A DNA stretch of 64,000 bases from contig JAFRHI010000023.1 of assembly GCA_017433415.1 (NCBI GenBank), forward strand, positions 1-64,000, written 5' to 3'. The notes under the pieces were generated by a model. The model saw nothing but the letters and a program-made list of their open reading frames with translations. It searched no databases and was not told the origin of the DNA. The DNA is from Bacilli bacterium (GTDB lineage Bacteria; Bacillota_I; Bacilli_A; RF39; UBA660). Position 1 is the first letter of the stretch. Every line of letters begins with the position of its first letter. Below, in pieces: positions 1-64,000 of the stretch. Both the position numbers and the translations under genes were made by a program.

Positions 1-139
1 ATTTATTGATGATATTGTTTGGGATAATAACAATTATCGACCAAGTTTTGCATTAAATTATAAAACCCCAATCGAGTATAAAACTCAATCAGGGTTTAAT
101 TAGAACTTTTTGTGTCTACTTTTTGTTGACAAGTTCATA
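1..139 (+). mobile_element. Right end of an IS3-family insertion sequence
   Basis: The left edge of the window holds the last codons of a transposase followed by a short segment (about 112-139) of the form TGTCTACTTTTTGTTGACA, which resembles the right terminal inverted repeat of many Firmicutes IS3-type elements. The left end lies outside the window, so the other repeat, the target duplication and whether the element is intact cannot be seen. The histidine kinase gene starts about 75 bases further on. Confidence 0.6.
2..103 (+). CDS. IS3-type transposase (integrase core), C-terminal end only
   Basis: An open frame runs in from the left edge and stops at TAG 101-103. Its 33 visible residues have the typical end of an rve-type DDE transposase: a W-D-N-N-N-Y-R-P-S block, then A-L-N-Y-K-T-P-I-E-Y, matching the family pattern of YNxxRPHxxLxYxTPxEY. 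The catalytic DDE residues would lie to the left, outside the window. The call rests on this short tail and on the IS-like end just after it. Confidence 0.65.
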   Translation, partial: FIDDIVWDNNNYRPSFALNYKTPIEYKTQSGFN

Positions 140-179
140 ATATTTATATAGTTTTTTTCTATTTAAATAAAAAATGTGT

Positions 180-206
180 TATAATTAGATATAAGGTATG
201 GGAGTG
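180..206 (+). promoter_or_regulatory. -10 element and ribosome binding site of the histidine kinase gene
   Basis: TATAAT at 180-185 is preceded by a poorly matching -35, and GGGAGTG at 200-206 lies 7 bases before ATG 214. The promoter sits just outside the insertion sequence end, so the element itself may influence expression. That influence is inference. Confidence 0.45.
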
Positions 207-213
207 TGTTTTT

Positions 214-2580
214 ATGGGAATAGGTTTTTATTTATCTTTATCTATGTTACCTGTTATGACTATTTTGGCTTTTATCTTTTTATTAAAGAAAAAAATTAAT
301 AATGAAGAAACTAAAATATATAGTTATTTATTAATTACATCAATAGCTATGAGCTTTTTTGAAGTATTATCTGCATTGTTATATAAAAATTATTTTGATT
401 CACTTGTCTATGGTGTGGTAGCAAAGTTAGTATTAATTTGCTATCTGATAGTGTTCTTTTTGTTTGGAAAATATAATATGACTATATGTAAAAGACCAAA
501 AAATCGTTTTTTTATTTTATATGCTATTACTGCTGTTGTGGTCCTAATTACTACTATAACTTCTACAAATTTTGTTGAGTCAAATGGTACTGTTGCACCT
601 CAAGGTGTACCTATAGTGTTGACATTTTCTTATTCTATTTGTTTGAGTATTTATGAATTAATTCTTTCTATAATTAATGGTAAAAATATTGTCAAAAAAA
701 AGTTTACACCAGTATATTTTCTTTTCCTTTTAGGTACTATTAATACAATTATTATTTATATATATCCTACATCATTCATGGTTGGATATATAATTTGTTT
801 AGTAATAATTATAATGAATTTCACTATAGAAAATCCTGATGTTAAAATGTTGAAGCAAGTAGAATTGGCTAAAGAAAGTGCTGATAAGGCTAATGCTGCT
901 AAGACTGATTTCTTGTCTAGTATGTCTCATGAGATACGTACTCCTTTGAATGCTATTGTTGGTTTTAGTGATGAGATAATGGAATGTAATAATTTAGATG
1001 AAGCTAAGGAGAATGCTAAAGATATTGTTAATGCTAGTCAGACGTTATTAGAGATAGTTAATGGGATATTAGATATTTCTAAGATTGAAGCTGGTAAGTT
1101 AGAGATAGTTAATTCTCCTTATGATGCTAATAATACATTTAATGAGTTAGCTAAATTGATTAGTCCTAAGATGAAGGAGAAAGGTCTTGATTTTAGTTTT
1201 AATATTGCTCCTGATTTACCTAAGACTTTATATGGAGATCATGCTAATTTAAAGAAAGTTGTTACTAATTTACTTAGTAACGCATGTAAATATACTGACA
1301 ATGGATATGTACACTATGAAGTAAACTGTGTAAACTCTAACGGTTTGTGTAAACTAATTATTTCTGTTGAAGATTCTGGTCGAGGAATAAAGACTGAGAA
1401 TGTTGATAAATTATTTACTAAGTTCCAAAGATTAGAAGAAGATAGAAATACTACTATTGAAGGAACTGGACTTGGACTTGCGATAACTAAGCAATTAGTT
1501 GAATTGATGGGTGGTAGAATAATAGTTCATACTGTTTATGGAGAAGGTTCTAAATTTACTATTGTTTTAAATCAAAAGATTACTAATGATGTTGTTAAGG
1601 AAGAAAAAGAGGTTAAAACTACTTTGGATTTACATGATGTAAAAGTATTAATTGTTGATGATGTTGATTTAAATCTAAAAGTTGCGAAGAAGTTACTTGA
1701 AAGATATAATGCTAATTTAGTTGATATATGTAAGAGTGGTTTTGAATGTCTTGAAAAGATTAATAATGGTGAAAAGTATGATTTAATTTTACTTGATGAT
1801 ATGATGCCTAAGATGAGTGGTGTAGATACTTTAAAGAAATTAAGGGAAATACCAGGATTTAGAACACCAGTTATTGCTTTAACGGCTAATGCTATTAGTG
1901 GAATGAAAGAAAAGTATTTAGCAGACGGTTTTGATGATTATTTAGCTAAGCCAATTGAGAAAGATCAATTGATAAGAGTTTTCAATGAAATCCTTGGTAA
2001 AAGTTATACTGAAGAATTAGCAATTAAAGAAGCATCTGAAAATAAATTGGAAGAGAAGAAGGAAGAGTTAGATAAAATAGTTCCTGTTGAAGAAAATATT
2101 GAAGCAGTTCTTGGTGATAAGTTAGATAGAAACTATGTAGAGCCTGAAGAAGAGATTGAGACTTTGGATGTTGAGGATGAATCTGTTCCTGAAACTCCTG
2201 AAAAACTTGGTCGAGAATACTTGGAAGCTAATGGTGTTGATGTAAATCACGGACTAGAACTTCTTGGTGATATGGATATGTATAATATGACAATTAACGA
2301 TTTTATGGCTGAAGTAGAAGATAAATGGAATAGAATAGTTGAATATAAGAATAGTGGAGATATGGAAAACTATTCAATAGAAGTTCATTCTTTGAAGAGT
2401 GATTGTAAATACTTAGGATTTATGACTTTGGCAGACATAGCTTATCAACACGAATTAAAAAGTAAAGAAAATGATTCTAATTATGTTAATGATAATTTTA
2501 AAGCGTTAGAAGATGAATATCATAAAGTATTAGAAATTGCTTCTAAATATGTTGAAAGTAATCCTAGTTCTGAAGAGTAG
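214..2580 (+). CDS. Membrane-bound hybrid histidine kinase (HisKA-HATPase-REC-Hpt)
   Basis: This 788-residue sensor kinase carries a complete internal phosphorelay. About seven hydrophobic segments (roughly residues 5-205) form the membrane sensor. HisKA follows with the H-box SMSHEIRTPLN (phospho-acceptor His239), then the HATPase N, G1 and G2 boxes (DSGRGI, GTGLGLAI). A receiver domain has LILLDDMMP with acceptor Asp528 and the conserved K of AKPI. A C-terminal Hpt domain has HSLKS at His725. Multi-step kinases with Hpt domains are uncommon in low-GC Gram-positives. No separate response regulator or partner is visible nearby, so the output is unknown; phosphate would have to pass from Hpt to a regulator elsewhere. 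An acidic linker (about 610-670) separates REC and Hpt. Confidence 0.9.
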   Translation: MGIGFYLSLSMLPVMTILAFIFLLKKKINNEETKIYSYLLITSIAMSFFEVLSALLYKNYFDSLVYGVVAKLVLICYLIVFFLFGKYNMTICKRPKNRFFILYAITAVVVLITTITSTNFVESNGTVAPQGVPIVLTFSYSICLSIYELILSIINGKNIVKKKFTPVYFLFLLGTINTIIIYIYPTSFMVGYIICLVIIIMNFTIENPDVKMLKQVELAKESADKANAAKTDFLSSMSHEIRTPLNAIVGFSDEIMECNNLDEAKENAKDIVNASQTLLEIVNGILDISKIEAGKLEIVNSPYDANNTFNELAKLISPKMKEKGLDFSFNIAPDLPKTLYGDHANLKKVVTNLLSNACKYTDNGYVHYEVNCVNSNGLCKLIISVEDSGRGIKTENVDKLFTKFQRLEEDRNTTIEGTGLGLAITKQLVELMGGRIIVHTVYGEGSKFTIVLNQKITNDVVKEEKEVKTTLDLHDVKVLIVDDVDLNLKVAKKLLERYNANLVDICKSGFECLEKINNGEKYDLILLDDMMPKMSGVDTLKKLREIPGFRTPVIALTANAISGMKEKYLADGFDDYLAKPIEKDQLIRVFNEILGKSYTEELAIKEASENKLEEKKEELDKIVPVEENIEAVLGDKLDRNYVEPEEEIETLDVEDESVPETPEKLGREYLEANGVDVNHGLELLGDMDMYNMTINDFMAEVEDKWNRIVEYKNSGDMENYSIEVHSLKSDCKYLGFMTLADIAYQHELKSKENDSNYVNDNFKALEDEYHKVLEIASKYVESNPSSEE

Positions 2581-2583
2581 TTT

Positions 2584-2613
2584 TTGACAATACATTTATT
2601 TATATGTTAAAAT
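2584..2613 (+). promoter_or_regulatory. SigA-type promoter of convergent RNA, cassette 1
   Basis: TTGACA at 2584-2589 and TAAAAT at 2608-2613, spaced 18 (17 if TTAAAA is used). No start codon with a ribosome site follows. The promoter drives a short RNA directed against the toxin-like gene on the opposite strand. The same promoter is repeated about 304 bases downstream. Confidence 0.75.
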
Positions 2614-2619
2614 GAATAT

Positions 2620-2728
2620 GTTGAAGGATTCTTCATAAAATAAAAATGGAACACTTAATTTTGCATGTTGGGTGTTACCAGTGTTTTGGTTGGCACCTAA
2701 CTAGCTAGTTAGGTGCATCTTTTATTTT
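2620..2728 (+). ncRNA. Putative antisense RNA (type I antitoxin), cassette 1
   Basis: The predicted transcript of about 105 nt starts after the promoter at 2584-2613. It ends at a 22-bp perfect palindrome (2694-2715) followed by a T-rich tract (2720-2728). It has no convincing reading frame. It is fully complementary to the 3' end of the minus-strand transcript that carries the 27-residue peptide. Its segment 2647-2679 (TGGAACACTTAAT then GTTGGGTGTTACC) is nearly identical to the 5' end of that transcript (complement of 2834-2860). Convergent RNAs sharing such sequences are characteristic of type I toxin-antitoxin loci. Exact ends are predicted. Confidence 0.65.
2694..2728 (+). terminator. 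Rho-independent terminator of antisense RNA 1
   Basis: Perfect 11-bp inverted repeat CACCTAACTAG/CTAGTTAGGTG, then ATCTTTTATTTT. The T tract is on the plus-strand side only, so it terminates the plus-strand RNA and overlaps the stop codon region of the opposing gene. Confidence 0.75.
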
Positions 2729-2805
2729 AGAATTACAAAAAGTAATGCTATAAGTAAAAGAATGATAGTTAGTAAGAATGAGATTAATATATCTTTCTTA
2801 CTCAT
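2722..2805 (-). CDS. 27-residue hydrophobic peptide, putative type I toxin (cassette 1)
   Basis: The minus-strand frame begins MSKKDILIS and continues as a single leucine/isoleucine-rich helix ending in a lysine: a positively charged start followed by about 20 membrane-spanning residues. A strong Shine-Dalgarno (AGGAGGTG, complement of about 2812-2819) lies 7 bases before ATG. A paralogue of identical length lies at 3033-3116. Small single-helix peptides with an opposing RNA are the hallmark of type I toxins (Fst, TxpA, BsrG, TisB types), but I do not recognise this family. Function is inferred from architecture. Confidence 0.65.
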   Translation of the reverse strand: MSKKDILISFLLTIILLLIALLFVILK

Positions 2806-2833
2806 ATGCATCACCTCCTATCACTATGGTAGA

Positions 2834-2860
2834 GGTAGCACCCAACTATTAAATGTTCCA
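2834..2860 (-). repeat. Inverted partner of 2647-2679, 5' UTR of the toxin mRNA
   Basis: The minus-strand sequence TGGAACATTTAAT-AGTTGGGTGCTACC matches 2647-2679 read on the plus strand. The toxin mRNA can therefore pair its 5' end with its own 3' end, a long-range fold known to keep several type I toxin mRNAs inactive (hok is the established example). Confidence 0.6.
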
Positions 2861-2887
2861 TATGTATTATTCGCAATTTTTATTATT

Positions 2888-2917
2888 TTGACAATACATT
2901 TATTAATGTGTTAAAAT
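2888..2917 (+). promoter_or_regulatory. SigA-type promoter of convergent RNA, cassette 2
   Basis: TTGACA at 2888-2893 and TAAAAT at 2912-2917 with the same 18-base spacing as cassette 1. The spacer is nearly the same in both copies, which shows tandem duplication. Confidence 0.75.
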
Positions 2918-2923
2918 GAATAT

Positions 2924-3033
2924 GTTGAAGGAAGCTTCATAAAATAAAAGAGGAACACTTAATAATCGCATGTTGGGTGTTACCGAAATGTTTCGTTCCA
3001 CCTAAATCATTGCTGAGTTAGGTGGTTTTCTAT
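2924..3033 (+). ncRNA. Putative antisense RNA (type I antitoxin), cassette 2
   Basis: This is a diverged copy of the RNA at 2620-2728. It keeps GGAACACTTAAT and TGTTGGGTGTTACC, adds a small CGAAATGTTTCG hairpin, and ends in a terminator with CCACCTAA (2998-3005) pairing TTAGGTGG (3018-3025) before TTTTC. It is complementary to the 3' end of the opposing minus-strand peptide mRNA. The compensated divergence between cassettes suggests each RNA acts on its own partner. Confidence 0.6.
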
Positions 3034-3116
3034 TATATTAGTACTATGAATAGTAATAATATTAGAAGAAAGATAGTTATGAGTAAAGAAAAGATTAAAA
3101 AGTCTTTCTTAGTCAT
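3033..3116 (-). CDS. 27-residue hydrophobic peptide, putative type I toxin (cassette 2)
   Basis: The minus-strand frame begins MTKKDFLIF and continues as one hydrophobic helix. It shares the M-[ST]-K-K-D start, the length of 27 residues and the gene architecture with 2722-2805, although most helix residues differ. The ribosome site reads AAGGCGGTGAT before ATG. The region 3142-3169 repeats the GGTACCACCCAACTAATTAAATGTTCC element that would pair with the mRNA 3' end. Probably a membrane-acting toxin; an alternative is a regulatory small membrane peptide. Confidence 0.6.
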   Translation of the reverse strand: MTKKDFLIFSLLITIFLLILLLFIVLI

Positions 3117-3209
3117 ATTATCACCGCCTTTCTAAAAGTGCGGTACCACCCAACTAATTAAATGTTCCATATATATAATACTCAAAATTTTTAAGTACGA
3201 GGTGATATT

Positions 3210-3881
3210 ATGCTTAATATTTTAATTGCTTCATTACCAGCTATTATTTTTATTATATTGTTTTATTTTTTAGATAAAGATTTTGTTAAGAAAAGTTGGT
3301 TTAAATTACTTATAGTTTTAATTGTTGGAGCAGTTGGTTCTTATATTTGTTATAGATTTGAAATGCATTTTGGATCTTATTTTAAGAAAGTTAAAGATTC
3401 TACTTATTTAGAAGTGTTATTTTATGCAATATTTGGGGTAGCTATTTTTGAAGAGGGATATAAGTGGTTAATATCTTTTTGCACAACTTCTGTTGATAAA
3501 GATAAGAAACCTAAACATATTTTAATATATTGTGTTATGGCAAGTATTGGTTTTGCTTGGTTTGAAAATATTGTTTATTTTGCAATTCCTTATGGATTAG
3601 ATGTTACTTTTCAGAGAATGTTTACGGCTTTTCCTAGTCATATTTGTAATGCTATTTGGATGAGTTATTTGATGATACTTTGTTTTAAAAGTAATAAGTT
3701 TAAAAGAATTATTTTTGGTTTTCTTAGTTTAGTTATTCCAGTAGTAGTGCATGCTCTTTATAATAGTTTTTTATATGGTAGTAGAAGTGAATTGTTAAAG
3801 TATAATAGAATTTATCTTATATTCTTATGCTTATCTAGTATATATTTAGTATTTAAAGAGAAGAAAAAAAGCGATTGTTGA
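3210..3881 (+). CDS. PrsW-family intramembrane protease homologue
   Basis: This 223-residue multi-pass membrane protein has the PrsW/CPBP-type motifs inside its helices: EEGYK (Glu81, Glu82), a W-F-E-N motif (Glu119, Asn120), PSHICNA (His144, Asn147) and VHALYNS (His181, Asn185). In Bacillus, PrsW performs site-1 cleavage of an anti-sigma factor. Here no sigma or anti-sigma gene is adjacent, so the substrate is unknown. The start is ATG 3210 behind GAGGTGAT. It is convergent with the tspO-like gene, separated by 8 bases. Confidence 0.8.
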   Translation: MLNILIASLPAIIFIILFYFLDKDFVKKSWFKLLIVLIVGAVGSYICYRFEMHFGSYFKKVKDSTYLEVLFYAIFGVAIFEEGYKWLISFCTTSVDKDKKPKHILIYCVMASIGFAWFENIVYFAIPYGLDVTFQRMFTAFPSHICNAIWMSYLMILCFKSNKFKRIIFGFLSLVIPVVVHALYNSFLYGSRSELLKYNRIYLIFLCLSSIYLVFKEKKKSDC

Positions 3882-3900
3882 AATCACTTTTATATATTTA
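3866..3900. terminator. Shared terminator between prsW-like and tspO-like genes
   Basis: An imperfect hairpin AAGCGATT/AATCACTT is flanked by A and T tracts on both sides of the convergent stop codons, so it can serve both strands. One mismatch makes it only moderately strong. Confidence 0.5.
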
Positions 3901-4348
3901 ATAAATAGATTGATAGGGAAAGTATTGTTGCGAATATTCCTAATAAAATATAAGGTATTAGGTAATTTGCTTTTTTATTGATAAGATTTTTTGTTTCTAA
4001 ATATAGAAATAGGGTTGATATTAGTGTTGCTAGACATGAGATGAAGCCTAAGAAATTACTTTTTAAGCCAAAGAATACTAGCGTAAAACTTTGATTAAAT
4101 AAATAATTTATTAGAAGTGTTATTTTATATGATTTAGGTATATCTTTAAACTTATAGTTTGTTACTATATTATAGGTAGTTATAGTAATGAATATGTAAA
4201 TAGTTGTCCAAGCTATTCCATAAAATAATTGTGGTGGAGCAAAGAATGGGGTTATTATTTCCTTATAATAATCATAATCTACAGGGATTAGGTTATTTAA
4301 AAACCAAGGGGCTAAACATAAAATAAACAGAAAAATCTTTTTAAGCAT
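3890..4348 (-). CDS. tspO: TspO/MBR-family membrane protein
   Basis: The 152-residue protein has five hydrophobic segments, the usual TspO architecture. Family landmarks near the N-terminus are PFFAPPQLFYGIAWTTIYI, matching the P-x-x-x-P-P-x-x-x-F/Y-x-x-x-W-T-x-L/I-Y signature, and a later FNQ-SFTLVFFGLK segment equivalent to the N-x-x-W-x-x-x-F-F region. TspO binds porphyrins and cholesterol-like ligands and is linked to stress regulation. It is transcribed away from the rhomboid gene and shares a 69-base divergent promoter region with it. The ribosome site AGGAGATG is clear. Confidence 0.82.
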   Translation of the reverse strand: MLKKIFLFILCLAPWFLNNLIPVDYDYYKEIITPFFAPPQLFYGIAWTTIYIFITITTYNIVTNYKFKDIPKSYKITLLINYLFNQSFTLVFFGLKSNFLGFISCLATLISTLFLYLETKNLINKKANYLIPYILLGIFATILSLSIYLLNI

Positions 4349-4417
4349 TTTATCATCTCCTCTTTTATTATTTTATGTTTTATTGTATAATATTATTAGT
4401 TTTTTTGGAGGAATTTT
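4349..4417. promoter_or_regulatory. Divergent promoter region, tspO-like / rhomboid
   Basis: TATAAT at 4386-4391 reads towards the rhomboid gene, and complementary-strand AT-rich hexamers overlap it for the tspO-like gene. GGAGGAA precedes ATG 4418. Confidence 0.45.
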
Positions 4418-5569
4418 ATGGAAAGTGAATTAATGCTTGATAGTAAAAATGTTATTACAATGAAGTTGTTACATTATTTTATAACCGAAAAAAACTATAA
4501 TCCAATCATTCTTCAAGGGGTTGAAAACGAAATTTGGTTGGAAAACCTTGATGAGGATTGTAAAGTAGTCAGAATTGTTTCTGGATATATACATAATGAT
4601 GAGCAATTTAATTTTGATGTTTTTAAAACAAAAAGAATTGTTAAAAAGATAAAGAAAAAGACTTTTTCTTTAAGTATGAATGTTATGAGCATATTTCTTG
4701 ATATGGGAGAAAATGTTACTAAGGAAATTAATAGTGATCCTAAATTAATGTGTATTAATGTTAAGGATGAAGATGATATATTAAAAAATGATTTGATTAA
4801 AAAAGTTTTTCCTGATTTAAATAAAAAAATGAAATATACTGAAAGTGGTGTCGAATTATTTGCTAAAATAACTAGTGATATTAATCAGCATAATAGAGAT
4901 GATGCTTCTAAACTTGAAAAAGTATTTAAAAGTAAAGTACCATATATTACATATTTTTTAATAGCAATTAATATAATATTTTATGTTGTTCCAATATTAT
5001 TTGGAGAATATGATAATATTATTAATCAGTATTGTGTACATGGACCTAGTGTTAGAGCAGGACAGTATTATAGATTATTAACTGGTATATTTTTACATGG
5101 TGGAATAATGCATTTGTTTTTCAATTGCTATTCTTTAAGTATTATTGGTTCACAAATAGAAAGTTTTTTAGGTAAATTTAAATTTTTGGTTATTTATTTG
5201 TTTGCTGGTTTAATGGGTTCATTATTTTCAATTACCTTTAGTGGTAATGTTGGATCTATTGGGGCTAGTGGCGCAATATTTGGATTGATGGGTGCCCTTG
5301 TATATTTTGGATATTACTATAGAGTATATTTAGGAAATGTTGTAAAGAGCCAAATAGTGCCATTAATAATATTGAATTTATCTTTGGGATTTCTTATGAC
5401 TGGTATTGATAATTATGCCCATATTGGTGGATTAATAGGAGGAGTTTTAATAACTAGAGCTTTAGGGGTTAAGGATAAGACCAGTACTTTTGAAATGATT
5501 AATGGTTGGATAATGGTTTTAATCTTTTGTATATTTGCCTACTATATTGCTTTTGTTTATGGATATTAA
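4418..5569 (+). CDS. Rhomboid-family intramembrane serine protease with N-terminal extension
   Basis: The 383-residue protein has a cytosolic-looking domain of about 170 residues followed by a rhomboid core of six or seven helices. Key motifs are the HGGIMHLFFN loop, GASGA with nucleophile Ser284 and YAHIGG with catalytic His335. Length and layout resemble Bacillus GluP/YqgP, which also has a soluble N-terminal domain and takes part in membrane protein quality control. A second, shorter rhomboid lies at 47603-48220. Substrates are unknown. Confidence 0.9.
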   Translation: MESELMLDSKNVITMKLLHYFITEKNYNPIILQGVENEIWLENLDEDCKVVRIVSGYIHNDEQFNFDVFKTKRIVKKIKKKTFSLSMNVMSIFLDMGENVTKEINSDPKLMCINVKDEDDILKNDLIKKVFPDLNKKMKYTESGVELFAKITSDINQHNRDDASKLEKVFKSKVPYITYFLIAINIIFYVVPILFGEYDNIINQYCVHGPSVRAGQYYRLLTGIFLHGGIMHLFFNCYSLSIIGSQIESFLGKFKFLVIYLFAGLMGSLFSITFSGNVGSIGASGAIFGLMGALVYFGYYYRVYLGNVVKSQIVPLIILNLSLGFLMTGIDNYAHIGGLIGGVLITRALGVKDKTSTFEMINGWIMVLIFCIFAYYIAFVYGY

Positions 5570-5571
5570 TA

Positions 5572-5597
5572 AAGAATCTTAGGATTCTTTTTCTTTT
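5572..5597 (+). terminator. Terminator of the rhomboid gene
   Basis: AAGAATC (5572-5578) pairs with GATTCTT (5583-5589) around a 4-base loop, followed by a T-rich tract. Confidence 0.8.
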
Positions 5598-5606
5598 TAA
5601 TTATTG

Positions 5607-5635
5607 TTGTAATTGATTTATTAAAATGATAAAAT
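5607..5635 (+). promoter_or_regulatory. Promoter of the ireB-ruvX-mltG operon
   Basis: TTGTAA (5607-5612) and TAAAAT (5630-5635) with a 17-base spacer, 32 bases before the ireB start codon. Confidence 0.6.
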
Positions 5636-5667
5636 AGAAGTGTAATATAATGTTATGAGGTGATAAT

Positions 5668-5922
5668 ATGCCAAAGGAACAGACTAGTTTATTTGATATT
5701 AAGGAAATTGATACAGAACATACTAGAGTGATATTAAAAGAGGTTTATGAAGCTTTAGAAGAAAGAGGGTATAATCCTACTAATCAAATAGTTGGATATT
5801 TAATTAGTGGTGATCCTGGTTATATTTCTAGTTATAAAGAAGCTAGAAATAGAATTCAAGAAATTGATAGAGCTAAGATTGTTGAGATTCTTTTGACTGA
5901 GTTTCAAAGTAGTAACAAATGA
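5668..5922 (+). CDS. ireB: IreB-family regulatory phosphoprotein (UPF0297/DUF965)
   Basis: The 84-residue cytosolic protein matches the family along its length: an N-terminal threonine-containing stretch before LFDI, then EVYEALEERGYNPTNQIVGY and LISGDPGYISSYKEARN. In Enterococcus, IreB is a substrate of the Ser/Thr kinase IreK and modulates cephalosporin resistance. The Bacillus counterpart yrzL heads the same ruvX operon. The gene overlaps ruvX by 4 bases (ATGA), indicating translational coupling. GAGGTGAT precedes ATG 5668. Confidence 0.93.
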   Translation: MPKEQTSLFDIKEIDTEHTRVILKEVYEALEERGYNPTNQIVGYLISGDPGYISSYKEARNRIQEIDRAKIVEILLTEFQSSNK

Positions 5923-6338
5923 GATATTTGGGACTTGATTTAGGTAGTAGGACTTTAGGTGTTGCACTTAGTGATAAGACAGGGCTGATTGCGAGTAATT
6001 ATAAAACAATAAGGCATAATGAAGAATATGATAAACTTGTTGATGTAGTAAAAGCTTTAGTTCTTGAATTGGAAATTGAGGCAATAGTTTTAGGATTCCC
6101 TAAAAACATGAACAATACTATTGGGCCTAAAGGAGAACTTAGCTTATTATTTAAAGAAAAATTAGAAAAAGTTCTTGATGTTCCTGTTTTTTTACAGGAT
6201 GAAAGGTTAAGTACTAAGAGTGCTACTGATATACTTATTGCATCTGATGTTTCTAGGAAAAACAGAAAAAAAATAGTTGATAGTATGGCAGCTAGTATTA
6301 TATTACAGACGTATTTAGATAGGAGAAATAAAGAATGA
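5919..6338 (+). CDS. ruvX: Holliday junction resolvase RuvX (YqgF family)
   Basis: The 139-residue RNase H-fold nuclease has the first catalytic Asp at position 7 in YLGLDLGSRTLGVA, a second acidic motif in FLQDERLST and a final Asp in KKIVDSMAASIILQ. YqgF family proteins resolve Holliday junctions and process the 5' end of pre-16S rRNA. It is coupled to ireB (4-base overlap) and to the DUF1292 gene (4-base overlap). Length is standard for the family. Confidence 0.94.
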   Translation: MRYLGLDLGSRTLGVALSDKTGLIASNYKTIRHNEEYDKLVDVVKALVLELEIEAIVLGFPKNMNNTIGPKGELSLLFKEKLEKVLDVPVFLQDERLSTKSATDILIASDVSRKNRKKIVDSMAASIILQTYLDRRNKE

Positions 6339-6628
6339 AAAAAAATACTTTTTCGATGATTGATGAAAATGGAAATGAAGTAGTTTATGATGTTTTGTTT
6401 ACTTTTGAAAATGAAGAAACAAATAAAAACTATATAGTATATACTGATAATCATAAAGATGAAACAGGTAATATTGAAGTTTATGCTTCAATATATGATC
6501 CTGAAGACCCTAAGAGTAAATTAGAGGCAATAAAAACAGAGAAGGAATGGAAAGTAATAGAAACAATTCTTGACACTTTACAAGAAGAGGTTCGTAAAAA
6601 AGCAACTGAAGAAAATAATGAGCAATAG
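6335..6628 (+). CDS. DUF1292-family protein (YrzB type)
   Basis: The small acidic 97-residue cytosolic protein fits DUF1292: an opening DENGNEVVYDVLFTFE, the central NYIVYTDN strand and YASIYDPED, then a C-terminal helix after EWKVIE. The Bacillus counterpart yrzB occupies the same place after ruvX. Its molecular role is not established. A second DUF1292 protein lies at 61992-62255. The ATG overlaps the ruvX stop. Confidence 0.88.
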   Translation: MKKNTFSMIDENGNEVVYDVLFTFENEETNKNYIVYTDNHKDETGNIEVYASIYDPEDPKSKLEAIKTEKEWKVIETILDTLQEEVRKKATEENNEQ

Positions 6629-6652
6629 CTCTTTATTTTTTCTGGAGGTAGT

Positions 6653-7720
6653 ATGAGAGTAAAAAGAAAAGTGAAACCATTATTTATAATAATTGTGATA
6701 TTAGCTATTGTATTTATTTTTGTAGGTACTTGGAAAGTTTTAACAGGACCTGTTGATAGAAAAAGTACAGAAAATATTGATGTTGTTATTGAGAGTGGTA
6801 CTAATACTAGGAAAATAGCTAATATTTTAAAGAATAATGATTTGATTAAGAGTGAATTTGTATTTAAGGTTTATGTTAAATTACATAGTGTTAAATCTTT
6901 GAAGGCAGCTACATATCGTTTTAATAAAAGTATGAGTTTACCTGAAATAGTTAATCAGTTAGAGAATGGTAGTAATTATAATCCTGATATGGTTAAACTT
7001 ACTTTTAAAGAAGGACTTAGAATTACAGATTATGCTAAACTTATTAGTACAAATACTAATAATAGTTATGATGATGTTATTAATGTTGTAAACGATGAAG
7101 TATATATTAATGAATTAATAAATGAATATTGGTTTTTAACTGATAGTATATTAGATGATAAAATTTATTATCCATTAGAAGGATATTTGGCTCCTGATAC
7201 ATATCATTTTGATAATAAGGATGTTAGTGTTAAAGAAATAGTTGAGACAATGTTAGATGAAATGGATAAGAAACTTGCTAAATATAAAGATATTATTTCT
7301 GGTGATATTCATTATTATATGACTATGGCTTCTATTGTTGAATTAGAGGGGACTAATACTGAAAATAGAAAAATGATTGTAGGGGTTTTTAAAAACAGGT
7401 TATCTTCTGGAATGAATATGGGTAGTGATGTAACTACTTATTATGGATTACAAAAACCAATGACTAGTGATTTATCAACTGAAGAGTTTGCAAGTATTAA
7501 TGCTTATAATACTAGATCAACTACAATGATTGGTAAAATGCCAGTGGGACCTATTTGTTCTCCTGGAGAATCAAGCATTGAGGCTAGTGTTAATCCAACA
7601 GATAATGAGTATTTGTTCTTTGTTGCTGATAAGCATGGTAAAATATATTATACAAAGACAAATAAAGAACATGATCAAAAAGTTGCTGAAATAAAGAAAA
7701 ATGGGGACTGGATATGGTAA
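6653..7720 (+). CDS. mltG: Endolytic murein transglycosylase MltG
   Basis: The 355-residue protein has one N-terminal transmembrane helix (about 8-28), a LysM-like segment, then the YceG/MltG catalytic domain. The family signature is recognisable: ASIVELEG with catalytic Glu230, ENRKMIVGVFKNRL, then M-G-SDVTTYYG. MltG cuts nascent glycan strands and terminates peptidoglycan chains. The ribosome site TGGAGGT precedes ATG 6653. The position after the DUF1292 gene matches Bacillus yrrL. Confidence 0.93.
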   Translation: MRVKRKVKPLFIIIVILAIVFIFVGTWKVLTGPVDRKSTENIDVVIESGTNTRKIANILKNNDLIKSEFVFKVYVKLHSVKSLKAATYRFNKSMSLPEIVNQLENGSNYNPDMVKLTFKEGLRITDYAKLISTNTNNSYDDVINVVNDEVYINELINEYWFLTDSILDDKIYYPLEGYLAPDTYHFDNKDVSVKEIVETMLDEMDKKLAKYKDIISGDIHYYMTMASIVELEGTNTENRKMIVGVFKNRLSSGMNMGSDVTTYYGLQKPMTSDLSTEEFASINAYNTRSTTMIGKMPVGPICSPGESSIEASVNPTDNEYLFFVADKHGKIYYTKTNKEHDQKVAEIKKNGDWIW

Positions 7721-7732
7721 TTGGGTGGTATT

Positions 7733-8323
7733 ATGAATGAAAATGTTATTAAGTTAATAAAAGATTATGCTGATGTAAATAATGTACCTATTATGACTGA
7801 TAGTGGTATGAGATTTTTATTGAGATATATTCAAAATCATAAGATAAAAAATATATTAGAAATAGGTACGGCAATTGGATATTCTGCTATTATGATGTGT
7901 ACTGTTAATCCTGATATTGTTGTTACAACTATTGAGCGTGATGAGAAAAGATACTTAGAATCAATAAAAAATGTTAAAAAAGTTGGTTTGGAAAAACGTA
8001 TAAATTTAATTTATAATGATGCTTTAGATGTTAGAGTTGATGATAAGTATGATTTGATTTTTATTGATGCGGCGAAAGCGCAAAGTCAAAAGTTTTTTGA
8101 AAGATTTGAGAATAATCTTGTTGAAGGTGGTACAATCATTACTGATAATATGAAATTTCATGGGCTTGTGGATAAAGAACCTGAGGAGATTGCAAGTAGA
8201 AATTTACGTCAGTTAGTTCGAAAAGTAAAAGACTATACAGCATTTTTGAAAGGAAACACGCGATTTGAGACAGAGTTTATAGATGTTGGAGACGGTTTGG
8301 CTATTTCTGTTAAAAATAGTTAA
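7733..8323 (+). CDS. trmR: SAM-dependent O-methyltransferase (YrrM/TrmR type)
   Basis: The Rossmann methyltransferase has the SAM motif ILEIGTAIGYSAIMM, an acidic TTIERDEKR strand and the metal-binding region FIDAAKAQ-K and ITDNMKFHG. In Bacillus the gene in this position (yrrM, trmR) methylates 5-hydroxyuridine at tRNA position 34, which fits the downstream U32-family tRNA hydroxylation genes. I chose ATG 7733 behind GGGTGG rather than the in-frame TTG at 7721, which has no ribosome site. Orthology to TrmR is inferred from context. Confidence 0.85.
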   Translation: MNENVIKLIKDYADVNNVPIMTDSGMRFLLRYIQNHKIKNILEIGTAIGYSAIMMCTVNPDIVVTTIERDEKRYLESIKNVKKVGLEKRINLIYNDALDVRVDDKYDLIFIDAAKAQSQKFFERFENNLVEGGTIITDNMKFHGLVDKEPEEIASRNLRQLVRKVKDYTAFLKGNTRFETEFIDVGDGLAISVKNS

Positions 8324-8335
8324 TGAGGTGATTTT

Positions 8336-9190
8336 ATGGAATTATTTCAAATGTTAGATTGTAATAGTGTTTTAGGTAATTGTTGTAGTGACCCAGGGCT
8401 AGTGTCTATACTTGATATAGTTCGTAAGTTTTTAGATTTGTTTCAGGTTTTTGTACCAATAATGTTAATTGTTGGAGCAACAATAAGTTTTATTAAATTG
8501 GCTGCTAATCCAGAAATGAAAAATGGAACTAAGGGTATTGTTAATCAATTTCTGGCAGCAATAATTTGTTTTTTCATACCAGTTATTGTAAATTTTGTTA
8601 TGGGGATAACTCCTGAAACTTATGAGCTTTCTGCTTGTTGGGAACAAGCAAAAACTTCTAATGAGATAGCTAAATCTATGACAAATGTTTATGTTGATAA
8701 AAATAATAAAAAGAAAAGTTCTGTATTAATTGATCCTAAAAACTATGATCCAAATAATCCATCAGCTGGAGGTGGAAGTACGGGATCTGGTAATGGTAGT
8801 GCTACTGGTAAGGCAATTGTTGAATATGCTAAAAGTTTTGTAGGTCAGCCATATGTGTGGGGCGGAACTTGGAATGGAGAACTACCATATACAGGAACTG
8901 ATTGTAGTGGTTTTGTACAGGGAGTATTTAAACATCATGGTATCAATTTAACTCGAACAACTTATACACAGTGGGGTGATACTAGTACTTATACAGTTGT
9001 TCCGCCTGGAGCTGAAATTAAAGCGGGAGATTTGGTTAATTATTGGGAACATGTAGCAATTTTAACTGGAAACGGAAATGAAATTGTTCATGCTAAAGGG
9101 AGAAATTATGGAATTGTAATTGATTCTGATTATAAAACAGCTTCTAGTCATAGTATTAAGGGAATAATGCGAATAAAGGGTGTTAACTAG
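8336..9190 (+). CDS. VirB2-like two-helix segment fused to an NlpC/P60 peptidase
   Basis: The 284-residue protein has two parts. Residues 1-110 form a helix hairpin with a cysteine motif before it (NCCSDPG) and one after it (SACW); CFFIPVIVNFVMGI closely matches the VirB2-like proteins at 30531-30860 and 30944-31405. A Ser/Gly linker follows. Residues 155-284 are an NlpC/P60 domain with Cys190 in TDCSGFV and His239 in WEHVAILTG. NlpC/P60 enzymes cut peptide bonds in peptidoglycan stems. The gene interrupts the conserved yrrM-yrrN order, so it seems inserted there. It probably supplies a wall-opening activity tethered to the secretion machine encoded 8 kb away. That link is inference. Confidence 0.8.
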   Translation: MELFQMLDCNSVLGNCCSDPGLVSILDIVRKFLDLFQVFVPIMLIVGATISFIKLAANPEMKNGTKGIVNQFLAAIICFFIPVIVNFVMGITPETYELSACWEQAKTSNEIAKSMTNVYVDKNNKKKSSVLIDPKNYDPNNPSAGGGSTGSGNGSATGKAIVEYAKSFVGQPYVWGGTWNGELPYTGTDCSGFVQGVFKHHGINLTRTTYTQWGDTSTYTVVPPGAEIKAGDLVNYWEHVAILTGNGNEIVHAKGRNYGIVIDSDYKTASSHSIKGIMRIKGVN

Positions 9191-9200
9191 GGGTGATAAA

Positions 9201-9971
9201 ATGATAATGGTTAGTGATAAGCACGAAAAAAAAGTTAAAAGGGTAAAGCCGAATAATTTACGACAAGATAAGACCCCTATAGTAGTAGCAGTTGCAGTTG
9301 CATTAATAGTATTCTTGATTGTTTATTTCTTTTTAAATAAGCAAAATACAGATTATAAAAAAATAAAACAATATAAAAATAATTATCTGGTTTATACAAA
9401 ATATCAGTCAACTAGTACACAATATCCAGTTCAAATTCCTTTTGTTAATATAAAATCAGAAGCTATTGATGCTGTTAATAAAGATATTGATTTGTTTGTA
9501 AATGATTTTGTTAAATCAAAGAAGAGTGTAGTATCATATGAATATAGTATTAGTGGAATTATTTTATCTGTAATTGTTAAAGTAATTGATTACGATACGG
9601 AATATGCACCTTTTCCTTATTTTAGAAGTTATAATATTAATATATCAACTTTAGAAGTAATTGCAGATCAATCATTATTAGATTTTTATAGCATTAGTGA
9701 GAACGAGGTTGAAGAAATAGTTGAAGATAAATTTCATTTTTATCATGATGAGTTAATTAGTAAAGAGTTTTATGCTGCTGATGAGTGTGATTATGAATGT
9801 TTCCTAAGAAATAGGGATATTGGTAATTATTTAGAAAAAGCTGTTTATTATGTTGATTCTGGTAATTTAGTGGCTTATATACCATTTTCTTTCTATTCAA
9901 TATTTGGGGAAGAAGATTACTTTAAAGATGATAATTTTAAATTTTTATTGGTTGAAGGAAGAGTTGAGTGA
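9201..9971 (+). CDS. Single-pass membrane protein with DUF3298-like extracellular domain
   Basis: The lysine-rich cytosolic start of about 28 residues is followed by one helix (about 29-48) and an extracytoplasmic domain of about 205 residues. The TEYAPFPYFRSYNINISTL stretch and the alternating layout resemble RsiV/DUF3298-type domains, but this is weak. I chose ATG 9201 behind AGGGGTGAT; the in-frame GTG 9180 lacks a ribosome site. It probably shares a transcript with the NlpC fusion gene 10 bases upstream, and ends in a terminator that overlaps its stop codon. Confidence 0.55.
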   Translation: MIMVSDKHEKKVKRVKPNNLRQDKTPIVVAVAVALIVFLIVYFFLNKQNTDYKKIKQYKNNYLVYTKYQSTSTQYPVQIPFVNIKSEAIDAVNKDIDLFVNDFVKSKKSVVSYEYSISGIILSVIVKVIDYDTEYAPFPYFRSYNINISTLEVIADQSLLDFYSISENEVEEIVEDKFHFYHDELISKEFYAADECDYECFLRNRDIGNYLEKAVYYVDSGNLVAYIPFSFYSIFGEEDYFKDDNFKFLLVEGRVE

Positions 9972-9987
9972 CTCTTTCTTTTTTTTG
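9959..9987 (+). terminator. Terminator overlapping the stop codon of the DUF3298-like gene
   Basis: AAGAGT (9959-9964) pairs with ACTCTT (9971-9976), then CTTTTTTTT. It separates the inserted pair of genes from the U32 genes, which have their own -10 (TATAAT 9998-10003). Confidence 0.8.
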
Positions 9988-10020
9988 TATATTGATGTAT
10001 AATGTGCTTGAGGTGTCTCT

Positions 10021-10878
10021 ATGGAGTTGATTGTAGAAACTTCTTGTAAAGATAAATTATATTTAGATATAGTAGATGGAATTATTCTACCACTTAAGGA
10101 TTATGCTGTAGAGAGTATAGTTTCTTTTTCACTTGATGAAATAAAAGAAATATCTAGAAATAATAATATAAAAGTATATGTTAAGATTAATAAGAATTTA
10201 CTTAATGAGGATATAGATAAGGTAAGAGATATTTTAGTTGAACTTGATAAGCTAAATATTAGTGGAATATTTTTCTATGATTTAGCAATTCTTCAGTTAA
10301 AGAAAGAGTTAAATTTAAGTGTAGATCTTATTTGGAATCAGACACATATGGTTAATAATTATAAGACTTGTGATTATTATTTTTCTCGGGGAGTTAAATA
10401 TGCTTTACTTGGGAAGGAGATAACTTTAGAAGAAATAAAAGAAATAATTGATAAAAGTAAAATTGATGTTATGGTTGAAGTTGTTAGTAAGCCAAGTGTT
10501 GCTTTTTCAATGCGAAAGTTAATTACAAATTATAATAAGGATTTAGGTGTTGATAATAATTCGGATTTAATTATTAATGAAAAAATTACGGATACTAATT
10601 ACGTAGTTAAAGAAGATTCTAATGGAACAAGTTTTTATTTAGATATTATTACTAATGGAACAGGAATTATTTCTGAATTATATAAAGGTGGTTGTAAATA
10701 TATTATTTTTAGAGAATATGGTTTAGAAGATATATTTAATGAATTACTTGTTGATACAGAAAAATATATTAAAGGTAATTGTAGTGATAAAAATTATATT
10801 AATAAATATAAGAAGTTAGGGGATAGCACAAATTTCTTTTTTAAAGAAACTATCTATAGGGTGAAGAAAAATGGATAG
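10021..10878 (+). CDS. U32-family peptidase-like protein, small subunit (TrhP1/YrrN type)
   Basis: The 285-residue protein has the barrel-like pattern of the U32 family N-terminal half: KVYVKINKNL, GIFFYDLAILQL, IWNQTHM and YALLGKEITLEEIKEII. It lacks the cysteine cluster found in the longer partner. In Bacillus, yrrN and yrrO (TrhP1/TrhP2) act in tRNA uridine-34 hydroxylation, and the pair is conserved here with an 8-base overlap. Start ATG 10021 follows GAGGTG. Confidence 0.75.
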   Translation: MELIVETSCKDKLYLDIVDGIILPLKDYAVESIVSFSLDEIKEISRNNNIKVYVKINKNLLNEDIDKVRDILVELDKLNISGIFFYDLAILQLKKELNLSVDLIWNQTHMVNNYKTCDYYFSRGVKYALLGKEITLEEIKEIIDKSKIDVMVEVVSKPSVAFSMRKLITNYNKDLGVDNNSDLIINEKITDTNYVVKEDSNGTSFYLDIITNGTGIISELYKGGCKYIIFREYGLEDIFNELLVDTEKYIKGNCSDKNYINKYKKLGDSTNFFFKETIYRVKKNG

Positions 10879-12076
10879 AATAGAATTATTATCTCCAGCA
10901 GGTGATTTAGAAAGACTAAAAGTTACTCTTTTATATGGAGCTGATGCTGTATATATTGGAGGAGAAAAATATGGGTTAAGAGCTAATGCTACTAATTTTA
11001 GTTTAGATGAAATAAGAGAGGGATGTAGTTTTGCTCATAAACTTAATAAAAAGGTTTATCTTACTTTAAATATTGTGTTTCATAATGAAGATACAGTTGG
11101 AGTACTTGATTATATAAAAGATGTAGTTGATTGTGGTATTGATGCTTTTATTGTTAGTGATCCATTTATCATTTCATATATAAAGGAGAATTATCCTAAT
11201 GTAGAAGTGCATTTATCAACACAAAATTCTACTACTAATTATAAGTGTGTTGAATACTTTAAAGATGAAGGAATTGATAGGGTAGTTTTAGCAAGAGAGT
11301 TATCAAAAGATGAAATAAAAGAAATTATTGATAAGACTCATGTTGATATAGAAGTATTTATTCATGGAGCAATGTGTACATGTGTTAGTGGGCGTTGTGC
11401 TTTATCTAATTATGTTACAGGTCGTGATGCCAATCGTGGTGGTTGTGCACAAGTCTGTCGTTTCTCTTTTGGTAATGGTGATAAGAAAGATTTTACGATG
11501 GCTACTAAAGATAATAATTTGGCGGAATATATCGGTGATTTAATTGCTATAGGTGTTAAAAGTTTAAAGGTAGAAGGTAGAATGAGATCACTATATTATT
11601 TGGCGACAGTCATTGGAACATATCGAGAAATAATTGATGCATATTATGATAAAAAACTTAATAAAGATTTAATGGAAGTATTTAAAGAGAGACTTGATAG
11701 AGTTGCGAATAGAGAAACATCAACACAATTTTTCTTGAAAAAGGCTGATTATACTGATCAGTATTATACTGGTAGAAGTGAAGTGTCTAATCAAGATTAT
11801 TTAGGGCAAGTTATTAGTTATGATAAAAAGAATAAATTACTTAAATTTTATGAGAGAAATTATTTTGAAGTTGGTGATTTAGTAGAAATATTTACACCTA
11901 ATAATGATAGATGTACATTTATTGTTGATGAATTATATGATGAAGATATGAATAAAGTAGATGTTGCGAGACATCCAGATAATATATATTATTTAAAAGT
12001 AGATTTAGATTTTATCATTTTAGAGTATTCAATGTTAAAAATAATTGAAAGAAAAGATAAAAAAGAGAATATTTGA
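10871..12076 (+). CDS. U32-family tRNA 5-hydroxyuridine synthesis protein (TrhP2/YrrO type)
   Basis: The 401-residue protein opens with the family signature ELLSPAGDLERLKVTLLYGADAVYIGG. Further landmarks are VHLSTQNSTTN, FIHGAMCTCVSGRCALSNY and GGCAQVCR, whose cysteines form the predicted iron-sulfur ligand set of TrhP proteins, then KSLKVEGRMRS. Annotated in many genomes as a collagenase-like protease, the family is now tied to prephenate-dependent hydroxylation of tRNA U34. The adjacent methyltransferase at 7733-8323 acts on the product in Bacillus, so the pathway is reunited here. Confidence 0.87.
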   Translation: MDRIELLSPAGDLERLKVTLLYGADAVYIGGEKYGLRANATNFSLDEIREGCSFAHKLNKKVYLTLNIVFHNEDTVGVLDYIKDVVDCGIDAFIVSDPFIISYIKENYPNVEVHLSTQNSTTNYKCVEYFKDEGIDRVVLARELSKDEIKEIIDKTHVDIEVFIHGAMCTCVSGRCALSNYVTGRDANRGGCAQVCRFSFGNGDKKDFTMATKDNNLAEYIGDLIAIGVKSLKVEGRMRSLYYLATVIGTYREIIDAYYDKKLNKDLMEVFKERLDRVANRETSTQFFLKKADYTDQYYTGRSEVSNQDYLGQVISYDKKNKLLKFYERNYFEVGDLVEIFTPNNDRCTFIVDELYDEDMNKVDVARHPDNIYYLKVDLDFIILEYSMLKIIERKDKKENI

Positions 12077-12127
12077 TAAGAGCAACTAATTATGATATAA
12101 TAACAAAACACTTGAGGAGGAATATAT

Positions 12128-12574
12128 ATGAAAAAAATTTTAGATGATTTAAAAAAAGAAGCTTTAGAACAAAAATGGAATTATTATAGAGTTCCATTAT
12201 ATGTTTCAACAACATCACTTAGAGTTTTGAGAAAAGTAGGAGATGTTGTGTGTACACCAAAAATTAGTAGAGCAAAAGAAGCGATGACTGGTGATAAGTT
12301 AGTGATGCTTTTTGAAGATCATTTTTTATCATCTGGTAATGATGATGTTATTCATTTGTTTTATAGTAAAGAACGTATGGGTGATTTACATGATAGACAA
12401 GTAGAATTTAATGGTTTTGCAGCTTTTGTTGTGGAAAAAGACTTTGATGAAAAACATAAAATAACTAATCAGGAAATGGTTGATTATTGTAGTGAATTTG
12501 AAAATAGTGCATATAATAGAATACTTAGTACTTATGCTAAGAAAGAAAAGGCTAAAGAAAAAGTAAAAAAATAA
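12128..12574 (+). CDS. Hypothetical cytosolic protein
   Basis: The 148-residue protein is not recognised. It has no signal or transmembrane helix, has mixed alpha/beta character and ends in a lysine-rich tail (KKEKAKEKVKK). A strong site (GAGGAGGAA) precedes ATG 12128, and a TATAAT-like -10 lies about 30 bases upstream. It ends 10 bases before the HD phosphohydrolase gene, so the two are probably co-transcribed. Confidence 0.6.
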   Translation: MKKILDDLKKEALEQKWNYYRVPLYVSTTSLRVLRKVGDVVCTPKISRAKEAMTGDKLVMLFEDHFLSSGNDDVIHLFYSKERMGDLHDRQVEFNGFAAFVVEKDFDEKHKITNQEMVDYCSEFENSAYNRILSTYAKKEKAKEKVKK

Positions 12575-12584
12575 TGAGGTTTTT

Positions 12585-13706
12585 ATGAATAATATTGATA
12601 TTGCGAAAAAGAACTTTTTAAATAATGAGAAATATTTGAGTAAATATGCTTGTAAGAATAGTGAAGCAATTAGGATTGACTATTTAGAAGAAGATGATTT
12701 AAGACCAGCTTTTTTTCATGATATTGATCGAATTTTATATTCATTATCATATACAAGATATATGGATAAGACACAAGTTTTTACGAGAAGTGAAAATGAT
12801 CATATTAGTAAAAGAATTACGCATGTACAGATGGTTAGTAAGATTGCAAGAACAATAGGGAGAAGCCTAAACTTAAATTGTGATTTAATTGAGGCAATTG
12901 CGTTAGGTCATGATATTGGGCATACTCCACTTGGTCATGAAGGAGAAAAGATGCTTGATGAGATATCTAGAAGAGAGCTTGGTGAATATTTTGCTCATAA
13001 TATTCAAAGTGTTAGGCATTTAATGTGCGTTGAAAACAATGGTAATGGTTTTAATTTAACTGTTCAGGTATTAGATGGAATTATGTGCCATAATGGGGAA
13101 ATGTTATCTCCTAAATATGAACCCGTTAATAAAAGCAAGAATGAATTTTTAAAGCAATATCAAGAAGCATATAAAGATATTAAAGAAAGTAATAAAAATA
13201 GGCCTATGACACTAGAAGGCTGTGTTGTTAGGATAAGTGATGTAATTGGCTATATTGGTAGAGATATAGAAGATGCAATAATGCTTGGTAAAATAAAAAG
13301 AGAAGAAATTCCTGAAGAAGTTAGTTCGGTATTAGGTACCACTAATAGTGAAATTATAAATACTATTGTTTTAGATATTATTAATAATAGTTTAGATAAA
13401 CCTTATTTAAAGATGAGTGATGATGTATATAAAGCTTTATTTTTACTTAAGAAATTTAATTATGAGCATATTTATAGTCTTAGTATGACTAGTAGTGATA
13501 AAGAATATTATCGTAAAGGTATGAATAAGATTTATGATAAGTATTTAAACGATATTTTAACTAATAATAAAAAGAGTGTAATTTTTAAGATTTTTCTAAA
13601 TATGCAATCAGATAAGTATAATAAAGAAACGTCTCCTAAGAGAAAAGTAATTGACTTTATTGCAGGAATGACGGATGAGATGTTTTTAAAAGAGATTAAG
13701 AAGTAA
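12585..13706 (+). CDS. HD-domain phosphohydrolase, dGTPase family
   Basis: The 373-residue protein has the deoxyguanosinetriphosphate triphosphohydrolase layout: RITHVQMVSKIARTIGRSL with His80, ALGHDIGHTPLGHEGE with His109 and Asp110, and a distal metal-ligand region RISDVIGYIGRDIEDA. The family cleaves dGTP or other dNTPs to the nucleoside and triphosphate. It lacks the long insertions of the E. coli enzyme and is of the short type. The true substrate may differ from dGTP. Confidence 0.85.
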   Translation: MNNIDIAKKNFLNNEKYLSKYACKNSEAIRIDYLEEDDLRPAFFHDIDRILYSLSYTRYMDKTQVFTRSENDHISKRITHVQMVSKIARTIGRSLNLNCDLIEAIALGHDIGHTPLGHEGEKMLDEISRRELGEYFAHNIQSVRHLMCVENNGNGFNLTVQVLDGIMCHNGEMLSPKYEPVNKSKNEFLKQYQEAYKDIKESNKNRPMTLEGCVVRISDVIGYIGRDIEDAIMLGKIKREEIPEEVSSVLGTTNSEIINTIVLDIINNSLDKPYLKMSDDVYKALFLLKKFNYEHIYSLSMTSSDKEYYRKGMNKIYDKYLNDILTNNKKSVIFKIFLNMQSDKYNKETSPKRKVIDFIAGMTDEMFLKEIKK

Positions 13707-13726
13707 GTTTTACTTGCTTTTTTTTA
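13701..13726 (+). terminator. Terminator of the HD phosphohydrolase gene
   Basis: AAGTAA (13701-13706) and TTACTT (13710-13715) form a short hairpin that includes the stop codon, followed by GC and a long T tract. It is moderate in strength. Confidence 0.55.
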
Positions 13727-13769
13727 CTTATTGTGTTATAATATGTCTACTTTTGAAGGGGGAAAATTT

Positions 13770-14432
13770 ATGAAATGTTATGCTAAAAATAAAGATGAAA
13801 AACAAGTATGGGTAAAAAAAGTTTTTCAACATGGTGATCAATATGAAATAATTTTTGCTGATGGTACTCGTTTTTTTGCTGATGTTAATGAGGAGAATTT
13901 TGATAAATTAATGGAAGAGCTTGAAATTCAAGCAGATAAAGCTGTAGAGGCATTACCAAGGTTAGTAGCTAAAAAGACTTTAACTGGAATTATGATTCCT
14001 ACTGTCTTTACTGCTATACCAGCTGCTTGCTTTGGAGTAGCTACTATTCCAGCTGTACAAGATCTTGTTTATTCACAAGAACCAATGAAAGTTTTAATTG
14101 GTATAGGTGCTATTACTGTTTTAGGTACAATTCCAGTATGTGCAAAATTTATTAAAGAAAAAGGTATGGTTAAAGAAGCTAGAAAACTAAAATATAGATT
14201 TGAAAATAGAGAGTATTTAGATGAAATTGAGGATAAAGCGGATTATCCTAATGCTTTAGTTGGTCTTAGTTCAAGAGCAAAAAGACATTTTGAAACTCAA
14301 GAAAACCCTATGAGTATTTTCTATATCGATGAATATAGTGAAGAAGATTTGAGAAAAATTGTTTCTAATGTTCGTAGAGAAGAGCATCTAGGCCTTTCTT
14401 ATGATGAGCCAGTACAAAAAGTAAAAAAATAA
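13770..14432 (+). CDS. Hypothetical membrane protein, two helices
   Basis: The 220-residue protein has a soluble N-terminal part of about 65 residues with a small beta-like motif (YEIIFADGTRFFADV). Two hydrophobic segments follow (about 70-98 and 108-132), then a charged C-terminal part of about 85 residues. I chose ATG 13770 behind GAAGGGGGAAAA. An upstream in-frame ATG at 13731 overlaps the TATAAT box (about 13737-13742), so it is not used. Function unknown. Confidence 0.6.
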   Translation: MKCYAKNKDEKQVWVKKVFQHGDQYEIIFADGTRFFADVNEENFDKLMEELEIQADKAVEALPRLVAKKTLTGIMIPTVFTAIPAACFGVATIPAVQDLVYSQEPMKVLIGIGAITVLGTIPVCAKFIKEKGMVKEARKLKYRFENREYLDEIEDKADYPNALVGLSSRAKRHFETQENPMSIFYIDEYSEEDLRKIVSNVRREEHLGLSYDEPVQKVKK

Positions 14433-14444
14433 TCATTTTAGATA

Positions 14445-14473
14445 TTGAAAAAAAATTTTAGATGTGATACACT
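14445..14473 (+). promoter_or_regulatory. Promoter of greA
   Basis: TTGAAA (14445-14450) and TACACT (14468-14473), 17-base spacer. The 5' leader of about 45 bases contains a short GTTGAG/CTCAC hairpin. Confidence 0.55.
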
Positions 14474-14520
14474 ATGGCAAGTTGAGTTTGCTAGCTCACT
14501 AATAATCAGAGGTGATAAAA

Positions 14521-14991
14521 ATGGGAAATAAAAATACTGTTTATTTAACTCAAGAAGGTTTAGATGAATTAAAGAAAGAATTGGATAATCTAATTAATGT
14601 TAGACGTCCTGAAAATATACAAGCTATTAAAGAGGCTAGATCATTAGGTGATTTGTCTGAAAATGCTGAATATGATGCTGCTAGAAATGAACAAGCGCAA
14701 ATAGAAGATCGTATTAAACAACTTGAAAAAATGCTTGAGAATGTTTCTATTATTACAGAAGTTGCTACTGATAAAGTTGGTATTGGTAATACTGTTTCAA
14801 TTAAATATGTAGATGATGATGAAGAGGACGAATACAAGATTGTTGGTAGTCAAGAAGCAGATCCGTTTGAGAGTAAGATTTCTAATGAAAGTCCAATAGC
14901 ACAAGCTTTATTTGATCATAAAGTTGGTGATATTGTTACTGTAGAAAGTCCAAATGGTAGCTATGAAGTAGAAATTATTGAAATAAAATAA
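14521..14991 (+). CDS. greA: Transcription elongation factor GreA
   Basis: The 156-residue protein is standard in length. It has an N-terminal coiled coil whose tip is LSENAEYDAARNEQA (the acidic residues that enter the RNA polymerase secondary channel), then the FKBP-like C-terminal domain with GSQEADPFESKISNESPIAQAL and VESPNGSYEVEI. GreA stimulates cleavage of backtracked transcripts. ATG 14521 behind AGAGGTGAT is preferred to GTG 14512. Confidence 0.96.
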   Translation: MGNKNTVYLTQEGLDELKKELDNLINVRRPENIQAIKEARSLGDLSENAEYDAARNEQAQIEDRIKQLEKMLENVSIITEVATDKVGIGNTVSIKYVDDDEEDEYKIVGSQEADPFESKISNESPIAQALFDHKVGDIVTVESPNGSYEVEIIEIK

Positions 14992-15012
14992 TATAATTCG
15001 ACAAAAAATACT

Positions 15013-15075
15013 ATAAAGATACTTTATTCTGAATATAGGTGATATATATGAATAAAAGTATCTTTATTTTTTTGT
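15013..15075 (+). terminator. greA terminator hairpin spanning the start of the lipoprotein gene
   Basis: ATAAAGATACTTTATT (15013-15028) pairs with AATAAAAGTATCTTTAT (15051-15067), followed by TTTTTTTG. The ribosome site and ATG (15048) of the next gene are in the loop and the 3' arm lies in its first codons. The structure can stop greA transcripts and would also affect transcripts entering the lipoprotein gene. Confidence 0.6.
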
Positions 15076-15944
15076 TTATTTTATTGTTTGTTTCTAGTGG
15101 ATGTTCTGATAAGAATAGGGAGATAGAAGTTTTTAATGAAACTATTAGAGAAGAAATGACTCCTATTAGAGATGATAGTGGTGATTTTGTTGGTATAAAT
15201 GTGAATCTTGAAATACCTAGTAATTATGACAAAAAAGAAATATTAATAAATCCTAATATTTTCGATGGAATTAGTCAATATGAAACAATAAGAGCTGGAA
15301 AAAAATATACTATTAATTTGGACTTGAATAATAAAAGTAAGTATAGCTATTTTTATAAGAATAAATCTTTTAAAATTAGTACTAAATCAGTTGTTGATGT
15401 AAATAATTATTTAGATTTGGGTTTGATTGGTTTTGATGGGTTAAAAATATATGATCTTTATCAACCGTATAGGACAAAAAATGAGGCACTTAATAAATTG
15501 ATTGATTCAAATGATTTAGATTTATCTGATGAGATTATTGATGAAAAACTTAAGAATTTAGGATATTCAGGAATTTCTGATTTATATAGATATTATTTGG
15601 ATTATTATGGAGGTAAAAGCTTATACTTATTAGCGTCAAAAATATTTAGTGGAGAAGTATCTAAAAATTTAGAAACTAATAAGCAAATAATTATTCTTTC
15701 TTATAATTATTTTTATAATAGTTTAATAAAGTTTTGTTTAACGGAAGAAGAGTGCTATAGCATAGGTGAATTTATGGCTAATAAAGAGTTAAAAAATATA
15801 AATATTGCTAAAAGTAATTCTTCTGGTGATATTACTAAAGATTTTTATGTGTATATAGATGATAATTATAGAAATGATATATATAAATATTACAATTTTT
15901 TTGGTGATTTTAAGCTTGTTTTATCGAGAAAAAAGGGGCTTTAA
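15048..15944 (+). CDS. Putative lipoprotein of unknown function
   Basis: The 298-residue protein has a lipoprotein signal: a short positive start, a hydrophobic core and the lipobox VSSGC with Cys19. A beta-rich domain (about 30-120) is followed by a helical domain (about 140-240) with LGYSGISDLYRYYLDYYGG. I do not recognise the family. It probably sits on the outer face of the membrane. ATG 15048 behind AGGTGAT is chosen over GTG 15039. Confidence 0.65.
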   Translation: MNKSIFIFLFILLFVSSGCSDKNREIEVFNETIREEMTPIRDDSGDFVGINVNLEIPSNYDKKEILINPNIFDGISQYETIRAGKKYTINLDLNNKSKYSYFYKNKSFKISTKSVVDVNNYLDLGLIGFDGLKIYDLYQPYRTKNEALNKLIDSNDLDLSDEIIDEKLKNLGYSGISDLYRYYLDYYGGKSLYLLASKIFSGEVSKNLETNKQIIILSYNYFYNSLIKFCLTEEECYSIGEFMANKELKNINIAKSNSSGDITKDFYVYIDDNYRNDIYKYYNFFGDFKLVLSRKKGL

Positions 15945-15947
15945 TTA

Positions 15948-15979
15948 ATTGCTTAAAAAATAAGTAATTTTTTTTTATT
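15948..15979 (+). terminator. Terminator of the lipoprotein gene
   Basis: AATTGCTTA pairs with TAAGTAATT (one G-T pair) around an A5 loop, followed by a T-rich tract. The -10 TATAAT at 16008-16013 then opens the large pilus/secretion cluster; no good -35 is visible. Confidence 0.65.
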
Positions 15980-16042
15980 TGTGCTTTTTTTTTTATTTAA
16001 AGTAGGTTATAATTAAATAGAGTAAAAATAGGGAGTGATCCT

Positions 16043-17587
16043 ATGATAGTAAGAAAGCCATATGCATTTTTGATTAAGAACTTTAGAAAAATACATATAT
16101 TTTTATTGGTTCTTAGTCTTTTTGTTGCGTACAAATTAGTAAATGTTAATAGCTTTGTTAATGAGTTTATGAGATTGGGTGTATATGATTCATATGCTGA
16201 TCCAATTACTAAACATATTACATCAACGCTATTATTGTTTACTTTTTTGATTGCTGTAGGATGTGGAGCTTTAATACTTTTATTGAGATATAAGAAAAAG
16301 CCATGGAAATTATATTTAGTTCCATTTATTGAATATACAGCAATGTTTTTTGTACTTAATATTATAAGAAATTTCTTTTTGAAAGCAACATACGATGTTG
16401 CGACAACGGATTTAAGATTTTCTAGAGATTTATTGTTAATATTTTTAATTGCTCAATTGCCAGCAATTGCAATATTCGTTATGAGAACTTTGGGAATGGA
16501 TTTGCAAAAATTCCACTTTAATTTAGATGATGAATATTTAGAACTTAATGAAGATGATAGAGAAGAAATAGAAATTAATATTGATGTTGATACTAATTCG
16601 TTTAAAAGATTCTTTAAGAGAATGTGGAGAAATTTAGAATACTTTTATAATGAGCATAAACTTATTTGTTTGGGAGTATTAGCTATAGTAGGAATGGTTT
16701 TTGTATATAATTCCTATAAGTATATTTTTGTTACTAATAGAATTTATAAACAAGGAGAAATTTATTCTGTTAATGGTTACAATATGAAAATAAATGCTAC
16801 ATATTTTACTGATAAAAGTTATAATGGAGAAATAATTTCTAAGAGTAGTAATTTTATAATAGTAGATCTTGAGATTACAAATAATTCTGCACCTAGGAAA
16901 ATAGATATGAATAAGTTTCATTTGAAGAGTGGTACAGAAGATTATACAACAACAGAAAAGATGTATGCTAATGAATTCCAGGATTTAGGAAATTGCTATG
17001 ATAGAGTTAGAGAATTAAAAAGAGATGAAACGGTAAGAGCTATTGTTGTTTATAAAGTTAAAGCAAAACATAAAAAGAATAGTTTTACATTGTTCTATCA
17101 AGAAGATAAAGTTTTAAGAAGAATTAGATTGAATGTAAAAGATATAAGTAAAATAAAAGATAGTAAGAAATTAGAATTAGGAGATGACTTAACTTTTAGT
17201 TTAAAAAATGATGAAAAAAGTTTTTCTTTAGATAGTTATGGTTTCGATAAAACTATGGATTATACAGTTAGGTCATGCAATACTACTAAATGTTTTACTA
17301 AGAGTGATAAATATAGTGCTAATGATGGCTATTTAATTCTTAAAATTGATTTTGCTTCAAGTGATTTTGAGGGCAAAGACATGATTGACTTTTCTACTAA
17401 ATATGGTAAAATTATTTATAAGAATAGTGAAGCTGAAGATGAGGAAATTGAATTTAAATATCCGTTTAATAGAGTGGCAACAGGAAAATATATTTATACC
17501 TTGGTTCCAGATGATATGGATGAATCTGAATCAATTGAAATAGATTATGTTATTAGGAATAAGAGGTATAAATATAAATTAAAATAA
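16043..17587 (+). CDS. Multi-pass membrane protein with DUF4352-like outer domain
   Basis: The 514-residue protein is first in the Tad/T4SS cluster. It has four N-terminal helices (about 18-36, 62-82, 90-112, 128-147), an acidic cytosolic loop (LNEDDREEIEINIDVD), a fifth helix (about 207-226) and a beta-rich extracytoplasmic part of about 285 residues. The stretch VDLEITNNSAPRKIDMNKFHLKS resembles the DUF4352/immunoglobulin-like fold of Gram-positive surface proteins. It may be a scaffold or assembly factor. It lies 20 bases upstream of the next gene with no terminator between. Confidence 0.6.
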   Translation: MIVRKPYAFLIKNFRKIHIFLLVLSLFVAYKLVNVNSFVNEFMRLGVYDSYADPITKHITSTLLLFTFLIAVGCGALILLLRYKKKPWKLYLVPFIEYTAMFFVLNIIRNFFLKATYDVATTDLRFSRDLLLIFLIAQLPAIAIFVMRTLGMDLQKFHFNLDDEYLELNEDDREEIEINIDVDTNSFKRFFKRMWRNLEYFYNEHKLICLGVLAIVGMVFVYNSYKYIFVTNRIYKQGEIYSVNGYNMKINATYFTDKSYNGEIISKSSNFIIVDLEITNNSAPRKIDMNKFHLKSGTEDYTTTEKMYANEFQDLGNCYDRVRELKRDETVRAIVVYKVKAKHKKNSFTLFYQEDKVLRRIRLNVKDISKIKDSKKLELGDDLTFSLKNDEKSFSLDSYGFDKTMDYTVRSCNTTKCFTKSDKYSANDGYLILKIDFASSDFEGKDMIDFSTKYGKIIYKNSEAEDEEIEFKYPFNRVATGKYIYTLVPDDMDESESIEIDYVIRNKRYKYKLK

Positions 17588-17607
17588 AAGAATATAAGGA
17601 GAAATTT

Positions 17608-19404
17608 ATGAATAAATCAGTAAAAAACAAATTAAGATTACTTGTTACTGTTGGAATAATATTTCTATTTGTGTGGTTTTTAGTATTGTCACCAATGATT
17701 ACATTTCATAATAATGAGAAAAAGTTAGAAAATGCGGCTAGAAGATATTTTGATTTGAATAGTAATCAGTTGCCAACTGGTGAAAGAATAAAAACAGTTA
17801 CATTAAAAACTTTATATCATAAGTCATTTATTGAAAGTGATTTGTTTATGCCTTACAGTAAGAAAACTTGTTCTGTTGATGATAGTTGGGTAAAAGTAAA
17901 ACGTGTTAATAATGAATATAAATATTATGTGTATTTAGATTGTGGAGTTTTATCTTCAACTATTGATCATAAAGGACCAACAATTAAGTTAAATGGTGAT
18001 ATGGAGATGGTTGTTGGTAAAGGTGAGAAATATAGTGAACAAGGTGTTAAGAGTGTTGTTGATAACTCTGATGGTAAAATGAAGGTAGAAGATGTAACTA
18101 TTAAGAGTAATGTTGATACTTCTAAAGTTGGAGAATATGAAGTTAATTATATTGCTTTTGATGGTTTGGCTAATAAAACAGTTACAACTAGGAAGGTTAC
18201 AGTGGTTCAGAAATTGAATAGTACTGTTAAACAAGAAACAGATGGAGTTGGATATTATAGTGGATATAATCCAAATAATTATGTTTATTTTTCAAATATG
18301 TTGTTTAGAATAGTTGGATTAGACGGAGATAATGTTCGGATTGTTGCGGATAAAGATATTGCTAATGTTAATTTCGATGGAATTGATAAATGGTTAGAAT
18401 ACTATGAGGAACATTTAACAGATAGTGCAAAGAAATTAATGGTTGATTCTAAATATTGTAATATGACAATTTCTGATGATGCATTAGATACTACACAATG
18501 TAATAGTTATTCAAAGAAAAAGAAAATTGGTATTATTTCAATAGATGATGCTAATAGGGCAGAAGATTCTAATGGTGGTAATTATTTATTGCAAAAGACT
18601 ATTACTTGGTTTTCTAATCCTAAAGATAAAGATAATGCTTATGCATATAGAATTATGTTTTTTGGTTCTTTAAAGCATTATATGAGTTTTGAAAAGGTTC
18701 ATAATTTTGGTGTTAGACCTGTTATTACAATAAAAGGTGATACTTTAATTAAAAATGGTAGTGGAACAGAAAGTGATCCATATATGTTTGAAGATTATGT
18801 AAAGCCAAAAGCTCACGTTGAAGTTAATACGAGACCGGTTGGTGAATATATTTCATATAGTGGTTACTTATGGAGAATAGCTGAAGTTAATCCAGATGGA
18901 ACAACGAGAATTATTTGTGAACAGTCTTTATATGATAATGGTAAATTAATTAAAATATTTTATAAAGTTAAAAATGCCAAAGTTGTCATGTATAATCCTA
19001 CTCAAAAAGGTAATGTTGGTTATGTAATTAATAATAAATCTAGTGAATTTGTTGATACAAAATATTTTGTTAAATTTAATGAGAGTGTTCCAATATATAA
19101 GGAAGAACCAAATTATGGACAAGAGGTAGATATAAAGAAATATAAAGTAAAAATATCTTCACCTAATATGTATGAAATGTTTAGCGCTACTACTGACAAT
19201 TCGCTTATTTCTTCTTACTGGTTTGTTAATACTACTAAAAGTAAAGTTGAAAATCCAGGTATGAGTGAAACGGGTGCTGTTATGTATGGTAGTGAGTCTT
19301 CTTACTATACTTATGGTATAAGACCTGTTGGTGTGCTTGATAAGAAGTGTTTAATAAGTAGTGGTAAGGGTACTAAAGAAAGTCCATACATTATTACAAA
19401 GTAG
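17608..19404 (+). CDS. Membrane-anchored surface protein: pilin-like module, Ig-like domain and WRI/VRPVI-type domains
   Basis: The 598-residue protein has one N-terminal helix (about 8-30), then a module AARRYFDLNSNQLP...KTCS...YYVYLDCG. The same module follows the helix in the proteins at 41696-42925 and 51827-54622. A DUF5011-like Ig fold follows (KGPTIKLNGDMEMVVGKG ... GEYEVNYIAFDGLANKT). The C-terminal half has two copies of a domain with the LFRIVG or LWRIAEV opening and the VRPVITI or IRPVGVL plus GSGTESDPY ending. Probably a minor pilin-like or adhesive component displayed outside the membrane. Confidence 0.7.
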   Translation: MNKSVKNKLRLLVTVGIIFLFVWFLVLSPMITFHNNEKKLENAARRYFDLNSNQLPTGERIKTVTLKTLYHKSFIESDLFMPYSKKTCSVDDSWVKVKRVNNEYKYYVYLDCGVLSSTIDHKGPTIKLNGDMEMVVGKGEKYSEQGVKSVVDNSDGKMKVEDVTIKSNVDTSKVGEYEVNYIAFDGLANKTVTTRKVTVVQKLNSTVKQETDGVGYYSGYNPNNYVYFSNMLFRIVGLDGDNVRIVADKDIANVNFDGIDKWLEYYEEHLTDSAKKLMVDSKYCNMTISDDALDTTQCNSYSKKKKIGIISIDDANRAEDSNGGNYLLQKTITWFSNPKDKDNAYAYRIMFFGSLKHYMSFEKVHNFGVRPVITIKGDTLIKNGSGTESDPYMFEDYVKPKAHVEVNTRPVGEYISYSGYLWRIAEVNPDGTTRIICEQSLYDNGKLIKIFYKVKNAKVVMYNPTQKGNVGYVINNKSSEFVDTKYFVKFNESVPIYKEEPNYGQEVDIKKYKVKISSPNMYEMFSATTDNSLISSYWFVNTTKSKVENPGMSETGAVMYGSESSYYTYGIRPVGVLDKKCLISSGKGTKESPYIITK

Positions 19405-19416
19405 GTGGTGATAGTA

Positions 19417-20238
19417 GTGAAAAAGAAAAAGAAATTAAAAAATAAAGTTGGGAAAAAGCAAATCTTTCTGCTGGGAATTTCTGCATTGATTGTACTAGCG
19501 TTGCTTTTCCTCTTTTGCGTTTATGTCTTTGGTTTTTTTGGTAATAAATACCGAATAGAATCAAGAACTAAAAATGTTATAGAGGCAAAAAAGAAAGATG
19601 ATGAAAACATAAAAACAGTTGGTTGGATTAGAGTACAGGGTACGAACATAGATTATCCGGTAATATATGCACCAGGATATGATTTTTCAGCTAAAGTTGA
19701 TGATTTTGCTTGGATAGAAGTTGAATTTAATGAGTTAAATAATATTGTGTATATTTCAGGTCATAATATTAAAAATTTATCTAAAAATCCAATTATAGGT
19801 GATAAAAGTCATACAAGATTTGAACAACTGATGGCATATACATATTATGATTTTGTAAAAGATAATCAATTTATTCAATATACTTTTAATGGAAAAGATT
19901 ATCTTTATAAAATATATTCTGTTTCTTATGTTGATTTTTATAAACTTGATTTGTACAATCTTGGTCCATATGATGGAGATCGAATGGAGAGGTATATAGA
20001 AGCGACAAAAGCGCAAAGCCTTTTCAACTTTGATGTTGATGTCAAGAATACAGATAAAATTATTTCACTAGATACTTGTACAAGAATGTATGGTGAAATA
20101 TCAACTATGCATTTTAGAGTTAATGGTAGACTTTTACGAAAAGGTGAAGCTGCTAAAATAAGTAAAGTTACTACTAATTCGAAGTATGAAGAAATAGAAA
20201 AAATAATGGAAGGAGAAAAGAAATATGAAGATGCATAA
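19417..20238 (+). CDS. Class B sortase
   Basis: The protein has a lysine-rich start, a signal-anchor helix (about 14-40) and a class B sortase domain with GWIRVQGTNIDYPVI, catalytic His116 in SGHN, Cys221 in SLDTCTR and Arg234 in HFRVNGR. Sortases join sorting-motif proteins to wall or pilus subunits. I found no LPxTG or NPxTN-type C-terminus among the neighbouring products, so its substrate is open. GTG 19417 behind AGGTGGTGAT is chosen over the in-frame GTG 19405. It overlaps the next gene by 14 bases. Confidence 0.88.
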   Translation: MKKKKKLKNKVGKKQIFLLGISALIVLALLFLFCVYVFGFFGNKYRIESRTKNVIEAKKKDDENIKTVGWIRVQGTNIDYPVIYAPGYDFSAKVDDFAWIEVEFNELNNIVYISGHNIKNLSKNPIIGDKSHTRFEQLMAYTYYDFVKDNQFIQYTFNGKDYLYKIYSVSYVDFYKLDLYNLGPYDGDRMERYIEATKAQSLFNFDVDVKNTDKIISLDTCTRMYGEISTMHFRVNGRLLRKGEAAKISKVTTNSKYEEIEKIMEGEKKYEDA

Positions 20239-23200
20239 GAAAAAGATGTTAGGGGTTTTTGGTTTTTTGATAGTTTTAGCAGTTTTCTTTGCTTATAAAT
20301 CATTTAGTTCAGTACTAGCTGCTCCTGGTGAGCCAGATCCATCACCGCCAAAAAATTGTGCTGTTAGTGATGAGAATCAAGTAAATTTAGCAAAATACTA
20401 TGGTGTTATTGCTGAATGGAATGAAGAAAGTATTACTGTAGATGGTAGAGAATATGGTCCAAATACTGTAGTTGTGATAACAAGTAAACATGGTTCTTTT
20501 AGGGTAAGTGCATTAGAGTTAAATACTAATTACATTGATGCACAATTTACTCAAGATGGATATTATTATAATATTGATGGTAAACCTGGTGTTGTTAATG
20601 GCAATGGTAGTTATATAGTATTGCCAATAAATAAAAACACGCCTCCGGGTACTACTATAAAACTTAAAATGGCTTTGTCAGAAACAGATAGTGGTGTACC
20701 TCATTGTTCTTCTTTAGCAGCTTTAAATGGTGATGGTACAGGATCTACATATGGAAGAATTATAGAAATTGAAATTCCTGCGCTTTTTAATGTAGTTCTT
20801 GATAATGTTCATAATCCTGAATTTGCTAATGAAACAGATCTTGTTAGTGATAGTCCATGTAAGCAATTACGTGTAACACCTGCTGGTGAAAGCACTCCAA
20901 ATGCGGAAGAATCTTTTTATAGAGCAAAACTTCCATATTGCTTTAATTCTAGTGTTTCAAGTGCGTATAAGAGAGAAACTGTATCTGATCTTGTTAGTAA
21001 TATAAGATCAGTATGGAAAACCAGCAGCGATTATACTGCTACTAATAATCATACTAGTAATGAGACTTGGACATTAAATTTTGAGGAGAGTAAGGCCAAA
21101 GCGTTGGGAAAAAGTGAGCACTCATTTATATTTAGTGAAAAACTTTGGTTTAAAAATGTAGATGAGTCTAAAGTAAAGGAAGCAATTGGTGATAGTTATT
21201 CTAATTATGTAGAGGATTATTACCAAATACGTTGTGTTAAGGGGAGTAATGGTGCAAAAGATGATATTTATCTTTTGACTAAATGTACTGCTCAATGGAA
21301 TGCTGATCACAGTATAAATAGTGATGGTAGTTGTATATATATTAATAAAAATGGAATTGATGAAATAGCAACTGTTCCTAGACAGTCATTAACATATTTA
21401 AGTGAGTGTACTAATCCAGCTGGTAGTGCTGGCTCTGCTACAAACAAAATAGAATTAAAATGTAATTCTAAGCCAAATAAATGGGATTCTTCGGATCCAA
21501 CTAATCCTAGCAAAAATGATTTTACTAATTTATATACACATTATTATTCATATCGAGATGAAAATGGTAAAGAATTAGATAAAAGATATGATAATACTAC
21601 TGAAAATATTGATTTAGATAAATATGATCTTGTTTATAATATTGATGCTAATGTTGATTATTATTATGCTACTGAAAAATGGACTAGATCATATCCTTAT
21701 CCTGAATGGGATGGTAATAATGTTAATGGAAGTAAAATGGAAGGCGCAAAATGCGACTTAAAATGTGAGGAAGTAGTTGAAGTAAAATATGGACCTCCGG
21801 CAGCAATTAAAGCTGGATTGTGTTTTGAATATCAAATTCAAGTAACGAGTAAGGTTCAGTGTAATGGTGATGTTATTGGTGATGTTCCAACTCCACCTAA
21901 TCTTTGTTCACCTGTTCCGTATTGTAATGATCTTTCTAATTATATGCATCAAGCTGGTCCAACGGAACAATACGATAAATGTGTCAAATCTTGTGATGGT
22001 GGAAAATATACTAAAAAGTGTAGTGATAAGTGCTATAAAAAAGTTTATGGAAAATCTTCAAAATCAAAAGCTAGTAAAATGGCTGCAGCTAGTGTAGCAA
22101 CAGCTACTTTAGAGAAAACAGGGGCTACAGTTACTGCTACTTGTACTAGAGAAGAAGTAGCTAATAGGGATCCTAAATGTTATGCCGGTAAATACTCATA
22201 TAATAATGGAACAATTTCTTGGAATAGCGCTAGTGGAGAAACATATGCTAGATATTATTTTGATGTTGAGTTTGATCGTACTAAAAATGATCATTTGAAT
22301 CCTAGTGGTCGTTATTATCTTCCTATAAATGGATTTAAAACGCATGTTAATTCTGTTGATGGTAATAATTATTCAAGTGCTTGTTCTAATGTATGTCGTT
22401 TTTCTAATTCTAATTGCCCAGCAAGTTATAAAGTAAATGGATATTACTTTTATAATGAAGAGGACATAGAAAAATATTATCAATCTGCTATGGATTCTTA
22501 TAAGTCTGCTATTTCGAAGTGTACTGCAGCTGCAAAATGTACTACAAAGACTGCAAACTTTACAATTCAAGCATCATATATTGATTCAAGTGATAAGAAA
22601 GAGATTATAACATTTCCATATAGTACGGAACCTGATAAATTAGAATCAAGTGAGACAGATGAAAATGTTTGTAAGAATAGTGGTATGCTTGAAGCACCAC
22701 ATATATTATTAAATTTTGGTGGATGTTATGGTGGCTGCCCTAATAATAATGAGTATCATGCTCATTGGAGTTTCCCTGGAACTTATAGAGATAATAAGCA
22801 TAAAACTTATACTTATGAAGATAAATCTAAGGATTCTAGATGGAAAGGAATTCCTGATAAATTCTGTGTTAAAGAAGATGTTAAAAATGTAAATACTGGC
22901 TGGTGGAAAATGTTCTTTAGCCATTATAGTGATGAAGTTATTAAATCTAAAGGTATTGATCCAGAATATTATCAAAATGCTTATGGAGATGCTACTGATA
23001 AGCCAGATGCAGATGGTTGGAATATAAAAGGTAGTACAACTAATTTTGGACATTTCGGTTGGGATATTGATGTTGAATGTTTCTATGCAATAAGTAGACC
23101 ACCAACATGTCCTTCTGGTGATCCAGATTGTTCAGGTGGTGGAGGTGATGATCTATCAACGACACTAAGAATAAGACCTGTTGATTTGAATAATATGTTC

Positions 23201-23599
23201 CCTAATCAAGAAGGAAAATCAGTTGAAGAGACAAGAGGATTTAACTGGACGGAATACGCTACTGATTTAAAAAATCCTGCTAATCCGTCATTACCTGATG
23301 AATATAGTGAAAAGGTTATGAAAGCCGGATATAGTGTATACGATAGTGATGAAAATCTTGATTATGAAATTTATTTAACACCAACGCTTATAAATAAATT
23401 ACGTAAAAAGGATATTCAACCTAGAGATTATACTGGTGAATTTATCCTTAGCAACGGTGTTCCAAATGCTTATAAGAGTGGTTTACTTAGAACTGGTGAA
23501 TTAGCTCACTGTGAAGGATGTAAGATTCCTAATGAATCAATTCTTGGTTGTGTTGATATTGAAAACTGGAAATCTACAAAGTGCTTAGGTATAGAGTAA
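20225..23599 (+). CDS. Large secreted or anchored cysteine-rich protein
   Basis: The 1124-residue protein has an N-terminal signal or anchor (about 8-32, ending SVLAAPGEP) and no C-terminal helix or sorting motif. It carries about 37 cysteines, many in C-x2-4-C pairs (KCDLKCEE, KCVKSC, CSNVC, CYGGC, HCEGC), which suggests extensive disulfides or metal sites. The region around residue 610 is Lys/Ser/Ala-rich. I do not recognise the family. Its place between a sortase and CpaB suggests an exported structural or adhesive component of the pilus-like machine. ATG 20225 follows GGAAGGAGA. Confidence 0.65.
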   Translation: MKMHKKKMLGVFGFLIVLAVFFAYKSFSSVLAAPGEPDPSPPKNCAVSDENQVNLAKYYGVIAEWNEESITVDGREYGPNTVVVITSKHGSFRVSALELNTNYIDAQFTQDGYYYNIDGKPGVVNGNGSYIVLPINKNTPPGTTIKLKMALSETDSGVPHCSSLAALNGDGTGSTYGRIIEIEIPALFNVVLDNVHNPEFANETDLVSDSPCKQLRVTPAGESTPNAEESFYRAKLPYCFNSSVSSAYKRETVSDLVSNIRSVWKTSSDYTATNNHTSNETWTLNFEESKAKALGKSEHSFIFSEKLWFKNVDESKVKEAIGDSYSNYVEDYYQIRCVKGSNGAKDDIYLLTKCTAQWNADHSINSDGSCIYINKNGIDEIATVPRQSLTYLSECTNPAGSAGSATNKIELKCNSKPNKWDSSDPTNPSKNDFTNLYTHYYSYRDENGKELDKRYDNTTENIDLDKYDLVYNIDANVDYYYATEKWTRSYPYPEWDGNNVNGSKMEGAKCDLKCEEVVEVKYGPPAAIKAGLCFEYQIQVTSKVQCNGDVIGDVPTPPNLCSPVPYCNDLSNYMHQAGPTEQYDKCVKSCDGGKYTKKCSDKCYKKVYGKSSKSKASKMAAASVATATLEKTGATVTATCTREEVANRDPKCYAGKYSYNNGTISWNSASGETYARYYFDVEFDRTKNDHLNPSGRYYLPINGFKTHVNSVDGNNYSSACSNVCRFSNSNCPASYKVNGYYFYNEEDIEKYYQSAMDSYKSAISKCTAAAKCTTKTANFTIQASYIDSSDKKEIITFPYSTEPDKLESSETDENVCKNSGMLEAPHILLNFGGCYGGCPNNNEYHAHWSFPGTYRDNKHKTYTYEDKSKDSRWKGIPDKFCVKEDVKNVNTGWWKMFFSHYSDEVIKSKGIDPEYYQNAYGDATDKPDADGWNIKGSTTNFGHFGWDIDVECFYAISRPPTCPSGDPDCSGGGGDDLSTTLRIRPVDLNNMFPNQEGKSVEETRGFNWTEYATDLKNPANPSLPDEYSEKVMKAGYSVYDSDENLDYEIYLTPTLINKLRKKDIQPRDYTGEFILSNGVPNAYKSGLLRTGELAHCEGCKIPNESILGCVDIENWKSTKCLGIE

Positions 23600-23621
23600 A
23601 ATGAGGAGGTTATATTAAGGT

Positions 23622-24116
23622 ATGAATAAAGGTATGTTAACTATAGGAATTATACTTCTTAGTATAATTGCCTTGTTACTTGTAAATGTTTTGACAAATT
23701 TTTCTACAGGTAGTGAACTTGATTATTACCTAGTTAAAGAAGTAACTGATGCAGCTATGGATGATTCACGTGATGTAGTACATGATAATAGATGTGGTTT
23801 AGCAAGAATTGATAGAGAAAGATTTGTAGAAAGTTTTATTTGGAGATTTGTAAGAGGTATCGATGCTACTAGAGCTTATGATATAAAATTCTATGATATT
23901 TCTGAACAACCTCCTAAAGTAAGTGTTAAAGTTGATTCATTAACAGTACTTGCATTTAATGCTGGCGGCGACAATCCTGAGACTGTTGCTGCCGACATTA
24001 CAACTAGTTATGATGCTATAGGTGAATCTAACGAATTATATAATGAAGTTATTGAAGAAGCACTACACGATAGTAAGAGTGATTTATGTACACCAGTGCT
24101 TGAAGAGGAAAAATAG
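23622..24116 (+). CDS. Small anchored protein, possible pseudopilin
   Basis: The 164-residue protein has an N-terminal helix (about 5-25) directly followed by NFSTGSELDYYLVKEVTDAAMDD, then an alpha/beta domain of about 120 residues. TM-then-globular layout and position just before cpaB suggest a pseudopilin or TadE/TadG-like part, but it lacks a standard prepilin cleavage site. AGGAGG lies 13 bases before ATG, rather far. Function uncertain. Confidence 0.55.
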   Translation: MNKGMLTIGIILLSIIALLLVNVLTNFSTGSELDYYLVKEVTDAAMDDSRDVVHDNRCGLARIDRERFVESFIWRFVRGIDATRAYDIKFYDISEQPPKVSVKVDSLTVLAFNAGGDNPETVAADITTSYDAIGESNELYNEVIEEALHDSKSDLCTPVLEEEK

Positions 24117-24131
24117 AAAGGGTGAAGAAAA

Positions 24132-24938
24132 ATGGGTAGTTTAGCAACGGGATTAAAAAAGTTTTTACAAAATAAAAACACTGTTACTGTTGTTGGTATT
24201 GTTGTTGCAATATTTATATTATATATTGCATATACTATGAGAATTAATTCAGCAATAAATCCGGTAGTAGTACCATATGCTTTAGAACAAATACCAGCTG
24301 GTACACAGATAACATCTGGTATGGTTGATACTAGAGAAGTGCCACCGGCAATGCTTGAAGGTGATGTTATACGTAATGTTGGTGATGTTGTTGATAAGTA
24401 TTCAGCTGCTGATACTGTTATTCCAGAAGGAAGCTTGTTCTATAAAAGAGCAGTAGTTGAGAAAGAACAATTACCTGCAAATATTATTTTGGATTATCCA
24501 AAAGGATATGTATTGTATAATTTGTCTGTTGATACTGATAGTACTTATGGTAACTCTGTTTATCCAGGAAATTATATTGATATTTATTTAAAGGCAGTAA
24601 ATAAAGTTCCAGATAATCAAGTAGTGACACCAGATGCTGATAAGATAATGTTAGGTAGATTAATTTCTAATATTCATGTTTTAGCTGTAAAAGATGCTTC
24701 AGGGCAACCAGTATTCCAAAATATTGATGAAATGAGAACTCCTTCAATGGTTGTGTTTGCTGTTCCTGAGGAATATTATATTTTACTAAAGAAAGCTGAA
24801 TTCATGAGATCTTATGATACGACATTAATTTTAGTTCCAACTAATGAAAGTTTAAAAGAAGAACCAGGTGAGTTGGAAATAAGCAGTGAACAGTTGAAAA
24901 ACTGGATAAATGCTAATACTGTTTGGACAGAAAGTTAA
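24132..24938 (+). CDS. cpaB: CpaB/RcpC-like Tad pilus assembly protein (SAF domain)
   Basis: The 268-residue protein has an N-terminal helix (about 20-38), then a SAF domain with YALEQIPAGTQITSGMVDTREV, and an RcpC-like domain with YVLYNLSVDTDSTYGNSVYPGNYIDIYL (shown as adjacent short segments). CpaB/RcpC proteins are envelope components of Tad (Flp) pilus systems. The gene is followed 23 bases later by the CpaF-type ATPase, the usual Tad order. Confidence 0.87.
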   Translation: MGSLATGLKKFLQNKNTVTVVGIVVAIFILYIAYTMRINSAINPVVVPYALEQIPAGTQITSGMVDTREVPPAMLEGDVIRNVGDVVDKYSAADTVIPEGSLFYKRAVVEKEQLPANIILDYPKGYVLYNLSVDTDSTYGNSVYPGNYIDIYLKAVNKVPDNQVVTPDADKIMLGRLISNIHVLAVKDASGQPVFQNIDEMRTPSMVVFAVPEEYYILLKKAEFMRSYDTTLILVPTNESLKEEPGELEISSEQLKNWINANTVWTES

Positions 24939-24961
24939 AATAAAAAAGGGATGTGAGCTAG

Positions 24962-26497
24962 ATGAACGAAAATATATTTGATAAGTTAGACTTTGGACCG
25001 TTCAAAGAATTATTAGACAATGATGATATAACCGACGTTTCATATGATAATGGTGGGCAGATTTGGATTCGTTCTCTAACTCAAGGTTCCATGAGGGTTG
25101 AAATAGAAGGCGCAACTCCTGAATTTGTTGAAAAACTTGCTTTTCAATGTTCAAATGTAATGGGAACAACGTTTAATAATGCTAAACCATTTTTGGATGC
25201 AGAGTCATCTGAATTACGTATGAACTTTGTACATCAATCTATAGCAACAAATGGAATTGCCCTAGTTATTCGTAAAACTCCAGCTAAGATTAGACTTGAA
25301 AAAGAAAAATTAATACAAGAAGATTATTTTACACCAGCTATACATGATTTTTTAATAAAATGTGTTCAAGGACATTGTAATATTATGGTTGCTGGTGAAA
25401 CTGGTTCTGGTAAAACAGAATTTATTAAATATTTAGCTAGTCATACGGCTACTAATGAAAAAATTATTACTATTGAAGATACTCTAGAGCTTCATTTAGA
25501 TAAGATTTTTCCGCAAAGAGATATTGTTGCGATGAAGACTAATAATGTAGCTAGTTATTCTGATGTTTTGGTTACTTGTATGCGTCAGAATCCAAAATGG
25601 ATTCTTTTGTCCGAGGTTCGTAGTGCTGAAGCTGTTTCAGCGGTGCGAAATTCTATTTCTTCAGGACATAATATTTTATCAACAATTCATGCGGATAAAG
25701 CATCAGCAATTCCTTATCGTCTTTATTCTTTAATGGAAACAGATTTGGATGTTCATCAGTTCTTATCGACTATTTATCGATATATTCAGTTAGGTGCACA
25801 TATTAAAGCTTTTTATAGTAAAGAATATGGAAAGTTCCATCGTGAACTTGATGAAGTTTGTGAATTTTATGTTGATGATGAAAATGTTCCTAGATCACGA
25901 ATTATTTATCAAAAAATATTTGGAAAACCAATGATGTGTCGTCCTAGTGATCATTTGATTGAATATTTGGAAAATCAAAATATTGATGTTAGAGAGATAG
26001 TAGAGGGTCTTCCATTGGAATTACCAATCATGGAGGCTCGAGATAATAGTAATATTCAAGATGCAAATATTAATCAGAATGTTCAAGAGGTACAACCTGC
26101 TAGTGAACAGGTGGTTTCTAATTCAGTTCCCCCTACAGGTGTTGTTTCGGAGCAAGTAGTTGAAGTTCCTATTACTCAACCAGAAAGTGTTATACCTGCT
26201 GCTCAACCAGAAAATGTTATACCTGTTGTTCAGCCGGATAATGAAGTTGTTTCGGCACCGGTTGCTGTTAGTGAGCCAATTGAACAACAAAATGTGGTAA
26301 ATACAAATGAAATTATTAATGGACAAGCGCCAAGCGTTCCTGTGATGCAAAATGCTACGGATGTTCAGTTGGCAGCTATTCCAGCAGTTAATTCGTTTGT
26401 TCCACAGCAACAAGTGGTAATTGAGACACCTGTTAATAATGTGGTGTCACCAGTAGGGAATACACCATTGAATGGGCTTGCTAAGCTTGAGGAATAA
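24962..26497 (+). CDS. cpaF: CpaF/TadA-type secretion ATPase (VirB11 superfamily) with Q/P/V-rich tail
   Basis: The 511-residue protein has an N-terminal domain, then Walker A GETGSGKT (residues 145-152), an Asp box IITIEDTLEL, Walker B region WILLSEVRSAEA and the His box STIHADKA. It powers Tad pilus assembly at the inner face of the membrane. Residues after about 360 form an unusual low-complexity tail with short repeats (QPESVIP, QPENVIP, QPDNEV). This tail is absent from ordinary CpaF and may bind a partner. Neighbours CpaB, TadB and TadC confirm the assignment. Confidence 0.92.
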   Translation: MNENIFDKLDFGPFKELLDNDDITDVSYDNGGQIWIRSLTQGSMRVEIEGATPEFVEKLAFQCSNVMGTTFNNAKPFLDAESSELRMNFVHQSIATNGIALVIRKTPAKIRLEKEKLIQEDYFTPAIHDFLIKCVQGHCNIMVAGETGSGKTEFIKYLASHTATNEKIITIEDTLELHLDKIFPQRDIVAMKTNNVASYSDVLVTCMRQNPKWILLSEVRSAEAVSAVRNSISSGHNILSTIHADKASAIPYRLYSLMETDLDVHQFLSTIYRYIQLGAHIKAFYSKEYGKFHRELDEVCEFYVDDENVPRSRIIYQKIFGKPMMCRPSDHLIEYLENQNIDVREIVEGLPLELPIMEARDNSNIQDANINQNVQEVQPASEQVVSNSVPPTGVVSEQVVEVPITQPESVIPAAQPENVIPVVQPDNEVVSAPVAVSEPIEQQNVVNTNEIINGQAPSVPVMQNATDVQLAAIPAVNSFVPQQQVVIETPVNNVVSPVGNTPLNGLAKLEE

Positions 26498-26512
26498 AAG
26501 GAGTTGAGATTA

Positions 26513-27415
26513 ATGTATTTAGAAGAATTGTTTATTATTATTGGAACAGTTGTCTTTATATATATATATAGGAATTATAAAGGTGATAATGTTGGTAAAT
26601 ATATTCTTGGTCAAGTTCAAAGTATGTATGATAGATTTTCTCCTTATTCCTTTAAAGTTGTTAGGGAAAAAACAAAGCAACTTGGACAAGAATATACAGT
26701 TAGACAATATACTATTCAAGTAACGCTTTTTGCTGGCTTTGCTTCAGTAGTTTCCTATTTATATTTTTATAATTTAATTATTAGTGTTATATATGCTCTT
26801 GTTGCGGTGGGATTTGTTCCTTATTTAACCTATTTGCGTTGTAAAAAAACATATTCTGAATTTTTATTTGAACAAATTCAAGTATATACTTCTAATACAA
26901 TTATGGAGTTTGCAACAACTCAATCTTTTGTAAAAGCAATAGAGGGTGTAGCAAATTCGGGAATTTTAGAAGATCCAGTATTAAGTGATGTTAGACAAAT
27001 GATTAATATGAGTTATGATAATGGTACTATTGATGAAGCATTGGATTATATGAGTAAACTATATCCATATTATATTGTTAAAAATATGCATCAATTATTT
27101 TTACAAATAACTAAAGAAGGTGCTCAAAATTCGGCTGATTCATTAGAAAATATGCAACTTGATATTGATATGCTTGTTGAAAACGTATATCGTGATAGAA
27201 TTGAAAGAGCTACTTTCCATAAATCATTTTTACAATTTGGTATAATGCTGTATCTATTGATAATGATTGTTCAGTATTTGTTAGGTAGGGAAACTTATTT
27301 AGTACTGCTGGAAAGATGGTATATTCAGCTATTGATGCATGGAGTATTAGTTATTAATACATATTTCCTTATAAAAGGAGAAAAATACTATTATGAGAAT
27401 GTGGGGGCTGAATAA
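26513..27415 (+). CDS. tadB: TadB-like inner membrane platform protein (T2SSF domain)
   Basis: The protein has an N-terminal helix, a paired helix segment (about 70-105), a T2SSF-type helical domain with IQVYTSNTIMEFATTQSFVKAIE and LFLQITKEGAQNSADSLENM, and two C-terminal helices. TadB forms the platform on which the CpaF ATPase acts. ATG 26513 lies 9 bases after AAGGAG; the in-frame TTG 26504 directly touches the ribosome site and is unlikely. It overlaps tadC by one base (TAATG). Confidence 0.82.
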   Translation: MYLEELFIIIGTVVFIYIYRNYKGDNVGKYILGQVQSMYDRFSPYSFKVVREKTKQLGQEYTVRQYTIQVTLFAGFASVVSYLYFYNLIISVIYALVAVGFVPYLTYLRCKKTYSEFLFEQIQVYTSNTIMEFATTQSFVKAIEGVANSGILEDPVLSDVRQMINMSYDNGTIDEALDYMSKLYPYYIVKNMHQLFLQITKEGAQNSADSLENMQLDIDMLVENVYRDRIERATFHKSFLQFGIMLYLLIMIVQYLLGRETYLVLLERWYIQLLMHGVLVINTYFLIKGEKYYYENVGAE

Positions 27416-28218
27416 TGGAGATAATTCTTGTTGGAGCAATTATAATATTTGTTTTAATATATAATAATACTATTGATAAAGATAAGTTTTTTGCAGATAA
27501 TCAAAAGTATTTGGAAGCTTTAAAAGAAGATGATTATCAGTTTTTAGTTTATGCTAGATATGGAGAAGATGTTGATGTTGATCAATTATATTCTAAACGT
27601 GTTACGATGGCTTTTGTTGCGTTTTTAGTGGTATTGGTTTTATCAATATCTGGTAATGGTTCAGCAGAGATTATAAACTCACAGTTTTTTCTTAATTTGA
27701 TTTTGGCATGTGCTGCGTTTTATGGGGCTTTTAAATTACCATATATGCAATTGAAAAATTATTATAAGCAGCATTTACATGAAATTGATGTTATGCTTCC
27801 ATATTATTTGAAGAGTTTGGAGATTTTGATTCAGCATTATACTGTACCTGTTGCGATAGGTAAATCTATTACTGATGCTCCAGACATATTTAAACCAGGT
27901 CTTAGACGAATGATAGATAGAATTAATGCTGGTGATGCGACGGTAGATCCATATATGGAATTTGCTAATACATATCCGGTAAGAGATTCAATGCGAATGA
28001 TGCGTTTGTTGTATCGTTTAGGAATTGGTTCACAAGAAAGAAAACAAGAAAGGTTAATGATGTTTTCTAGAACAGTGTCTAGTTTACAGAACAAAGCACG
28101 TGAAACAAAGTATAAAGAACGTCTTAATCATATGGAAAGTCAAACTATGATAATGCTTGTTGTTACTGGTGTTGGAGTAATGGTTGTTATTCTTATATCA
28201 ATGATGATGATGTTCTAA
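27415..28218 (+). CDS. tadC: TadC-like inner membrane platform protein (T2SSF domain)
   Basis: The 267-residue protein has an N-terminal helix, two central helices (about 62-107), a T2SSF domain with DVMLPYYLKSLEILIQHYTVPVAIG and a final helix with MLVVTGVGVMVVILISMMM. It pairs with TadB as the second platform subunit. The gene begins within the tadB stop codon, so the two are translationally coupled. Confidence 0.82.
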   Translation: MEIILVGAIIIFVLIYNNTIDKDKFFADNQKYLEALKEDDYQFLVYARYGEDVDVDQLYSKRVTMAFVAFLVVLVLSISGNGSAEIINSQFFLNLILACAAFYGAFKLPYMQLKNYYKQHLHEIDVMLPYYLKSLEILIQHYTVPVAIGKSITDAPDIFKPGLRRMIDRINAGDATVDPYMEFANTYPVRDSMRMMRLLYRLGIGSQERKQERLMMFSRTVSSLQNKARETKYKERLNHMESQTMIMLVVTGVGVMVVILISMMMMF

Positions 28219-28244
28219 AATTAAATATGTATAGTAAAATAATC

Positions 28245-28273
28245 TTGTTTTGAGGAGATTGTTTTGTTATAAT
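28245..28273 (+). promoter_or_regulatory. Internal promoter before the Flp-like pilin
   Basis: TTGTTT (28245-28250), 17-base spacer, TATAAT (28268-28273). A separate promoter immediately before the major pilin fits the need for excess pilin over assembly proteins. Confidence 0.65.
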
Positions 28274-28308
28274 ATATTTGTAATATTATAGAAAGGATTG
28301 ATGAATTA

Positions 28309-28458
28309 ATGAAAGCTGCTACAGGTGAATTAAACTTAACAGTTATTACAATGATTGCAATTGCTGCAATAATTGGATTCTTTTGGTTGTTGTGGCCAAG
28401 TATTAAGAATAACATGAATAATCAATGGAGTAATATTTCTACATATGAAGACAAATAA
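28309..28458 (+). CDS. Flp-like major pilin, 49 residues
   Basis: The short gene has its own promoter and an AGAAAGGATTG ribosome site. The product starts MKAATGELNLTVITM, continues as one hydrophobic helix (IAIAAIIGFFWLLWP) and ends in a polar tail of about 20 residues. The short leader ending in glycine just before a glutamate, followed by a long helix, fits prepilin processing and Flp pilin size. The glutamate is at +1 rather than +5 relative to the glycine, so the cleavage site is uncertain. Position after tadC supports major pilin. Confidence 0.7.
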   Translation: MKAATGELNLTVITMIAIAAIIGFFWLLWPSIKNNMNNQWSNISTYEDK

Positions 28459-28478
28459 TATTTTATAGGAGAGATTAA

Positions 28479-28976
28479 ATGAAAGATGCTTTTGGCGGAA
28501 TAATGAATTTGTTTTTTATTGCTGTATTTATGCTAATTGTTTCAGGATCTTTAGCTTTAGTTGTTAGTTATACTAAGGCGTTTAAGATGAAAAATGAAGT
28601 TATTTCGGTTTTAGAGCGTAATGAAGCAAGTGGTTATAATGAAACTGCAAATGGGAATCCTAGCGGATGTTTTGCACAGGATGGTTCTAATCCTTGCACT
28701 AGCGGTATAAAACAATATGCCGAAAGCATCGGTTATTCTCCATATTCTGTTGATTGCAGTTCGGTTGGTATGGCAGATGGTGTTGATAAGTTATTTTGTT
28801 ACAAATGTGAAGCAAATACTAATGCCAATGCTAAATGGTATGGTAATCAGACAGTATTTTGTACTGTAACAACTCAAGTAGATATTAATTTTCCAATCAT
28901 TAATAAAATTCTAGGATTAAGTTTTTTTAGAGTACATGGGGATACAAGAGTTATTCAAATTCCTAAGTATAGATGA
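28479..28976 (+). CDS. TadE/TadG-like pseudopilin 1
   Basis: The 165-residue protein opens MKDAFGGIMNLFFIAVF, has one helix (about 8-32), then VSYTKAFKMKNEVISVLE and a globular domain with four or more cysteines. It is clearly paralogous to the next gene (shared M-x-DA-x-GG start, YTKAF-x-MK block and the ending V/I-DTKI-like GDTRVIQ). Likely a minor pilin that primes or caps the fibre. Confidence 0.72.
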   Translation: MKDAFGGIMNLFFIAVFMLIVSGSLALVVSYTKAFKMKNEVISVLERNEASGYNETANGNPSGCFAQDGSNPCTSGIKQYAESIGYSPYSVDCSSVGMADGVDKLFCYKCEANTNANAKWYGNQTVFCTVTTQVDINFPIINKILGLSFFRVHGDTRVIQIPKYR

Positions 28977-28985
28977 GGTGATTAA

Positions 28986-29435
28986 ATGCGTGATGCTATA
29001 GGTGGGACTGTAGTCCTAGTTATCATTGTTACTTTCATTGTGATTGTTTTATCATATATGGCATTTAATGTTAATTATACTAAAGCATTTAGAATGAAGG
29101 ATAAGGTTATTTCAATTTACGATGATTATAATGGAAATTGTGAAGCAGCATGTCACGAAGAAATATCTGATTATGCAAAAAAATTAGGATATTATGTTGT
29201 AAATCTTAATTGTCCTGCTCATTTTAATAACTATGGTAATTATTATTGTTATCAGAGAGTTCCAATTAAGGCTTCTGATAGTGATCCAACAAAAACTTAT
29301 AGTGTTGGTGAAAATGAGTACTATCGTATTGTAACAAAAATCAACTTAAATGTTCCGGTTATAAATAATATTTTAGATCTTAATTATTTTTATATTTATG
29401 GTGATACTAAAATATATAGCAATTTTGATAAATAA
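28986..29435 (+). CDS. TadE/TadG-like pseudopilin 2
   Basis: The 149-residue paralogue of the preceding gene has MRDAIGG at its start, one helix (about 8-30), NYTKAFRMKDKVISIYDDY and a cysteine-containing globular part (CEAACHEE, NCPAHF, YYCYQR) ending YGDTKIYS. GAGGTGAT precedes ATG 28986. The pair probably forms a heteromeric minor pilin complex. Confidence 0.72.
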   Translation: MRDAIGGTVVLVIIVTFIVIVLSYMAFNVNYTKAFRMKDKVISIYDDYNGNCEAACHEEISDYAKKLGYYVVNLNCPAHFNNYGNYYCYQRVPIKASDSDPTKTYSVGENEYYRIVTKINLNVPVINNILDLNYFYIYGDTKIYSNFDK

Positions 29436-29452
29436 CGAAGAGGGGCGTAATT

Positions 29453-30472
29453 ATGAATGTATTAATTTCTAATAAACAGCAAAATACTTTATCTGAATTA
29501 GATATTGATATAATCAAGAGTCTTACAGGCAGTTATCAAGCTACGGAAATTGTTGAGATGTTCAAGAATTTCTTTTTTAGTAAAATGATTTTAGATGTTA
29601 GTGCACTAAATAATAATGAAGATATTAAATCATATGAAGTATTAGCAAAAGGATTAGATCCAGATAAAATTATTTTTTTACTTCCAGAAGGAAGTAAATT
29701 GTGTACTCCTAATTTTTTATCCCATTTGATAGGAATGGGAATATATAATTTTACTACTAATGTTAATGGTGTTAAGTATTTGTTAAAAAAACCAAATACT
29801 TTAAATGATGTTGAACATATTAAGAAAATGGCTAATATAAAGAATTCAACAGAAACAGGAGCTGCTGTTGCGACTATTGCACCTACTAGTAATGTGGCAA
29901 AAGGGCCTACTATTATTGGTGTGAGAAATGTTACTGAGCATGCTGGTGCTACTACACTAATTTATATGTTAAAAAAAGAATTGGCTTTTTCTTTTGGGTT
30001 TGATAATGTTGTTGCTGTTGAAATAGGTAAGAATGATTTTCAAATTTTTAATGATAAAAAAATGTTTTCTGTGAGACAAGCGGATATTAAAGAGTTTATA
30101 ACTAAAGCTGCTAATATTAGTATTTTGCTTGTTGATTTGAATGATTGTACTGATGATAGCTTTTGTGGTGATGTTTTATACTTGGTTGAGCCAAGTACAA
30201 TTAAGCTTAATAAGTTAATTAGGCGTAATAAAATAATTTTTACTAAATTGCAAAATCATAAAGTTGTTTTGAATAAAAGTTTGCTTTTAAATAATGATGT
30301 TTATGATTTTGAAAATGAAGCTGGAATTAAAGTTTTTTATAATATGCCACCTTTGGATGAAAGAAAAAGAAATGCTGTTATTAATGATTTCTTAACTAAA
30401 TTGGGTGTCTTTAATAAAAATAGTAGTAGTTCTAGTGGACAGACTAAAATATTTGGTCTGTTTAGACGTTAA
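29453..30472 (+). CDS. tadZ: TadZ/CpaE-like protein with degenerate P-loop
   Basis: The 339-residue protein has a receiver-like N-terminal domain (about 1-125, with FLLPEGSKLCTPNFLSHL), a linker, and a ParA/MinD-like domain. There the usual K-G-G-x-G-K-T loop is replaced by VTEHAGATTL near residue 165, so both signature lysines are missing. TadZ/CpaE proteins place the Tad machine at a cell site and often have divergent ATPase motifs. The C-terminus is Ser-rich and ends IFGLFRR. Confidence 0.7.
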   Translation: MNVLISNKQQNTLSELDIDIIKSLTGSYQATEIVEMFKNFFFSKMILDVSALNNNEDIKSYEVLAKGLDPDKIIFLLPEGSKLCTPNFLSHLIGMGIYNFTTNVNGVKYLLKKPNTLNDVEHIKKMANIKNSTETGAAVATIAPTSNVAKGPTIIGVRNVTEHAGATTLIYMLKKELAFSFGFDNVVAVEIGKNDFQIFNDKKMFSVRQADIKEFITKAANISILLVDLNDCTDDSFCGDVLYLVEPSTIKLNKLIRRNKIIFTKLQNHKVVLNKSLLLNNDVYDFENEAGIKVFYNMPPLDERKRNAVINDFLTKLGVFNKNSSSSSGQTKIFGLFRR

Positions 30473-30478
30473 TATTTG

Positions 30479-30509
30479 TTTGACAAATTTTGTAAAATAA
30501 TATTATAAT
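30479..30509 (+). promoter_or_regulatory. Promoter before the first VirB2-like gene
   Basis: TTGACA (30479-30484) with TATTAT (30501-30506, spacer 16) or TATAAT (30504-30509, spacer 19). It sits exactly between the Tad genes and the T4SS genes. Confidence 0.65.
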
Positions 30510-30530
30510 ATTTATGAAGGAGAGGTTGTT

Positions 30531-30860
30531 ATGTCAAGTTTAATTTTATTTGGTGCTACTGATGCTTGCGGAGGATTATTACCACTTGTAAAAGTAATTT
30601 ATGCTTTTATAAAAGTTCTTATGATTCTTATACCTATTGCCCTTATAATTTTTGGTATAATTGATTTGGGTAAAGCTGTTATTTCTAGTGATGATAAAGA
30701 GGTAAAAGCAGCAACAAGTAGATTAGTAAAAAGATTTATTTATGCAGCAGTTGTATTCTTTGTACCTATCTTAGTTGCAGCAGTTATGAACATAGTAGCT
30801 GCTGGTGGTGAAGGAAACACTACAGGTTGGGAAGCTTGTTGGAATGCAGCTAAACAATAA
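30531..30860 (+). CDS. VirB2/TrbC-like two-helix protein
   Basis: The 109-residue protein has two hydrophobic segments (about 17-45 and 62-88) joined by a charged loop (SSDDKEVKAATSRLVKR). This is the layout of VirB2-like small subunits of T4SS, though without an evident signal peptide. A cysteine precedes the first helix (TDACGG) and one follows the second (WEACWNAAK). FFVPILVAAVM matches the paralogues at 8336 and 30944. It has its own promoter and terminator, fitting a highly expressed subunit. Confidence 0.72.
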   Translation: MSSLILFGATDACGGLLPLVKVIYAFIKVLMILIPIALIIFGIIDLGKAVISSDDKEVKAATSRLVKRFIYAAVVFFVPILVAAVMNIVAAGGEGNTTGWEACWNAAKQ

Positions 30861-30867
30861 TAACTTT

Positions 30868-30898
30868 TAAAATAGCAAATTGATTGCTATTTTTTTTT
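30868..30898 (+). terminator. Terminator after the first VirB2-like gene
   Basis: AAATAGCAA pairs with TTGCTATTT around ATTGA, followed by a run of T. It insulates or attenuates the next gene, which has its own -10 (TATAAT 30921-30926). Confidence 0.85.
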
Positions 30899-30943
30899 GG
30901 TTTTGATATAATTAATATGATATAATATATCCGGAGTGATTTT

Positions 30944-31405
30944 ATGATGAAAAAAGTATTTATTTCCTTGGCTTTAATACTATCTTTATTCTTTACTTTT
31001 CCAGTAGAGTCATTTGCATTAAGTGGGGTAAATGGAGGTACAGCAATAACAGATAGTTTTTATATTTTAAGTGATGATGTTATTATTGATTATGATGATG
31101 ATCAAGAATGTTCTGGGGCTAATTCAATACTTGGAAATCCTGATGATCCGGATTCAGTTGCTTGGTTATTGCAAAAAATACTTAATTATATTAAAATAAT
31201 AGGACCAATTCTAATAGTTGTCTTAAGTAGTGTTGATTTTTCTAAAGTTATTATTAATGGTGATGAAAAAGCTATGAATGGGGCACTTAAGAATTTGGGG
31301 CTTAGACTTATATTTGCAATCTTATTGTTCTTTATACCAGTTATTGTTAATTTCATTTTAGGTATTTTTGGATTAACTTCTGATCCAACGTGTGGATTGC
31401 AATAG
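30944..31405 (+). CDS. VirB2/TrbC-like two-helix protein with signal peptide
   Basis: The 153-residue protein has an N-terminal signal (ends near ESFALSG), an acidic exported segment (VIIDYDDDQECSGAN), then two helices (about 80-100 and 120-142) with LLFFIPVIVNFILGIFGL, which nearly equals the NlpC-fusion protein at 8336. Cysteines again flank the helix pair (ECSG and PTCG). GGAGTGAT precedes ATG 30944. Confidence 0.72.
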   Translation: MMKKVFISLALILSLFFTFPVESFALSGVNGGTAITDSFYILSDDVIIDYDDDQECSGANSILGNPDDPDSVAWLLQKILNYIKIIGPILIVVLSSVDFSKVIINGDEKAMNGALKNLGLRLIFAILLFFIPVIVNFILGIFGLTSDPTCGLQ

Positions 31406-31442
31406 AGGATGATAATAAATCTAATCTGGATGAGGTGATAGT

Positions 31443-33527
31443 GTGTTTTCAGATACATTTTTAGCTAGCAAGAATGTACTCAATTCATCGTTTAGGTGGA
31501 TCATAATAAATATTGATCATGCTGTTTATGGTTTGCTTGAATTGATTTATCAATTGTTTTTTAATGTGGCATCATCAGATTTTTTTAGTAATGCTACAGT
31601 AGTAAAGTTTTATGGTCGAGTTCAATTGATACTTGGTATTTTTATGATGTTTCAACTTGCTATGATTATTCTTAAGGGAATAGTAAATCCAGATAGTTTT
31701 ACAGATAAAAAATCAGGTGCTGGTAATCTTGTTACTAGGGTTATCACAGCTTTGGTATTACTTACGGTGTTAGTTCCTATTAATGTTCCAAAAGATCCAG
31801 CAAGTATGAATGAGTATGAGATTCAGATTAATAATAATGGTCTTTTATTCGGTACTTTATATTCTTTGCAATATAGATTATTAGCTGGTAATGTTTTAGG
31901 AAAACTTATTTTAGGTACTACAGAATCTGATACTTTTGATATTTCTGAAAATGAAGATGGTTTATATGATTCAGCAAAAACTTTTACAGCGACGATAGTT
32001 AGAGGGTTTTATAGGATTAATTTGATTCCATATGAAGAAAGAACGCATGACCCTGATAAGGATGATGCTGAAATTGTAAGTAATAGAATGTGTGAAGATA
32101 TGGGAGATGCACTTGGTGTATATACTTCACCTGATTCCAGTGCGGGAGAAATAATAGCTGTTGCTAACGAAACTTGTTCAGAAAATAAAATTTTAGGATT
32201 ATTAGGTAAGACTGTTAGTGCTTGGGCTGGTAACGAAATGTATATGTTTACTATAATGCCTTTTGTGTCAACAGCAGCAGCAATCATATTTATTCTCATT
32301 TTTATTAGTTTTACAATTGATGTTGCGGTGAGGGCAATAAAACTTGCTGTTTTAAGGTTGATTGCACCTATTCCTATAATTAGTTATATGGATCCAAAAG
32401 GATCAAAAGATAGTGCGTTTAATGCTTGGGTAAAAAGCTTAACATCTACTTATCTTGATTTGTTTGTTAGATTAGCAACTATTTATTTTGTATTATTTAT
32501 AATTAGAGATATGATTAGTAATGGTATTGTTGTTGGTGGCTCAGGTCTTTTAAAAACTTTATCAATTATTGCCATTTGGATAGGATTATTTGTCTTTGCT
32601 AAGCAGGCTCCTAAATTTATTAGACAAATTTTAGGTTTAAAAGAAGATGCTGGAAAAGGAATATTCAGTGGTCTTGGTGCAGCGATGGCTGTAGGGGCAA
32701 TGGCTGGTGGTGTTACTAGTGGTGCTCTTTCTCGTGCTGCTGCTTCGAAACAAAATGGCGGTAAGTTCTTTAGTAATGTTGGAGCTGGAATTGTTGGTGC
32801 AATTGGTGGTGGTGTTAATTCTGGTAGGGCTTTCTTTGGATCAGATAAAGCTAATCGTAAATCTGTTATGGAACAAAGAAGGGCATATAATGCTAGAAAT
32901 TATTCTAATGCAGCTGATGACTCTACTTTTAAGGGTAGATTTGCGGCTAGTATGGCAAGTAATTTAGGTTTAAGAAATAAACAAGAAAAACTTGATACTA
33001 AACAAGCTTATTATAATGCAGCTAATGATGCATGGTCTAGAATGGATGCAGCTTTAAGTGGAGATGATAAATATAAGACTAAGGGAAAAACGATAGGCGA
33101 TGCATTTTCTGCTACTAAACAATATTCTGTTAAGGAAGCTAGTGATATTTATACAGCTATGAAAAATAGTGGTAAATATAGTGTTGCTGAACTTCGTGAA
33201 GCAGAAGAATATGTTAAGGAAATTAAGAAAGATACATATGGAAAAATCATTAAGGATAGAAAGAATAAAGTTAAACTTGATTCTCGTGGCGAACAAATAT
33301 ATGGTGCAGCAGAAACTATATTTAAAGTTGGTTCTGCATATTCTAATGATGCAGATGAAATCTTTGTTAGCTTTAAAGGTAAGGATAAATTGGAAAATGT
33401 TGATTATGGTGATTTGAAAGGTGGAAGTCTTGGAGCTAAACGTGAGGCTGATAAAATTAAAGCTAGTTCTGAATATGCTGCGGCTAAAGCAGATGCTGCT
33501 CGTGTTGCGCAAAATAATAAGAAATAA
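31443..33527 (+). CDS. VirB6/TrbL-like T4SS channel protein
   Basis: The 694-residue protein has about seven hydrophobic segments between residues 20 and 400, including VQLILGIFMMFQLAMIIL and AVLRLIAPIPIISYMDPKG, the conserved polytopic core of Gram-positive VirB6-like proteins. A Gly/Ala-rich stretch (about 410-470) leads to a charged helical cytosolic tail. It should form the inner membrane pore. The start is GTG 31443 behind GAGGTGAT. Confidence 0.8.
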   Translation: MFSDTFLASKNVLNSSFRWIIINIDHAVYGLLELIYQLFFNVASSDFFSNATVVKFYGRVQLILGIFMMFQLAMIILKGIVNPDSFTDKKSGAGNLVTRVITALVLLTVLVPINVPKDPASMNEYEIQINNNGLLFGTLYSLQYRLLAGNVLGKLILGTTESDTFDISENEDGLYDSAKTFTATIVRGFYRINLIPYEERTHDPDKDDAEIVSNRMCEDMGDALGVYTSPDSSAGEIIAVANETCSENKILGLLGKTVSAWAGNEMYMFTIMPFVSTAAAIIFILIFISFTIDVAVRAIKLAVLRLIAPIPIISYMDPKGSKDSAFNAWVKSLTSTYLDLFVRLATIYFVLFIIRDMISNGIVVGGSGLLKTLSIIAIWIGLFVFAKQAPKFIRQILGLKEDAGKGIFSGLGAAMAVGAMAGGVTSGALSRAAASKQNGGKFFSNVGAGIVGAIGGGVNSGRAFFGSDKANRKSVMEQRRAYNARNYSNAADDSTFKGRFAASMASNLGLRNKQEKLDTKQAYYNAANDAWSRMDAALSGDDKYKTKGKTIGDAFSATKQYSVKEASDIYTAMKNSGKYSVAELREAEEYVKEIKKDTYGKIIKDRKNKVKLDSRGEQIYGAAETIFKVGSAYSNDADEIFVSFKGKDKLENVDYGDLKGGSLGAKREADKIKASSEYAAAKADAARVAQNNKK

Positions 33528-33544
33528 AAAGGGTGTGATATTAA

Positions 33545-33862
33545 GTGTATGATAATTATTTAATACCTGCTAATACGAAGCGGGGACAATTATTATTAGG
33601 TATGTTTAGATTGTTCGATCTACTATTATTTGGCGGTGGTGTGTTAGTTACATTGTTACTTGTTGCATTTTTACCTATGACAAGTACTTTTGTGACAATA
33701 CTAGTTGTAAGTCCGGCAATAATTACTGGTTTTTTGGTAATGCCGGTTCCTTATTATCATAATATGCTTAATATTATTGTTGAGATATATGAATTCTTCT
33801 TTGTAAATCCAAGGGAATATGAATGGAAAGGTTGGTGTTATAGAGGTGGCAAAAGGAAATAG
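33545..33862 (+). CDS. PrgI/VirB3-like small membrane protein
   Basis: The 105-residue protein has two adjacent helices (about 20-70) after a short polar start, and a basic tail. This size, topology and position directly before VirB4 fit PrgI-family (VirB3-like) proteins of Gram-positive T4SS. The likely start is GTG 33545. It overlaps the next gene by up to 44 bases. Confidence 0.7.
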   Translation: MYDNYLIPANTKRGQLLLGMFRLFDLLLFGGGVLVTLLLVAFLPMTSTFVTILVVSPAIITGFLVMPVPYYHNMLNIIVEIYEFFFVNPREYEWKGWCYRGGKRK

Positions 33863-34394
33863 TAGAAGTTCTGCTGAGGCATGGTTACCAGTTAGAGCTA
33901 TTCAGAATAATATGATTATTACTCGTGATAATATGAAAGTTTCTGGAGTTAAAATAGCTCCTAGAAATATCTTTATTTTGGATCCACAACTTCAAAATAA
34001 TATGTTGTTGGGTCTTAGTAACTTTTATAATACAATTGATTTTGAATTTTGGTTAGTTGTTGCGGATAGACCAGTTGATATTTCAGTTTATATGTCACAG
34101 ATGCAGTTGTTGTTGAATGAAACATCTTCTCCTGCTGTTCGTAAATTGATTATGCAAGATATTGATAAAGGAGAAACATTTATTAGAAATAATGTTGTTG
34201 ATACAGAGTATTATTTTATGTTTAAATGTGATGATGCTGATTTGTTACAAAAGAGAGTTCGTCAAATGATTAATGGTTTAGCAACTTGTGGATTAAATGC
34301 ATCAATGATAAGTAATTCGGATTTAAGAATGATACTTGAAAATTTCTTAAACGGGGGAAATACTACAGAGTTTGGAACGGTGATGCCTGTATGA
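33819..34394 (+). CDS. Free-standing TraC/VirB4 N-terminal-like domain protein
   Basis: The 191-residue soluble protein has WLPVRAIQNNMIITRDNMKV, then ISVYMSQMQLLLNE and a helical end. This is the pattern of the LPxRxI-type domain that often precedes or accompanies VirB4/TraC ATPases. It is a separate frame here, ending in ATGA shared with the VirB4 start. GTG 33846 is an alternative start that would shorten the overlap with the upstream gene. Probably it partners with VirB4 at the channel base. Confidence 0.65.
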   Translation: MNGKVGVIEVAKGNSRSSAEAWLPVRAIQNNMIITRDNMKVSGVKIAPRNIFILDPQLQNNMLLGLSNFYNTIDFEFWLVVADRPVDISVYMSQMQLLLNETSSPAVRKLIMQDIDKGETFIRNNVVDTEYYFMFKCDDADLLQKRVRQMINGLATCGLNASMISNSDLRMILENFLNGGNTTEFGTVMPV

Positions 34395-36181
34395 GTACAA
34401 GTATAAGAGGGCAGTTAGCTCCTAAAGGATTACATTTTTCACATAGTGATTTTATTATAAGTGATAAATATGCAACTATTCTTACAGTTGTATCTTATCC
34501 TAAATATATTTCGCCAGGATATTTATCAAGTTTAACTAATATGTCTGGTATTAAGGTTGTTGCTAAACATATACCTGTACCATTTGATGAAATGCGTAAA
34601 ATGTTAAATAGACAAGTTGCTGATTTAAAAGAAAAATATCAAAATGAGAGAGATCAGACTGTACGTGAAAGAATAAGACAGGATGCCGAGAGTTTGGAAT
34701 ATTTTACTTCAATGTTAGCTGGTAGTCAGGCACGTATTTTTGATTTTCAAATGCATATTATGATTTCTGCAGATACTAAAGAAGAATTAGAACTTAAAAA
34801 GATGAATGTTAAGACATATTTAGATGCAATGGAATTAAAGGCAATTTCATTAAGATTTGAACAAGAAAAGGTATTGAAATCAATTCTTCCAATATTTCCA
34901 GCACAGGATATTGAACAGAGAATTGGTACACCGATTCCATCAGTTACGATAGCAGCTATGTATCCATTTATTTTTGATAGTATAAAAGATCCAGGACTTT
35001 CAACATTACTTGGTGTTGATTTCTCTGGTGGTGTAATATTATTTAATCAATTTTTATATAAAATTCGTAAAGAAAATAATAGAAATAATGCTAACATGAT
35101 TATTCTTGGTACTTCTGGTTCTGGTAAGAGTACAGCTGCTAAGTTACTTTTAAGAACGCATATTAGAAATGGTTGTCAAATAGTTATAATTGATCCAGAA
35201 GATGAATTTAGAGAATTAACTAGAACTTATGGTGGAGATACAGTTGATATTGCTAAAGGTGGGGAATTTGGTCTTATTAATCCACTTGAAATAGTAATAG
35301 ATGCTGATGATGAGGAAATTAAACAGGGACTTGGTTATACTGTTTTAACCCGTACTCTACAATTCTTAAAAGCCTTTATGAAGTATTATGATCCATCAAT
35401 TGAAGAGGATGTTCTTACAATGTTTTCAGAAATAGTTCAAGATACATATAAGCGATTTGGTATTGATTTTACAGCTGATTTTTCTAGATATACATCAGCT
35501 GATTATCCTACGTTTAGTGATGTGTATGCTACTATAAAGGGACGTTTAATGTCTTTGACTGAGCAAACTAAAGAACGTGATATAATGGAGAGACTTGAGC
35601 TTAAAGTTCGTCCAATAGTTAGAGAATTACGTTTCTATTTTGATGGTCATACAACTATTCGTAAGGGTAGTGACTTTATGGTATTTAATATAAAGGAACT
35701 TATGAATAGCGATTCAACTGTTAAAAATGCATTATTTTTCAATGTTTTAAAATATGCATGGGGATTATGTTTAGATTTTAATAAAGATACTGTTTTAATG
35801 GTTGATGAAGCACATGTTTTGCTTGGTGATAATAATGCTTTAGGAGCTGACTTCTTAGCGCAAGTTCAACGTCGTGCTCGTAAGTATAATACGGGAACGA
35901 TTATTATTACCCAGCAACCAAGTGATTTCTCTGATCCAGCTGTTATTACTCAAGGTAAAGCAATATTTGATAATGCTTCATATTATTTGGTTATGGGACT
36001 TAAGAAACAAGCTGTTGAAGATTTATCATTGTTAATTGATTTAAATGAAAGTGAAAAAGAGAGTATTAAAAGATATTCACAAGGGGAAGCTTTGTTCGTC
36101 TGTGGAAGCAGGCGTATGAGAATAAATGTTGCGGTTACTCCTGAGGAATTAGATTCCTTTGGAGATGCTGGAGGATTTTAG
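34391..36181 (+). CDS. virB4: VirB4-like T4SS ATPase
   Basis: The 596-residue protein has an N-terminal domain typical of Gram-positive VirB4 (FIISDKYATILTVVSYP, SPGYLSSL, a coiled segment and FDFQMHIMISADT). The ATPase domain has Walker A GTSGSGKS (240-247), IIDPEDEF, Walker B TVLMVDEAH (Asp472, Glu473) and IITQQPSDF. VirB4 energises T4SS assembly and substrate transfer. It is coupled to the upstream gene through a 4-base overlap. Confidence 0.92.
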   Translation: MSTSIRGQLAPKGLHFSHSDFIISDKYATILTVVSYPKYISPGYLSSLTNMSGIKVVAKHIPVPFDEMRKMLNRQVADLKEKYQNERDQTVRERIRQDAESLEYFTSMLAGSQARIFDFQMHIMISADTKEELELKKMNVKTYLDAMELKAISLRFEQEKVLKSILPIFPAQDIEQRIGTPIPSVTIAAMYPFIFDSIKDPGLSTLLGVDFSGGVILFNQFLYKIRKENNRNNANMIILGTSGSGKSTAAKLLLRTHIRNGCQIVIIDPEDEFRELTRTYGGDTVDIAKGGEFGLINPLEIVIDADDEEIKQGLGYTVLTRTLQFLKAFMKYYDPSIEEDVLTMFSEIVQDTYKRFGIDFTADFSRYTSADYPTFSDVYATIKGRLMSLTEQTKERDIMERLELKVRPIVRELRFYFDGHTTIRKGSDFMVFNIKELMNSDSTVKNALFFNVLKYAWGLCLDFNKDTVLMVDEAHVLLGDNNALGADFLAQVQRRARKYNTGTIIITQQPSDFSDPAVITQGKAIFDNASYYLVMGLKKQAVEDLSLLIDLNESEKESIKRYSQGEALFVCGSRRMRINVAVTPEELDSFGDAGGF

Positions 36182-36209
36182 ATAGATATGTAGTTAGGTG
36201 GTGATGTCG

Positions 36210-38552
36210 GTGGCAAAAATGACGGAAGAAGAAAAACAACGAAATAATCAGAATAATACTAATAATATTCGTAATGCTGCTGATATTGCGGTGGCTGCTG
36301 GAGATCCCACAGTTAAAGCTGTAGGTGCGGGTGTTAAAGCCGCTGATAAACTTACCGGTGGAAAGAGTTCTGAAATGCTTGGTAAAGCGCTTACTGCGGC
36401 TAATAGAATTTCTCCTGTGGGAAGGAAACTTCAAGGAGCTTCTAATAAATTGAATGAGAGTGGCGCTAGCGATATGATGGGACGTATAGCTGCTAAGAAG
36501 AATCATATGCCACCTACTAATGCTGGTGCTGGTCCAAATGGAAATGTGAGTTCAGGAGGAGGACAGAATAGTTCTCTTCCTTCTTCTAGTGATTCTGATA
36601 GTGGTCCAGAGACAGAAAAAAATCAGGGAATGGAACAAGTCTCAGATAAGTCATCTGGAAAAGAAACTGATAAAAGTGAGGATAAAAAACCAAAACGTCG
36701 CTCAATTGTTGATGATTGGGATGATGAGCAAAAAGCTAAAGATGGTGAAAAAGGTAGTATATTTGGTTCGATTAAAATGCCTGTTGCTTTAAAAGTAGCA
36801 ATGGTTGCGGGTGCTCCAGTTTTAATTGTTTTACTTGTTATTTTTATGTTGGTATTTTCTGTAACAGGAGTATTTAGTGAGTATGATGATGCTTTTGGAG
36901 TTAATTATGCAAATGGAGAAGAAACTGGTGGTCTAGAATACGGAACTGTTTCTGAAGACCAGCAAGCATTTTATGATAGGATTAATTCGGTTAAAATGCG
37001 ATATCAAGCTAATGGTAAAACTGTAGATTCATTTAAAATAGTTGCAGTATATCATGTTGTAAATGCTCATAAGAGTAGTGTTGAATATAAAGATATGACT
37101 GAAGGTAGAATTGAAGATATAGCAGATGCAATGTTTGTTGATAATGCTTATAATGAAGAAGCATTTAAAGAAAATTTGATTAGTAGTGTATTTAGAACTT
37201 ATATGCCACTTTCTTCTAAAGCACTTAGAGAACAAATGGCAGATGAAGTTTTTGAATATATTGAAAATTATTATGATTTAATAGGGAGAACTGTCACTGG
37301 TGGTTGTGCATCGATAGGTAGTTGTTCTTATGATATAAAAGGTTTCTATATAAAAGGTAAAGGAAATATCAGCAAAAGCATGCAAATTACTGATTTGTAT
37401 GTTAGATTAATGCAATGCGGTTTTGCTAACGGTCATGATTATGGTGGTACTTTTGGTCAACCGTTACCTGGAGAAGAATTAGTTCCTTTTGAAAAATATA
37501 TTCTTGGTGTTGCATATCAGGAAATAGGTCCTGATTCACCACCTGAAGCAATCAAAGCACAAATGGTTGCGGCTAGAAGTTATATTTTAGCACGTCATGT
37601 TGATATGGGGTCATGGAGAACACTAAAGCAAGAAGCTGATGGTAAATGGGTTGTTCAAGTTGCATCTTGTACGCAAGATCAGGTTTATTGTGATCCCGAT
37701 AAGGGATGCTCATCCCCTGGTGATGGTCAGTGGTCACAAGTTTATAGTGGTTTGGAACATAAAGTTGGTAATTCTTTTTCTAGGAATCCAATGCCAGAAG
37801 ATTCGCCACTTAGGACATATGCCGCTGAGACCATGGGAGAAATGCTTGTAAATGATCAAGGATATGTTATATATGCAGGGTATGTTGATACAGAACAAAA
37901 TAAAATGATTAACTTAGCACGTCAAGGATTAGATTATAAACAAATACTTATGCAGATTTATAATCAAGGAAGTCGTGATTATGGAGCTAGTCGTTTAGAA
38001 AAGGGTAGTTGTAATAATGGTTCTGGTGGTAATTGTAAATCTGCTGGTGATTATGCTAATTGGAAGCAATATGAAGGTGAATGGGCAGATACTGTTTATC
38101 TTGGTACTAGTGGAAAAACTATCCATCAAATTGGTTGTTTAGCGACTTCAATTGCGATGTTAGTTGCGAAGAGTGGAGTCCCTGTTAATGTTGATACTCT
38201 AAATCCAGGTACATTTGTTACATATTTAAATAGTCATGGAGGTTTTTCTGGTGGTAACTTTATTTGGGCATCTGTTACGAGCATAGCACCTAATTTTCAT
38301 TTTAGTAGTGATATAAGTGTCGCTGGATTATCAAAACAACAGAAATTGGCTAAATTGAAAGAACTTTTGAGTCAGCCAAATACATATGTAGTTGCTGAAG
38401 TTAAAGGAAATACTGGTCAACACTGGGTAGCAATAGATTCTGTTAATGGTGACACCATTACTATGATGGATCCTGGTAGTGCTTCAACAGATATGTGGTC
38501 AGAATATAATTGGGCAAATACATCACGTTTTGTTACATTCACAGCCGGATAG
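36210..38552 (+). CDS. Bifunctional wall protein: SpoIID-type domain plus C39-like peptidase
   Basis: The protein of about 780 residues has a low-complexity cytosolic part (1-185, Ala/Gly then Ser/Asp/Glu-rich), one helix (about 192-222), a helical outer region, a SpoIID-type domain (EKYILGVAYQEIG, EAIKAQMVAARSYIL, near residues 427-460) and a C39_2-like domain with Cys643 in IGCLATS, His738 in QHWVAID and Asp754. SpoIID domains cleave glycan strands and C39-type domains cleave peptides. Together they fill the VirB1 role of opening the wall. GTG 36210 follows AGGTGGTGAT; upstream GTG 36198 overlaps that site. Confidence 0.85.
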   Translation: MAKMTEEEKQRNNQNNTNNIRNAADIAVAAGDPTVKAVGAGVKAADKLTGGKSSEMLGKALTAANRISPVGRKLQGASNKLNESGASDMMGRIAAKKNHMPPTNAGAGPNGNVSSGGGQNSSLPSSSDSDSGPETEKNQGMEQVSDKSSGKETDKSEDKKPKRRSIVDDWDDEQKAKDGEKGSIFGSIKMPVALKVAMVAGAPVLIVLLVIFMLVFSVTGVFSEYDDAFGVNYANGEETGGLEYGTVSEDQQAFYDRINSVKMRYQANGKTVDSFKIVAVYHVVNAHKSSVEYKDMTEGRIEDIADAMFVDNAYNEEAFKENLISSVFRTYMPLSSKALREQMADEVFEYIENYYDLIGRTVTGGCASIGSCSYDIKGFYIKGKGNISKSMQITDLYVRLMQCGFANGHDYGGTFGQPLPGEELVPFEKYILGVAYQEIGPDSPPEAIKAQMVAARSYILARHVDMGSWRTLKQEADGKWVVQVASCTQDQVYCDPDKGCSSPGDGQWSQVYSGLEHKVGNSFSRNPMPEDSPLRTYAAETMGEMLVNDQGYVIYAGYVDTEQNKMINLARQGLDYKQILMQIYNQGSRDYGASRLEKGSCNNGSGGNCKSAGDYANWKQYEGEWADTVYLGTSGKTIHQIGCLATSIAMLVAKSGVPVNVDTLNPGTFVTYLNSHGGFSGGNFIWASVTSIAPNFHFSSDISVAGLSKQQKLAKLKELLSQPNTYVVAEVKGNTGQHWVAIDSVNGDTITMMDPGSASTDMWSEYNWANTSRFVTFTAG

Positions 38553-38562
38553 GAGAGATATA

Positions 38563-39342
38563 ATGCAAAATAAAAGAGTATATGTTGCAATATTAGTTTT
38601 TATACTTGCTTTTGGTTTATTAATGTTCTTGGCTTTGGGTCTTGATAACATCAAAAAAAATAATCGTGATACTATATTGATTGTCGGTAATAATACAGTG
38701 TGGACTTATAATAAACAACATTGGAGAAATATTAATTCTTTATCGGGAATTGAGAATTTAAATTGGGAAGAGTTTACAGTATTTGATAATAGTGAAAAGT
38801 TAGGTAATTATTATTTATGGTATAGTGATAAGTGGTATCTTTTTGATAAAAAAAAGAATGCTGTTAATTTTGATGGTAATTTACTAGCATATAGAGCAAA
38901 TTATGATATTGATGTTTTGCATTTTGAAGAAAAAGAAATTACTGATGATACATATGTTAAATATGTATTAGAAGAAAATAATTTAGATATAGAAAGTCAA
39001 TTTACTGCTAAATATAAAGTTGATTTGGATATAGATAAAGATGATCAAGATGAAGAGTTTTATTTGATATCTAATGCATTTCCGATGGATTTTGATCCAG
39101 AAAAAATATTTTCTATTGTTTTTATGATAAAAGATGATTATATATATTATTTATATAATGATATAAGTAATAACACTTCTTTTAATGGATGTAAACCATA
39201 TTTTAAAGCGGTTTTGGATGCTGATGATGATGATGTTTATGAAATTGTAGTTAGTTGTGCACAATATAGTAATTCTAATGAGATAGATATGCTTTATAAA
39301 TATGAAGAAGATGCTTTTAAAATTGTTATTTCTAATCAATAA
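38563..39342 (+). CDS. Anchored protein of unknown function in the T4SS cluster
   Basis: The 259-residue protein has one N-terminal helix (about 6-25) and an extracytoplasmic beta-rich domain. A stretch VLDADDDDVYEIVVS resembles the Asp-rich loop of VCBS/FG-GAP-type repeats. ATG 38563 behind AGGAGAGAT, 10 bases after the previous stop, is the clear start; the frame extends back to 38479 inside the previous gene but that is not used. It could be an outer accessory subunit. Confidence 0.6.
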   Translation: MQNKRVYVAILVFILAFGLLMFLALGLDNIKKNNRDTILIVGNNTVWTYNKQHWRNINSLSGIENLNWEEFTVFDNSEKLGNYYLWYSDKWYLFDKKKNAVNFDGNLLAYRANYDIDVLHFEEKEITDDTYVKYVLEENNLDIESQFTAKYKVDLDIDKDDQDEEFYLISNAFPMDFDPEKIFSIVFMIKDDYIYYLYNDISNNTSFNGCKPYFKAVLDADDDDVYEIVVSCAQYSNSNEIDMLYKYEEDAFKIVISNQ

Positions 39343-39345
39343 TTA

Positions 39346-39374
39346 ATGACAGTTTTTAAAAGTTAAGTTATAAT
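39346..39374 (+). promoter_or_regulatory. Promoter of the coupling-protein gene
   Basis: ATGACA (39346-39351), 17-base spacer, TATAAT (39369-39374), then GAGAAAGGAAG before ATG 39398. Confidence 0.6.
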
Positions 39375-39397
39375 ATAGAGAGAAAGGAAGTAGTGGT

Positions 39398-41683
39398 ATG
39401 AAATTTAATTTTAGAGCCGATCCAGAAGATTTTTTGATTTTTGTATTATTTGCAATATTTTTATTATATATAGTGGCACTTGCTGTTGCAAATGTTGGTA
39501 CTTTTACGACAGAAGGGCATTTATCTGGATTGAATCCTTTTCCGGCTTTTTCACCAAGGTTTATAGGATCAACAATTATTTTTTATATTGTGGCTTTATT
39601 AGGTTTGTTTGCTAGCGTTAGTTCAATGTTTTTTGATCGTGAAAAAGGAATTGGTTTAACAATTGATAAAAAAGATAAAGGATATTCTAGATGGGCAAAA
39701 GATAAAGAAATAAAAGAAGAATTAGAATGCGTTCAATTGAATGCTAAAAATTCTAAAGCTGCTGGAATTCCATTAATTATAAATGAAAAAGAGATGTGGG
39801 TTGATAATGGCGAATACCACTCTTTAGTAATTGGTGCTACCGGTTCTGGTAAAACCCAGGGATTAATTTTACCAATGGTTCATTCCCTATCAAAAGCAAA
39901 AGAGTCAATGATTATCACTGACCCTAAGGGTGAGATATATGAAGAAACAAGTAATATGCTTCGTTCTCGTGGTTATCAAATATTACTTTTAAATTTCCGT
40001 GATCCACAAAATGGTAATGCTTGGAATCCAATGTCTTTACCATATCAAATGTATAAGAGCGGAAATCAAGATAAAGCAATAGAGCTTCTAGATGACTTAG
40101 CTTTAAATATCTTATATGATGACACAAATAAGAATGCAGATCCATTCTGGGAGAAGACTTCAGCAGATTATTTTTCAGGAGTTGCATTAGGTTTATTTGA
40201 AGATGCTAAAGAGGAAGAAATTAACATTAATAGTATTTCTCTTGCTACTACAGTTGGTGAAGAAAAATTTGGTGGTTCAACTTATATTAAAGAATACTTT
40301 GCTGGAAAAGACCCTGCTAGTGCTGCTGCTGTTAATGCTTCAAGTACTATTATGGCTCCTAATGAAACAAAAGGAAGTATTTTATCAGTATTTAAGCAAA
40401 AGGTTAAACTTTTTGCTTCACGTGAAAATTTATCTGAAATGTTATCACATAGTGATATTGATTTAGAGTCTATAGGAGAAAAACCAACAGCAGTATTTAT
40501 TGTAATTCAAGATGAAAAGAAAACATACCATTCACTTGTTACAATTCTATTAAAGCAAATTTATGAAACATTGATTTCAACAGCACAAAAACATGGAGGA
40601 AAGCTTCCTGTAAGAACTAATTTTTTGTTGGATGAATTTGCAAATATGCCACCATTAAAAGATGTAACTACTATGATTACTGCAGCACGTTCTCGTAGAA
40701 TTCGCTTTACAATGATTATTCAAAACTTTGCTCAGTTAGATGATGTATATGGTAAAGAAGATGCTGAAACAATCCGTGGTAACTGTGGAAACATTATTTA
40801 CTTAATCACAACTGAATTAAAAGCACTGGAAGAAATATCTAAGATGTGTGGTGAAGAAAAATCTAAGCAAGATGAGAAAACTTCATCAACACCATTAGTT
40901 ACTGTTTCTGATTTACAACGAATGAAACAATATGAGGTGGTTATATTACGATTAAGGAAACAACCATTTAAAACAAAACTTATTCCTAATCATAAGATTA
41001 ATTGGGGAGCTAAATACCCTCCTGCCAAATATCCAGTTAGAAAGAAAGTCCCTGTTCATACGTTTGATATAAAAGAATTTGTAAAATCTGAAAAGAAGAA
41101 AAAGTTATTAGAGATGATGAATTCTACTGACAATAATGATACTAAAATGGATATTCCTTTTGGAGGTGGAATGATGCCTGGTGCTTTTGGTGGGATAGAA
41201 ACACATTCTAGAAGGGATGATTCTATTCCTGCAATACCAGATTTCTTGGTTCGAAAGGACAAAAAAGATGCTCCTACTAATGAGCCAGCTAATTCTCCAT
41301 TTAATGGTGTGCCTGATTTTGAAACATTCAAAAAATCTATGGATGAAGAAATTGATAAACAACCAAAGAGTAGAAAGACACCTAAGGAAGAAACTTCAGC
41401 TGCAAATGATGAATTTGGTTTTGATCTTGATGAGCTAGTTAAAAAGATTGATGCTAAAATTGCAGAATTAGAAGCAGATGAAAAGAGAGAAAAGGAAGAA
41501 CAGGAAAGAATCCAAAAAGAACAACAAGAAAAAGAAAAGAAGGAGAAACCTTCTAGTATTGAAGAGGTTCTTGTTGAAAAAGAAGTTCCTAAAACTGAAC
41601 CAGTTGTTTCTAATAAACCAGCTATTGATTTAGATGATGATGACGATGATGATGATTTCTTTGATGATTTTTTTGATAATTAG
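39398..41683 (+). CDS. virD4: VirD4/TraG-type coupling ATPase
   Basis: The 761-residue protein has two N-terminal helices (about 12-34 and 58-80), Walker A GATGSGKT (146-153), IITDPKGEIYEET, Walker B FLLDEFANMPPL (Asp412) and the MIIQNFAQLDD motif. It recognises substrates and feeds them to the T4SS. The last 200 residues are charged and low in complexity, ending in an Asp-rich run, perhaps a substrate docking tail. With no relaxase in the window, the substrate may be protein or non-conjugative DNA. Confidence 0.93.
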   Translation: MKFNFRADPEDFLIFVLFAIFLLYIVALAVANVGTFTTEGHLSGLNPFPAFSPRFIGSTIIFYIVALLGLFASVSSMFFDREKGIGLTIDKKDKGYSRWAKDKEIKEELECVQLNAKNSKAAGIPLIINEKEMWVDNGEYHSLVIGATGSGKTQGLILPMVHSLSKAKESMIITDPKGEIYEETSNMLRSRGYQILLLNFRDPQNGNAWNPMSLPYQMYKSGNQDKAIELLDDLALNILYDDTNKNADPFWEKTSADYFSGVALGLFEDAKEEEININSISLATTVGEEKFGGSTYIKEYFAGKDPASAAAVNASSTIMAPNETKGSILSVFKQKVKLFASRENLSEMLSHSDIDLESIGEKPTAVFIVIQDEKKTYHSLVTILLKQIYETLISTAQKHGGKLPVRTNFLLDEFANMPPLKDVTTMITAARSRRIRFTMIIQNFAQLDDVYGKEDAETIRGNCGNIIYLITTELKALEEISKMCGEEKSKQDEKTSSTPLVTVSDLQRMKQYEVVILRLRKQPFKTKLIPNHKINWGAKYPPAKYPVRKKVPVHTFDIKEFVKSEKKKKLLEMMNSTDNNDTKMDIPFGGGMMPGAFGGIETHSRRDDSIPAIPDFLVRKDKKDAPTNEPANSPFNGVPDFETFKKSMDEEIDKQPKSRKTPKEETSAANDEFGFDLDELVKKIDAKIAELEADEKREKEEQERIQKEQQEKEKKEKPSSIEEVLVEKEVPKTEPVVSNKPAIDLDDDDDDDDFFDDFFDN

Positions 41684-41695
41684 GAGGTGTTAAAG

Positions 41696-42925
41696 ATGAC
41701 AAATTTTAATATAGTAAAAAAACCAGATAAAAAAGATAAGGTTGAAGTAGAAATTGATGAAGATGATGAAATAGAAGAAGTTGAAGTTAATGTAAAAGAG
41801 CATTCTGATAATGATGATGTGAAAAAGAAAATGATTAGATTTATGTTAATTGTAGTCTGCGCTATTATAGTTATTTTATTAATTTTATATTTAGTTTCTT
41901 TAACATCAAAAAAGACTTATGAATATAAAGATTTGGAACAAGTTCTTACTGATGCTGCAAAATCATATTTTGTTGATTATCCTGAGAATTTGCCTGCCTC
42001 TGATGGTGATATAGTAGAAATTGATTCTAGTAATTTAGTTGCTGCTGGTAAAATGCAAGATTTATCTACTTATAAAACAAAAGATGGTGCTGCTTGTAGT
42101 GGAACAGTGCAAGTTACTAAAGCAGGAAGTGAATATTTATATACTCCATATTTGAATTGTGGTGATAATTATTCAACTGTTGAATTATATAAGAAAATAA
42201 TTTCTGATGAAAATATTGTTACTGATGGATATGGTTTGTATTCTAGTAATGGTTCATATGTTTTCCGTGGTGAAATTGTTAATAATTATTTAATGCTTGA
42301 TAATGGTATGTGGAGAATTGTTAAAGTTACTCCTGATAATAATGTTGTTTTGATTAGTGATATGGGCTCTTTATATGCAAAATCTTGGGATAATAGATAT
42401 AATCAAGATAGATTATATGATGCTGGAATCAATCAATATAGTGCTAGTAGGGTTAAAGAATTTTTGGATAAGATTTATACAAATCCTAATGAAGCAGATG
42501 GGGAGAATCTTTTATCTGATAAAGATAAAACAAAGCTTATAGCGTATAACTTATGTGTTGGTAAGAGAGCAGAAAACAGTGAATCTCGTGATAATTCTTT
42601 GGAATGTGCTACTACTTTTGATAGTCAAAAGATGGGATTGTTGACACTTTCAGATTATTTAATGGCTAGTGTTGATCCTAACTGTAAATCTGCTATGACT
42701 AAGTCATGTAAAAATTATAATTATTTATCAAGTAAGTTTGAGTGGTGGCTATTGACTGCTAATAGTGAAGATTCTTCCACTGTATTTAGAGTAGGAAGTA
42801 ATGGAATAGTGGCATTGGAAAATGCTAGTGCTTCTTGTATTGTAAGACCAGTCATATATTTAAATAATAGTGTTTTATATAAATCTGGTTCTGGTACTGA
42901 AGAAGATCCATATTTAATTAGATAG
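41696..42925 (+). CDS. Membrane-anchored pilin-like surface protein with WRI/VRPVI-type domain
   Basis: The 409-residue protein has an acidic cytosolic start, one helix (about 47-70), a pilin-like module (AAKSYFVDYPENLPA ... YTPYLNCG) shared with 17608-19404 and 51827-54622, then the MWRIVKVTPDNNVVLISD domain ending in IVRPVIYLN and GSGTEEDPY. It is last in the cluster before a terminator. ATG 41696 behind AGGAGGTG is chosen over GTG 41687. Probably displayed on the outer surface; the domain may bind a ligand. Confidence 0.7.
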   Translation: MTNFNIVKKPDKKDKVEVEIDEDDEIEEVEVNVKEHSDNDDVKKKMIRFMLIVVCAIIVILLILYLVSLTSKKTYEYKDLEQVLTDAAKSYFVDYPENLPASDGDIVEIDSSNLVAAGKMQDLSTYKTKDGAACSGTVQVTKAGSEYLYTPYLNCGDNYSTVELYKKIISDENIVTDGYGLYSSNGSYVFRGEIVNNYLMLDNGMWRIVKVTPDNNVVLISDMGSLYAKSWDNRYNQDRLYDAGINQYSASRVKEFLDKIYTNPNEADGENLLSDKDKTKLIAYNLCVGKRAENSESRDNSLECATTFDSQKMGLLTLSDYLMASVDPNCKSAMTKSCKNYNYLSSKFEWWLLTANSEDSSTVFRVGSNGIVALENASASCIVRPVIYLNNSVLYKSGSGTEEDPYLIR

Positions 42926-42957
42926 GAATCTATTATGACAATAGATTCTTTTTTTTC
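42926..42957 (+). terminator. Terminator closing the Tad/T4SS cluster
   Basis: GAATCTATT (42926-42934) pairs with AATAGATTC (42940-42948), followed by eight T. Confidence 0.88.
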
Positions 42958-42980
42958 ATTTAATATTAAGGGGTGGTAAT

Positions 42981-43259
42981 GTGCAAATATCAATAAATGA
43001 TTTATTAAATTTAAAAAATATTAATATAATTGATATTAGAGATAGAGTTAAATATAATTTAGGACATATACCCGGTTCTATTAATATTTCTTATTATGAG
43101 TTGTTAAATAATACTAGTAAATACTTGGATAAGGATAAGACATATTATTTATATTGTGATTTTGGTAATACTAGTAGAGTAATTGTAAGTAGACTAAATA
43201 GTAATGGTTATAAGACTATTAGTATTAGTGGTGGTTATAATAATTACTTGTTAAGATAA
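42981..43259 (+). CDS. Single-domain rhodanese-like protein
   Basis: The 92-residue protein matches the rhodanese fold: NIIDIRDRVKYNLGHIPGSINI, catalytic-loop Cys59 in YLYCDFGNTS, and SISGGYNNY. Such proteins carry persulfide sulfur. GTG 42981 follows GGGGTGG. Its cytosolic place fits sulfur trafficking, but the partner is unknown; the window has a cysteine desulfurase 16 kb away. Confidence 0.85.
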   Translation: MQISINDLLNLKNINIIDIRDRVKYNLGHIPGSINISYYELLNNTSKYLDKDKTYYLYCDFGNTSRVIVSRLNSNGYKTISISGGYNNYLLR

Positions 43260-43295
43260 TAAAATTATAATATAATTTATTAAGAAGGTGATAAG

Positions 43296-43874
43296 TTGGA
43301 TTTAGTTACATATTTGATTGAATATAGTACTGATCTAATTGCTAGTGGGGGAATTATAATTGGATTTTTGTTAGTCTTTTTAGAGTGCTTTATTCCTGCT
43401 TTGCCACTTAGTGCTTTTGTTGTATTAAATGTTAATGCTTTTGGATTTTTTTTTGGAGTATTAATTTCATGGTTAGCTACTTGTTTTGGTAGTTTTCTGT
43501 GTTATTTAATTTTTTCTTATGTTGAAGAAAAGTTCATTAGGAAATGGATAAGTAAAAAAACCAACAAAAAGATAGCTTTAGCAATTAATAAATTTAAAAA
43601 TATTAAATTGACTAAATTGGTTTTTTTAATTACATTACCTTTTACACCTTCTTTTTTAATTAATATTATATGTGGCATTGCAGATGTTTCAAAAGAAAAA
43701 TTTTTAATATCTTTATTAATAGGTAAAGTGTTTACTATTATATTTTGGGGATATATAGGTAAAAGTATTTTAGATAGCTTAACTAATATTTATTCTTTAA
43801 TTTATATTATTATAGCTTTAATAGTTTCATATATTATTTCTAAAATTATTAGTAGAAAAATGAATATTGAGTAG
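43296..43874 (+). CDS. TVP38/TMEM64 (VTT, DedA-like) membrane protein
   Basis: The 192-residue protein has about five or six helices with the VTT pattern: FLLVFLECFIPALPLSAFVVLN, then FGVLISWLATCFGSFLCYL, and later LPFTPSFLINIICGIADVS. The family is linked to lipid scrambling and membrane homeostasis. The start is TTG 43296 behind AAGGTGAT. It is in line with rmuC. Confidence 0.8.
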   Translation: MDLVTYLIEYSTDLIASGGIIIGFLLVFLECFIPALPLSAFVVLNVNAFGFFFGVLISWLATCFGSFLCYLIFSYVEEKFIRKWISKKTNKKIALAINKFKNIKLTKLVFLITLPFTPSFLINIICGIADVSKEKFLISLLIGKVFTIIFWGYIGKSILDSLTNIYSLIYIIIALIVSYIISKIISRKMNIE

Positions 43875-43883
43875 AGGTGAATT

Positions 43884-44978
43884 ATGGAAATTGTAGATAT
43901 TGTTATTATTGCTTTGTTGGTTGTTTTAATTGTTTTAGTAATTATTTCATTGATAAAACGTGTTAATGAAGTTCATATTACAGAGCGATTAGGGAAATTG
44001 GAACTTAGTTTGATGAAGGAAATGGGTGATTTTAAAAATGATTTAAATAGAAATTTAAATTCTGATTTTAATAAACTCAATGAACAAGTAGAGAAAAGAT
44101 TACTCGCAATTAATGAGAAAGTTAATGAAAGACTTGATCAAAACTTTGAAAAGACTAATAAGACATTTATGAATGTAATTGAAAGATTGTCTAAAATAGA
44201 TGAGGCCCAGAAAAAAATAGAGAACTTGTCTACTGATATTGTTAGTTTGCAGAGTATTTTGACAGATAAAAAGACTAGAGGTATATTTGGAGAAGTTAGT
44301 TTATATCATATTCTTTCAAGTGTTTTTGGAGATAAAAATGATGATATTTATCGATTGCAATATACTTTATCGACAGGTGTAATTGCTGATTCAGTTTTAT
44401 TTGCACCGGAACCATTAGGTACGATATGTATTGATTCTAAATTTCCTTTGGAACATTATCAAATGATGGTTGATAAAAAACTTTCTAAGGAAGTTAGGAT
44501 TAGTCAAGAGAAGTTATTTAAGCAGGATATGAAGAAGCATATAGATGCAATTAGTAGTAAATATATTATTCAAGGTGAGACAACAGATCAGGCAATTTTG
44601 TTTTTACCAGCTGAAGCAATTTTTGCGGAAGTAAATGCTTATTTCCCTGATTTGATTGATTATGCTTATAAAAAAAGAGTTTGGATTACTAGTCCAACTA
44701 CTTTAATTTCAACTCTTACAGTGATTGAGATGATTATTAAAAATATTGAAAGGGATAAATATACATCTATTATTCACGAGGAGCTTAATAAATTAGGTCT
44801 TGAATTTGCTAGATATAAAGAGCGCTGGGATAAATTGTCACGTAGTATTCAAAGTGTTAATAAAGATGTTGAAAATGTATCTATAACTACAGAAAAAATT
44901 AGTAAGAAGTTTGAAAGTATTAACAGAGTTGATGTTAATAAATTAGTTTCTGATGCTTCAATAAAAGAACTTGAATAG
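43884..44978 (+). CDS. rmuC: DNA recombination protein RmuC homologue
   Basis: The 364-residue protein has an N-terminal helix (about 4-24), a coiled-coil region (about 35-125) and an RmuC domain with TRGIFGEVSLYHILSSVFGD, CIDSKFPLEHYQ, ILFLPAEAIFAEVNAYFPDL and VWITSPTTLISTL. RmuC limits recombination at inverted repeats in E. coli and may act as a nuclease. ATG 43884 behind AGAGGTG. Confidence 0.9.
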   Translation: MEIVDIVIIALLVVLIVLVIISLIKRVNEVHITERLGKLELSLMKEMGDFKNDLNRNLNSDFNKLNEQVEKRLLAINEKVNERLDQNFEKTNKTFMNVIERLSKIDEAQKKIENLSTDIVSLQSILTDKKTRGIFGEVSLYHILSSVFGDKNDDIYRLQYTLSTGVIADSVLFAPEPLGTICIDSKFPLEHYQMMVDKKLSKEVRISQEKLFKQDMKKHIDAISSKYIIQGETTDQAILFLPAEAIFAEVNAYFPDLIDYAYKKRVWITSPTTLISTLTVIEMIIKNIERDKYTSIIHEELNKLGLEFARYKERWDKLSRSIQSVNKDVENVSITTEKISKKFESINRVDVNKLVSDASIKELE

Positions 44979-44990
44979 TTCTTTTTTTTT
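44964..44990 (+). terminator. Terminator of rmuC
   Basis: AAAGAAC (44964-44970) pairs with GTTCTTT (44978-44984) across the stop codon, then T9. Confidence 0.8.
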
Positions 44991-45012
44991 GCGTTTCGTA
45001 GTATTAATTAAT

Positions 45013-45213
45013 ATGATAAAAAAAATACTTTTATATGTTGTTAGTTATATACTTACAGTTAGTGGATTAGTATTTATAATTATTTACATAAATTTGTTTT
45101 CTTTTGGGTATAATATTTTTGAATATTTGAAATTTATTTTTACTAATTTTGAATCATTAATGTTTTTTGTTGGCTTAATATTATTTATATATTTATTGAA
45201 AAGGGGGTATTAA
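45013..45213 (+). CDS. Small two-helix membrane protein
   Basis: The 66-residue protein has two hydrophobic segments (about 5-27 and 45-63). I chose ATG 45013; the in-frame TTG at 44971 lies inside the rmuC stop/terminator hairpin. No clear ribosome site is seen for 45013, so the call is tentative. It ends next to the DUF3603-like gene. Confidence 0.4.
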   Translation: MIKKILLYVVSYILTVSGLVFIIIYINLFSFGYNIFEYLKFIFTNFESLMFFVGLILFIYLLKRGY

Positions 45214-45831
45214 ATGTATATATATGATTTGGTTCTTAACTTTTCTGATATAGATAGTTGTTTTGATTTTTTTGAATGGGATAAAGAAGATAAGTTGGTT
45301 TATGTTGATAAAATATTAGCTTTTAAGGTTAATAGTAAAATGATAGATGATATTATTAATTATAGAATTATAGTAAGTAATAGTTTTTTAGATACTATAT
45401 TAAATACTACGACTACTAATTTGGGAAAGATTAAATATAGTTGTTTATTAGGTGATAATAATAAGGTGTTTGCTTTGGAGTTTTCTTCTTCTGGGGAAGT
45501 TGTTAAAAGAAGTAGTTTACTATTGGATGAGGAGGAAATTGTTATAGATGAAATAACTAGTTTGGATATTTATGATATTAGTTATTCTTTGTTAGATAAA
45601 AATGCTTTGGAGTTTTTAACTCGTAGTGAGAAAGTAGTTAGGAATTATTTATTAGCTGAGATTAATAATTTGTATGAAAGTAAAAGTTATGATGAAATTA
45701 GTTATTTATATTTTGAAATATTTAATAGTAAAACTAATATTCAAGTTATGTATAATACTTTAATTGATGGGATAACTAATCATTTTAATGATGATTATTT
45801 AAGGATATATGAAATTGTTATGATGGTATAA
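45214..45831 (+). CDS. DUF3603-like hypothetical protein
   Basis: The 205-residue cytosolic protein begins MYIYDLVLNF and has FFEWDKEDKLVYVDKI and CLLGDNNKVFALEFSSSGE, the opening and middle motifs seen in DUF3603 proteins of Bacilli. The function of that family is unknown. AAAAGGGGG precedes ATG 45214, and the gene abuts the preceding stop codon. Confidence 0.6.
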   Translation: MYIYDLVLNFSDIDSCFDFFEWDKEDKLVYVDKILAFKVNSKMIDDIINYRIIVSNSFLDTILNTTTTNLGKIKYSCLLGDNNKVFALEFSSSGEVVKRSSLLLDEEEIVIDEITSLDIYDISYSLLDKNALEFLTRSEKVVRNYLLAEINNLYESKSYDEISYLYFEIFNSKTNIQVMYNTLIDGITNHFNDDYLRIYEIVMMV

Positions 45832-45876
45832 AAAAGAGAGTTAATAGTCTATTTTCATAGCTTTTTTAACTCTCTT
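45826..45876 (-). terminator. Terminator of trpS, formed partly by its last codons
   Basis: On the minus strand AAGAGAGTTAA (complement of 45866-45876) pairs with TTAACTCTCTT (complement of 45834-45844), followed by T5. It also ends plus-strand transcripts weakly. Confidence 0.7.
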
Positions 45877-46845
45877 CATTGTTTCTTCAGCTTTTTCTTT
45901 GGCTTTCTTAGTTCCTTCAGTTAGGATTTGTTCTACTAATTCGGGATTATCTTCATATGTTTTTCTTCGCTCTTGAATTGGTTTTAAGAAATTGTTCATG
46001 GCTTCAATTAATTCTTTTTTACAATTAACACAACCGCGTTCGCCTTTTTTACATTCACTACAAATTGTTTTTATTTTGTTTTCTTCATTAACTAATTTAT
46101 GGTAGTAAAAAACCATACAAATATCAGGATTAGCAGGATCATCTTTTCTTATTTTGTTTGGATCTGTTAAAGCATTCATAATTTTTTGTTTAATAGTTTC
46201 TTCATCATCTACTAAATAAATAGCATTACCTAAGCTTTTACCCATTTTTTCATTACCATCTAAACCTTTTATACGTGGAGTAGTACTTAATAATTGCTCT
46301 GGTTCTGTTAGCGTTTCTCCATAAATACTATTAAATTTTCTGACTATTTCACGACATTGTTCAAGTAATGGTAGTTGATCATCTCCAACTGGGACAACTT
46401 CACCATCAAAACAAGTTATATCAGCGGCTTGAGATACAGGGTATCCTAAAAAACCATAAGTTATTGATTCACCATTATTACCAAACAATTCTTTCTTTTG
46501 CATTATTTCTGATTTAACGGTAGGATTTCTTTGTAATCTTGATACTGTTACTAGATTAGAAAGAAAGACGGTTAGTTCAGCTATTTCTGGTATTTTTGAT
46601 TGAATAAAGAAATGAACTTTATTTGGATCAATTCCAATTGCGATTAAGTCTTTAGTAATTTCATAGACATTAGTTCTTACTTTTTCTGGGTTGTTAAAAT
46701 TATCTGTTAGGGCTTGAACATCAGCTATTTCTAAATAAAAGTCGTAATCATTTTGAATGTTGCACCAAGTCTTACCAGCACCAAAATAATGGCCTAAGTG
46801 TAAGTTGCCTGTTGGTCTAAGACCAGTAAGAATAGTTTTTTTCAT
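45841..46845 (-). CDS. trpS: Tryptophan-tRNA ligase
   Basis: The 334-residue class I synthetase has the HIGH-type motif HLGHYFGAG near residue 17, GYPVSQAADI, VGDDQLPLLEQCREI and the KMSKS-type loop EKMGKSLG. A zinc-finger-like set (CSECKKGERGCVNCKKE) lies in the C-terminal part, as in many bacterial TrpRS. No T-box leader fits in the 64 bases upstream. AAGGAGTGAT precedes ATG. Confidence 0.96.
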   Translation of the reverse strand: MKKTILTGLRPTGNLHLGHYFGAGKTWCNIQNDYDFYLEIADVQALTDNFNNPEKVRTNVYEITKDLIAIGIDPNKVHFFIQSKIPEIAELTVFLSNLVTVSRLQRNPTVKSEIMQKKELFGNNGESITYGFLGYPVSQAADITCFDGEVVPVGDDQLPLLEQCREIVRKFNSIYGETLTEPEQLLSTTPRIKGLDGNEKMGKSLGNAIYLVDDEETIKQKIMNALTDPNKIRKDDPANPDICMVFYYHKLVNEENKIKTICSECKKGERGCVNCKKELIEAMNNFLKPIQERRKTYEDNPELVEQILTEGTKKAKEKAEETMKRVKKAMKIDY

Positions 46846-46884
46846 TAATAATCACTCCTTCTATATTTATTTTATCATAATATA

Positions 46885-46911
46885 AAATAAAAAGGAAACG
46901 AATGTTTCCTT
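46885..46911 (-). terminator. Terminator of the 46910-47539 gene
   Basis: AAGGAAAC/GTTTCCTT hairpin around a 4-base loop (46892-46911), T tract on the minus-strand side. Confidence 0.8.
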
Positions 46912-47539
46912 ATTTGCATGATACAGCCATTTTTAGTTGGCTTCTAGTAATTGTTCCTGAGCTCTTATTACCATTTATTTTTGTATATTTACATTGTGCA
47001 TTAGCTGTTTCTCTAGTTTGACATACCGTTATGTAATATAGATCTTTTCTATTACCATTTAAATAGCATCTTTCTCCATAAATCTTATCAGGATAGGAAT
47101 AGTCATTATCCTGAACTGGATTATTATAATGATTTCCATTTGGATTATATGGTTCTTCAGATTCAATAATTGATTGATTACTGGTATTTTTTTCAGTTAT
47201 TGTTACTGGCTCTGGATCATTATTAGGAAGTACTATTACATTGTTTTCAACAATTGCTTTTTTAGTTGGTACAGGAACATTTTCTACAACAGGTTCTTCT
47301 TTAACTTCTTCCTGGACAGGTTCTTTTTCTACAACAGGTTCTTCCTTAACTTCTTCTTTTTCTTTGGTACTTTTTTCTTCATCTGTTAATTTTATTTTTT
47401 CTTTTGATCTGACATTTACTACTTGATTTTTATTTAAAGTATTAGTTTTTGTTTTAGGTCTTCCAAATAATTTTACTAGTCCAATAATACACAATAATAC
47501 AATTATCGCTATTAAGAGAAATCTTAAAATTCTTTTCAT
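46910..47539 (-). CDS. Membrane-anchored protein with Glu/Pro/Val repeats
   Basis: The 209-residue protein has a basic start and one helix (about 6-26). A Lys/Glu/Pro/Val-rich stalk contains two near-perfect 15-residue repeats beginning EEVKEEPVVE, and a C-terminal domain of about 60 residues has three cysteines (GERCYLNGN, TVCQTRE, QCKYTKI, last C near the end). The C-terminal part resembles the small domain at the end of the giant prepilin (residues ~720-770, with FLCDSS..., CYYTKLNG). Surface stalk protein of unknown function. Confidence 0.55.
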   Translation of the reverse strand: MKRILRFLLIAIIVLLCIIGLVKLFGRPKTKTNTLNKNQVVNVRSKEKIKLTDEEKSTKEKEEVKEEPVVEKEPVQEEVKEEPVVENVPVPTKKAIVENNVIVLPNNDPEPVTITEKNTSNQSIIESEEPYNPNGNHYNNPVQDNDYSYPDKIYGERCYLNGNRKDLYYITVCQTRETANAQCKYTKINGNKSSGTITRSQLKMAVSCK

Positions 47540-47602
47540 CTAATCACCCCTTGATTTGTTAGGCTATATTATACCATTTTTTTGGAATTTGTAAAGAAAA
47601 AC

Positions 47603-48220
47603 TTATAATTTTAGCATTCCTTTTAATAAAGAAAATATACCATCGGGATATTTGAGAAATAAAAAGCCAAAGGCTAAACCACAGATAGCACCTATTAAAT
47701 GACCATCATGATATATTTTTTTATTTCCTTCTAAGATCTTCTTTTTTATTTCAGTAATAACGTAAAAAGTACAAATTAGTAGTACAGTAATGGGAATTTT
47801 TCCTTCACTAATATTTGAAAAAGAACTTAGAACAATTAACATATAGACATTACCGCTAGCACCAGTTATTATGTAATCATCAAAAATTATATTGTATAAG
47901 GCAATTATAAATGAAGTAATTAGTAGCATTACTAGTAAATTAATACTACCATATTTTTCTTCTATCATAGGTCCGATTAGTAGGATATATAAAAAGTTAC
48001 TTATTAGGTGATCTAAATCTTTATGACCAATACTGTGAGTAAACATTCTAATGTAAGTTAGTGGATTAAAAGGAGAAGATCGATAACTCGTAAAAAGTAG
48101 TTTGTTTGATAATCCTCTAGTGATAATGTTTAAAAACCATGCACCTAGTGAAATAAGTAAATAACTTATAATTACTGTTGAATTATAATCAAATTGAATA
48201 TTATTAAAACTTAAACTCAT
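47603..48220 (-). CDS. Rhomboid-like intramembrane protease
   Basis: The 205-residue membrane protein has the rhomboid order: FTHSIGHKDLDHLISNFLYIL, then TGASGNVYML with the nucleophile Ser, then HDGHLIGAICG with the catalytic His. It is shorter than the rhomboid at 4418-5569 and lacks the soluble extension. Active-site residues are intact. Confidence 0.82.
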   Translation of the reverse strand: MSLSFNNIQFDYNSTVIISYLLISLGAWFLNIITRGLSNKLLFTSYRSSPFNPLTYIRMFTHSIGHKDLDHLISNFLYILLIGPMIEEKYGSINLLVMLLITSFIIALYNIIFDDYIITGASGNVYMLIVLSSFSNISEGKIPITVLLICTFYVITEIKKKILEGNKKIYHDGHLIGAICGLAFGFLFLKYPDGIFSLLKGMLKL

Positions 48221-48290
48221 ATTTATACCTTCTTATGATAATTATACTATATATTTTTAATTATGCATATTATTAATAGGAGGAGATAAT

Positions 48291-48692
48291 ATGGAATTTA
48301 CAAGTTTTGAAGAATTTAAAAATAATGATATTTATGAAGATTTTATGAATAGTAATCCTGCTTTAGGGTATTTAAAGATTCAAATAGTAGGTGCAAGTGG
48401 AGCAATTCCTATTAAGGATGCTTTAGTAACTATTTATAAAGATATTGGAGAAGAGAATGTTGTTTTCTTTGAGGGTAGAACTAATGATAGTGGAATAATT
48501 GAAAATATAGTTTTACCGGCACCTAGAAGAGATATTAATATGGATACTCCTACTGTTTCTTTATATGGTTTAAATATTACTCATCCTAATTATTTGCCGA
48601 TAGAAAGATATTCTTTTGGTATTATTTCAGGAATAAAAGATATTGAATATATTGAAATGAGTCCCATGGTTGATATTGAAACTAATAAATAA
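48291..48692 (+). CDS. Carboxypeptidase regulatory-like domain protein
   Basis: The 133-residue protein resembles the transthyretin-like domain used in several Firmicutes wall and spore proteins: GYLKIQIVGASGAIPIKDALVTIYK, GRTNDSGIIENIVLPAP and LNITHPNYLPIERYSFGI. No signal peptide is visible. AGGAGGAGAT precedes ATG. Function unknown. Confidence 0.6.
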   Translation: MEFTSFEEFKNNDIYEDFMNSNPALGYLKIQIVGASGAIPIKDALVTIYKDIGEENVVFFEGRTNDSGIIENIVLPAPRRDINMDTPTVSLYGLNITHPNYLPIERYSFGIISGIKDIEYIEMSPMVDIETNK

Positions 48693-48745
48693 TACTGGTA
48701 TTTATTTTACTTTATTGTTAAAATTAAAATATAAGGAAGGTAGTC

Positions 48746-49756
48746 ATGGATATAGTTTCTAAAATAAAAATAGCTATAAAAAAGAATAGAGAAAATGTAC
48801 TTTTAGATTTATACTTAAAGAATTATGATGCTAGTAATTTTTACTTTGCTTTAGTGTTTAATAAAAAAATAAATAAGTTTAAAGTATTATATGTTCCTAT
48901 AGATGCTATTTCAAGTGGAGAGAATGTATCAGGATATTTTTGTTATCAGTTTATTTTTATGGATGAGGTTAACTATTTAGTTAATAGATTATTAAAGAGT
49001 GAAACTAATATTAGTGAAGTTGTTGATAATAGGAGTAAACTTTTAGATAGTTATTATGTAGAAATAAATACTTTTGTATCAGATAAAAAACATAAATATA
49101 TGTTTAGTCAGTATATTGATAAAGAATACATATTCTTGTTTGATATAATATCTATTTTATTTGGCTATTTACCAAATATAGTTAGTGAACTTTGTGGAAA
49201 ACTATTAGTGGATTTTAATGAGAAGAATGATAATTATAAATACACATATTCTTTGAATTTAAATTTATATGATAGTGATTTAAGCTTGTTATTTAATAAA
49301 ATTGAATATAAATATGATTATGATGATATTTTGTTTTTAGAAGAATTTGATAATAAGTATTATGGTTATATTAATAATAATATTATTATTGTGGAATATA
49401 TTAGGGGTAGATCAATACTTAATATTTGTTGTGATGATTTAGAATTTTATAGTGATGAGATATATATAATATTAATGGCAATTAAAAATAAAAAGTGGAA
49501 AAACTTTTATCATTTAGAAATAATTAAGGGTAATGATTATTTAAATATTGGTGAATATCTTTGTTACGGGGTAAGTAATAATAGTTTTAAAATTATTAGT
49601 AGGAAAACTAATAAAATTAGTTTTAGTTTAATAGATGATGAAGTTATTAGAATTAATTATGATAATGAACTAAAGATTAAAATTAAGAAATATTTAGAAA
49701 AAAGATATGATAAAGATAGGGTTATAGAATTACTTAGATTTTTAAAAAAAGAGTAA
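48746..49756 (+). CDS. Hypothetical protein
   Basis: The 336-residue protein is not recognised. It is Tyr/Asn/Ile-rich, mostly beta-like, and lacks a signal peptide; a weak hydrophobic stretch (YIFLFDIISILFGYL) lies near residue 130. AAGGAAGG precedes ATG. It ends at an AT-only terminator just before the htpG operator. Confidence 0.5.
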   Translation: MDIVSKIKIAIKKNRENVLLDLYLKNYDASNFYFALVFNKKINKFKVLYVPIDAISSGENVSGYFCYQFIFMDEVNYLVNRLLKSETNISEVVDNRSKLLDSYYVEINTFVSDKKHKYMFSQYIDKEYIFLFDIISILFGYLPNIVSELCGKLLVDFNEKNDNYKYTYSLNLNLYDSDLSLLFNKIEYKYDYDDILFLEEFDNKYYGYINNNIIIVEYIRGRSILNICCDDLEFYSDEIYIILMAIKNKKWKNFYHLEIIKGNDYLNIGEYLCYGVSNNSFKIISRKTNKISFSLIDDEVIRINYDNELKIKIKKYLEKRYDKDRVIELLRFLKKE

Positions 49757-49769
49757 TTCTTTTTTTTTG
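49745..49769 (+). terminator. AT-only terminator before htpG
   Basis: AAAAAAAGA pairs with TCTTTTTTT around GTAAT, overlapping the stop codon of the upstream gene. Its weak pairing makes it moderately confident. Confidence 0.5.
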
Positions 49770-49793
49770 GCACTCGATATTGACAACTGCTAA
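49767..49793 (+). promoter_or_regulatory. CIRCE-like HrcA operator upstream of htpG
   Basis: TTGGCACTC (49767-49775), nine bases, AACTGCTAA (49785-49793). Against the consensus TTAGCACTC-N9-GAGTGCTAA this is 8/9 and 7/9, with correct spacing. It overlaps the -35 box of the htpG promoter, the position expected for repression by HrcA. HrcA itself is not in this window. Confidence 0.75.
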
Positions 49794-49808
49794 AAAAGAT
49801 GCTATAAG
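49780..49808 (+). promoter_or_regulatory. Promoter of htpG
   Basis: TTGACA (49780-49785), 17-base spacer, TATAAG (49803-49808). Confidence 0.75.
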
Positions 49809-49830
49809 ATAAGTGTTAGGAGATGAATTT

Positions 49831-51711
49831 ATGGCAAAGAAAGAATTTAAATCTGAATCAAAAAGATTACTTGATTTAATGATTAATTCAATTTATACAA
49901 ATAAAGATATATTTTTAAGGGAGTTAATTAGTAATGCTAGTGATGCATTAGATAAACTATATTATCGTAGTCTTACTGATAAAAAAATTAAAGTTAAGAA
50001 AGATAAGTTAGAGATTAATATTAGTTTTGATAAAGAAAGTCGAATTTTAACTATTAGTGATAATGGTTGTGGTATGACTAAGGAAGAATTAGAAACTAAT
50101 TTAGGAACAATAGCGAAGAGTGGAACTCTTGCTTTTAAAGAGAATATGACTAAGGATGAAAAAGCTTCAATTATAGGACAATTTGGAGTTGGTTTTTATT
50201 CTTCATTTATGGTAAGTGATAAAATAAGTGTTTTATCTCGTAGTGTTGACTCTGATGAAGCTTATCTTTGGGAGAGTAAGGGAGTAGATGGTTATACTGT
50301 AAAAAAGGCAGAAAAAGATTCTATTGGTACAGAAATTACTCTAAGTATTAAAGATGATGATGAAGAGTTTAACTATTCAAAATATTTAGATGAATATGAA
50401 TTAAAGCAATTAGTTAAGAAATATTCTGATTATATTAGTTTCCCTATTAAGATGGAATGTATGCATCATCATTTAGTTGATGAAAAAGAAAAAAAATATG
50501 AAGATCATAAAGAAGTAGAGACATTAAATAGCATGGTTCCAATTTGGAAGAAGAGTAAGAATGAAGTTACTGATGAAGATTATGATAATTTCTATATGGA
50601 TAAGTTTAGTGATTATGATAAACCATTAAAAGTAATATCTTCTTCTGTTGAGGGAATGACTTCTTATAAAGCATTACTTTTTATACCTAGTCATGCTCCA
50701 TATGATTACTATACTCAAGAATATGAAAAAGGTCTTGCACTATATTCTAATGGGGTAATGATAATGGAAAAATGTAGTGATTTATTACCTGATTATTTTA
50801 GTTTTGTAAAAGGAATAGTTGATACAGAAGATTTATCTTTAAATATTTCACGAGAGTTACTTCAAGAATCTCAAAGTTTAAAGTTGATTGCGAAAAATAT
50901 TGAAAGTAAAATACGTAAAGAACTTGAAAAGATGTTAAAGGATGATAGGGATAATTATATTTCTTTCTTTAAAACATTTGGTGTTCAGTTAAAGTATGGG
51001 GTTTATAATAACTTTGCTCAAGATAAAGATAAATTAAAAGACTTAGTAATGTTTTATTCTGCTAAACATGAAAAACTTATTACTTTAAATGAATATGTTA
51101 GTGAAATGAGGGATGATCAAGAAGCAATTTACTATGCATCTGGTTCATCTGTTGAAAAAATAAAAGCTTTACCACAAGTTGAACAAGTAAGAGATAAAGA
51201 GTTTGATATTTTATATTTAACAGATTATGTAGATGAATTTTGTATTACAGCTCTACAAGAATATGAAAAGAAAAAGTTTGTTAATGTTAGTGATGGCAAT
51301 TTAGATTTAGAATCTGAAGAGGAGAAGGAAGCTAATAAGAAAGTAAATGAAGATAACTCAGATTTACTTAAGGCAATGAGTGAAGAAATAAAAGAAGTTA
51401 GTGAAGTTAAATTTAGTAATAAATTAAAAACTCATCCAGTATGTTTAACAACTAAAGGAGATGTCTCTATTGAGATGCAGAAAGTATTTGATGCTATGCC
51501 TAATGATATGGGTATTAAGGCTGAGACTGTTTTAGAGATTAATGAAAAACATCCTATTGCTGATAAGTTAAAGAAATTATATAAAAAAGATAAAGATGAA
51601 TTTATTAAGTATACTAAGATATTATATAGTGAAGCTAGGATTATTGCTGGTCTTCCTATTGATAATCCAACTGAAATTAGTAAATTAATCTGTGATGTTA
51701 TTTCTAAATAA
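49831..51711 (+). CDS. htpG: Molecular chaperone HtpG (Hsp90)
   Basis: The 626-residue Hsp90 has an N-terminal GHKL ATPase with ELISNASDALDKLYYRSL, DNGCGMTKEEL and GQFGVGFYSSF, a middle domain with LPDYFSFVKGIVDTEDLSLNISRE and a C-terminal dimerisation domain. Length is normal. ATG 49831 behind TTAGGAGATG is chosen over the in-frame start at 49813. Its CIRCE-like operator implies heat induction. Confidence 0.96.
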   Translation: MAKKEFKSESKRLLDLMINSIYTNKDIFLRELISNASDALDKLYYRSLTDKKIKVKKDKLEINISFDKESRILTISDNGCGMTKEELETNLGTIAKSGTLAFKENMTKDEKASIIGQFGVGFYSSFMVSDKISVLSRSVDSDEAYLWESKGVDGYTVKKAEKDSIGTEITLSIKDDDEEFNYSKYLDEYELKQLVKKYSDYISFPIKMECMHHHLVDEKEKKYEDHKEVETLNSMVPIWKKSKNEVTDEDYDNFYMDKFSDYDKPLKVISSSVEGMTSYKALLFIPSHAPYDYYTQEYEKGLALYSNGVMIMEKCSDLLPDYFSFVKGIVDTEDLSLNISRELLQESQSLKLIAKNIESKIRKELEKMLKDDRDNYISFFKTFGVQLKYGVYNNFAQDKDKLKDLVMFYSAKHEKLITLNEYVSEMRDDQEAIYYASGSSVEKIKALPQVEQVRDKEFDILYLTDYVDEFCITALQEYEKKKFVNVSDGNLDLESEEEKEANKKVNEDNSDLLKAMSEEIKEVSEVKFSNKLKTHPVCLTTKGDVSIEMQKVFDAMPNDMGIKAETVLEINEKHPIADKLKKLYKKDKDEFIKYTKILYSEARIIAGLPIDNPTEISKLICDVISK

Positions 51712-51738
51712 AAAATAGACTTTACAGTCTATTTTTTT
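51712..51738 (+). terminator. Terminator of htpG
   Basis: AAAAATAGACT pairs with AGTCTATTTTT around a 4-base loop, followed by further T. Confidence 0.85.
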
Positions 51739-51826
51739 ATTGTAAAGCAAAATATTATATTTTAGTGGATTTTCTTTATTGTAATTAATATATTTTTATG
51801 CTATTTTATATATAGTAGGTGATGAT

Positions 51827-54622
51827 ATGAAAAAAGTTAATAAAAATGGTTTTACTTTAGTTGAACTACTTGGGGTAGTTACATTATTAGGTATTATTAT
51901 GTTAGTTGCGATACCCAATGTGTCTAAATTAATTGATAAATCAAAAGATAGTAAAAAAGAAAGTAATAAAAAGACACTATTATTAGCTGGTAAAAGTTAT
52001 ATGCAAGCTAATAAGACAAAACTTCCTAAGGCCATAGGGGAAAATGCGAAAGTTGATGCACAAGATTTGAAATCAAGTGGCTTTTTAAAAGAAGATTTAG
52101 TAGACGGTAATAAAGTTTCTTGTATGGATTATTCATATGTCAGTGTAAAGAAAAAATCTTCAAATAAATATGAATATGTGCCTCATTTGTATTGCGGTTC
52201 AGAAACTCCTGATGAACTAGAAGAGATAACTCCTTATATTAATATTAATCTTTATGCTTATAATAGTACAGGTGAAGACGATGTTGTTAGTGGCGGAACT
52301 TCGGATTTAATTAATCGTGTTAAAATTGATTATTATGGTAATGGTGATGGAACAACAGAACCAACTGTTAGTTTGACAGGATATAATTATTTTATAGCCG
52401 TAGCATATAGAAAAGGAGAAAATGAGTATGAGGATGATATTGAAATACGTTCTGCTCCTAGTATGAATCCTTATGATAAGACAAAAGTAACTGCTGATAT
52501 AAATTTAGCTGAATATATTGATGTTACTAGAGAATTTAGAATTAAAGTTATTGCTAAAGCATATAATGCTGAAGGATTTAATTATGAGGCAACAAGAACA
52601 ATAGATCCTAATGATCCACAAGATCCAACGTGTGATGATGTAAAAATATATGCTTTAGATAGTAATGGTAAATATAAATCTATTTACACAGGTAAGTATA
52701 AGCCTGAGGATGATAATAAAGTAGTTAATACACCTACTTGGGCTAAATCTGGTCCTAGAAAAGCCGTAGTAACTTGTAAGGATAATGCTGGTAGTGGTTG
52801 CCAAAAAGAAAAATATACGAAGATTTTTATAAAAACTGGTACTAGTGATGATGAAGTTAATGATAAAGGAAAAGGTGTAGTTGAAGTAAAAGATAATAAA
52901 GGTAATACAGGTCGTTGTTATGTTCCGATAAATATTGATGATACTCCACCATCAGTACCAACGGTTAATATGTATAATTGGAAAAATAATACTACTAGAC
53001 CAACTAATAGTAATGGACTTACTGAATATAAATCCGGTGACTGGACATTATTGAGTGTTTATACTGAGCCACATTCTACTGATGCTGGTGTTGGTGATAT
53101 ATATTATCAGTATACAACTACAGGAGCAACAGAAAATAATACTGATAAGACTGCAAAATATAGAAATATTGAAGCTAAAGGTAAATCCTATATAAAATGG
53201 AGAGCTTGTGATAAATTAGATAATTGTTCTGAATATTCTGATTTAAATAGTGTGTTTATTGCTAAAGATGCTGAAAGACCTTCAAGACCAACAATTTCAT
53301 TTTATACATGGGATGGTATTGGAGATCCTGAAAGTTTAATTAAAAGTGGAGCTTTAAATCAAAGAGATAATAAATATAATCCTGGTAGTTGGACTAATAA
53401 GAATGTAATAGTTTATTTTTCACATCCAGATCAAACTAATTATGATATTACTTATTATTATGACAAAGAAGGAACTGATCCTGAAATAGAAATTAATGGT
53501 AATTATTTAGTTTTTGCTGAAGATATAAATGCAACATATCAGTTTTATGCAAAGGATGGTCTTAATCGAGAATCATGGAGGACTGATTGGACTACTATAA
53601 AAATCGATAAAACACCACCAACATTTAATGTTGAATTGAAAAAAAATTCAACTTCATTGAAGTCATGTACGGGTAATTTTTGTGAGTTAGACGGTACAGT
53701 TGAGGATAGTATGACAATTCGTGTTGATACAGTTAGAGATAGTGGAAGTGGAGTTAATCGGGATTATGAATTTGCTTGGAATGCTGGATATCTTGATAAT
53801 TTTTCTGAAGTGGTGTCAAATTTAGAGCAAAGGCGCATTAACATTGATGGTTATGATACTAGAGATATTACTTCATATGGAAAAAGAATTTTATGGGTTA
53901 CTATTAGCGATAAAGTAGGAAATGAAGCTGAGATGAAAATAAAGGCAGATATAGTTTCTGGAACTGATGTAATAAATGGCACACGTTTCCTATGTGATTC
54001 TTCTACTAAGAAATTGGGAATTTATCATATTTCTGAGTGTCCTAGTGATTTGTTGTGTTACTATACTAAATTAAACGGACTTAGTGTTAGTGGCCAAAAT
54101 TCTGTTGATAGAACTAAGTTAACTATGGCAATTGGAGAATCTTGCATTAAAACAAAATGTGTTACTGCTAGTGCTGCAAACTGTCGTAATGGTGCTTCTA
54201 CTAATGGAACTACTGTTAAAAAAACAATTTCTAATTCTACTAGTATGCAAGTTGCTGAAACTACAACAAGTGGATGGTCTTATAGTTTAGATTATGGATG
54301 TTATATAAGTAGTAATTTAATGGCTGATTCATGTTCTTCATCTTCTGGTGGTGGTACTAGTGGATATGATATACCGTCATCAAGTACTTGCAGTAGATAT
54401 AAGAGATGTTCTGCTGCTGGTTGTGCAAAATCAGTTCAACATAGTGTTTCTACTGGTGGTTTTAAATATAAGGGACATTATGATTCTGGTGGCAGATGTG
54501 AACCTAAATATAGTCCTAGTCGTTGTGGCCGTGGTACAAGTTGTAGTAACTGTACATATACGACATATACATATGAGTGTACACTCTATAATAGAGGGCC
54601 AGCTTGTGGTTGTGAATATTAA
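51827..54622 (+). CDS. Giant type IV prepilin-like surface protein
   Basis: The 931-residue protein begins MKKVNKNGFTLVELLG: a short basic leader, cleavage after Gly8, Phe9 and Glu13 at +5, then a hydrophobic helix ending IPNVSKLIDKSK. This is a textbook class-a prepilin signal. The pilin-like module (GKSYMQANKTKLPKAIGENA ... HLYCGSE) matches the proteins at 17608 and 41696. Long Ig-like regions follow (KIDKTPPTFNV, NIDDTPPSVPTV), then a Cys-rich end of about 190 residues. Normal type IV pilins are 120-200 residues, so this is an adhesin-sized minor pilin. GTGATGAT precedes ATG. No prepilin peptidase gene is in the window. Confidence 0.8.
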   Translation: MKKVNKNGFTLVELLGVVTLLGIIMLVAIPNVSKLIDKSKDSKKESNKKTLLLAGKSYMQANKTKLPKAIGENAKVDAQDLKSSGFLKEDLVDGNKVSCMDYSYVSVKKKSSNKYEYVPHLYCGSETPDELEEITPYININLYAYNSTGEDDVVSGGTSDLINRVKIDYYGNGDGTTEPTVSLTGYNYFIAVAYRKGENEYEDDIEIRSAPSMNPYDKTKVTADINLAEYIDVTREFRIKVIAKAYNAEGFNYEATRTIDPNDPQDPTCDDVKIYALDSNGKYKSIYTGKYKPEDDNKVVNTPTWAKSGPRKAVVTCKDNAGSGCQKEKYTKIFIKTGTSDDEVNDKGKGVVEVKDNKGNTGRCYVPINIDDTPPSVPTVNMYNWKNNTTRPTNSNGLTEYKSGDWTLLSVYTEPHSTDAGVGDIYYQYTTTGATENNTDKTAKYRNIEAKGKSYIKWRACDKLDNCSEYSDLNSVFIAKDAERPSRPTISFYTWDGIGDPESLIKSGALNQRDNKYNPGSWTNKNVIVYFSHPDQTNYDITYYYDKEGTDPEIEINGNYLVFAEDINATYQFYAKDGLNRESWRTDWTTIKIDKTPPTFNVELKKNSTSLKSCTGNFCELDGTVEDSMTIRVDTVRDSGSGVNRDYEFAWNAGYLDNFSEVVSNLEQRRINIDGYDTRDITSYGKRILWVTISDKVGNEAEMKIKADIVSGTDVINGTRFLCDSSTKKLGIYHISECPSDLLCYYTKLNGLSVSGQNSVDRTKLTMAIGESCIKTKCVTASAANCRNGASTNGTTVKKTISNSTSMQVAETTTSGWSYSLDYGCYISSNLMADSCSSSSGGGTSGYDIPSSSTCSRYKRCSAAGCAKSVQHSVSTGGFKYKGHYDSGGRCEPKYSPSRCGRGTSCSNCTYTTYTYECTLYNRGPACGCEY

Positions 54623-54652
54623 TATTAAAAATTATGATTATAAGGTGATTAA

Positions 54653-55027
54653 ATGAAAAAAAATAAGAAAGCTATTATTGTTATTCTTGTCATTGTACTA
54701 CTTATGTTTTGTATTGGTGGGTTTATGGTGTTTTATGATCCTGCCAAGGAAGGTAGTAAGCAAGATTTGTCTGGTTTAGAATTAATGGTACTTGACTGTA
54801 ATAATAATGAAGATTCTACTAATGTTAGTATTGGATTGACAAATACTAGCTCAGAGAAAATGCAACTTAATGGATTGGAATTAGTATTAAGAAACAGAAG
54901 TGGTGAAGCAGTTACAACTATGACTATAAGTGGTATGGGAGATTTAGAGGCAAATACATTTACGCAAATCGATTCAACATTTCCTGGAAATTTAGGTAAA
55001 ATTACTGAAGTTATAGTGAAAAAGTAA
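54653..55027 (+). CDS. Small anchored protein with FxLYD-like domain
   Basis: The 124-residue protein has a lysine-rich start, one helix (about 8-27) and a beta-sandwich-like domain with NVSIGLTNTSSEKMQLNGLELVL and ITEVIVKK, reminiscent of the FxLYD domain. AAGGTGAT precedes ATG 54653. It follows the giant prepilin by 30 bases and is probably co-transcribed with it. Confidence 0.55.
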   Translation: MKKNKKAIIVILVIVLLMFCIGGFMVFYDPAKEGSKQDLSGLELMVLDCNNNEDSTNVSIGLTNTSSEKMQLNGLELVLRNRSGEAVTTMTISGMGDLEANTFTQIDSTFPGNLGKITEVIVKK

Positions 55028-55041
55028 GTATTATAATTGAT

Positions 55042-55077
55042 AAAAAACATATATTATCTGAAAATATATGTTTTTTA
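55042..55077 (+). terminator. Terminator of the prepilin operon
   Basis: AAAAAACATATATT pairs with AATATATGTTTTTT around an 7-base loop; strong though AT-rich. Confidence 0.8.
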
Positions 55078-55089
55078 TATTGTGTACTT

Positions 55090-55122
55090 AATGTGTCTAG
55101 ATTAATTAATAAATCAAAAGAT
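55090..55122 (+). pseudogene. Relic of a prepilin N-terminal coding segment
   Basis: These 33 bases match 51916-51948 of the giant prepilin gene at 31 positions. They encode NVSRLINKSKD in place of NVSKLIDKSKD and run into a stop two codons later. There is no start codon, ribosome site or promoter of its own. The match is too long for chance and marks an ancient duplication or recombination scar. The hairpin at 55151-55175 may be the terminator left from the same lost gene. Confidence 0.65.
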
Positions 55123-55150
55123 TTTTAAGATGATAATTATAGTAAAAAAG

Positions 55151-55175
55151 CACTCTTTTAAGAGTGGTTTTTTTA
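55151..55175. terminator. Orphan terminator upstream of the phosphoketolase gene
   Basis: CACTC pairs with GAGTG around TTTTAA, flanked by A6 and T7, so it works in both directions. The only coding remnant before it is the prepilin relic. Confidence 0.7.
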
Positions 55176-55178
55176 TGT

Positions 55179-55203
55179 TATAATTTTATTAGGATAGGAG
55201 AGT
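55179..55203 (+). promoter_or_regulatory. -10 element and ribosome site of the phosphoketolase gene
   Basis: TATAAT at 55179-55184, directly after the orphan terminator, then AGGAGAGTG before ATG 55209. The -35 region overlaps the hairpin. Confidence 0.5.
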
Positions 55204-55208
55204 GCAGT

Positions 55209-57551
55209 ATGGCAATTCTTAATAAAAATGAATTAAAATTAATGGATGAGTATTTTAGGGTTTTAAATTATCTTTCTGTTGCACAACTTTATTTACTTGA
55301 TAATCCTTTACTTAGAAGGGAGCTTACAATTAATGATATCAAACCTAATGTTGTTGGACATTGGGGAACGGCTCCAGGTCAAAATTTTATTTATATGCAT
55401 TTAAATAGGGTTATAAAGAAATATGACCTTAATATGATTTATTTATCTGGTCCTGGTCATGGTGGTCAAGCAATGGTTGCGAATAATTATTTAGAAGGTG
55501 TATATTCTGAGTTTTATCCTAATATAACTGAGGATGAAGAAGGGTTAAAGAAACTATGTAAACAATTTTCTTTTCCTGGTGGAATATCTTCTCATGTAGC
55601 ACCAGAAACGCCAGGTTCAATCCATGAAGGGGGAGAACTTGGGTATAGTCTTTCTCATGCTGCAGGAGCAGTTTTAGATAATCCAAATTTGATTGCGGCT
55701 TGCGTTGTTGGGGATGGTGAAGCAGAAACTGGTCCACTTGCGACAAGCTGGCATATTAATAAATTTTTAAATAAGAAAACAGATGGGACAGTTTTACCAA
55801 TACTACATCGTAACGGTTATAAGATTGCTAATCCTACAGTTTTTGGTAGAATGAGTAATGATGAAATAGAAAAATTCTTTTATGGGTATGGTTGGAAGCC
55901 ATATTTTGTATCTGGTGATGAAACACTTGTGATGCATGAGGAAATGGCAAAAACGATGGATAGGGTTATTAAGGATATTGAGAAAGTAAAAACTAAAGGA
56001 GAAGGTAATTATCCAGTAATAGTTTTAACTACTCCTAAAGGATGGACTGGACCTAAGGAAGTTAATGATAATAAAATAGAGGGATCATTTAGGGCTCATC
56101 AAGTACCTATACCTATAACTCGTGAAAATCCAGAGGGACTTGAATTGCTCAAAAGATGGTTAAATAGTTATCATATTGAAAACTTTTTTGATGAAAAAGG
56201 CAAGTTAATTAAAGAATTAAAGGAGTTATGTCCACCACTTAATAAATGTATGGGATATAGTGAATATGCTAATGGGGGGTTATTACTTAAGGATATAGTT
56301 ACTCCTGATTGGGAAGATTATGCTTTAGATATTAAAGGACCAGGGAAAATAGTTACTCAAGATACAATGGAATTAAGTAATTATATTAGAGATTTATTTA
56401 TACTTAATAAAGCAAATAAGAATTTTAGAATGTTTGGTCCAGATGAGGCATTGTCAAATAGATTTAATCATGTTTTTGAAGTAACTAATAGAACATGGAA
56501 TTATAAAACATATCGTAATGATGAGTATTTGAGTTATGATGGTAGAGTAATGGATTCATATTTATCTGAGCATTTATGTGAAGGAATGTTGGAGGGATAT
56601 ATTCTTACAGGTAGACATGGATTTATTCATAGTTATGAAGCATTTATCAGAATTGTTGATTCAATGGCAAGTCAACATGCAAAATGGCTAAAGGTATGTC
56701 AAGATATTCCTTGGAGAGCAGATATTGCTTCGCTTAATTTTTTACTTGTTAGTCATGTTTTTCAACAAGATCATAATGGATATACACATCAGGATCCAGG
56801 ATTCTTAAATCATTTGGTAACTAAGAAAGCAGATGTTGTTAGAATGTATTTACCTCCGGATACTAACTGTTTATTATCTTGCTTTGATCATTGTATAAAA
56901 ACAAAAAATTATGTTAATGTTATTGTTGCTTCTAAGCATCCCCGACCACAATGGCTTACTAAAACTCAAGCTAGAGTTCATTGTCGTAAAGGTCTTGGTA
57001 TTTGGAATTTTGCTAGTAATGATGAGGGTAATCCTGATGTGGTTCTTGCTTGTTGTGGGGAAACTCCAACACTAGAAGTTTTAGCGGCAGTTGATATTTT
57101 AAGAAAGAGTGTAAAAGGAATTAGAATCAGAGTTGTTAATGTTGTTGATTTGATGAAATTACAGTCTCCTGATACACACCCACATGGAATGAGTGATGAA
57201 GAATATGATGAAATATTTACAAAGAATAAACCAATTATATTTAATTTCCATGGTTATCCTTCATTAATACATCAGTTGACATATAAACGAGCAAATAGAA
57301 ATTTGCATGTTCATGGTTATAAAGAAGAAGGTACTATTACAACAACATTTGATATTCGTGTACAAAATGATATTGATAGATTCCATCTAGTACAAGCAGT
57401 TTTAAAAGAAATACCTAGATATAAAAAATCAAGTCAGGTGTTAATTGATTGGTGTAGCGAAATGCTTGATAAACACAAAAAGTATATTGCTGAACATGGT
57501 GAAGATATGCCTTTCGTTAAAGATTGGAAATGGGAGGGTTTTAAAGAATGA
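55209..57551 (+). CDS. xfp: Xylulose-5-phosphate/fructose-6-phosphate phosphoketolase
   Basis: The 780-residue ThDP enzyme is full length. Motifs include GHWGTAPGQNFIYMHLNR, GPGHGGQAMVANNYLEG, FSFPGGISSHVAPETPGSIHEG, VVGDGEAETGPLATSWH and the FQQDHNGYTHQDPGFL loop. It splits sugar phosphates to acetyl phosphate and triose or tetrose phosphate, and is typical of heterofermentative or bifid-type metabolism. Downstream acetate kinase is not present here. ATG 55209 is chosen over the in-frame 55164, which overlaps the promoter. Confidence 0.96.
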   Translation: MAILNKNELKLMDEYFRVLNYLSVAQLYLLDNPLLRRELTINDIKPNVVGHWGTAPGQNFIYMHLNRVIKKYDLNMIYLSGPGHGGQAMVANNYLEGVYSEFYPNITEDEEGLKKLCKQFSFPGGISSHVAPETPGSIHEGGELGYSLSHAAGAVLDNPNLIAACVVGDGEAETGPLATSWHINKFLNKKTDGTVLPILHRNGYKIANPTVFGRMSNDEIEKFFYGYGWKPYFVSGDETLVMHEEMAKTMDRVIKDIEKVKTKGEGNYPVIVLTTPKGWTGPKEVNDNKIEGSFRAHQVPIPITRENPEGLELLKRWLNSYHIENFFDEKGKLIKELKELCPPLNKCMGYSEYANGGLLLKDIVTPDWEDYALDIKGPGKIVTQDTMELSNYIRDLFILNKANKNFRMFGPDEALSNRFNHVFEVTNRTWNYKTYRNDEYLSYDGRVMDSYLSEHLCEGMLEGYILTGRHGFIHSYEAFIRIVDSMASQHAKWLKVCQDIPWRADIASLNFLLVSHVFQQDHNGYTHQDPGFLNHLVTKKADVVRMYLPPDTNCLLSCFDHCIKTKNYVNVIVASKHPRPQWLTKTQARVHCRKGLGIWNFASNDEGNPDVVLACCGETPTLEVLAAVDILRKSVKGIRIRVVNVVDLMKLQSPDTHPHGMSDEEYDEIFTKNKPIIFNFHGYPSLIHQLTYKRANRNLHVHGYKEEGTITTTFDIRVQNDIDRFHLVQAVLKEIPRYKKSSQVLIDWCSEMLDKHKKYIAEHGEDMPFVKDWKWEGFKE

Positions 57552-57671
57552 ATCCTATTTTAGAGAAAAAAACTTTTCTGTAGTAGGCTTTATAATTTTT
57601 ATCTTTTGTGGTGTTTCTAAATTCTTATATGCTGTTGTTGTTGAATATGTTATTAGTTTTATGAATTAGAA

Positions 57672-57697
57672 AAGAGGTCTTTGTGGACTTCTTTTTG
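57672..57697 (+). terminator. Terminator after the phosphoketolase region
   Basis: AAGAGGTC pairs with GGACTTCTT (one wobble), then T5. The stretch 57552-57671 between xfp and this hairpin has a hydrophobic frame without a start, possibly a decayed membrane gene. Confidence 0.6.
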
Positions 57698-57729
57698 TTT
57701 TTGGTGTATAATTTATTCGAGGTGGTTAG

Positions 57730-58248
57730 ATGAGTACTAGAAAAAGTATGAGATTACCAATAATTGTTACATTTATAATTATTGTGATTATGGTTTATTT
57801 GTTTACGAGTATTAAACAGTCACAAGTAGTTTGTGAAAAAACGAGAACTTTTGATTCTGATGTTAGATTAAAAGAAGAAATAATTAGTATTACTGATGGT
57901 AAGAAAATTAATAGTATGGAATTAACAAAGACAATAATTTTACCTCCTTTATATGCTGATGATACACATTTAAATAGTATTAAGTATTCTCTTGAGAAAA
58001 CTTTAGATTACTTAGGAGAAAATGTTAAATATACTGTTTTAGATGATAGAATTATTGTTAATATTGAGGTTGATAAAGATGAAATACTATTACTAAATAA
58101 TATTGATTTTATTGTTAATGATGATTTGGTAATTAAAATTAATTCTAATACTAAAAGTAGTGATGTAATAACTTTAAGTGTAGGGGATAATTATACTGAT
58201 GGAGAATTAATGACTAGACTTAAGAATAATGGTTATTCATGTAAATAA
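57730..58248 (+). CDS. Anchored protein of unknown function
   Basis: The 172-residue protein has one N-terminal helix (about 9-27) and an outer alpha/beta domain ending in GDNYTDGELMTRLKNNGYSC. GAGGTGG precedes ATG 57730. It overlaps the next frame by up to 20 bases, so they form one operon. I do not recognise the family. Confidence 0.55.
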   Translation: MSTRKSMRLPIIVTFIIIVIMVYLFTSIKQSQVVCEKTRTFDSDVRLKEEIISITDGKKINSMELTKTIILPPLYADDTHLNSIKYSLEKTLDYLGENVKYTVLDDRIIVNIEVDKDEILLLNNIDFIVNDDLVIKINSNTKSSDVITLSVGDNYTDGELMTRLKNNGYSCK

Positions 58249-58510
58249 TATGGAATATGATGTTGATGAATTAGTAAGTAATTTAGATTTTACTAGTGGT
58301 AAATTTAATAATATCAATGGTATAATGCTTACTAATAAGGAAATAGAAATACTTGATAGGTATGATATTAATTATAAGAGTTGTGGAAATTTAAAAGAGA
58401 TTATTTTTGAGATAGAAGAAGTCATTCCTGATTTAGATGATCCTGAAGAATTAGAATATCTCTCTAGTATGCTTGCAGAAAGAGATTATTATCAAAATAG
58501 TGCCAAATAG
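58229..58510 (+). CDS. Small acidic hypothetical protein
   Basis: The 93-residue cytosolic protein is Asp/Glu-rich with a helical C-terminus (EEVIPDLDDPEELEYLSSM). The start could be ATG 58229, which overlaps the previous gene, or ATG 58250 just after its stop; neither has a strong ribosome site. Unknown function. Confidence 0.5.
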   Translation: MVIHVNNMEYDVDELVSNLDFTSGKFNNINGIMLTNKEIEILDRYDINYKSCGNLKEIIFEIEEVIPDLDDPEELEYLSSMLAERDYYQNSAK

Positions 58511-58526
58511 TTGTTAATGAAAAAAC

Positions 58527-58555
58527 TTTACATTTTACTTCTTTTTTGTTATAAT
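58527..58555 (+). promoter_or_regulatory. Promoter of the 58582 gene
   Basis: TTTACA (58527-58532), 17-base spacer, TATAAT (58550-58555). The transcript start falls within a CCCC-N8-GGGG inverted repeat (58559-58574), whose right half GAGGGG doubles as the ribosome site. Confidence 0.7.
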
Positions 58556-58581
58556 ATGCCCCGTAAGTGAGGGGTTTTTTT

Positions 58582-59238
58582 ATGAATATTAAAGGTGGTA
58601 TGATTGCTTTAGTTTTATTTAAGTATGAAGAAGAAATTATTCCGAAAAGTTATGAAGTATTAAAAGAAATAGAAGATGGAATAGTTTCTGAAAAAAACTG
58701 GAATGATGCTAATTCTCAAAAATATTTATCTAGGTTAGAAGATTGTGCTGAAGTAGTTCAGCTTCGTAATACATTAAATGATCTTGCTAGTAACTTGGAT
58801 CCAGAATTATCGATTTCATGGGAGTTTTTAGCTAGATGTTTAAGCAAAAAAGGTTTTAATAGTGGCTTAATTGAAATAGTACATGCTTTTTTTGAATTAG
58901 CTTTTAATTCGTATGAAGAAATTAAGAAATCAATAAGTGAAAATGTTTTTTTTGATTCGCGATATAATGTATATGTCTATCCAATTAGTGGGGCTTGTAT
59001 AGGTGATTTAGAAATTAAAGACTATTTAAAGGATAATTGGAAAGATGCTTTGACTGATAATGAATATTATGCTTCTTTAATTGCAAAAGGATGTGAACTT
59101 GAACTTGGACCTAATTTTATTTATCCATTTAATTTGTTTAAAGGAAGTGTTTATTGTTCTAATTATGAAGAAATGTTTGAAGCTGGTGTTCTTGATGAGG
59201 ATAATACAATGCAAGATACATTAGGAAAAACAAAATAA
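58582..59238 (+). CDS. Hypothetical cytosolic protein
   Basis: The 218-residue protein is mainly helical in its first two thirds (EIIPKSYEVLKEIEDGIV, FLARCLSKKGF) with a mixed C-terminal part. No signal peptide or known motif is seen. ATG 58582 behind GAGGGG with a T7 spacer is preferred to GTG 58567, which lies within the inverted repeat. Closed by its own terminator. Confidence 0.55.
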   Translation: MNIKGGMIALVLFKYEEEIIPKSYEVLKEIEDGIVSEKNWNDANSQKYLSRLEDCAEVVQLRNTLNDLASNLDPELSISWEFLARCLSKKGFNSGLIEIVHAFFELAFNSYEEIKKSISENVFFDSRYNVYVYPISGACIGDLEIKDYLKDNWKDALTDNEYYASLIAKGCELELGPNFIYPFNLFKGSVYCSNYEEMFEAGVLDEDNTMQDTLGKTK

Positions 59239-59249
59239 TTATTTATAGT

Positions 59250-59290
59250 AAACTGTTGGATAATATTCGACAGTTTTTATTTTTTTTGCT
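59250..59290 (+). terminator. Terminator before the cysteine desulfurase gene
   Basis: AAACTGTTG pairs with CGACAGTTT (one wobble), then TTATTTTTTTT. TATAAT-like GGTATAATT follows at about 59300 and serves the next gene. Confidence 0.8.
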
Positions 59291-59331
59291 TTTCGCATAT
59301 GGTATAATTAATTAGGAATGAGAGTGATAAT

Positions 59332-60453
59332 ATGATATATTTAGATTATAGTGCAACGACTCCTGTTAATAGTGAGGTTATTGATACTTATAGTAGAGTT
59401 TGCAAAGAATTTATTGGTAATCCTAATTCTTTACATAGATTAGGAGTTGAGGCTAAAAAGTTAATTGATGCTAGTAGTGAGCAGATTGCTAATATTTTAG
59501 GTGTTAAATCTAGTGAAATTATATATACTAGTGGAGCAAGTGAAGCTAATAATACAGCTATTAAAGGAATATGTTTAAAGTATAGTAATAGGGGTAAACA
59601 TATTATTACTACTGAACTTGAACATTCTTCTGTTATTGCGCCACTTAATTATTTACAAAATAATGGATTTGAAGTTGATTTTGTTAAACTTGATGAGAAT
59701 GGATTAGTTGATCTTGATGATTTAAGAAGATTACTTCGTGATGATACAGTACTTGTTAGTATTGCTTCAGTAAACAGTGAGGTTGGAGTTAAGCAGGATT
59801 TAAAGAAAATAAGTGAAGTAGTAAGAGAAAATCCTAAAACTTTTTTTCATAGTGATGTTACACAAAGTATTGGTAAAGATAAGGTTGATTTAAGTTTAGT
59901 TGATCTTGCGTCTATGTCATGTCAAAAGTTTTATGGTATGAAGGGTATTGGTGCGCTTATAAAAAGGGATAAACTTATTATAGAACCATTAATACATGGT
60001 GGAAAATCAACTACTATATTTAGAAGTGGTACACCTGCTACACCATTAATTGCTTCTTTTGCTAAAGCTTTACGATTGGTTTATGAAGATTTTGATAGTA
60101 AGTGTTTAAAGGTTAGAGAAGTACATGATTATTTAGTTGATAAACTTAAAGATTTAGATGTTTATATTAATAGTAATGAATATTGTTTACCAAACATGGT
60201 TAATATTAGTTTAAAGAATATTAAAAGTGAAGTAATGTTACATGCATTGGAAGAAAAAGATATTTTTGTATCAACTCAGACTGCATGTTCAACAGGTAAT
60301 TATTCAAAGGCAGTTTATGCTATTACTCATGATAAAGAGAAAGCAAGTAGTAGTATGAGAATTAGTTTATCATATCTTACTACAAAGGAAGAAATAGATG
60401 AGTTTATTAAAGCTTTTTCTGAGTGTATAGATAAACTTAGTTTTAGGAGTTAA
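59332..60453 (+). CDS. Cysteine desulfurase (NifS/IscS family)
   Basis: The 373-residue PLP enzyme opens MIYLDYSATTPVNSEV and has YTSGASEANNTAIKG, TTELEHSSV, FFHSDVTQSIGK, PLP-lysine Lys199 and active-site Cys319 in TACSTG. It releases sulfur from cysteine as persulfide for iron-sulfur clusters or tRNA thiolation. The usual S-x-H-K-PLP motif reads SCQK here, so the histidine is replaced by Gln. It is followed 1 base later by a thioredoxin-like gene; no ThiI or IscU is adjacent. Confidence 0.92.
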   Translation: MIYLDYSATTPVNSEVIDTYSRVCKEFIGNPNSLHRLGVEAKKLIDASSEQIANILGVKSSEIIYTSGASEANNTAIKGICLKYSNRGKHIITTELEHSSVIAPLNYLQNNGFEVDFVKLDENGLVDLDDLRRLLRDDTVLVSIASVNSEVGVKQDLKKISEVVRENPKTFFHSDVTQSIGKDKVDLSLVDLASMSCQKFYGMKGIGALIKRDKLIIEPLIHGGKSTTIFRSGTPATPLIASFAKALRLVYEDFDSKCLKVREVHDYLVDKLKDLDVYINSNEYCLPNMVNISLKNIKSEVMLHALEEKDIFVSTQTACSTGNYSKAVYAITHDKEKASSSMRISLSYLTTKEEIDEFIKAFSECIDKLSFRS

Positions 60454-60454
60454 T

Positions 60455-60733
60455 ATGAAATTAGTTAAAATAGGAGCTATTTGGTGTGGTGGCTGTTTAG
60501 TCATGAATAAAGTGTGGTCAAGGTTAAAGGAAAATTATTCTTTTGACTTTGTTGAACTTGATTATGATATGGATGAAGAAGAAGTGTTAAAATATAGTCC
60601 AGGGGATATTTTACCTGTTTTTATATTGTTTTCTAATGATACAGAAATATTAAGAATAGTTGGAGAAATATCTTATGAAGAAATGGCTAAAAAGATAGAT
60701 GAAGTTGGTGATAAAGTTGAGAAAAATAGTTAA
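60455..60733 (+). CDS. Thioredoxin-like protein with CGGC motif
   Basis: The 92-residue thioredoxin fold protein has WCGGC at Cys11-Cys14, a central strand FDFVELDYDMD and the cis-proline region ILPVFILF. No export signal, so it is cytosolic. It is translated with the desulfurase (1-base gap) and overlaps the next frame, suggesting a role in passing electrons or sulfur to the membrane protein downstream. Confidence 0.82.
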   Translation: MKLVKIGAIWCGGCLVMNKVWSRLKENYSFDFVELDYDMDEEEVLKYSPGDILPVFILFSNDTEILRIVGEISYEEMAKKIDEVGDKVEKNS

Positions 60734-61934
60734 TTCTTTAATATTAATTTTTTCTTTTTTATTTTTGCCTTTTGTAGTAAATGCTAAAGAGAATGATATA
60801 AAGTTATATTTATTCTATGGTGATGGTTGCCCTCATTGTGCGGAAGAAGAAAAGTTTTTAAGTACTATTGAAGATAAATATGATAATTTAGAAATTGTTC
60901 GCTATGAAGTTTGGTATGATGATAGTAATGCATTATTACTTAAGGATGTTGAAAGAGCTTTTGGTATTACAAGAAGTGGTGTTCCAACGACTGTTATTGG
61001 TAATACAACATTTAGTGGTTATGCTGATGTTGTTGGAAAAAAGATAGAAAGAGCAATTGAATATTATTCTGATAATGATTATGTTGATCAAGTTGTAAAA
61101 ATAAAAGAAGGAACTTTTGATTATAATACGGGAATTGGTGAAGATCAGTTTTCGGAAGAAGAAGATATTACAGATAGTGAAATGACTATTAATATTCCAT
61201 TTGTAGGTGCGGTTAATTTAAAAAAGGCATCTCTTCTAGCTTCTGCTGTTGTAATAGGATTAGTTGATGGTTTTAATCCTTGTGCTATGTGGATACTATT
61301 ATTTTTAATTAGTGTTTTAATAGGAATGAAGAATAAAAAAAGAATGTGGATATTGGGTCTTACATTTTTAGTGACATCGGCATTGGTATATATGCTTATT
61401 ATGTTATCTTGGATACAAATTGCGGTTAAAATTACGGCTATTGTTTGGATAAGAAATATAATTGCGGTTATTGCTTTGATTGGTGCTTTTATAAATATTC
61501 GTAGTTATATTAGAAGTAATGATAGTGGTTGTGAAGTAGTGGATGATAAAAAAAGAAAAACGATTTTTAAAAAAATTCGTAAATTTACACATGAAAAAAG
61601 TCTTTTTTTAGCTTTTTTTGGAGTAGTGGGACTTGCTGTATCAGTAAATTTAGTTGAACTTGCTTGTTCTGCAGGACTTCCTCTTGTATTTACAGAGTTA
61701 CTTGTTTTGAATAATGTTTCTTCTGTTATGAAGTTTGTTTATATGTTTGTTTATATTTTATTCTTTTTATTAGATGACTTAATAATATTTTTTATTGCTA
61801 TGTTTACAATGAAAGTAACAGGCATATCTACTAAATATAATAGATATTCACATCTTTTAGGTGGAATTATTATGGTTATAATAGGTGTTTTGCTTTTGTT
61901 TAAACCAGGATGGTTAATGTTTCAATTTAAATAG
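60717..61934 (+). CDS. Thioredoxin-CcdA/DsbD-like fusion membrane protein
   Basis: After a signal peptide (FLFLPFVVNAKEND) comes an outer thioredoxin domain with GDGCPHC and a cis-Pro loop RSGVPTTVIG, then six or so helices with VDGFNPCAMWILLFLISVLIG and later VNLVELACSAGLPLVFTELL, the paired cysteines of CcdA/DsbD transporters. It moves reducing power across the membrane. TTG 60717 behind GGTGAT fits the signal peptide; the open frame extends to ATG 60699, also possible. Confidence 0.8.
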   Translation: MRKIVNSLILIFSFLFLPFVVNAKENDIKLYLFYGDGCPHCAEEEKFLSTIEDKYDNLEIVRYEVWYDDSNALLLKDVERAFGITRSGVPTTVIGNTTFSGYADVVGKKIERAIEYYSDNDYVDQVVKIKEGTFDYNTGIGEDQFSEEEDITDSEMTINIPFVGAVNLKKASLLASAVVIGLVDGFNPCAMWILLFLISVLIGMKNKKRMWILGLTFLVTSALVYMLIMLSWIQIAVKITAIVWIRNIIAVIALIGAFINIRSYIRSNDSGCEVVDDKKRKTIFKKIRKFTHEKSLFLAFFGVVGLAVSVNLVELACSAGLPLVFTELLVLNNVSSVMKFVYMFVYILFFLLDDLIIFFIAMFTMKVTGISTKYNRYSHLLGGIIMVIIGVLLLFKPGWLMFQFK

Positions 61935-61991
61935 TTTACTTATTTTGAAAAATTGGGTATAATATAATTTAGAATAGAAGGAGTTTGTCGT

Positions 61992-62255
61992 ATGGAAGAG
62001 AACAGAAAAATCGTTATACAGAATAGTGATGGTACAGCTATGGAGGTAGAATTAATTACATATTTAATTAGCGATGATAAGCTTCGATCATATCTTGTTT
62101 ATTCGAAAGGTGAGAAAAATATTCCTGGAGATGATGAGGTTATTTATATTACAAAATTTGTAAATGATAATAATGTTTATAAAGTTTTTGGAATTGAAAA
62201 TGATGATGAATGGTCAGAAGTTCAAAAGCTTTTAAAAGCAATAGCAAATGCTTAG
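61992..62255 (+). CDS. DUF1292-family protein, second copy
   Basis: The 87-residue protein has the DUF1292 layout: IQNSDGTAMEVELITYLISDD, LRSYLVYSKGE, DDEVIYITKF and EWSEVQKLLKAI. It is a paralogue of 6335-6628. TATAAT near 61960 and AAGGAG precede ATG 61992. It overlaps nothing, and the next gene follows after 17 bases. Confidence 0.8.
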   Translation: MEENRKIVIQNSDGTAMEVELITYLISDDKLRSYLVYSKGEKNIPGDDEVIYITKFVNDNNVYKVFGIENDDEWSEVQKLLKAIANA

Positions 62256-62272
62256 ATAGGTGGTGGTTTTTA

Positions 62273-63346
62273 ATGGGTACGGAATATATCTTTGATAATA
62301 GAGAATATGATGTTGGTGTACGTAATTTGAAGGCTACCATGTTTGACATAGTTGCTAGTGAAGAAGAGAGAACAGCAACACTTCAAGAAAAAGTTGCTAA
62401 TGAAGGATATGAAGATTTACAGGCTGGTTTAGTAGAAGTTTCTTCACTTCAAAGTGCTTGTTTGATGAATATTGTTAGAATAACTAATGAACTTGTAGAA
62501 ACAATGAAACAACTTGATTCTTGTTCTAAAGAGACGAAGCGTATAGAGCAAGAAAGTATTAATAGAAAACTTGCTAGTGTTGGAAATAGTCAAGTGATGG
62601 ATGATCCAAATGTTACTATGACTAGTGATGAATCAATGACAAGCGAGGTAACATATGGTAATAATCAAGAACAGGAAGATTTTAATGAAGAAGCGGTAGT
62701 TGATACTCCTGTAGAAGAAGTAGCTGCTGATATTTCTTTAGATGCTGAACCACAAGAAGAAGTGGTTGCTGATGATCCTATAGAAGCTGTTCAACACGAA
62801 GAAGCAGTTGTTGATGCTACTATAGATACTGCACCACAAGAAGAAGTGGTAGTTGATACTCCTATAGATACTGCTCAACAAGAAGAAGTGGTTGTTGATA
62901 CTTCTTCAGATGCTGCACCACAGGAAGAGACACAGCCAGAAGTTAGTAATGAAGTTTTTGCACTTCCTGTTATTGAAGCTGATTCAGTTCAAGTGGAAGA
63001 GGCAAGTAATCCAGCAGCTATTACTTTTGTTAGACAAGGAAGTAATGCTGACAGAGCAATACTTGTTACGCAAAAACAAAGTACTAATCTTCGAAATTCT
63101 AAAGATTCACAACAGGTTTTTGTTTCTCGTACTACAACTGATACTAATATGCAACCACAAGAAGTTGATAATAGCGTTGTAGAGCCAGTTGTGGATGACA
63201 AAAAGAAACAAATAGAAGAAATGTTAGAGCAAGCTAATGCATTATATAAAGAAGGTAAAACTCAAGATGCACAATCATTGTATGATGAAATAAGTGCATT
63301 AAATAAAGAATTACAAGCAGAAACTCAGAAGACTTTAGTAGCTTAG
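62273..63346 (+). CDS. Acidic cytosolic protein with 14-residue tandem repeats
   Basis: The 357-residue protein has an N-terminal helical region (about 1-105, coiled-coil-like, VRITNELVETMKQLDSCSKE), an acidic repeat region, a spacer and a C-terminal coiled coil (KKQIEEMLEQANALYKEGK). The repeat region has four 14-residue units of the type EEVVVDTPIDTAPQ. No signal peptide. ATG 62273 behind AGGTGGTGG is chosen; the open frame before it lies in the previous gene. Probably a scaffold; function unknown. Confidence 0.6.
   Translation: MGTEYIFDNREYDVGVRNLKATMFDIVASEEERTATLQEKVANEGYEDLQAGLVEVSSLQSACLMNIVRITNELVETMKQLDSCSKETKRIEQESINRKLASVGNSQVMDDPNVTMTSDESMTSEVTYGNNQEQEDFNEEAVVDTPVEEVAADISLDAEPQEEVVADDPIEAVQHEEAVVDATIDTAPQEEVVVDTPIDTAQQEEVVVDTSSDAAPQEETQPEVSNEVFALPVIEADSVQVEEASNPAAITFVRQGSNADRAILVTQKQSTNLRNSKDSQQVFVSRTTTDTNMQPQEVDNSVVEPVVDDKKKQIEEMLEQANALYKEGKTQDAQSLYDEISALNKELQAETQKTLVA
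62756..62923 (+). repeat. Four tandem 42-bp units in the acidic protein gene
   Basis: Units begin GAAGAAGTGGTTG or close variants at 62756, 62798, 62840 and 62882. The frame is kept, so copy number can change by recombination or slippage without frameshift. Confidence 0.85.
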
Positions 63347-63371
63347 TATTGTTTTTGAAAGGAGAATCAAT

Positions 63372-64000
63372 ATGCATAACAGAAAAAGAAGCATTCAATT
63401 GTATTTTGCAAAAATATTGATTCTTTTTTCGTTTGCTCTTTTTACATATGGTTTTATTTTAGATTTTAAAAATAGTAATAATTTGGTTAGTTCAATAATT
63501 GATCCTGTAAAGTCTGATAACACAGTTTCAATGACTCCTGTAAGAGGAACAGAAGTTGTATCTGAGGAAAAACCTAATGATACGACTAAAGTTGAAAAAA
63601 ATCCGGCAAATAATCCATCTGATGCAACAACTAATGAAGTACCTAATAATAGTAATAATGGTAATGTTAATAATACAAATAATGGTCAAATACCAAGTAC
63701 TAATAATGGTTCTAGTAATAGTAGTAGTAATTTTAATGTTCTTCCTCAGCAGCCAACAGTAGAAGATGCAAATAATAATTATAGACGTCAAATTGAAAAT
63801 ACATATGGTGTTACAATTAAATATGGTTCTGAGACAAATGGCTATACAGTAGGAGGAGTAGGAACTACCCCAATTACTGATCCTAATCAAATTACTAATG
63901 CTTTAAATGATTTGAAATATTCACTAGCATTATACCCTAGTGGTTTGTTTGCAGAAATTAGAAATGGTGGAATTCCATTGACAATTATTTTAGTAAATAG
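63372..64000 (+). CDS. Anchored protein with Asn/Ser-rich linker, truncated by the window end
   Basis: The open frame from ATG 63372 (AAAGGAGAAT before it) continues to the window edge, 209 visible residues. A basic start and one helix (about 15-34) are followed by an Asn/Ser/Thr-rich linker (about 75-125), then a domain beginning YGVTIKYGSE with LALYPSGLFAEIRNGGIPLTIILV. The last segment recalls secreted zinc-peptidase-like lipoproteins, but the part with any HExxH motif would be outside the window. Unknown function. Confidence 0.65.
   Translation, partial: MHNRKRSIQLYFAKILILFSFALFTYGFILDFKNSNNLVSSIIDPVKSDNTVSMTPVRGTEVVSEEKPNDTTKVEKNPANNPSDATTNEVPNNSNNGNVNNTNNGQIPSTNNGSSNSSSNFNVLPQQPTVEDANNNYRRQIENTYGVTIKYGSETNGYTVGGVGTTPITDPNQITNALNDLKYSLALYPSGLFAEIRNGGIPLTIILVN

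Follow-up and report, generated by a model that had tools for sequence, protein, structure and literature searches.

The gene at positions 8336–9190 of the forward strand of the analysed window (the whole stretch of 64,000 nucleotides) encodes a protein in which a two-helix hairpin of the VirB2 type is joined through a linker to a complete NlpC/P60 domain. The best explanation overall, to which we assign a probability of roughly 0.55, is that its product is a modular surface enzyme mounted on a VirB2-derived hairpin, served by an RsiV-like partner and probably packing with other hairpin proteins.

The gene starts with ATG, is preceded by a good ribosome-binding site (GAGGTGAT) and codes for 284 amino acids. 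Full-length orthologues (loci L007–L019 and L126–L130) occur in many genomes with 38–63% identity, and an artefactual open reading frame was rejected on these grounds. The following features lie in order on the forward strand: Cys16-Cys17 in front of the first membrane helix (8381–8386); the hairpin (8393–8608), whose two predicted helices, residues 20–57 and 63–91, are connected by a positively charged loop; Cys101-Trp102 behind the second helix (8636–8641); the conserved linker with two invariant tyrosines, here Y119 and Y137, succeeded by a Gly/Ser/Asn-rich tether (8642–8800); and the NlpC/P60 domain (8801–9187). The Pfam family NLPC_P60 (PF00877) matches residues 170–268 with an E-value of 5.9e-15 and 55.6 bits, the cut-off being 23. 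Alignment of six orthologues revealed an invariant Cys-His-polar triad, namely C190 (8903–8905), H239 (9050–9052) and H252 (9089–9091). The AlphaFold model of the fusion, which rests on six sequences, has low confidence overall (pLDDT 56 on average). Its C-terminal part matched solved NlpC/P60 structures in Foldseek (8er5, E 4e-7), and the hairpin, modelled at pLDDT 50–60, gave no match to a solved pilin; due to this poor modelling, the Foldseek support is limited to the NlpC part. Mobile-element cargo was also rejected: a search of viral contigs gave no relative, and plasmids gave no hairpin match. The related public contigs are all metagenome-assembled or uncultured.

The relatives of the hairpin in this genome are two proteins of a composite Tad/T4SS locus, the stand-alone hairpin VirB2a (30531–30860, forward strand) and VirB2b (30944–31405, forward strand), a hairpin with an N-terminal extension. 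The family T4SS_pilin (PF18895) matches residues 27–88 of the fusion with an E-value of 7.6e-5, below the curated cut-off, and weakly matches VirB2a (E 0.0058) and VirB2b (E 8e-4). A single-protein query against its own genome retrieved VirB2b with E 2e-10 and VirB2a with E 1.6e-8. Profile–profile comparison by hhalign, in which 97 aligned fused hairpins of the genus served as the query and orthologue alignments as targets, gave an E-value of 3.5e-23 and a probability of 99.5% for VirB2a, and 1.9e-14 and 98.3% for VirB2b. The nine membrane families of the window that were taken as controls (PrgI, TspO, DedA, rhomboid, TadB, TadC, CpaB, TadE, and histidine kinase) all remained at or below 2.6%, which rejects a chance likeness of two hydrophobic hairpins. 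Since hhalign links the hairpin to both proteins while the controls stay this low, an unrelated helix pair is excluded. Two claims of the first-pass annotation, homology of the helix pair to VirB2a and VirB2b and a complete C-terminal NlpC/P60 domain, are thereby borne out by the profile comparison and by the Pfam, triad and 8er5 matches, respectively. The N-terminal part of the VirB6-like protein (31443–33527), which has an NPD..DK loop, also gave an intermediate hhalign match to the VirB2 hairpin (83.7%, E 8e-6), and the VirB6 and VirB2 hairpins may have a common origin.

Among 108 aligned hairpin proteins, a cysteine precedes helix 1 in 106 and follows helix 2 in 107, with both present in 105; the loop between the helices is net positive in all 108. 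A proline in helix 1, a proline in the loop and a Phe-x-x-Pro motif in helix 2 are conserved at 99–100%. The linker after Cys-Trp has two near-invariant tyrosines and frequently ends with Y-E-K-G. The flanking cysteine pair was also found in 39 of 40 VirB2a proteins, which, in a first small alignment, share the Pro, Lys, Phe, and Pro positions with the hairpin proteins. As judged from these alignments, the conservation of hairpin and linker exceeds mere hydrophobicity.

Because the loop is positive, the positive-inside rule suggests that both ends of the hairpin should lie outside and the loop in the cytoplasm. A disulfide between the N-terminal cysteine and Cys101 is possible. In the mechanism we propose, the hairpin would insert into the membrane in this orientation and be stapled by that disulfide, which would reach the Cys-Trp after helix 2. 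The NlpC/P60 endopeptidase would be held on its flexible tether between the outer face of the membrane and the inner face of the wall and, by its predicted activity, would cut stem peptides there. The RsiV-like outer domain of a neighbouring one-helix protein would bind and restrain the enzyme, and the hairpin would pack against further hairpin proteins, for which the Tad/T4SS pilin assembly is the likeliest site. Display of the enzyme at the membrane is highly probable. Packing with other hairpins is probable because residues common to the pilins of the cluster have been kept and head-less forms persist.

The fusion belongs to a family of limited range. The hairpin-linker profile A2 had a match of about E 1e-30 or better in 38 of the 39 genomes of the genus, the exception being 60% complete. 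The search of 147 related genomes gave up to 23 matches per genome within the genus, totals that include the machine's own VirB2a and VirB2b wherever these were above the threshold. A class-wide sample yielded matches in 50 of 54 genomes of the own family and in 0 of 341 from other families, and all 18 positives in a phylum-wide sample belong to the same family. Among the sampled genomes, the fusion family is widespread within, but confined to, one bacterial family.

The loci fetched, a sample picked for having hairpin genes, include 122 proteins with a C-terminal enzyme or other domain (head), 30 with a C-terminal hairpin and 86 short proteins. BLAST clustering with the linker excluded divided the C-terminal parts of the 122 head-bearing proteins into 32 clusters, about 30 of which are head clusters; cluster 19, made up of two VirB6-like proteins whose hairpin matches are marginal, is not to be counted as heads. 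Twelve Pfam families scored above the cut-off among the heads: NLPC_P60, CHAP, Amidase_3, Glucosaminidase, YkuD, Peptidase_C39_2, NAGPA, Lactamase_B, Peptidase_M23, Lipase_GDSL, an endolysin-like domain, and Big_2. Peptidase_S11 and esterase-type alpha/beta hydrolases were found below the cut-off, and the Pfam scan gave no match for several head clusters. Contig 14 of the own genome carries a second fusion, in which the hairpin is joined to an SGNH-like enzyme, a head read from its motifs. Additionally, hairpin-linker proteins without a head (L219–L231; ORFs of 122–148 amino acids ending at or near the linker motif) are present in many genomes of the genus and are distinct from VirB2a and VirB2b. 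In most species, the hairpin-fusion genes are dispersed over the chromosome, mostly far from the T4SS locus. The best reading of these sequences is a standard hairpin-linker cassette whose enzyme heads would be swapped from lineage to lineage. In genome G060 (L205–L218), whose assembly has no detectable VirB4, about six single VirB2a-like genes are dispersed, and there are also hairpin proteins that combine coiled regions with NlpC-like or lysozyme-like heads.

The fusion gene lies between MltG-like and YrrM-like genes upstream (6653–8323, forward strand) and the partner gene and two U32-peptidase-like genes downstream (the latter at 10021–12076, forward strand), names given by resemblance. 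The order MltG – YrrM – fusion – 9201 gene – U32a – U32b is conserved, in agreement with the initial assignment of the gene to the yrr operon. This slot is stable throughout the genus and in two further genera; a recent relocation from the T4SS cluster is therefore rejected, and with it the first-pass view that the gene was moved out of the main cluster. The occupant of the yrr slot is an NlpC-type fusion in most species and a CHAP-type one in L077 and, by cluster, L089. A second slot, between NAGPA and a 41687-like gene in the NAGPA operon, is occupied in some species by an SGNH-like fusion and in L222, L224, L225, L226, and L229 by a hairpin-linker protein without a head. The NAGPA operon itself (L044:8294–10552, L082:1037–2643) comprises a coil protein, NAGPA and the slot hairpin protein with or without the SGNH-like head; in L044 it also contains a prepilin gene of the GFTLIELL type. 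In a FastTree phylogeny of 231 hairpins, one clade (nested-node support 0.73–0.90) contains 111 of the 120 N-terminal fusions that bear a head, along with relatives lacking one, and is separate from the VirB2a and VirB2b groups. Fusions may have had more than one origin, since a few from other genera are placed elsewhere in the tree.

The partner gene (9201–9971, forward strand) starts 10 nt past the stop codon of the fusion and encodes a one-helix membrane protein whose ectodomain is predicted to have an RsiV-like fold of the DUF4163/DUF3298 kind. Its model (pLDDT 75.7) matched 3cyg with an E-value of 1.5e-5 in Foldseek and RsiV bound to lysozyme (5jen) with a moderate 3.5e-4 at a TM-score of about 0.45; DUF3298 proteins were matched with lower significance. 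RsiV binds and inhibits lysozyme (PMC5014341), and by this analogy restraint or sensing of the enzyme head is the natural reading of the partner's role, one that we consider fairly probable. The partner is like RsiV and the DUF3298 ectodomain proteins in its predicted outer-domain fold and single N-terminal membrane helix but differs in several respects: its neighbour is an NlpC/P60 wall endopeptidase rather than lysozyme, the known target of RsiV; the Pfam scan gave no match for the protein; and the genes next to it in the window, the fusion and the U32 genes, include no recognised sigma factor gene.

Partner relatives were located within 250 nt of 36 of the 108 fusions having enough flanking sequence. 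They adjoin 36 of 38 fusions from six head clusters and none of 70 in the others: 24/24 in cluster 0, 5/5 in cluster 5, 3/5 in cluster 7, 2/2 in cluster 17, and the single members of clusters 26 and 27. The Pfam-scanned members of clusters 0, 5, 7, 17, and 27 have NlpC/P60, CHAP, Amidase_3, and C39 heads, and the head of cluster 26 had no Pfam match; NlpC-, CHAP-, and C39-type heads of clusters 9, 11, 15, 28, and 31 have no partner gene. The association follows the head cluster, not the fold. All 27 fusions starting with Cys-Cys have the partner (Fisher p 4e-18, a value that ignores relatedness). A partner-like gene was also detected in G060, of a distant genus, beside a hairpin – coiled region – NlpC-like protein.

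A gene pair of this kind could also be an antibacterial effector with its immunity gene, the hairpin marking heads for delivery to neighbour cells and the RsiV-like protein protecting the producer. The many diverse wall-attacking heads, the tandem arrays and the restriction of the partner to certain head types would suit this explanation. We regard it as improbable, however, because a large number of heads are of biosynthetic or non-toxic types (YkuD, NAGPA, SGNH-like), a partner of this sort is missing from most head clusters, and the yrr position is conserved across species in a housekeeping-like manner.

The machine whose VirB2 proteins are homologous to the hairpin is encoded at 23622–41683 (forward strand), from the TadE-like to the VirD4-like gene, in an order conserved in the genus and in much of the family: TadE – CpaB – CpaF – TadB – TadC – two small proteins – TadZ-like, followed by VirB2a – VirB2b – VirB6 – PrgI – VirB4 (two ORFs) – SpoIID protein – VirD4. 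Gene names beyond the Pfam matches were assigned by resemblance. VirB4 (34391) is present in nearly all genomes of the family, usually as one copy of this type, and is 86–92% identical within the genus. On sequence evidence, the locus looks like an inherited core feature of a family of Bacilli. The SpoIID-domain protein next to VirB4 (36198–38552, identified by Pfam), which has a weak C39-like C-terminus, is a candidate VirB1 equivalent of this machine.

The first-pass annotation regarded the fusion as a pilin-like anchor carrying its own hydrolase, perhaps to open the wall at the machine. The joining of hairpin and hydrolase holds, while the role at the machine is weakened, given the SpoIID protein by VirB4 and the many heads that are not wall hydrolases. 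Known VirB1 proteins of Gram-positive bacteria are indeed membrane-anchored with extracellular hydrolase domains (PMC12857230), and in several species the fusion gene and VirB4 share a strand, with the fusion gene about 24–26 kb upstream. Nevertheless, the cluster encodes a SpoIID-domain protein of its own adjoining VirB4, which makes the fusion less likely as the machine's own hydrolase, and the RsiV-like partner and the CHAP replacement at the yrr slot fit the wider family instead. We consider it very unlikely that the fusion gene supplies the dedicated VirB1 equivalent of the machine.

The hairpin could now serve only to fix exoenzymes in the membrane, replacing a lipobox or a single helix, the link to the T4SS having been lost. 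The fusions are dispersed and occur in operons with a logic of their own (NAGPA and glucosaminidase neighbours), and five assemblies (G004, G005, G006, G013, G060) have fusion-type hairpins without detectable VirB4. These assemblies are incomplete (71–93%), and one missing contig in each could account for the absence of VirB4; as exceptions, they leave a strict T4SS dependence of the fusions not established. Against a mere anchor speak the residues common to the hairpins and VirB2a/b, which exceed what hydrophobicity would require, the persistence of head-less hairpin-linker proteins in many genomes, and five genomes at least 90% complete (G066, G073, G258, G368, G427; 90–98%) that have no match to VirB4, T4CP or CpaF and are also hairpin-free. 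On balance, loss of the link appears unlikely.

In other genera (L143, L181, L182, L184, L185, L187, L196, L198), the T4SS clusters contain a reverse architecture at the VirB2 position: a C-terminal hairpin preceded by a long N-terminal region without a Pfam match. Fusions beside VirB6 do occur in relatives, but in this order, with the hairpin last. Physical coupling of the fusion to the conserved Tad/T4SS machine is plausible, and we hold a working association of the hairpin with it as a tentative view, at slightly less than even odds. Within the preferred reading of a modular surface enzyme, a further step would be co-assembly of enzyme-bearing hairpins with head-less hairpins and VirB2a/b on the vertically inherited Tad/T4SS, so that a monoderm would carry a surface organelle or pilus base fitted with exchangeable enzymes; this is conceivable, though rather doubtful.

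The VirB2 hairpin appears to have been turned into a standard cassette for about a dozen recognisable kinds of surface enzymes. Should these hairpins be part of the machine, cells would have a means of building an organelle that bears enzymes; even without such a link, the cassette would represent a route of anchoring exoenzymes for which a literature search, conducted mostly outside subscription journals, revealed no description of VirB2 hairpin–enzyme fusions. By analogy, the RsiV-like partner suggests how a membrane-held wall endopeptidase may be restrained. With a T4SS kept as a core and apparently non-mobile system, its cellular role becomes directly testable.

Comparison with known systems places the fusion between several groups of proteins. 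According to a recent paper (PMC12102498), Patescibacteria possess VirB2 arrays of 2–11 genes, and T4SS classes of Gram-positive bacteria are without VirB2 pilins; the family of Bacilli described here, as opposed to the latter statement, has retained a T4SS locus on the chromosome that encodes VirB2-type hairpins. The features shared with PF18895 and the VirB2-like pilins, including the Patescibacteria arrays, are the homologous two-helix hairpin, multi-copy divergence and the VirB4/VirB6/PrgI core. The Patescibacteria proteins, however, are described there as pilins and not as fusions to enzymes, whereas the fusion is not a small pilin free of added enzyme domains but a protein with an NlpC/P60 head, is encoded in a yrr-operon slot outside the T4SS cluster, and belongs to a set of chromosomally dispersed genes in Bacilli. 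The Gram-positive VirB1 hydrolases PrgK, TraG, and Orf14 are membrane-anchored T4SS parts (PMC12857230) that share with the fusion a membrane anchor and wall hydrolase domains, the extracellular topology being in our case deduced from the loop charge; they are not described with a VirB2 hairpin, and the gene studied here is located outside the T4SS cluster and is one of many. Finally, the NlpC/P60 endopeptidases SagA, Spr/MepS, and CI_01448 have the same Cys-His-His catalytic domain and fold, from which the fusion is distinguished by its pilin-hairpin anchor and paired RsiV-like gene.
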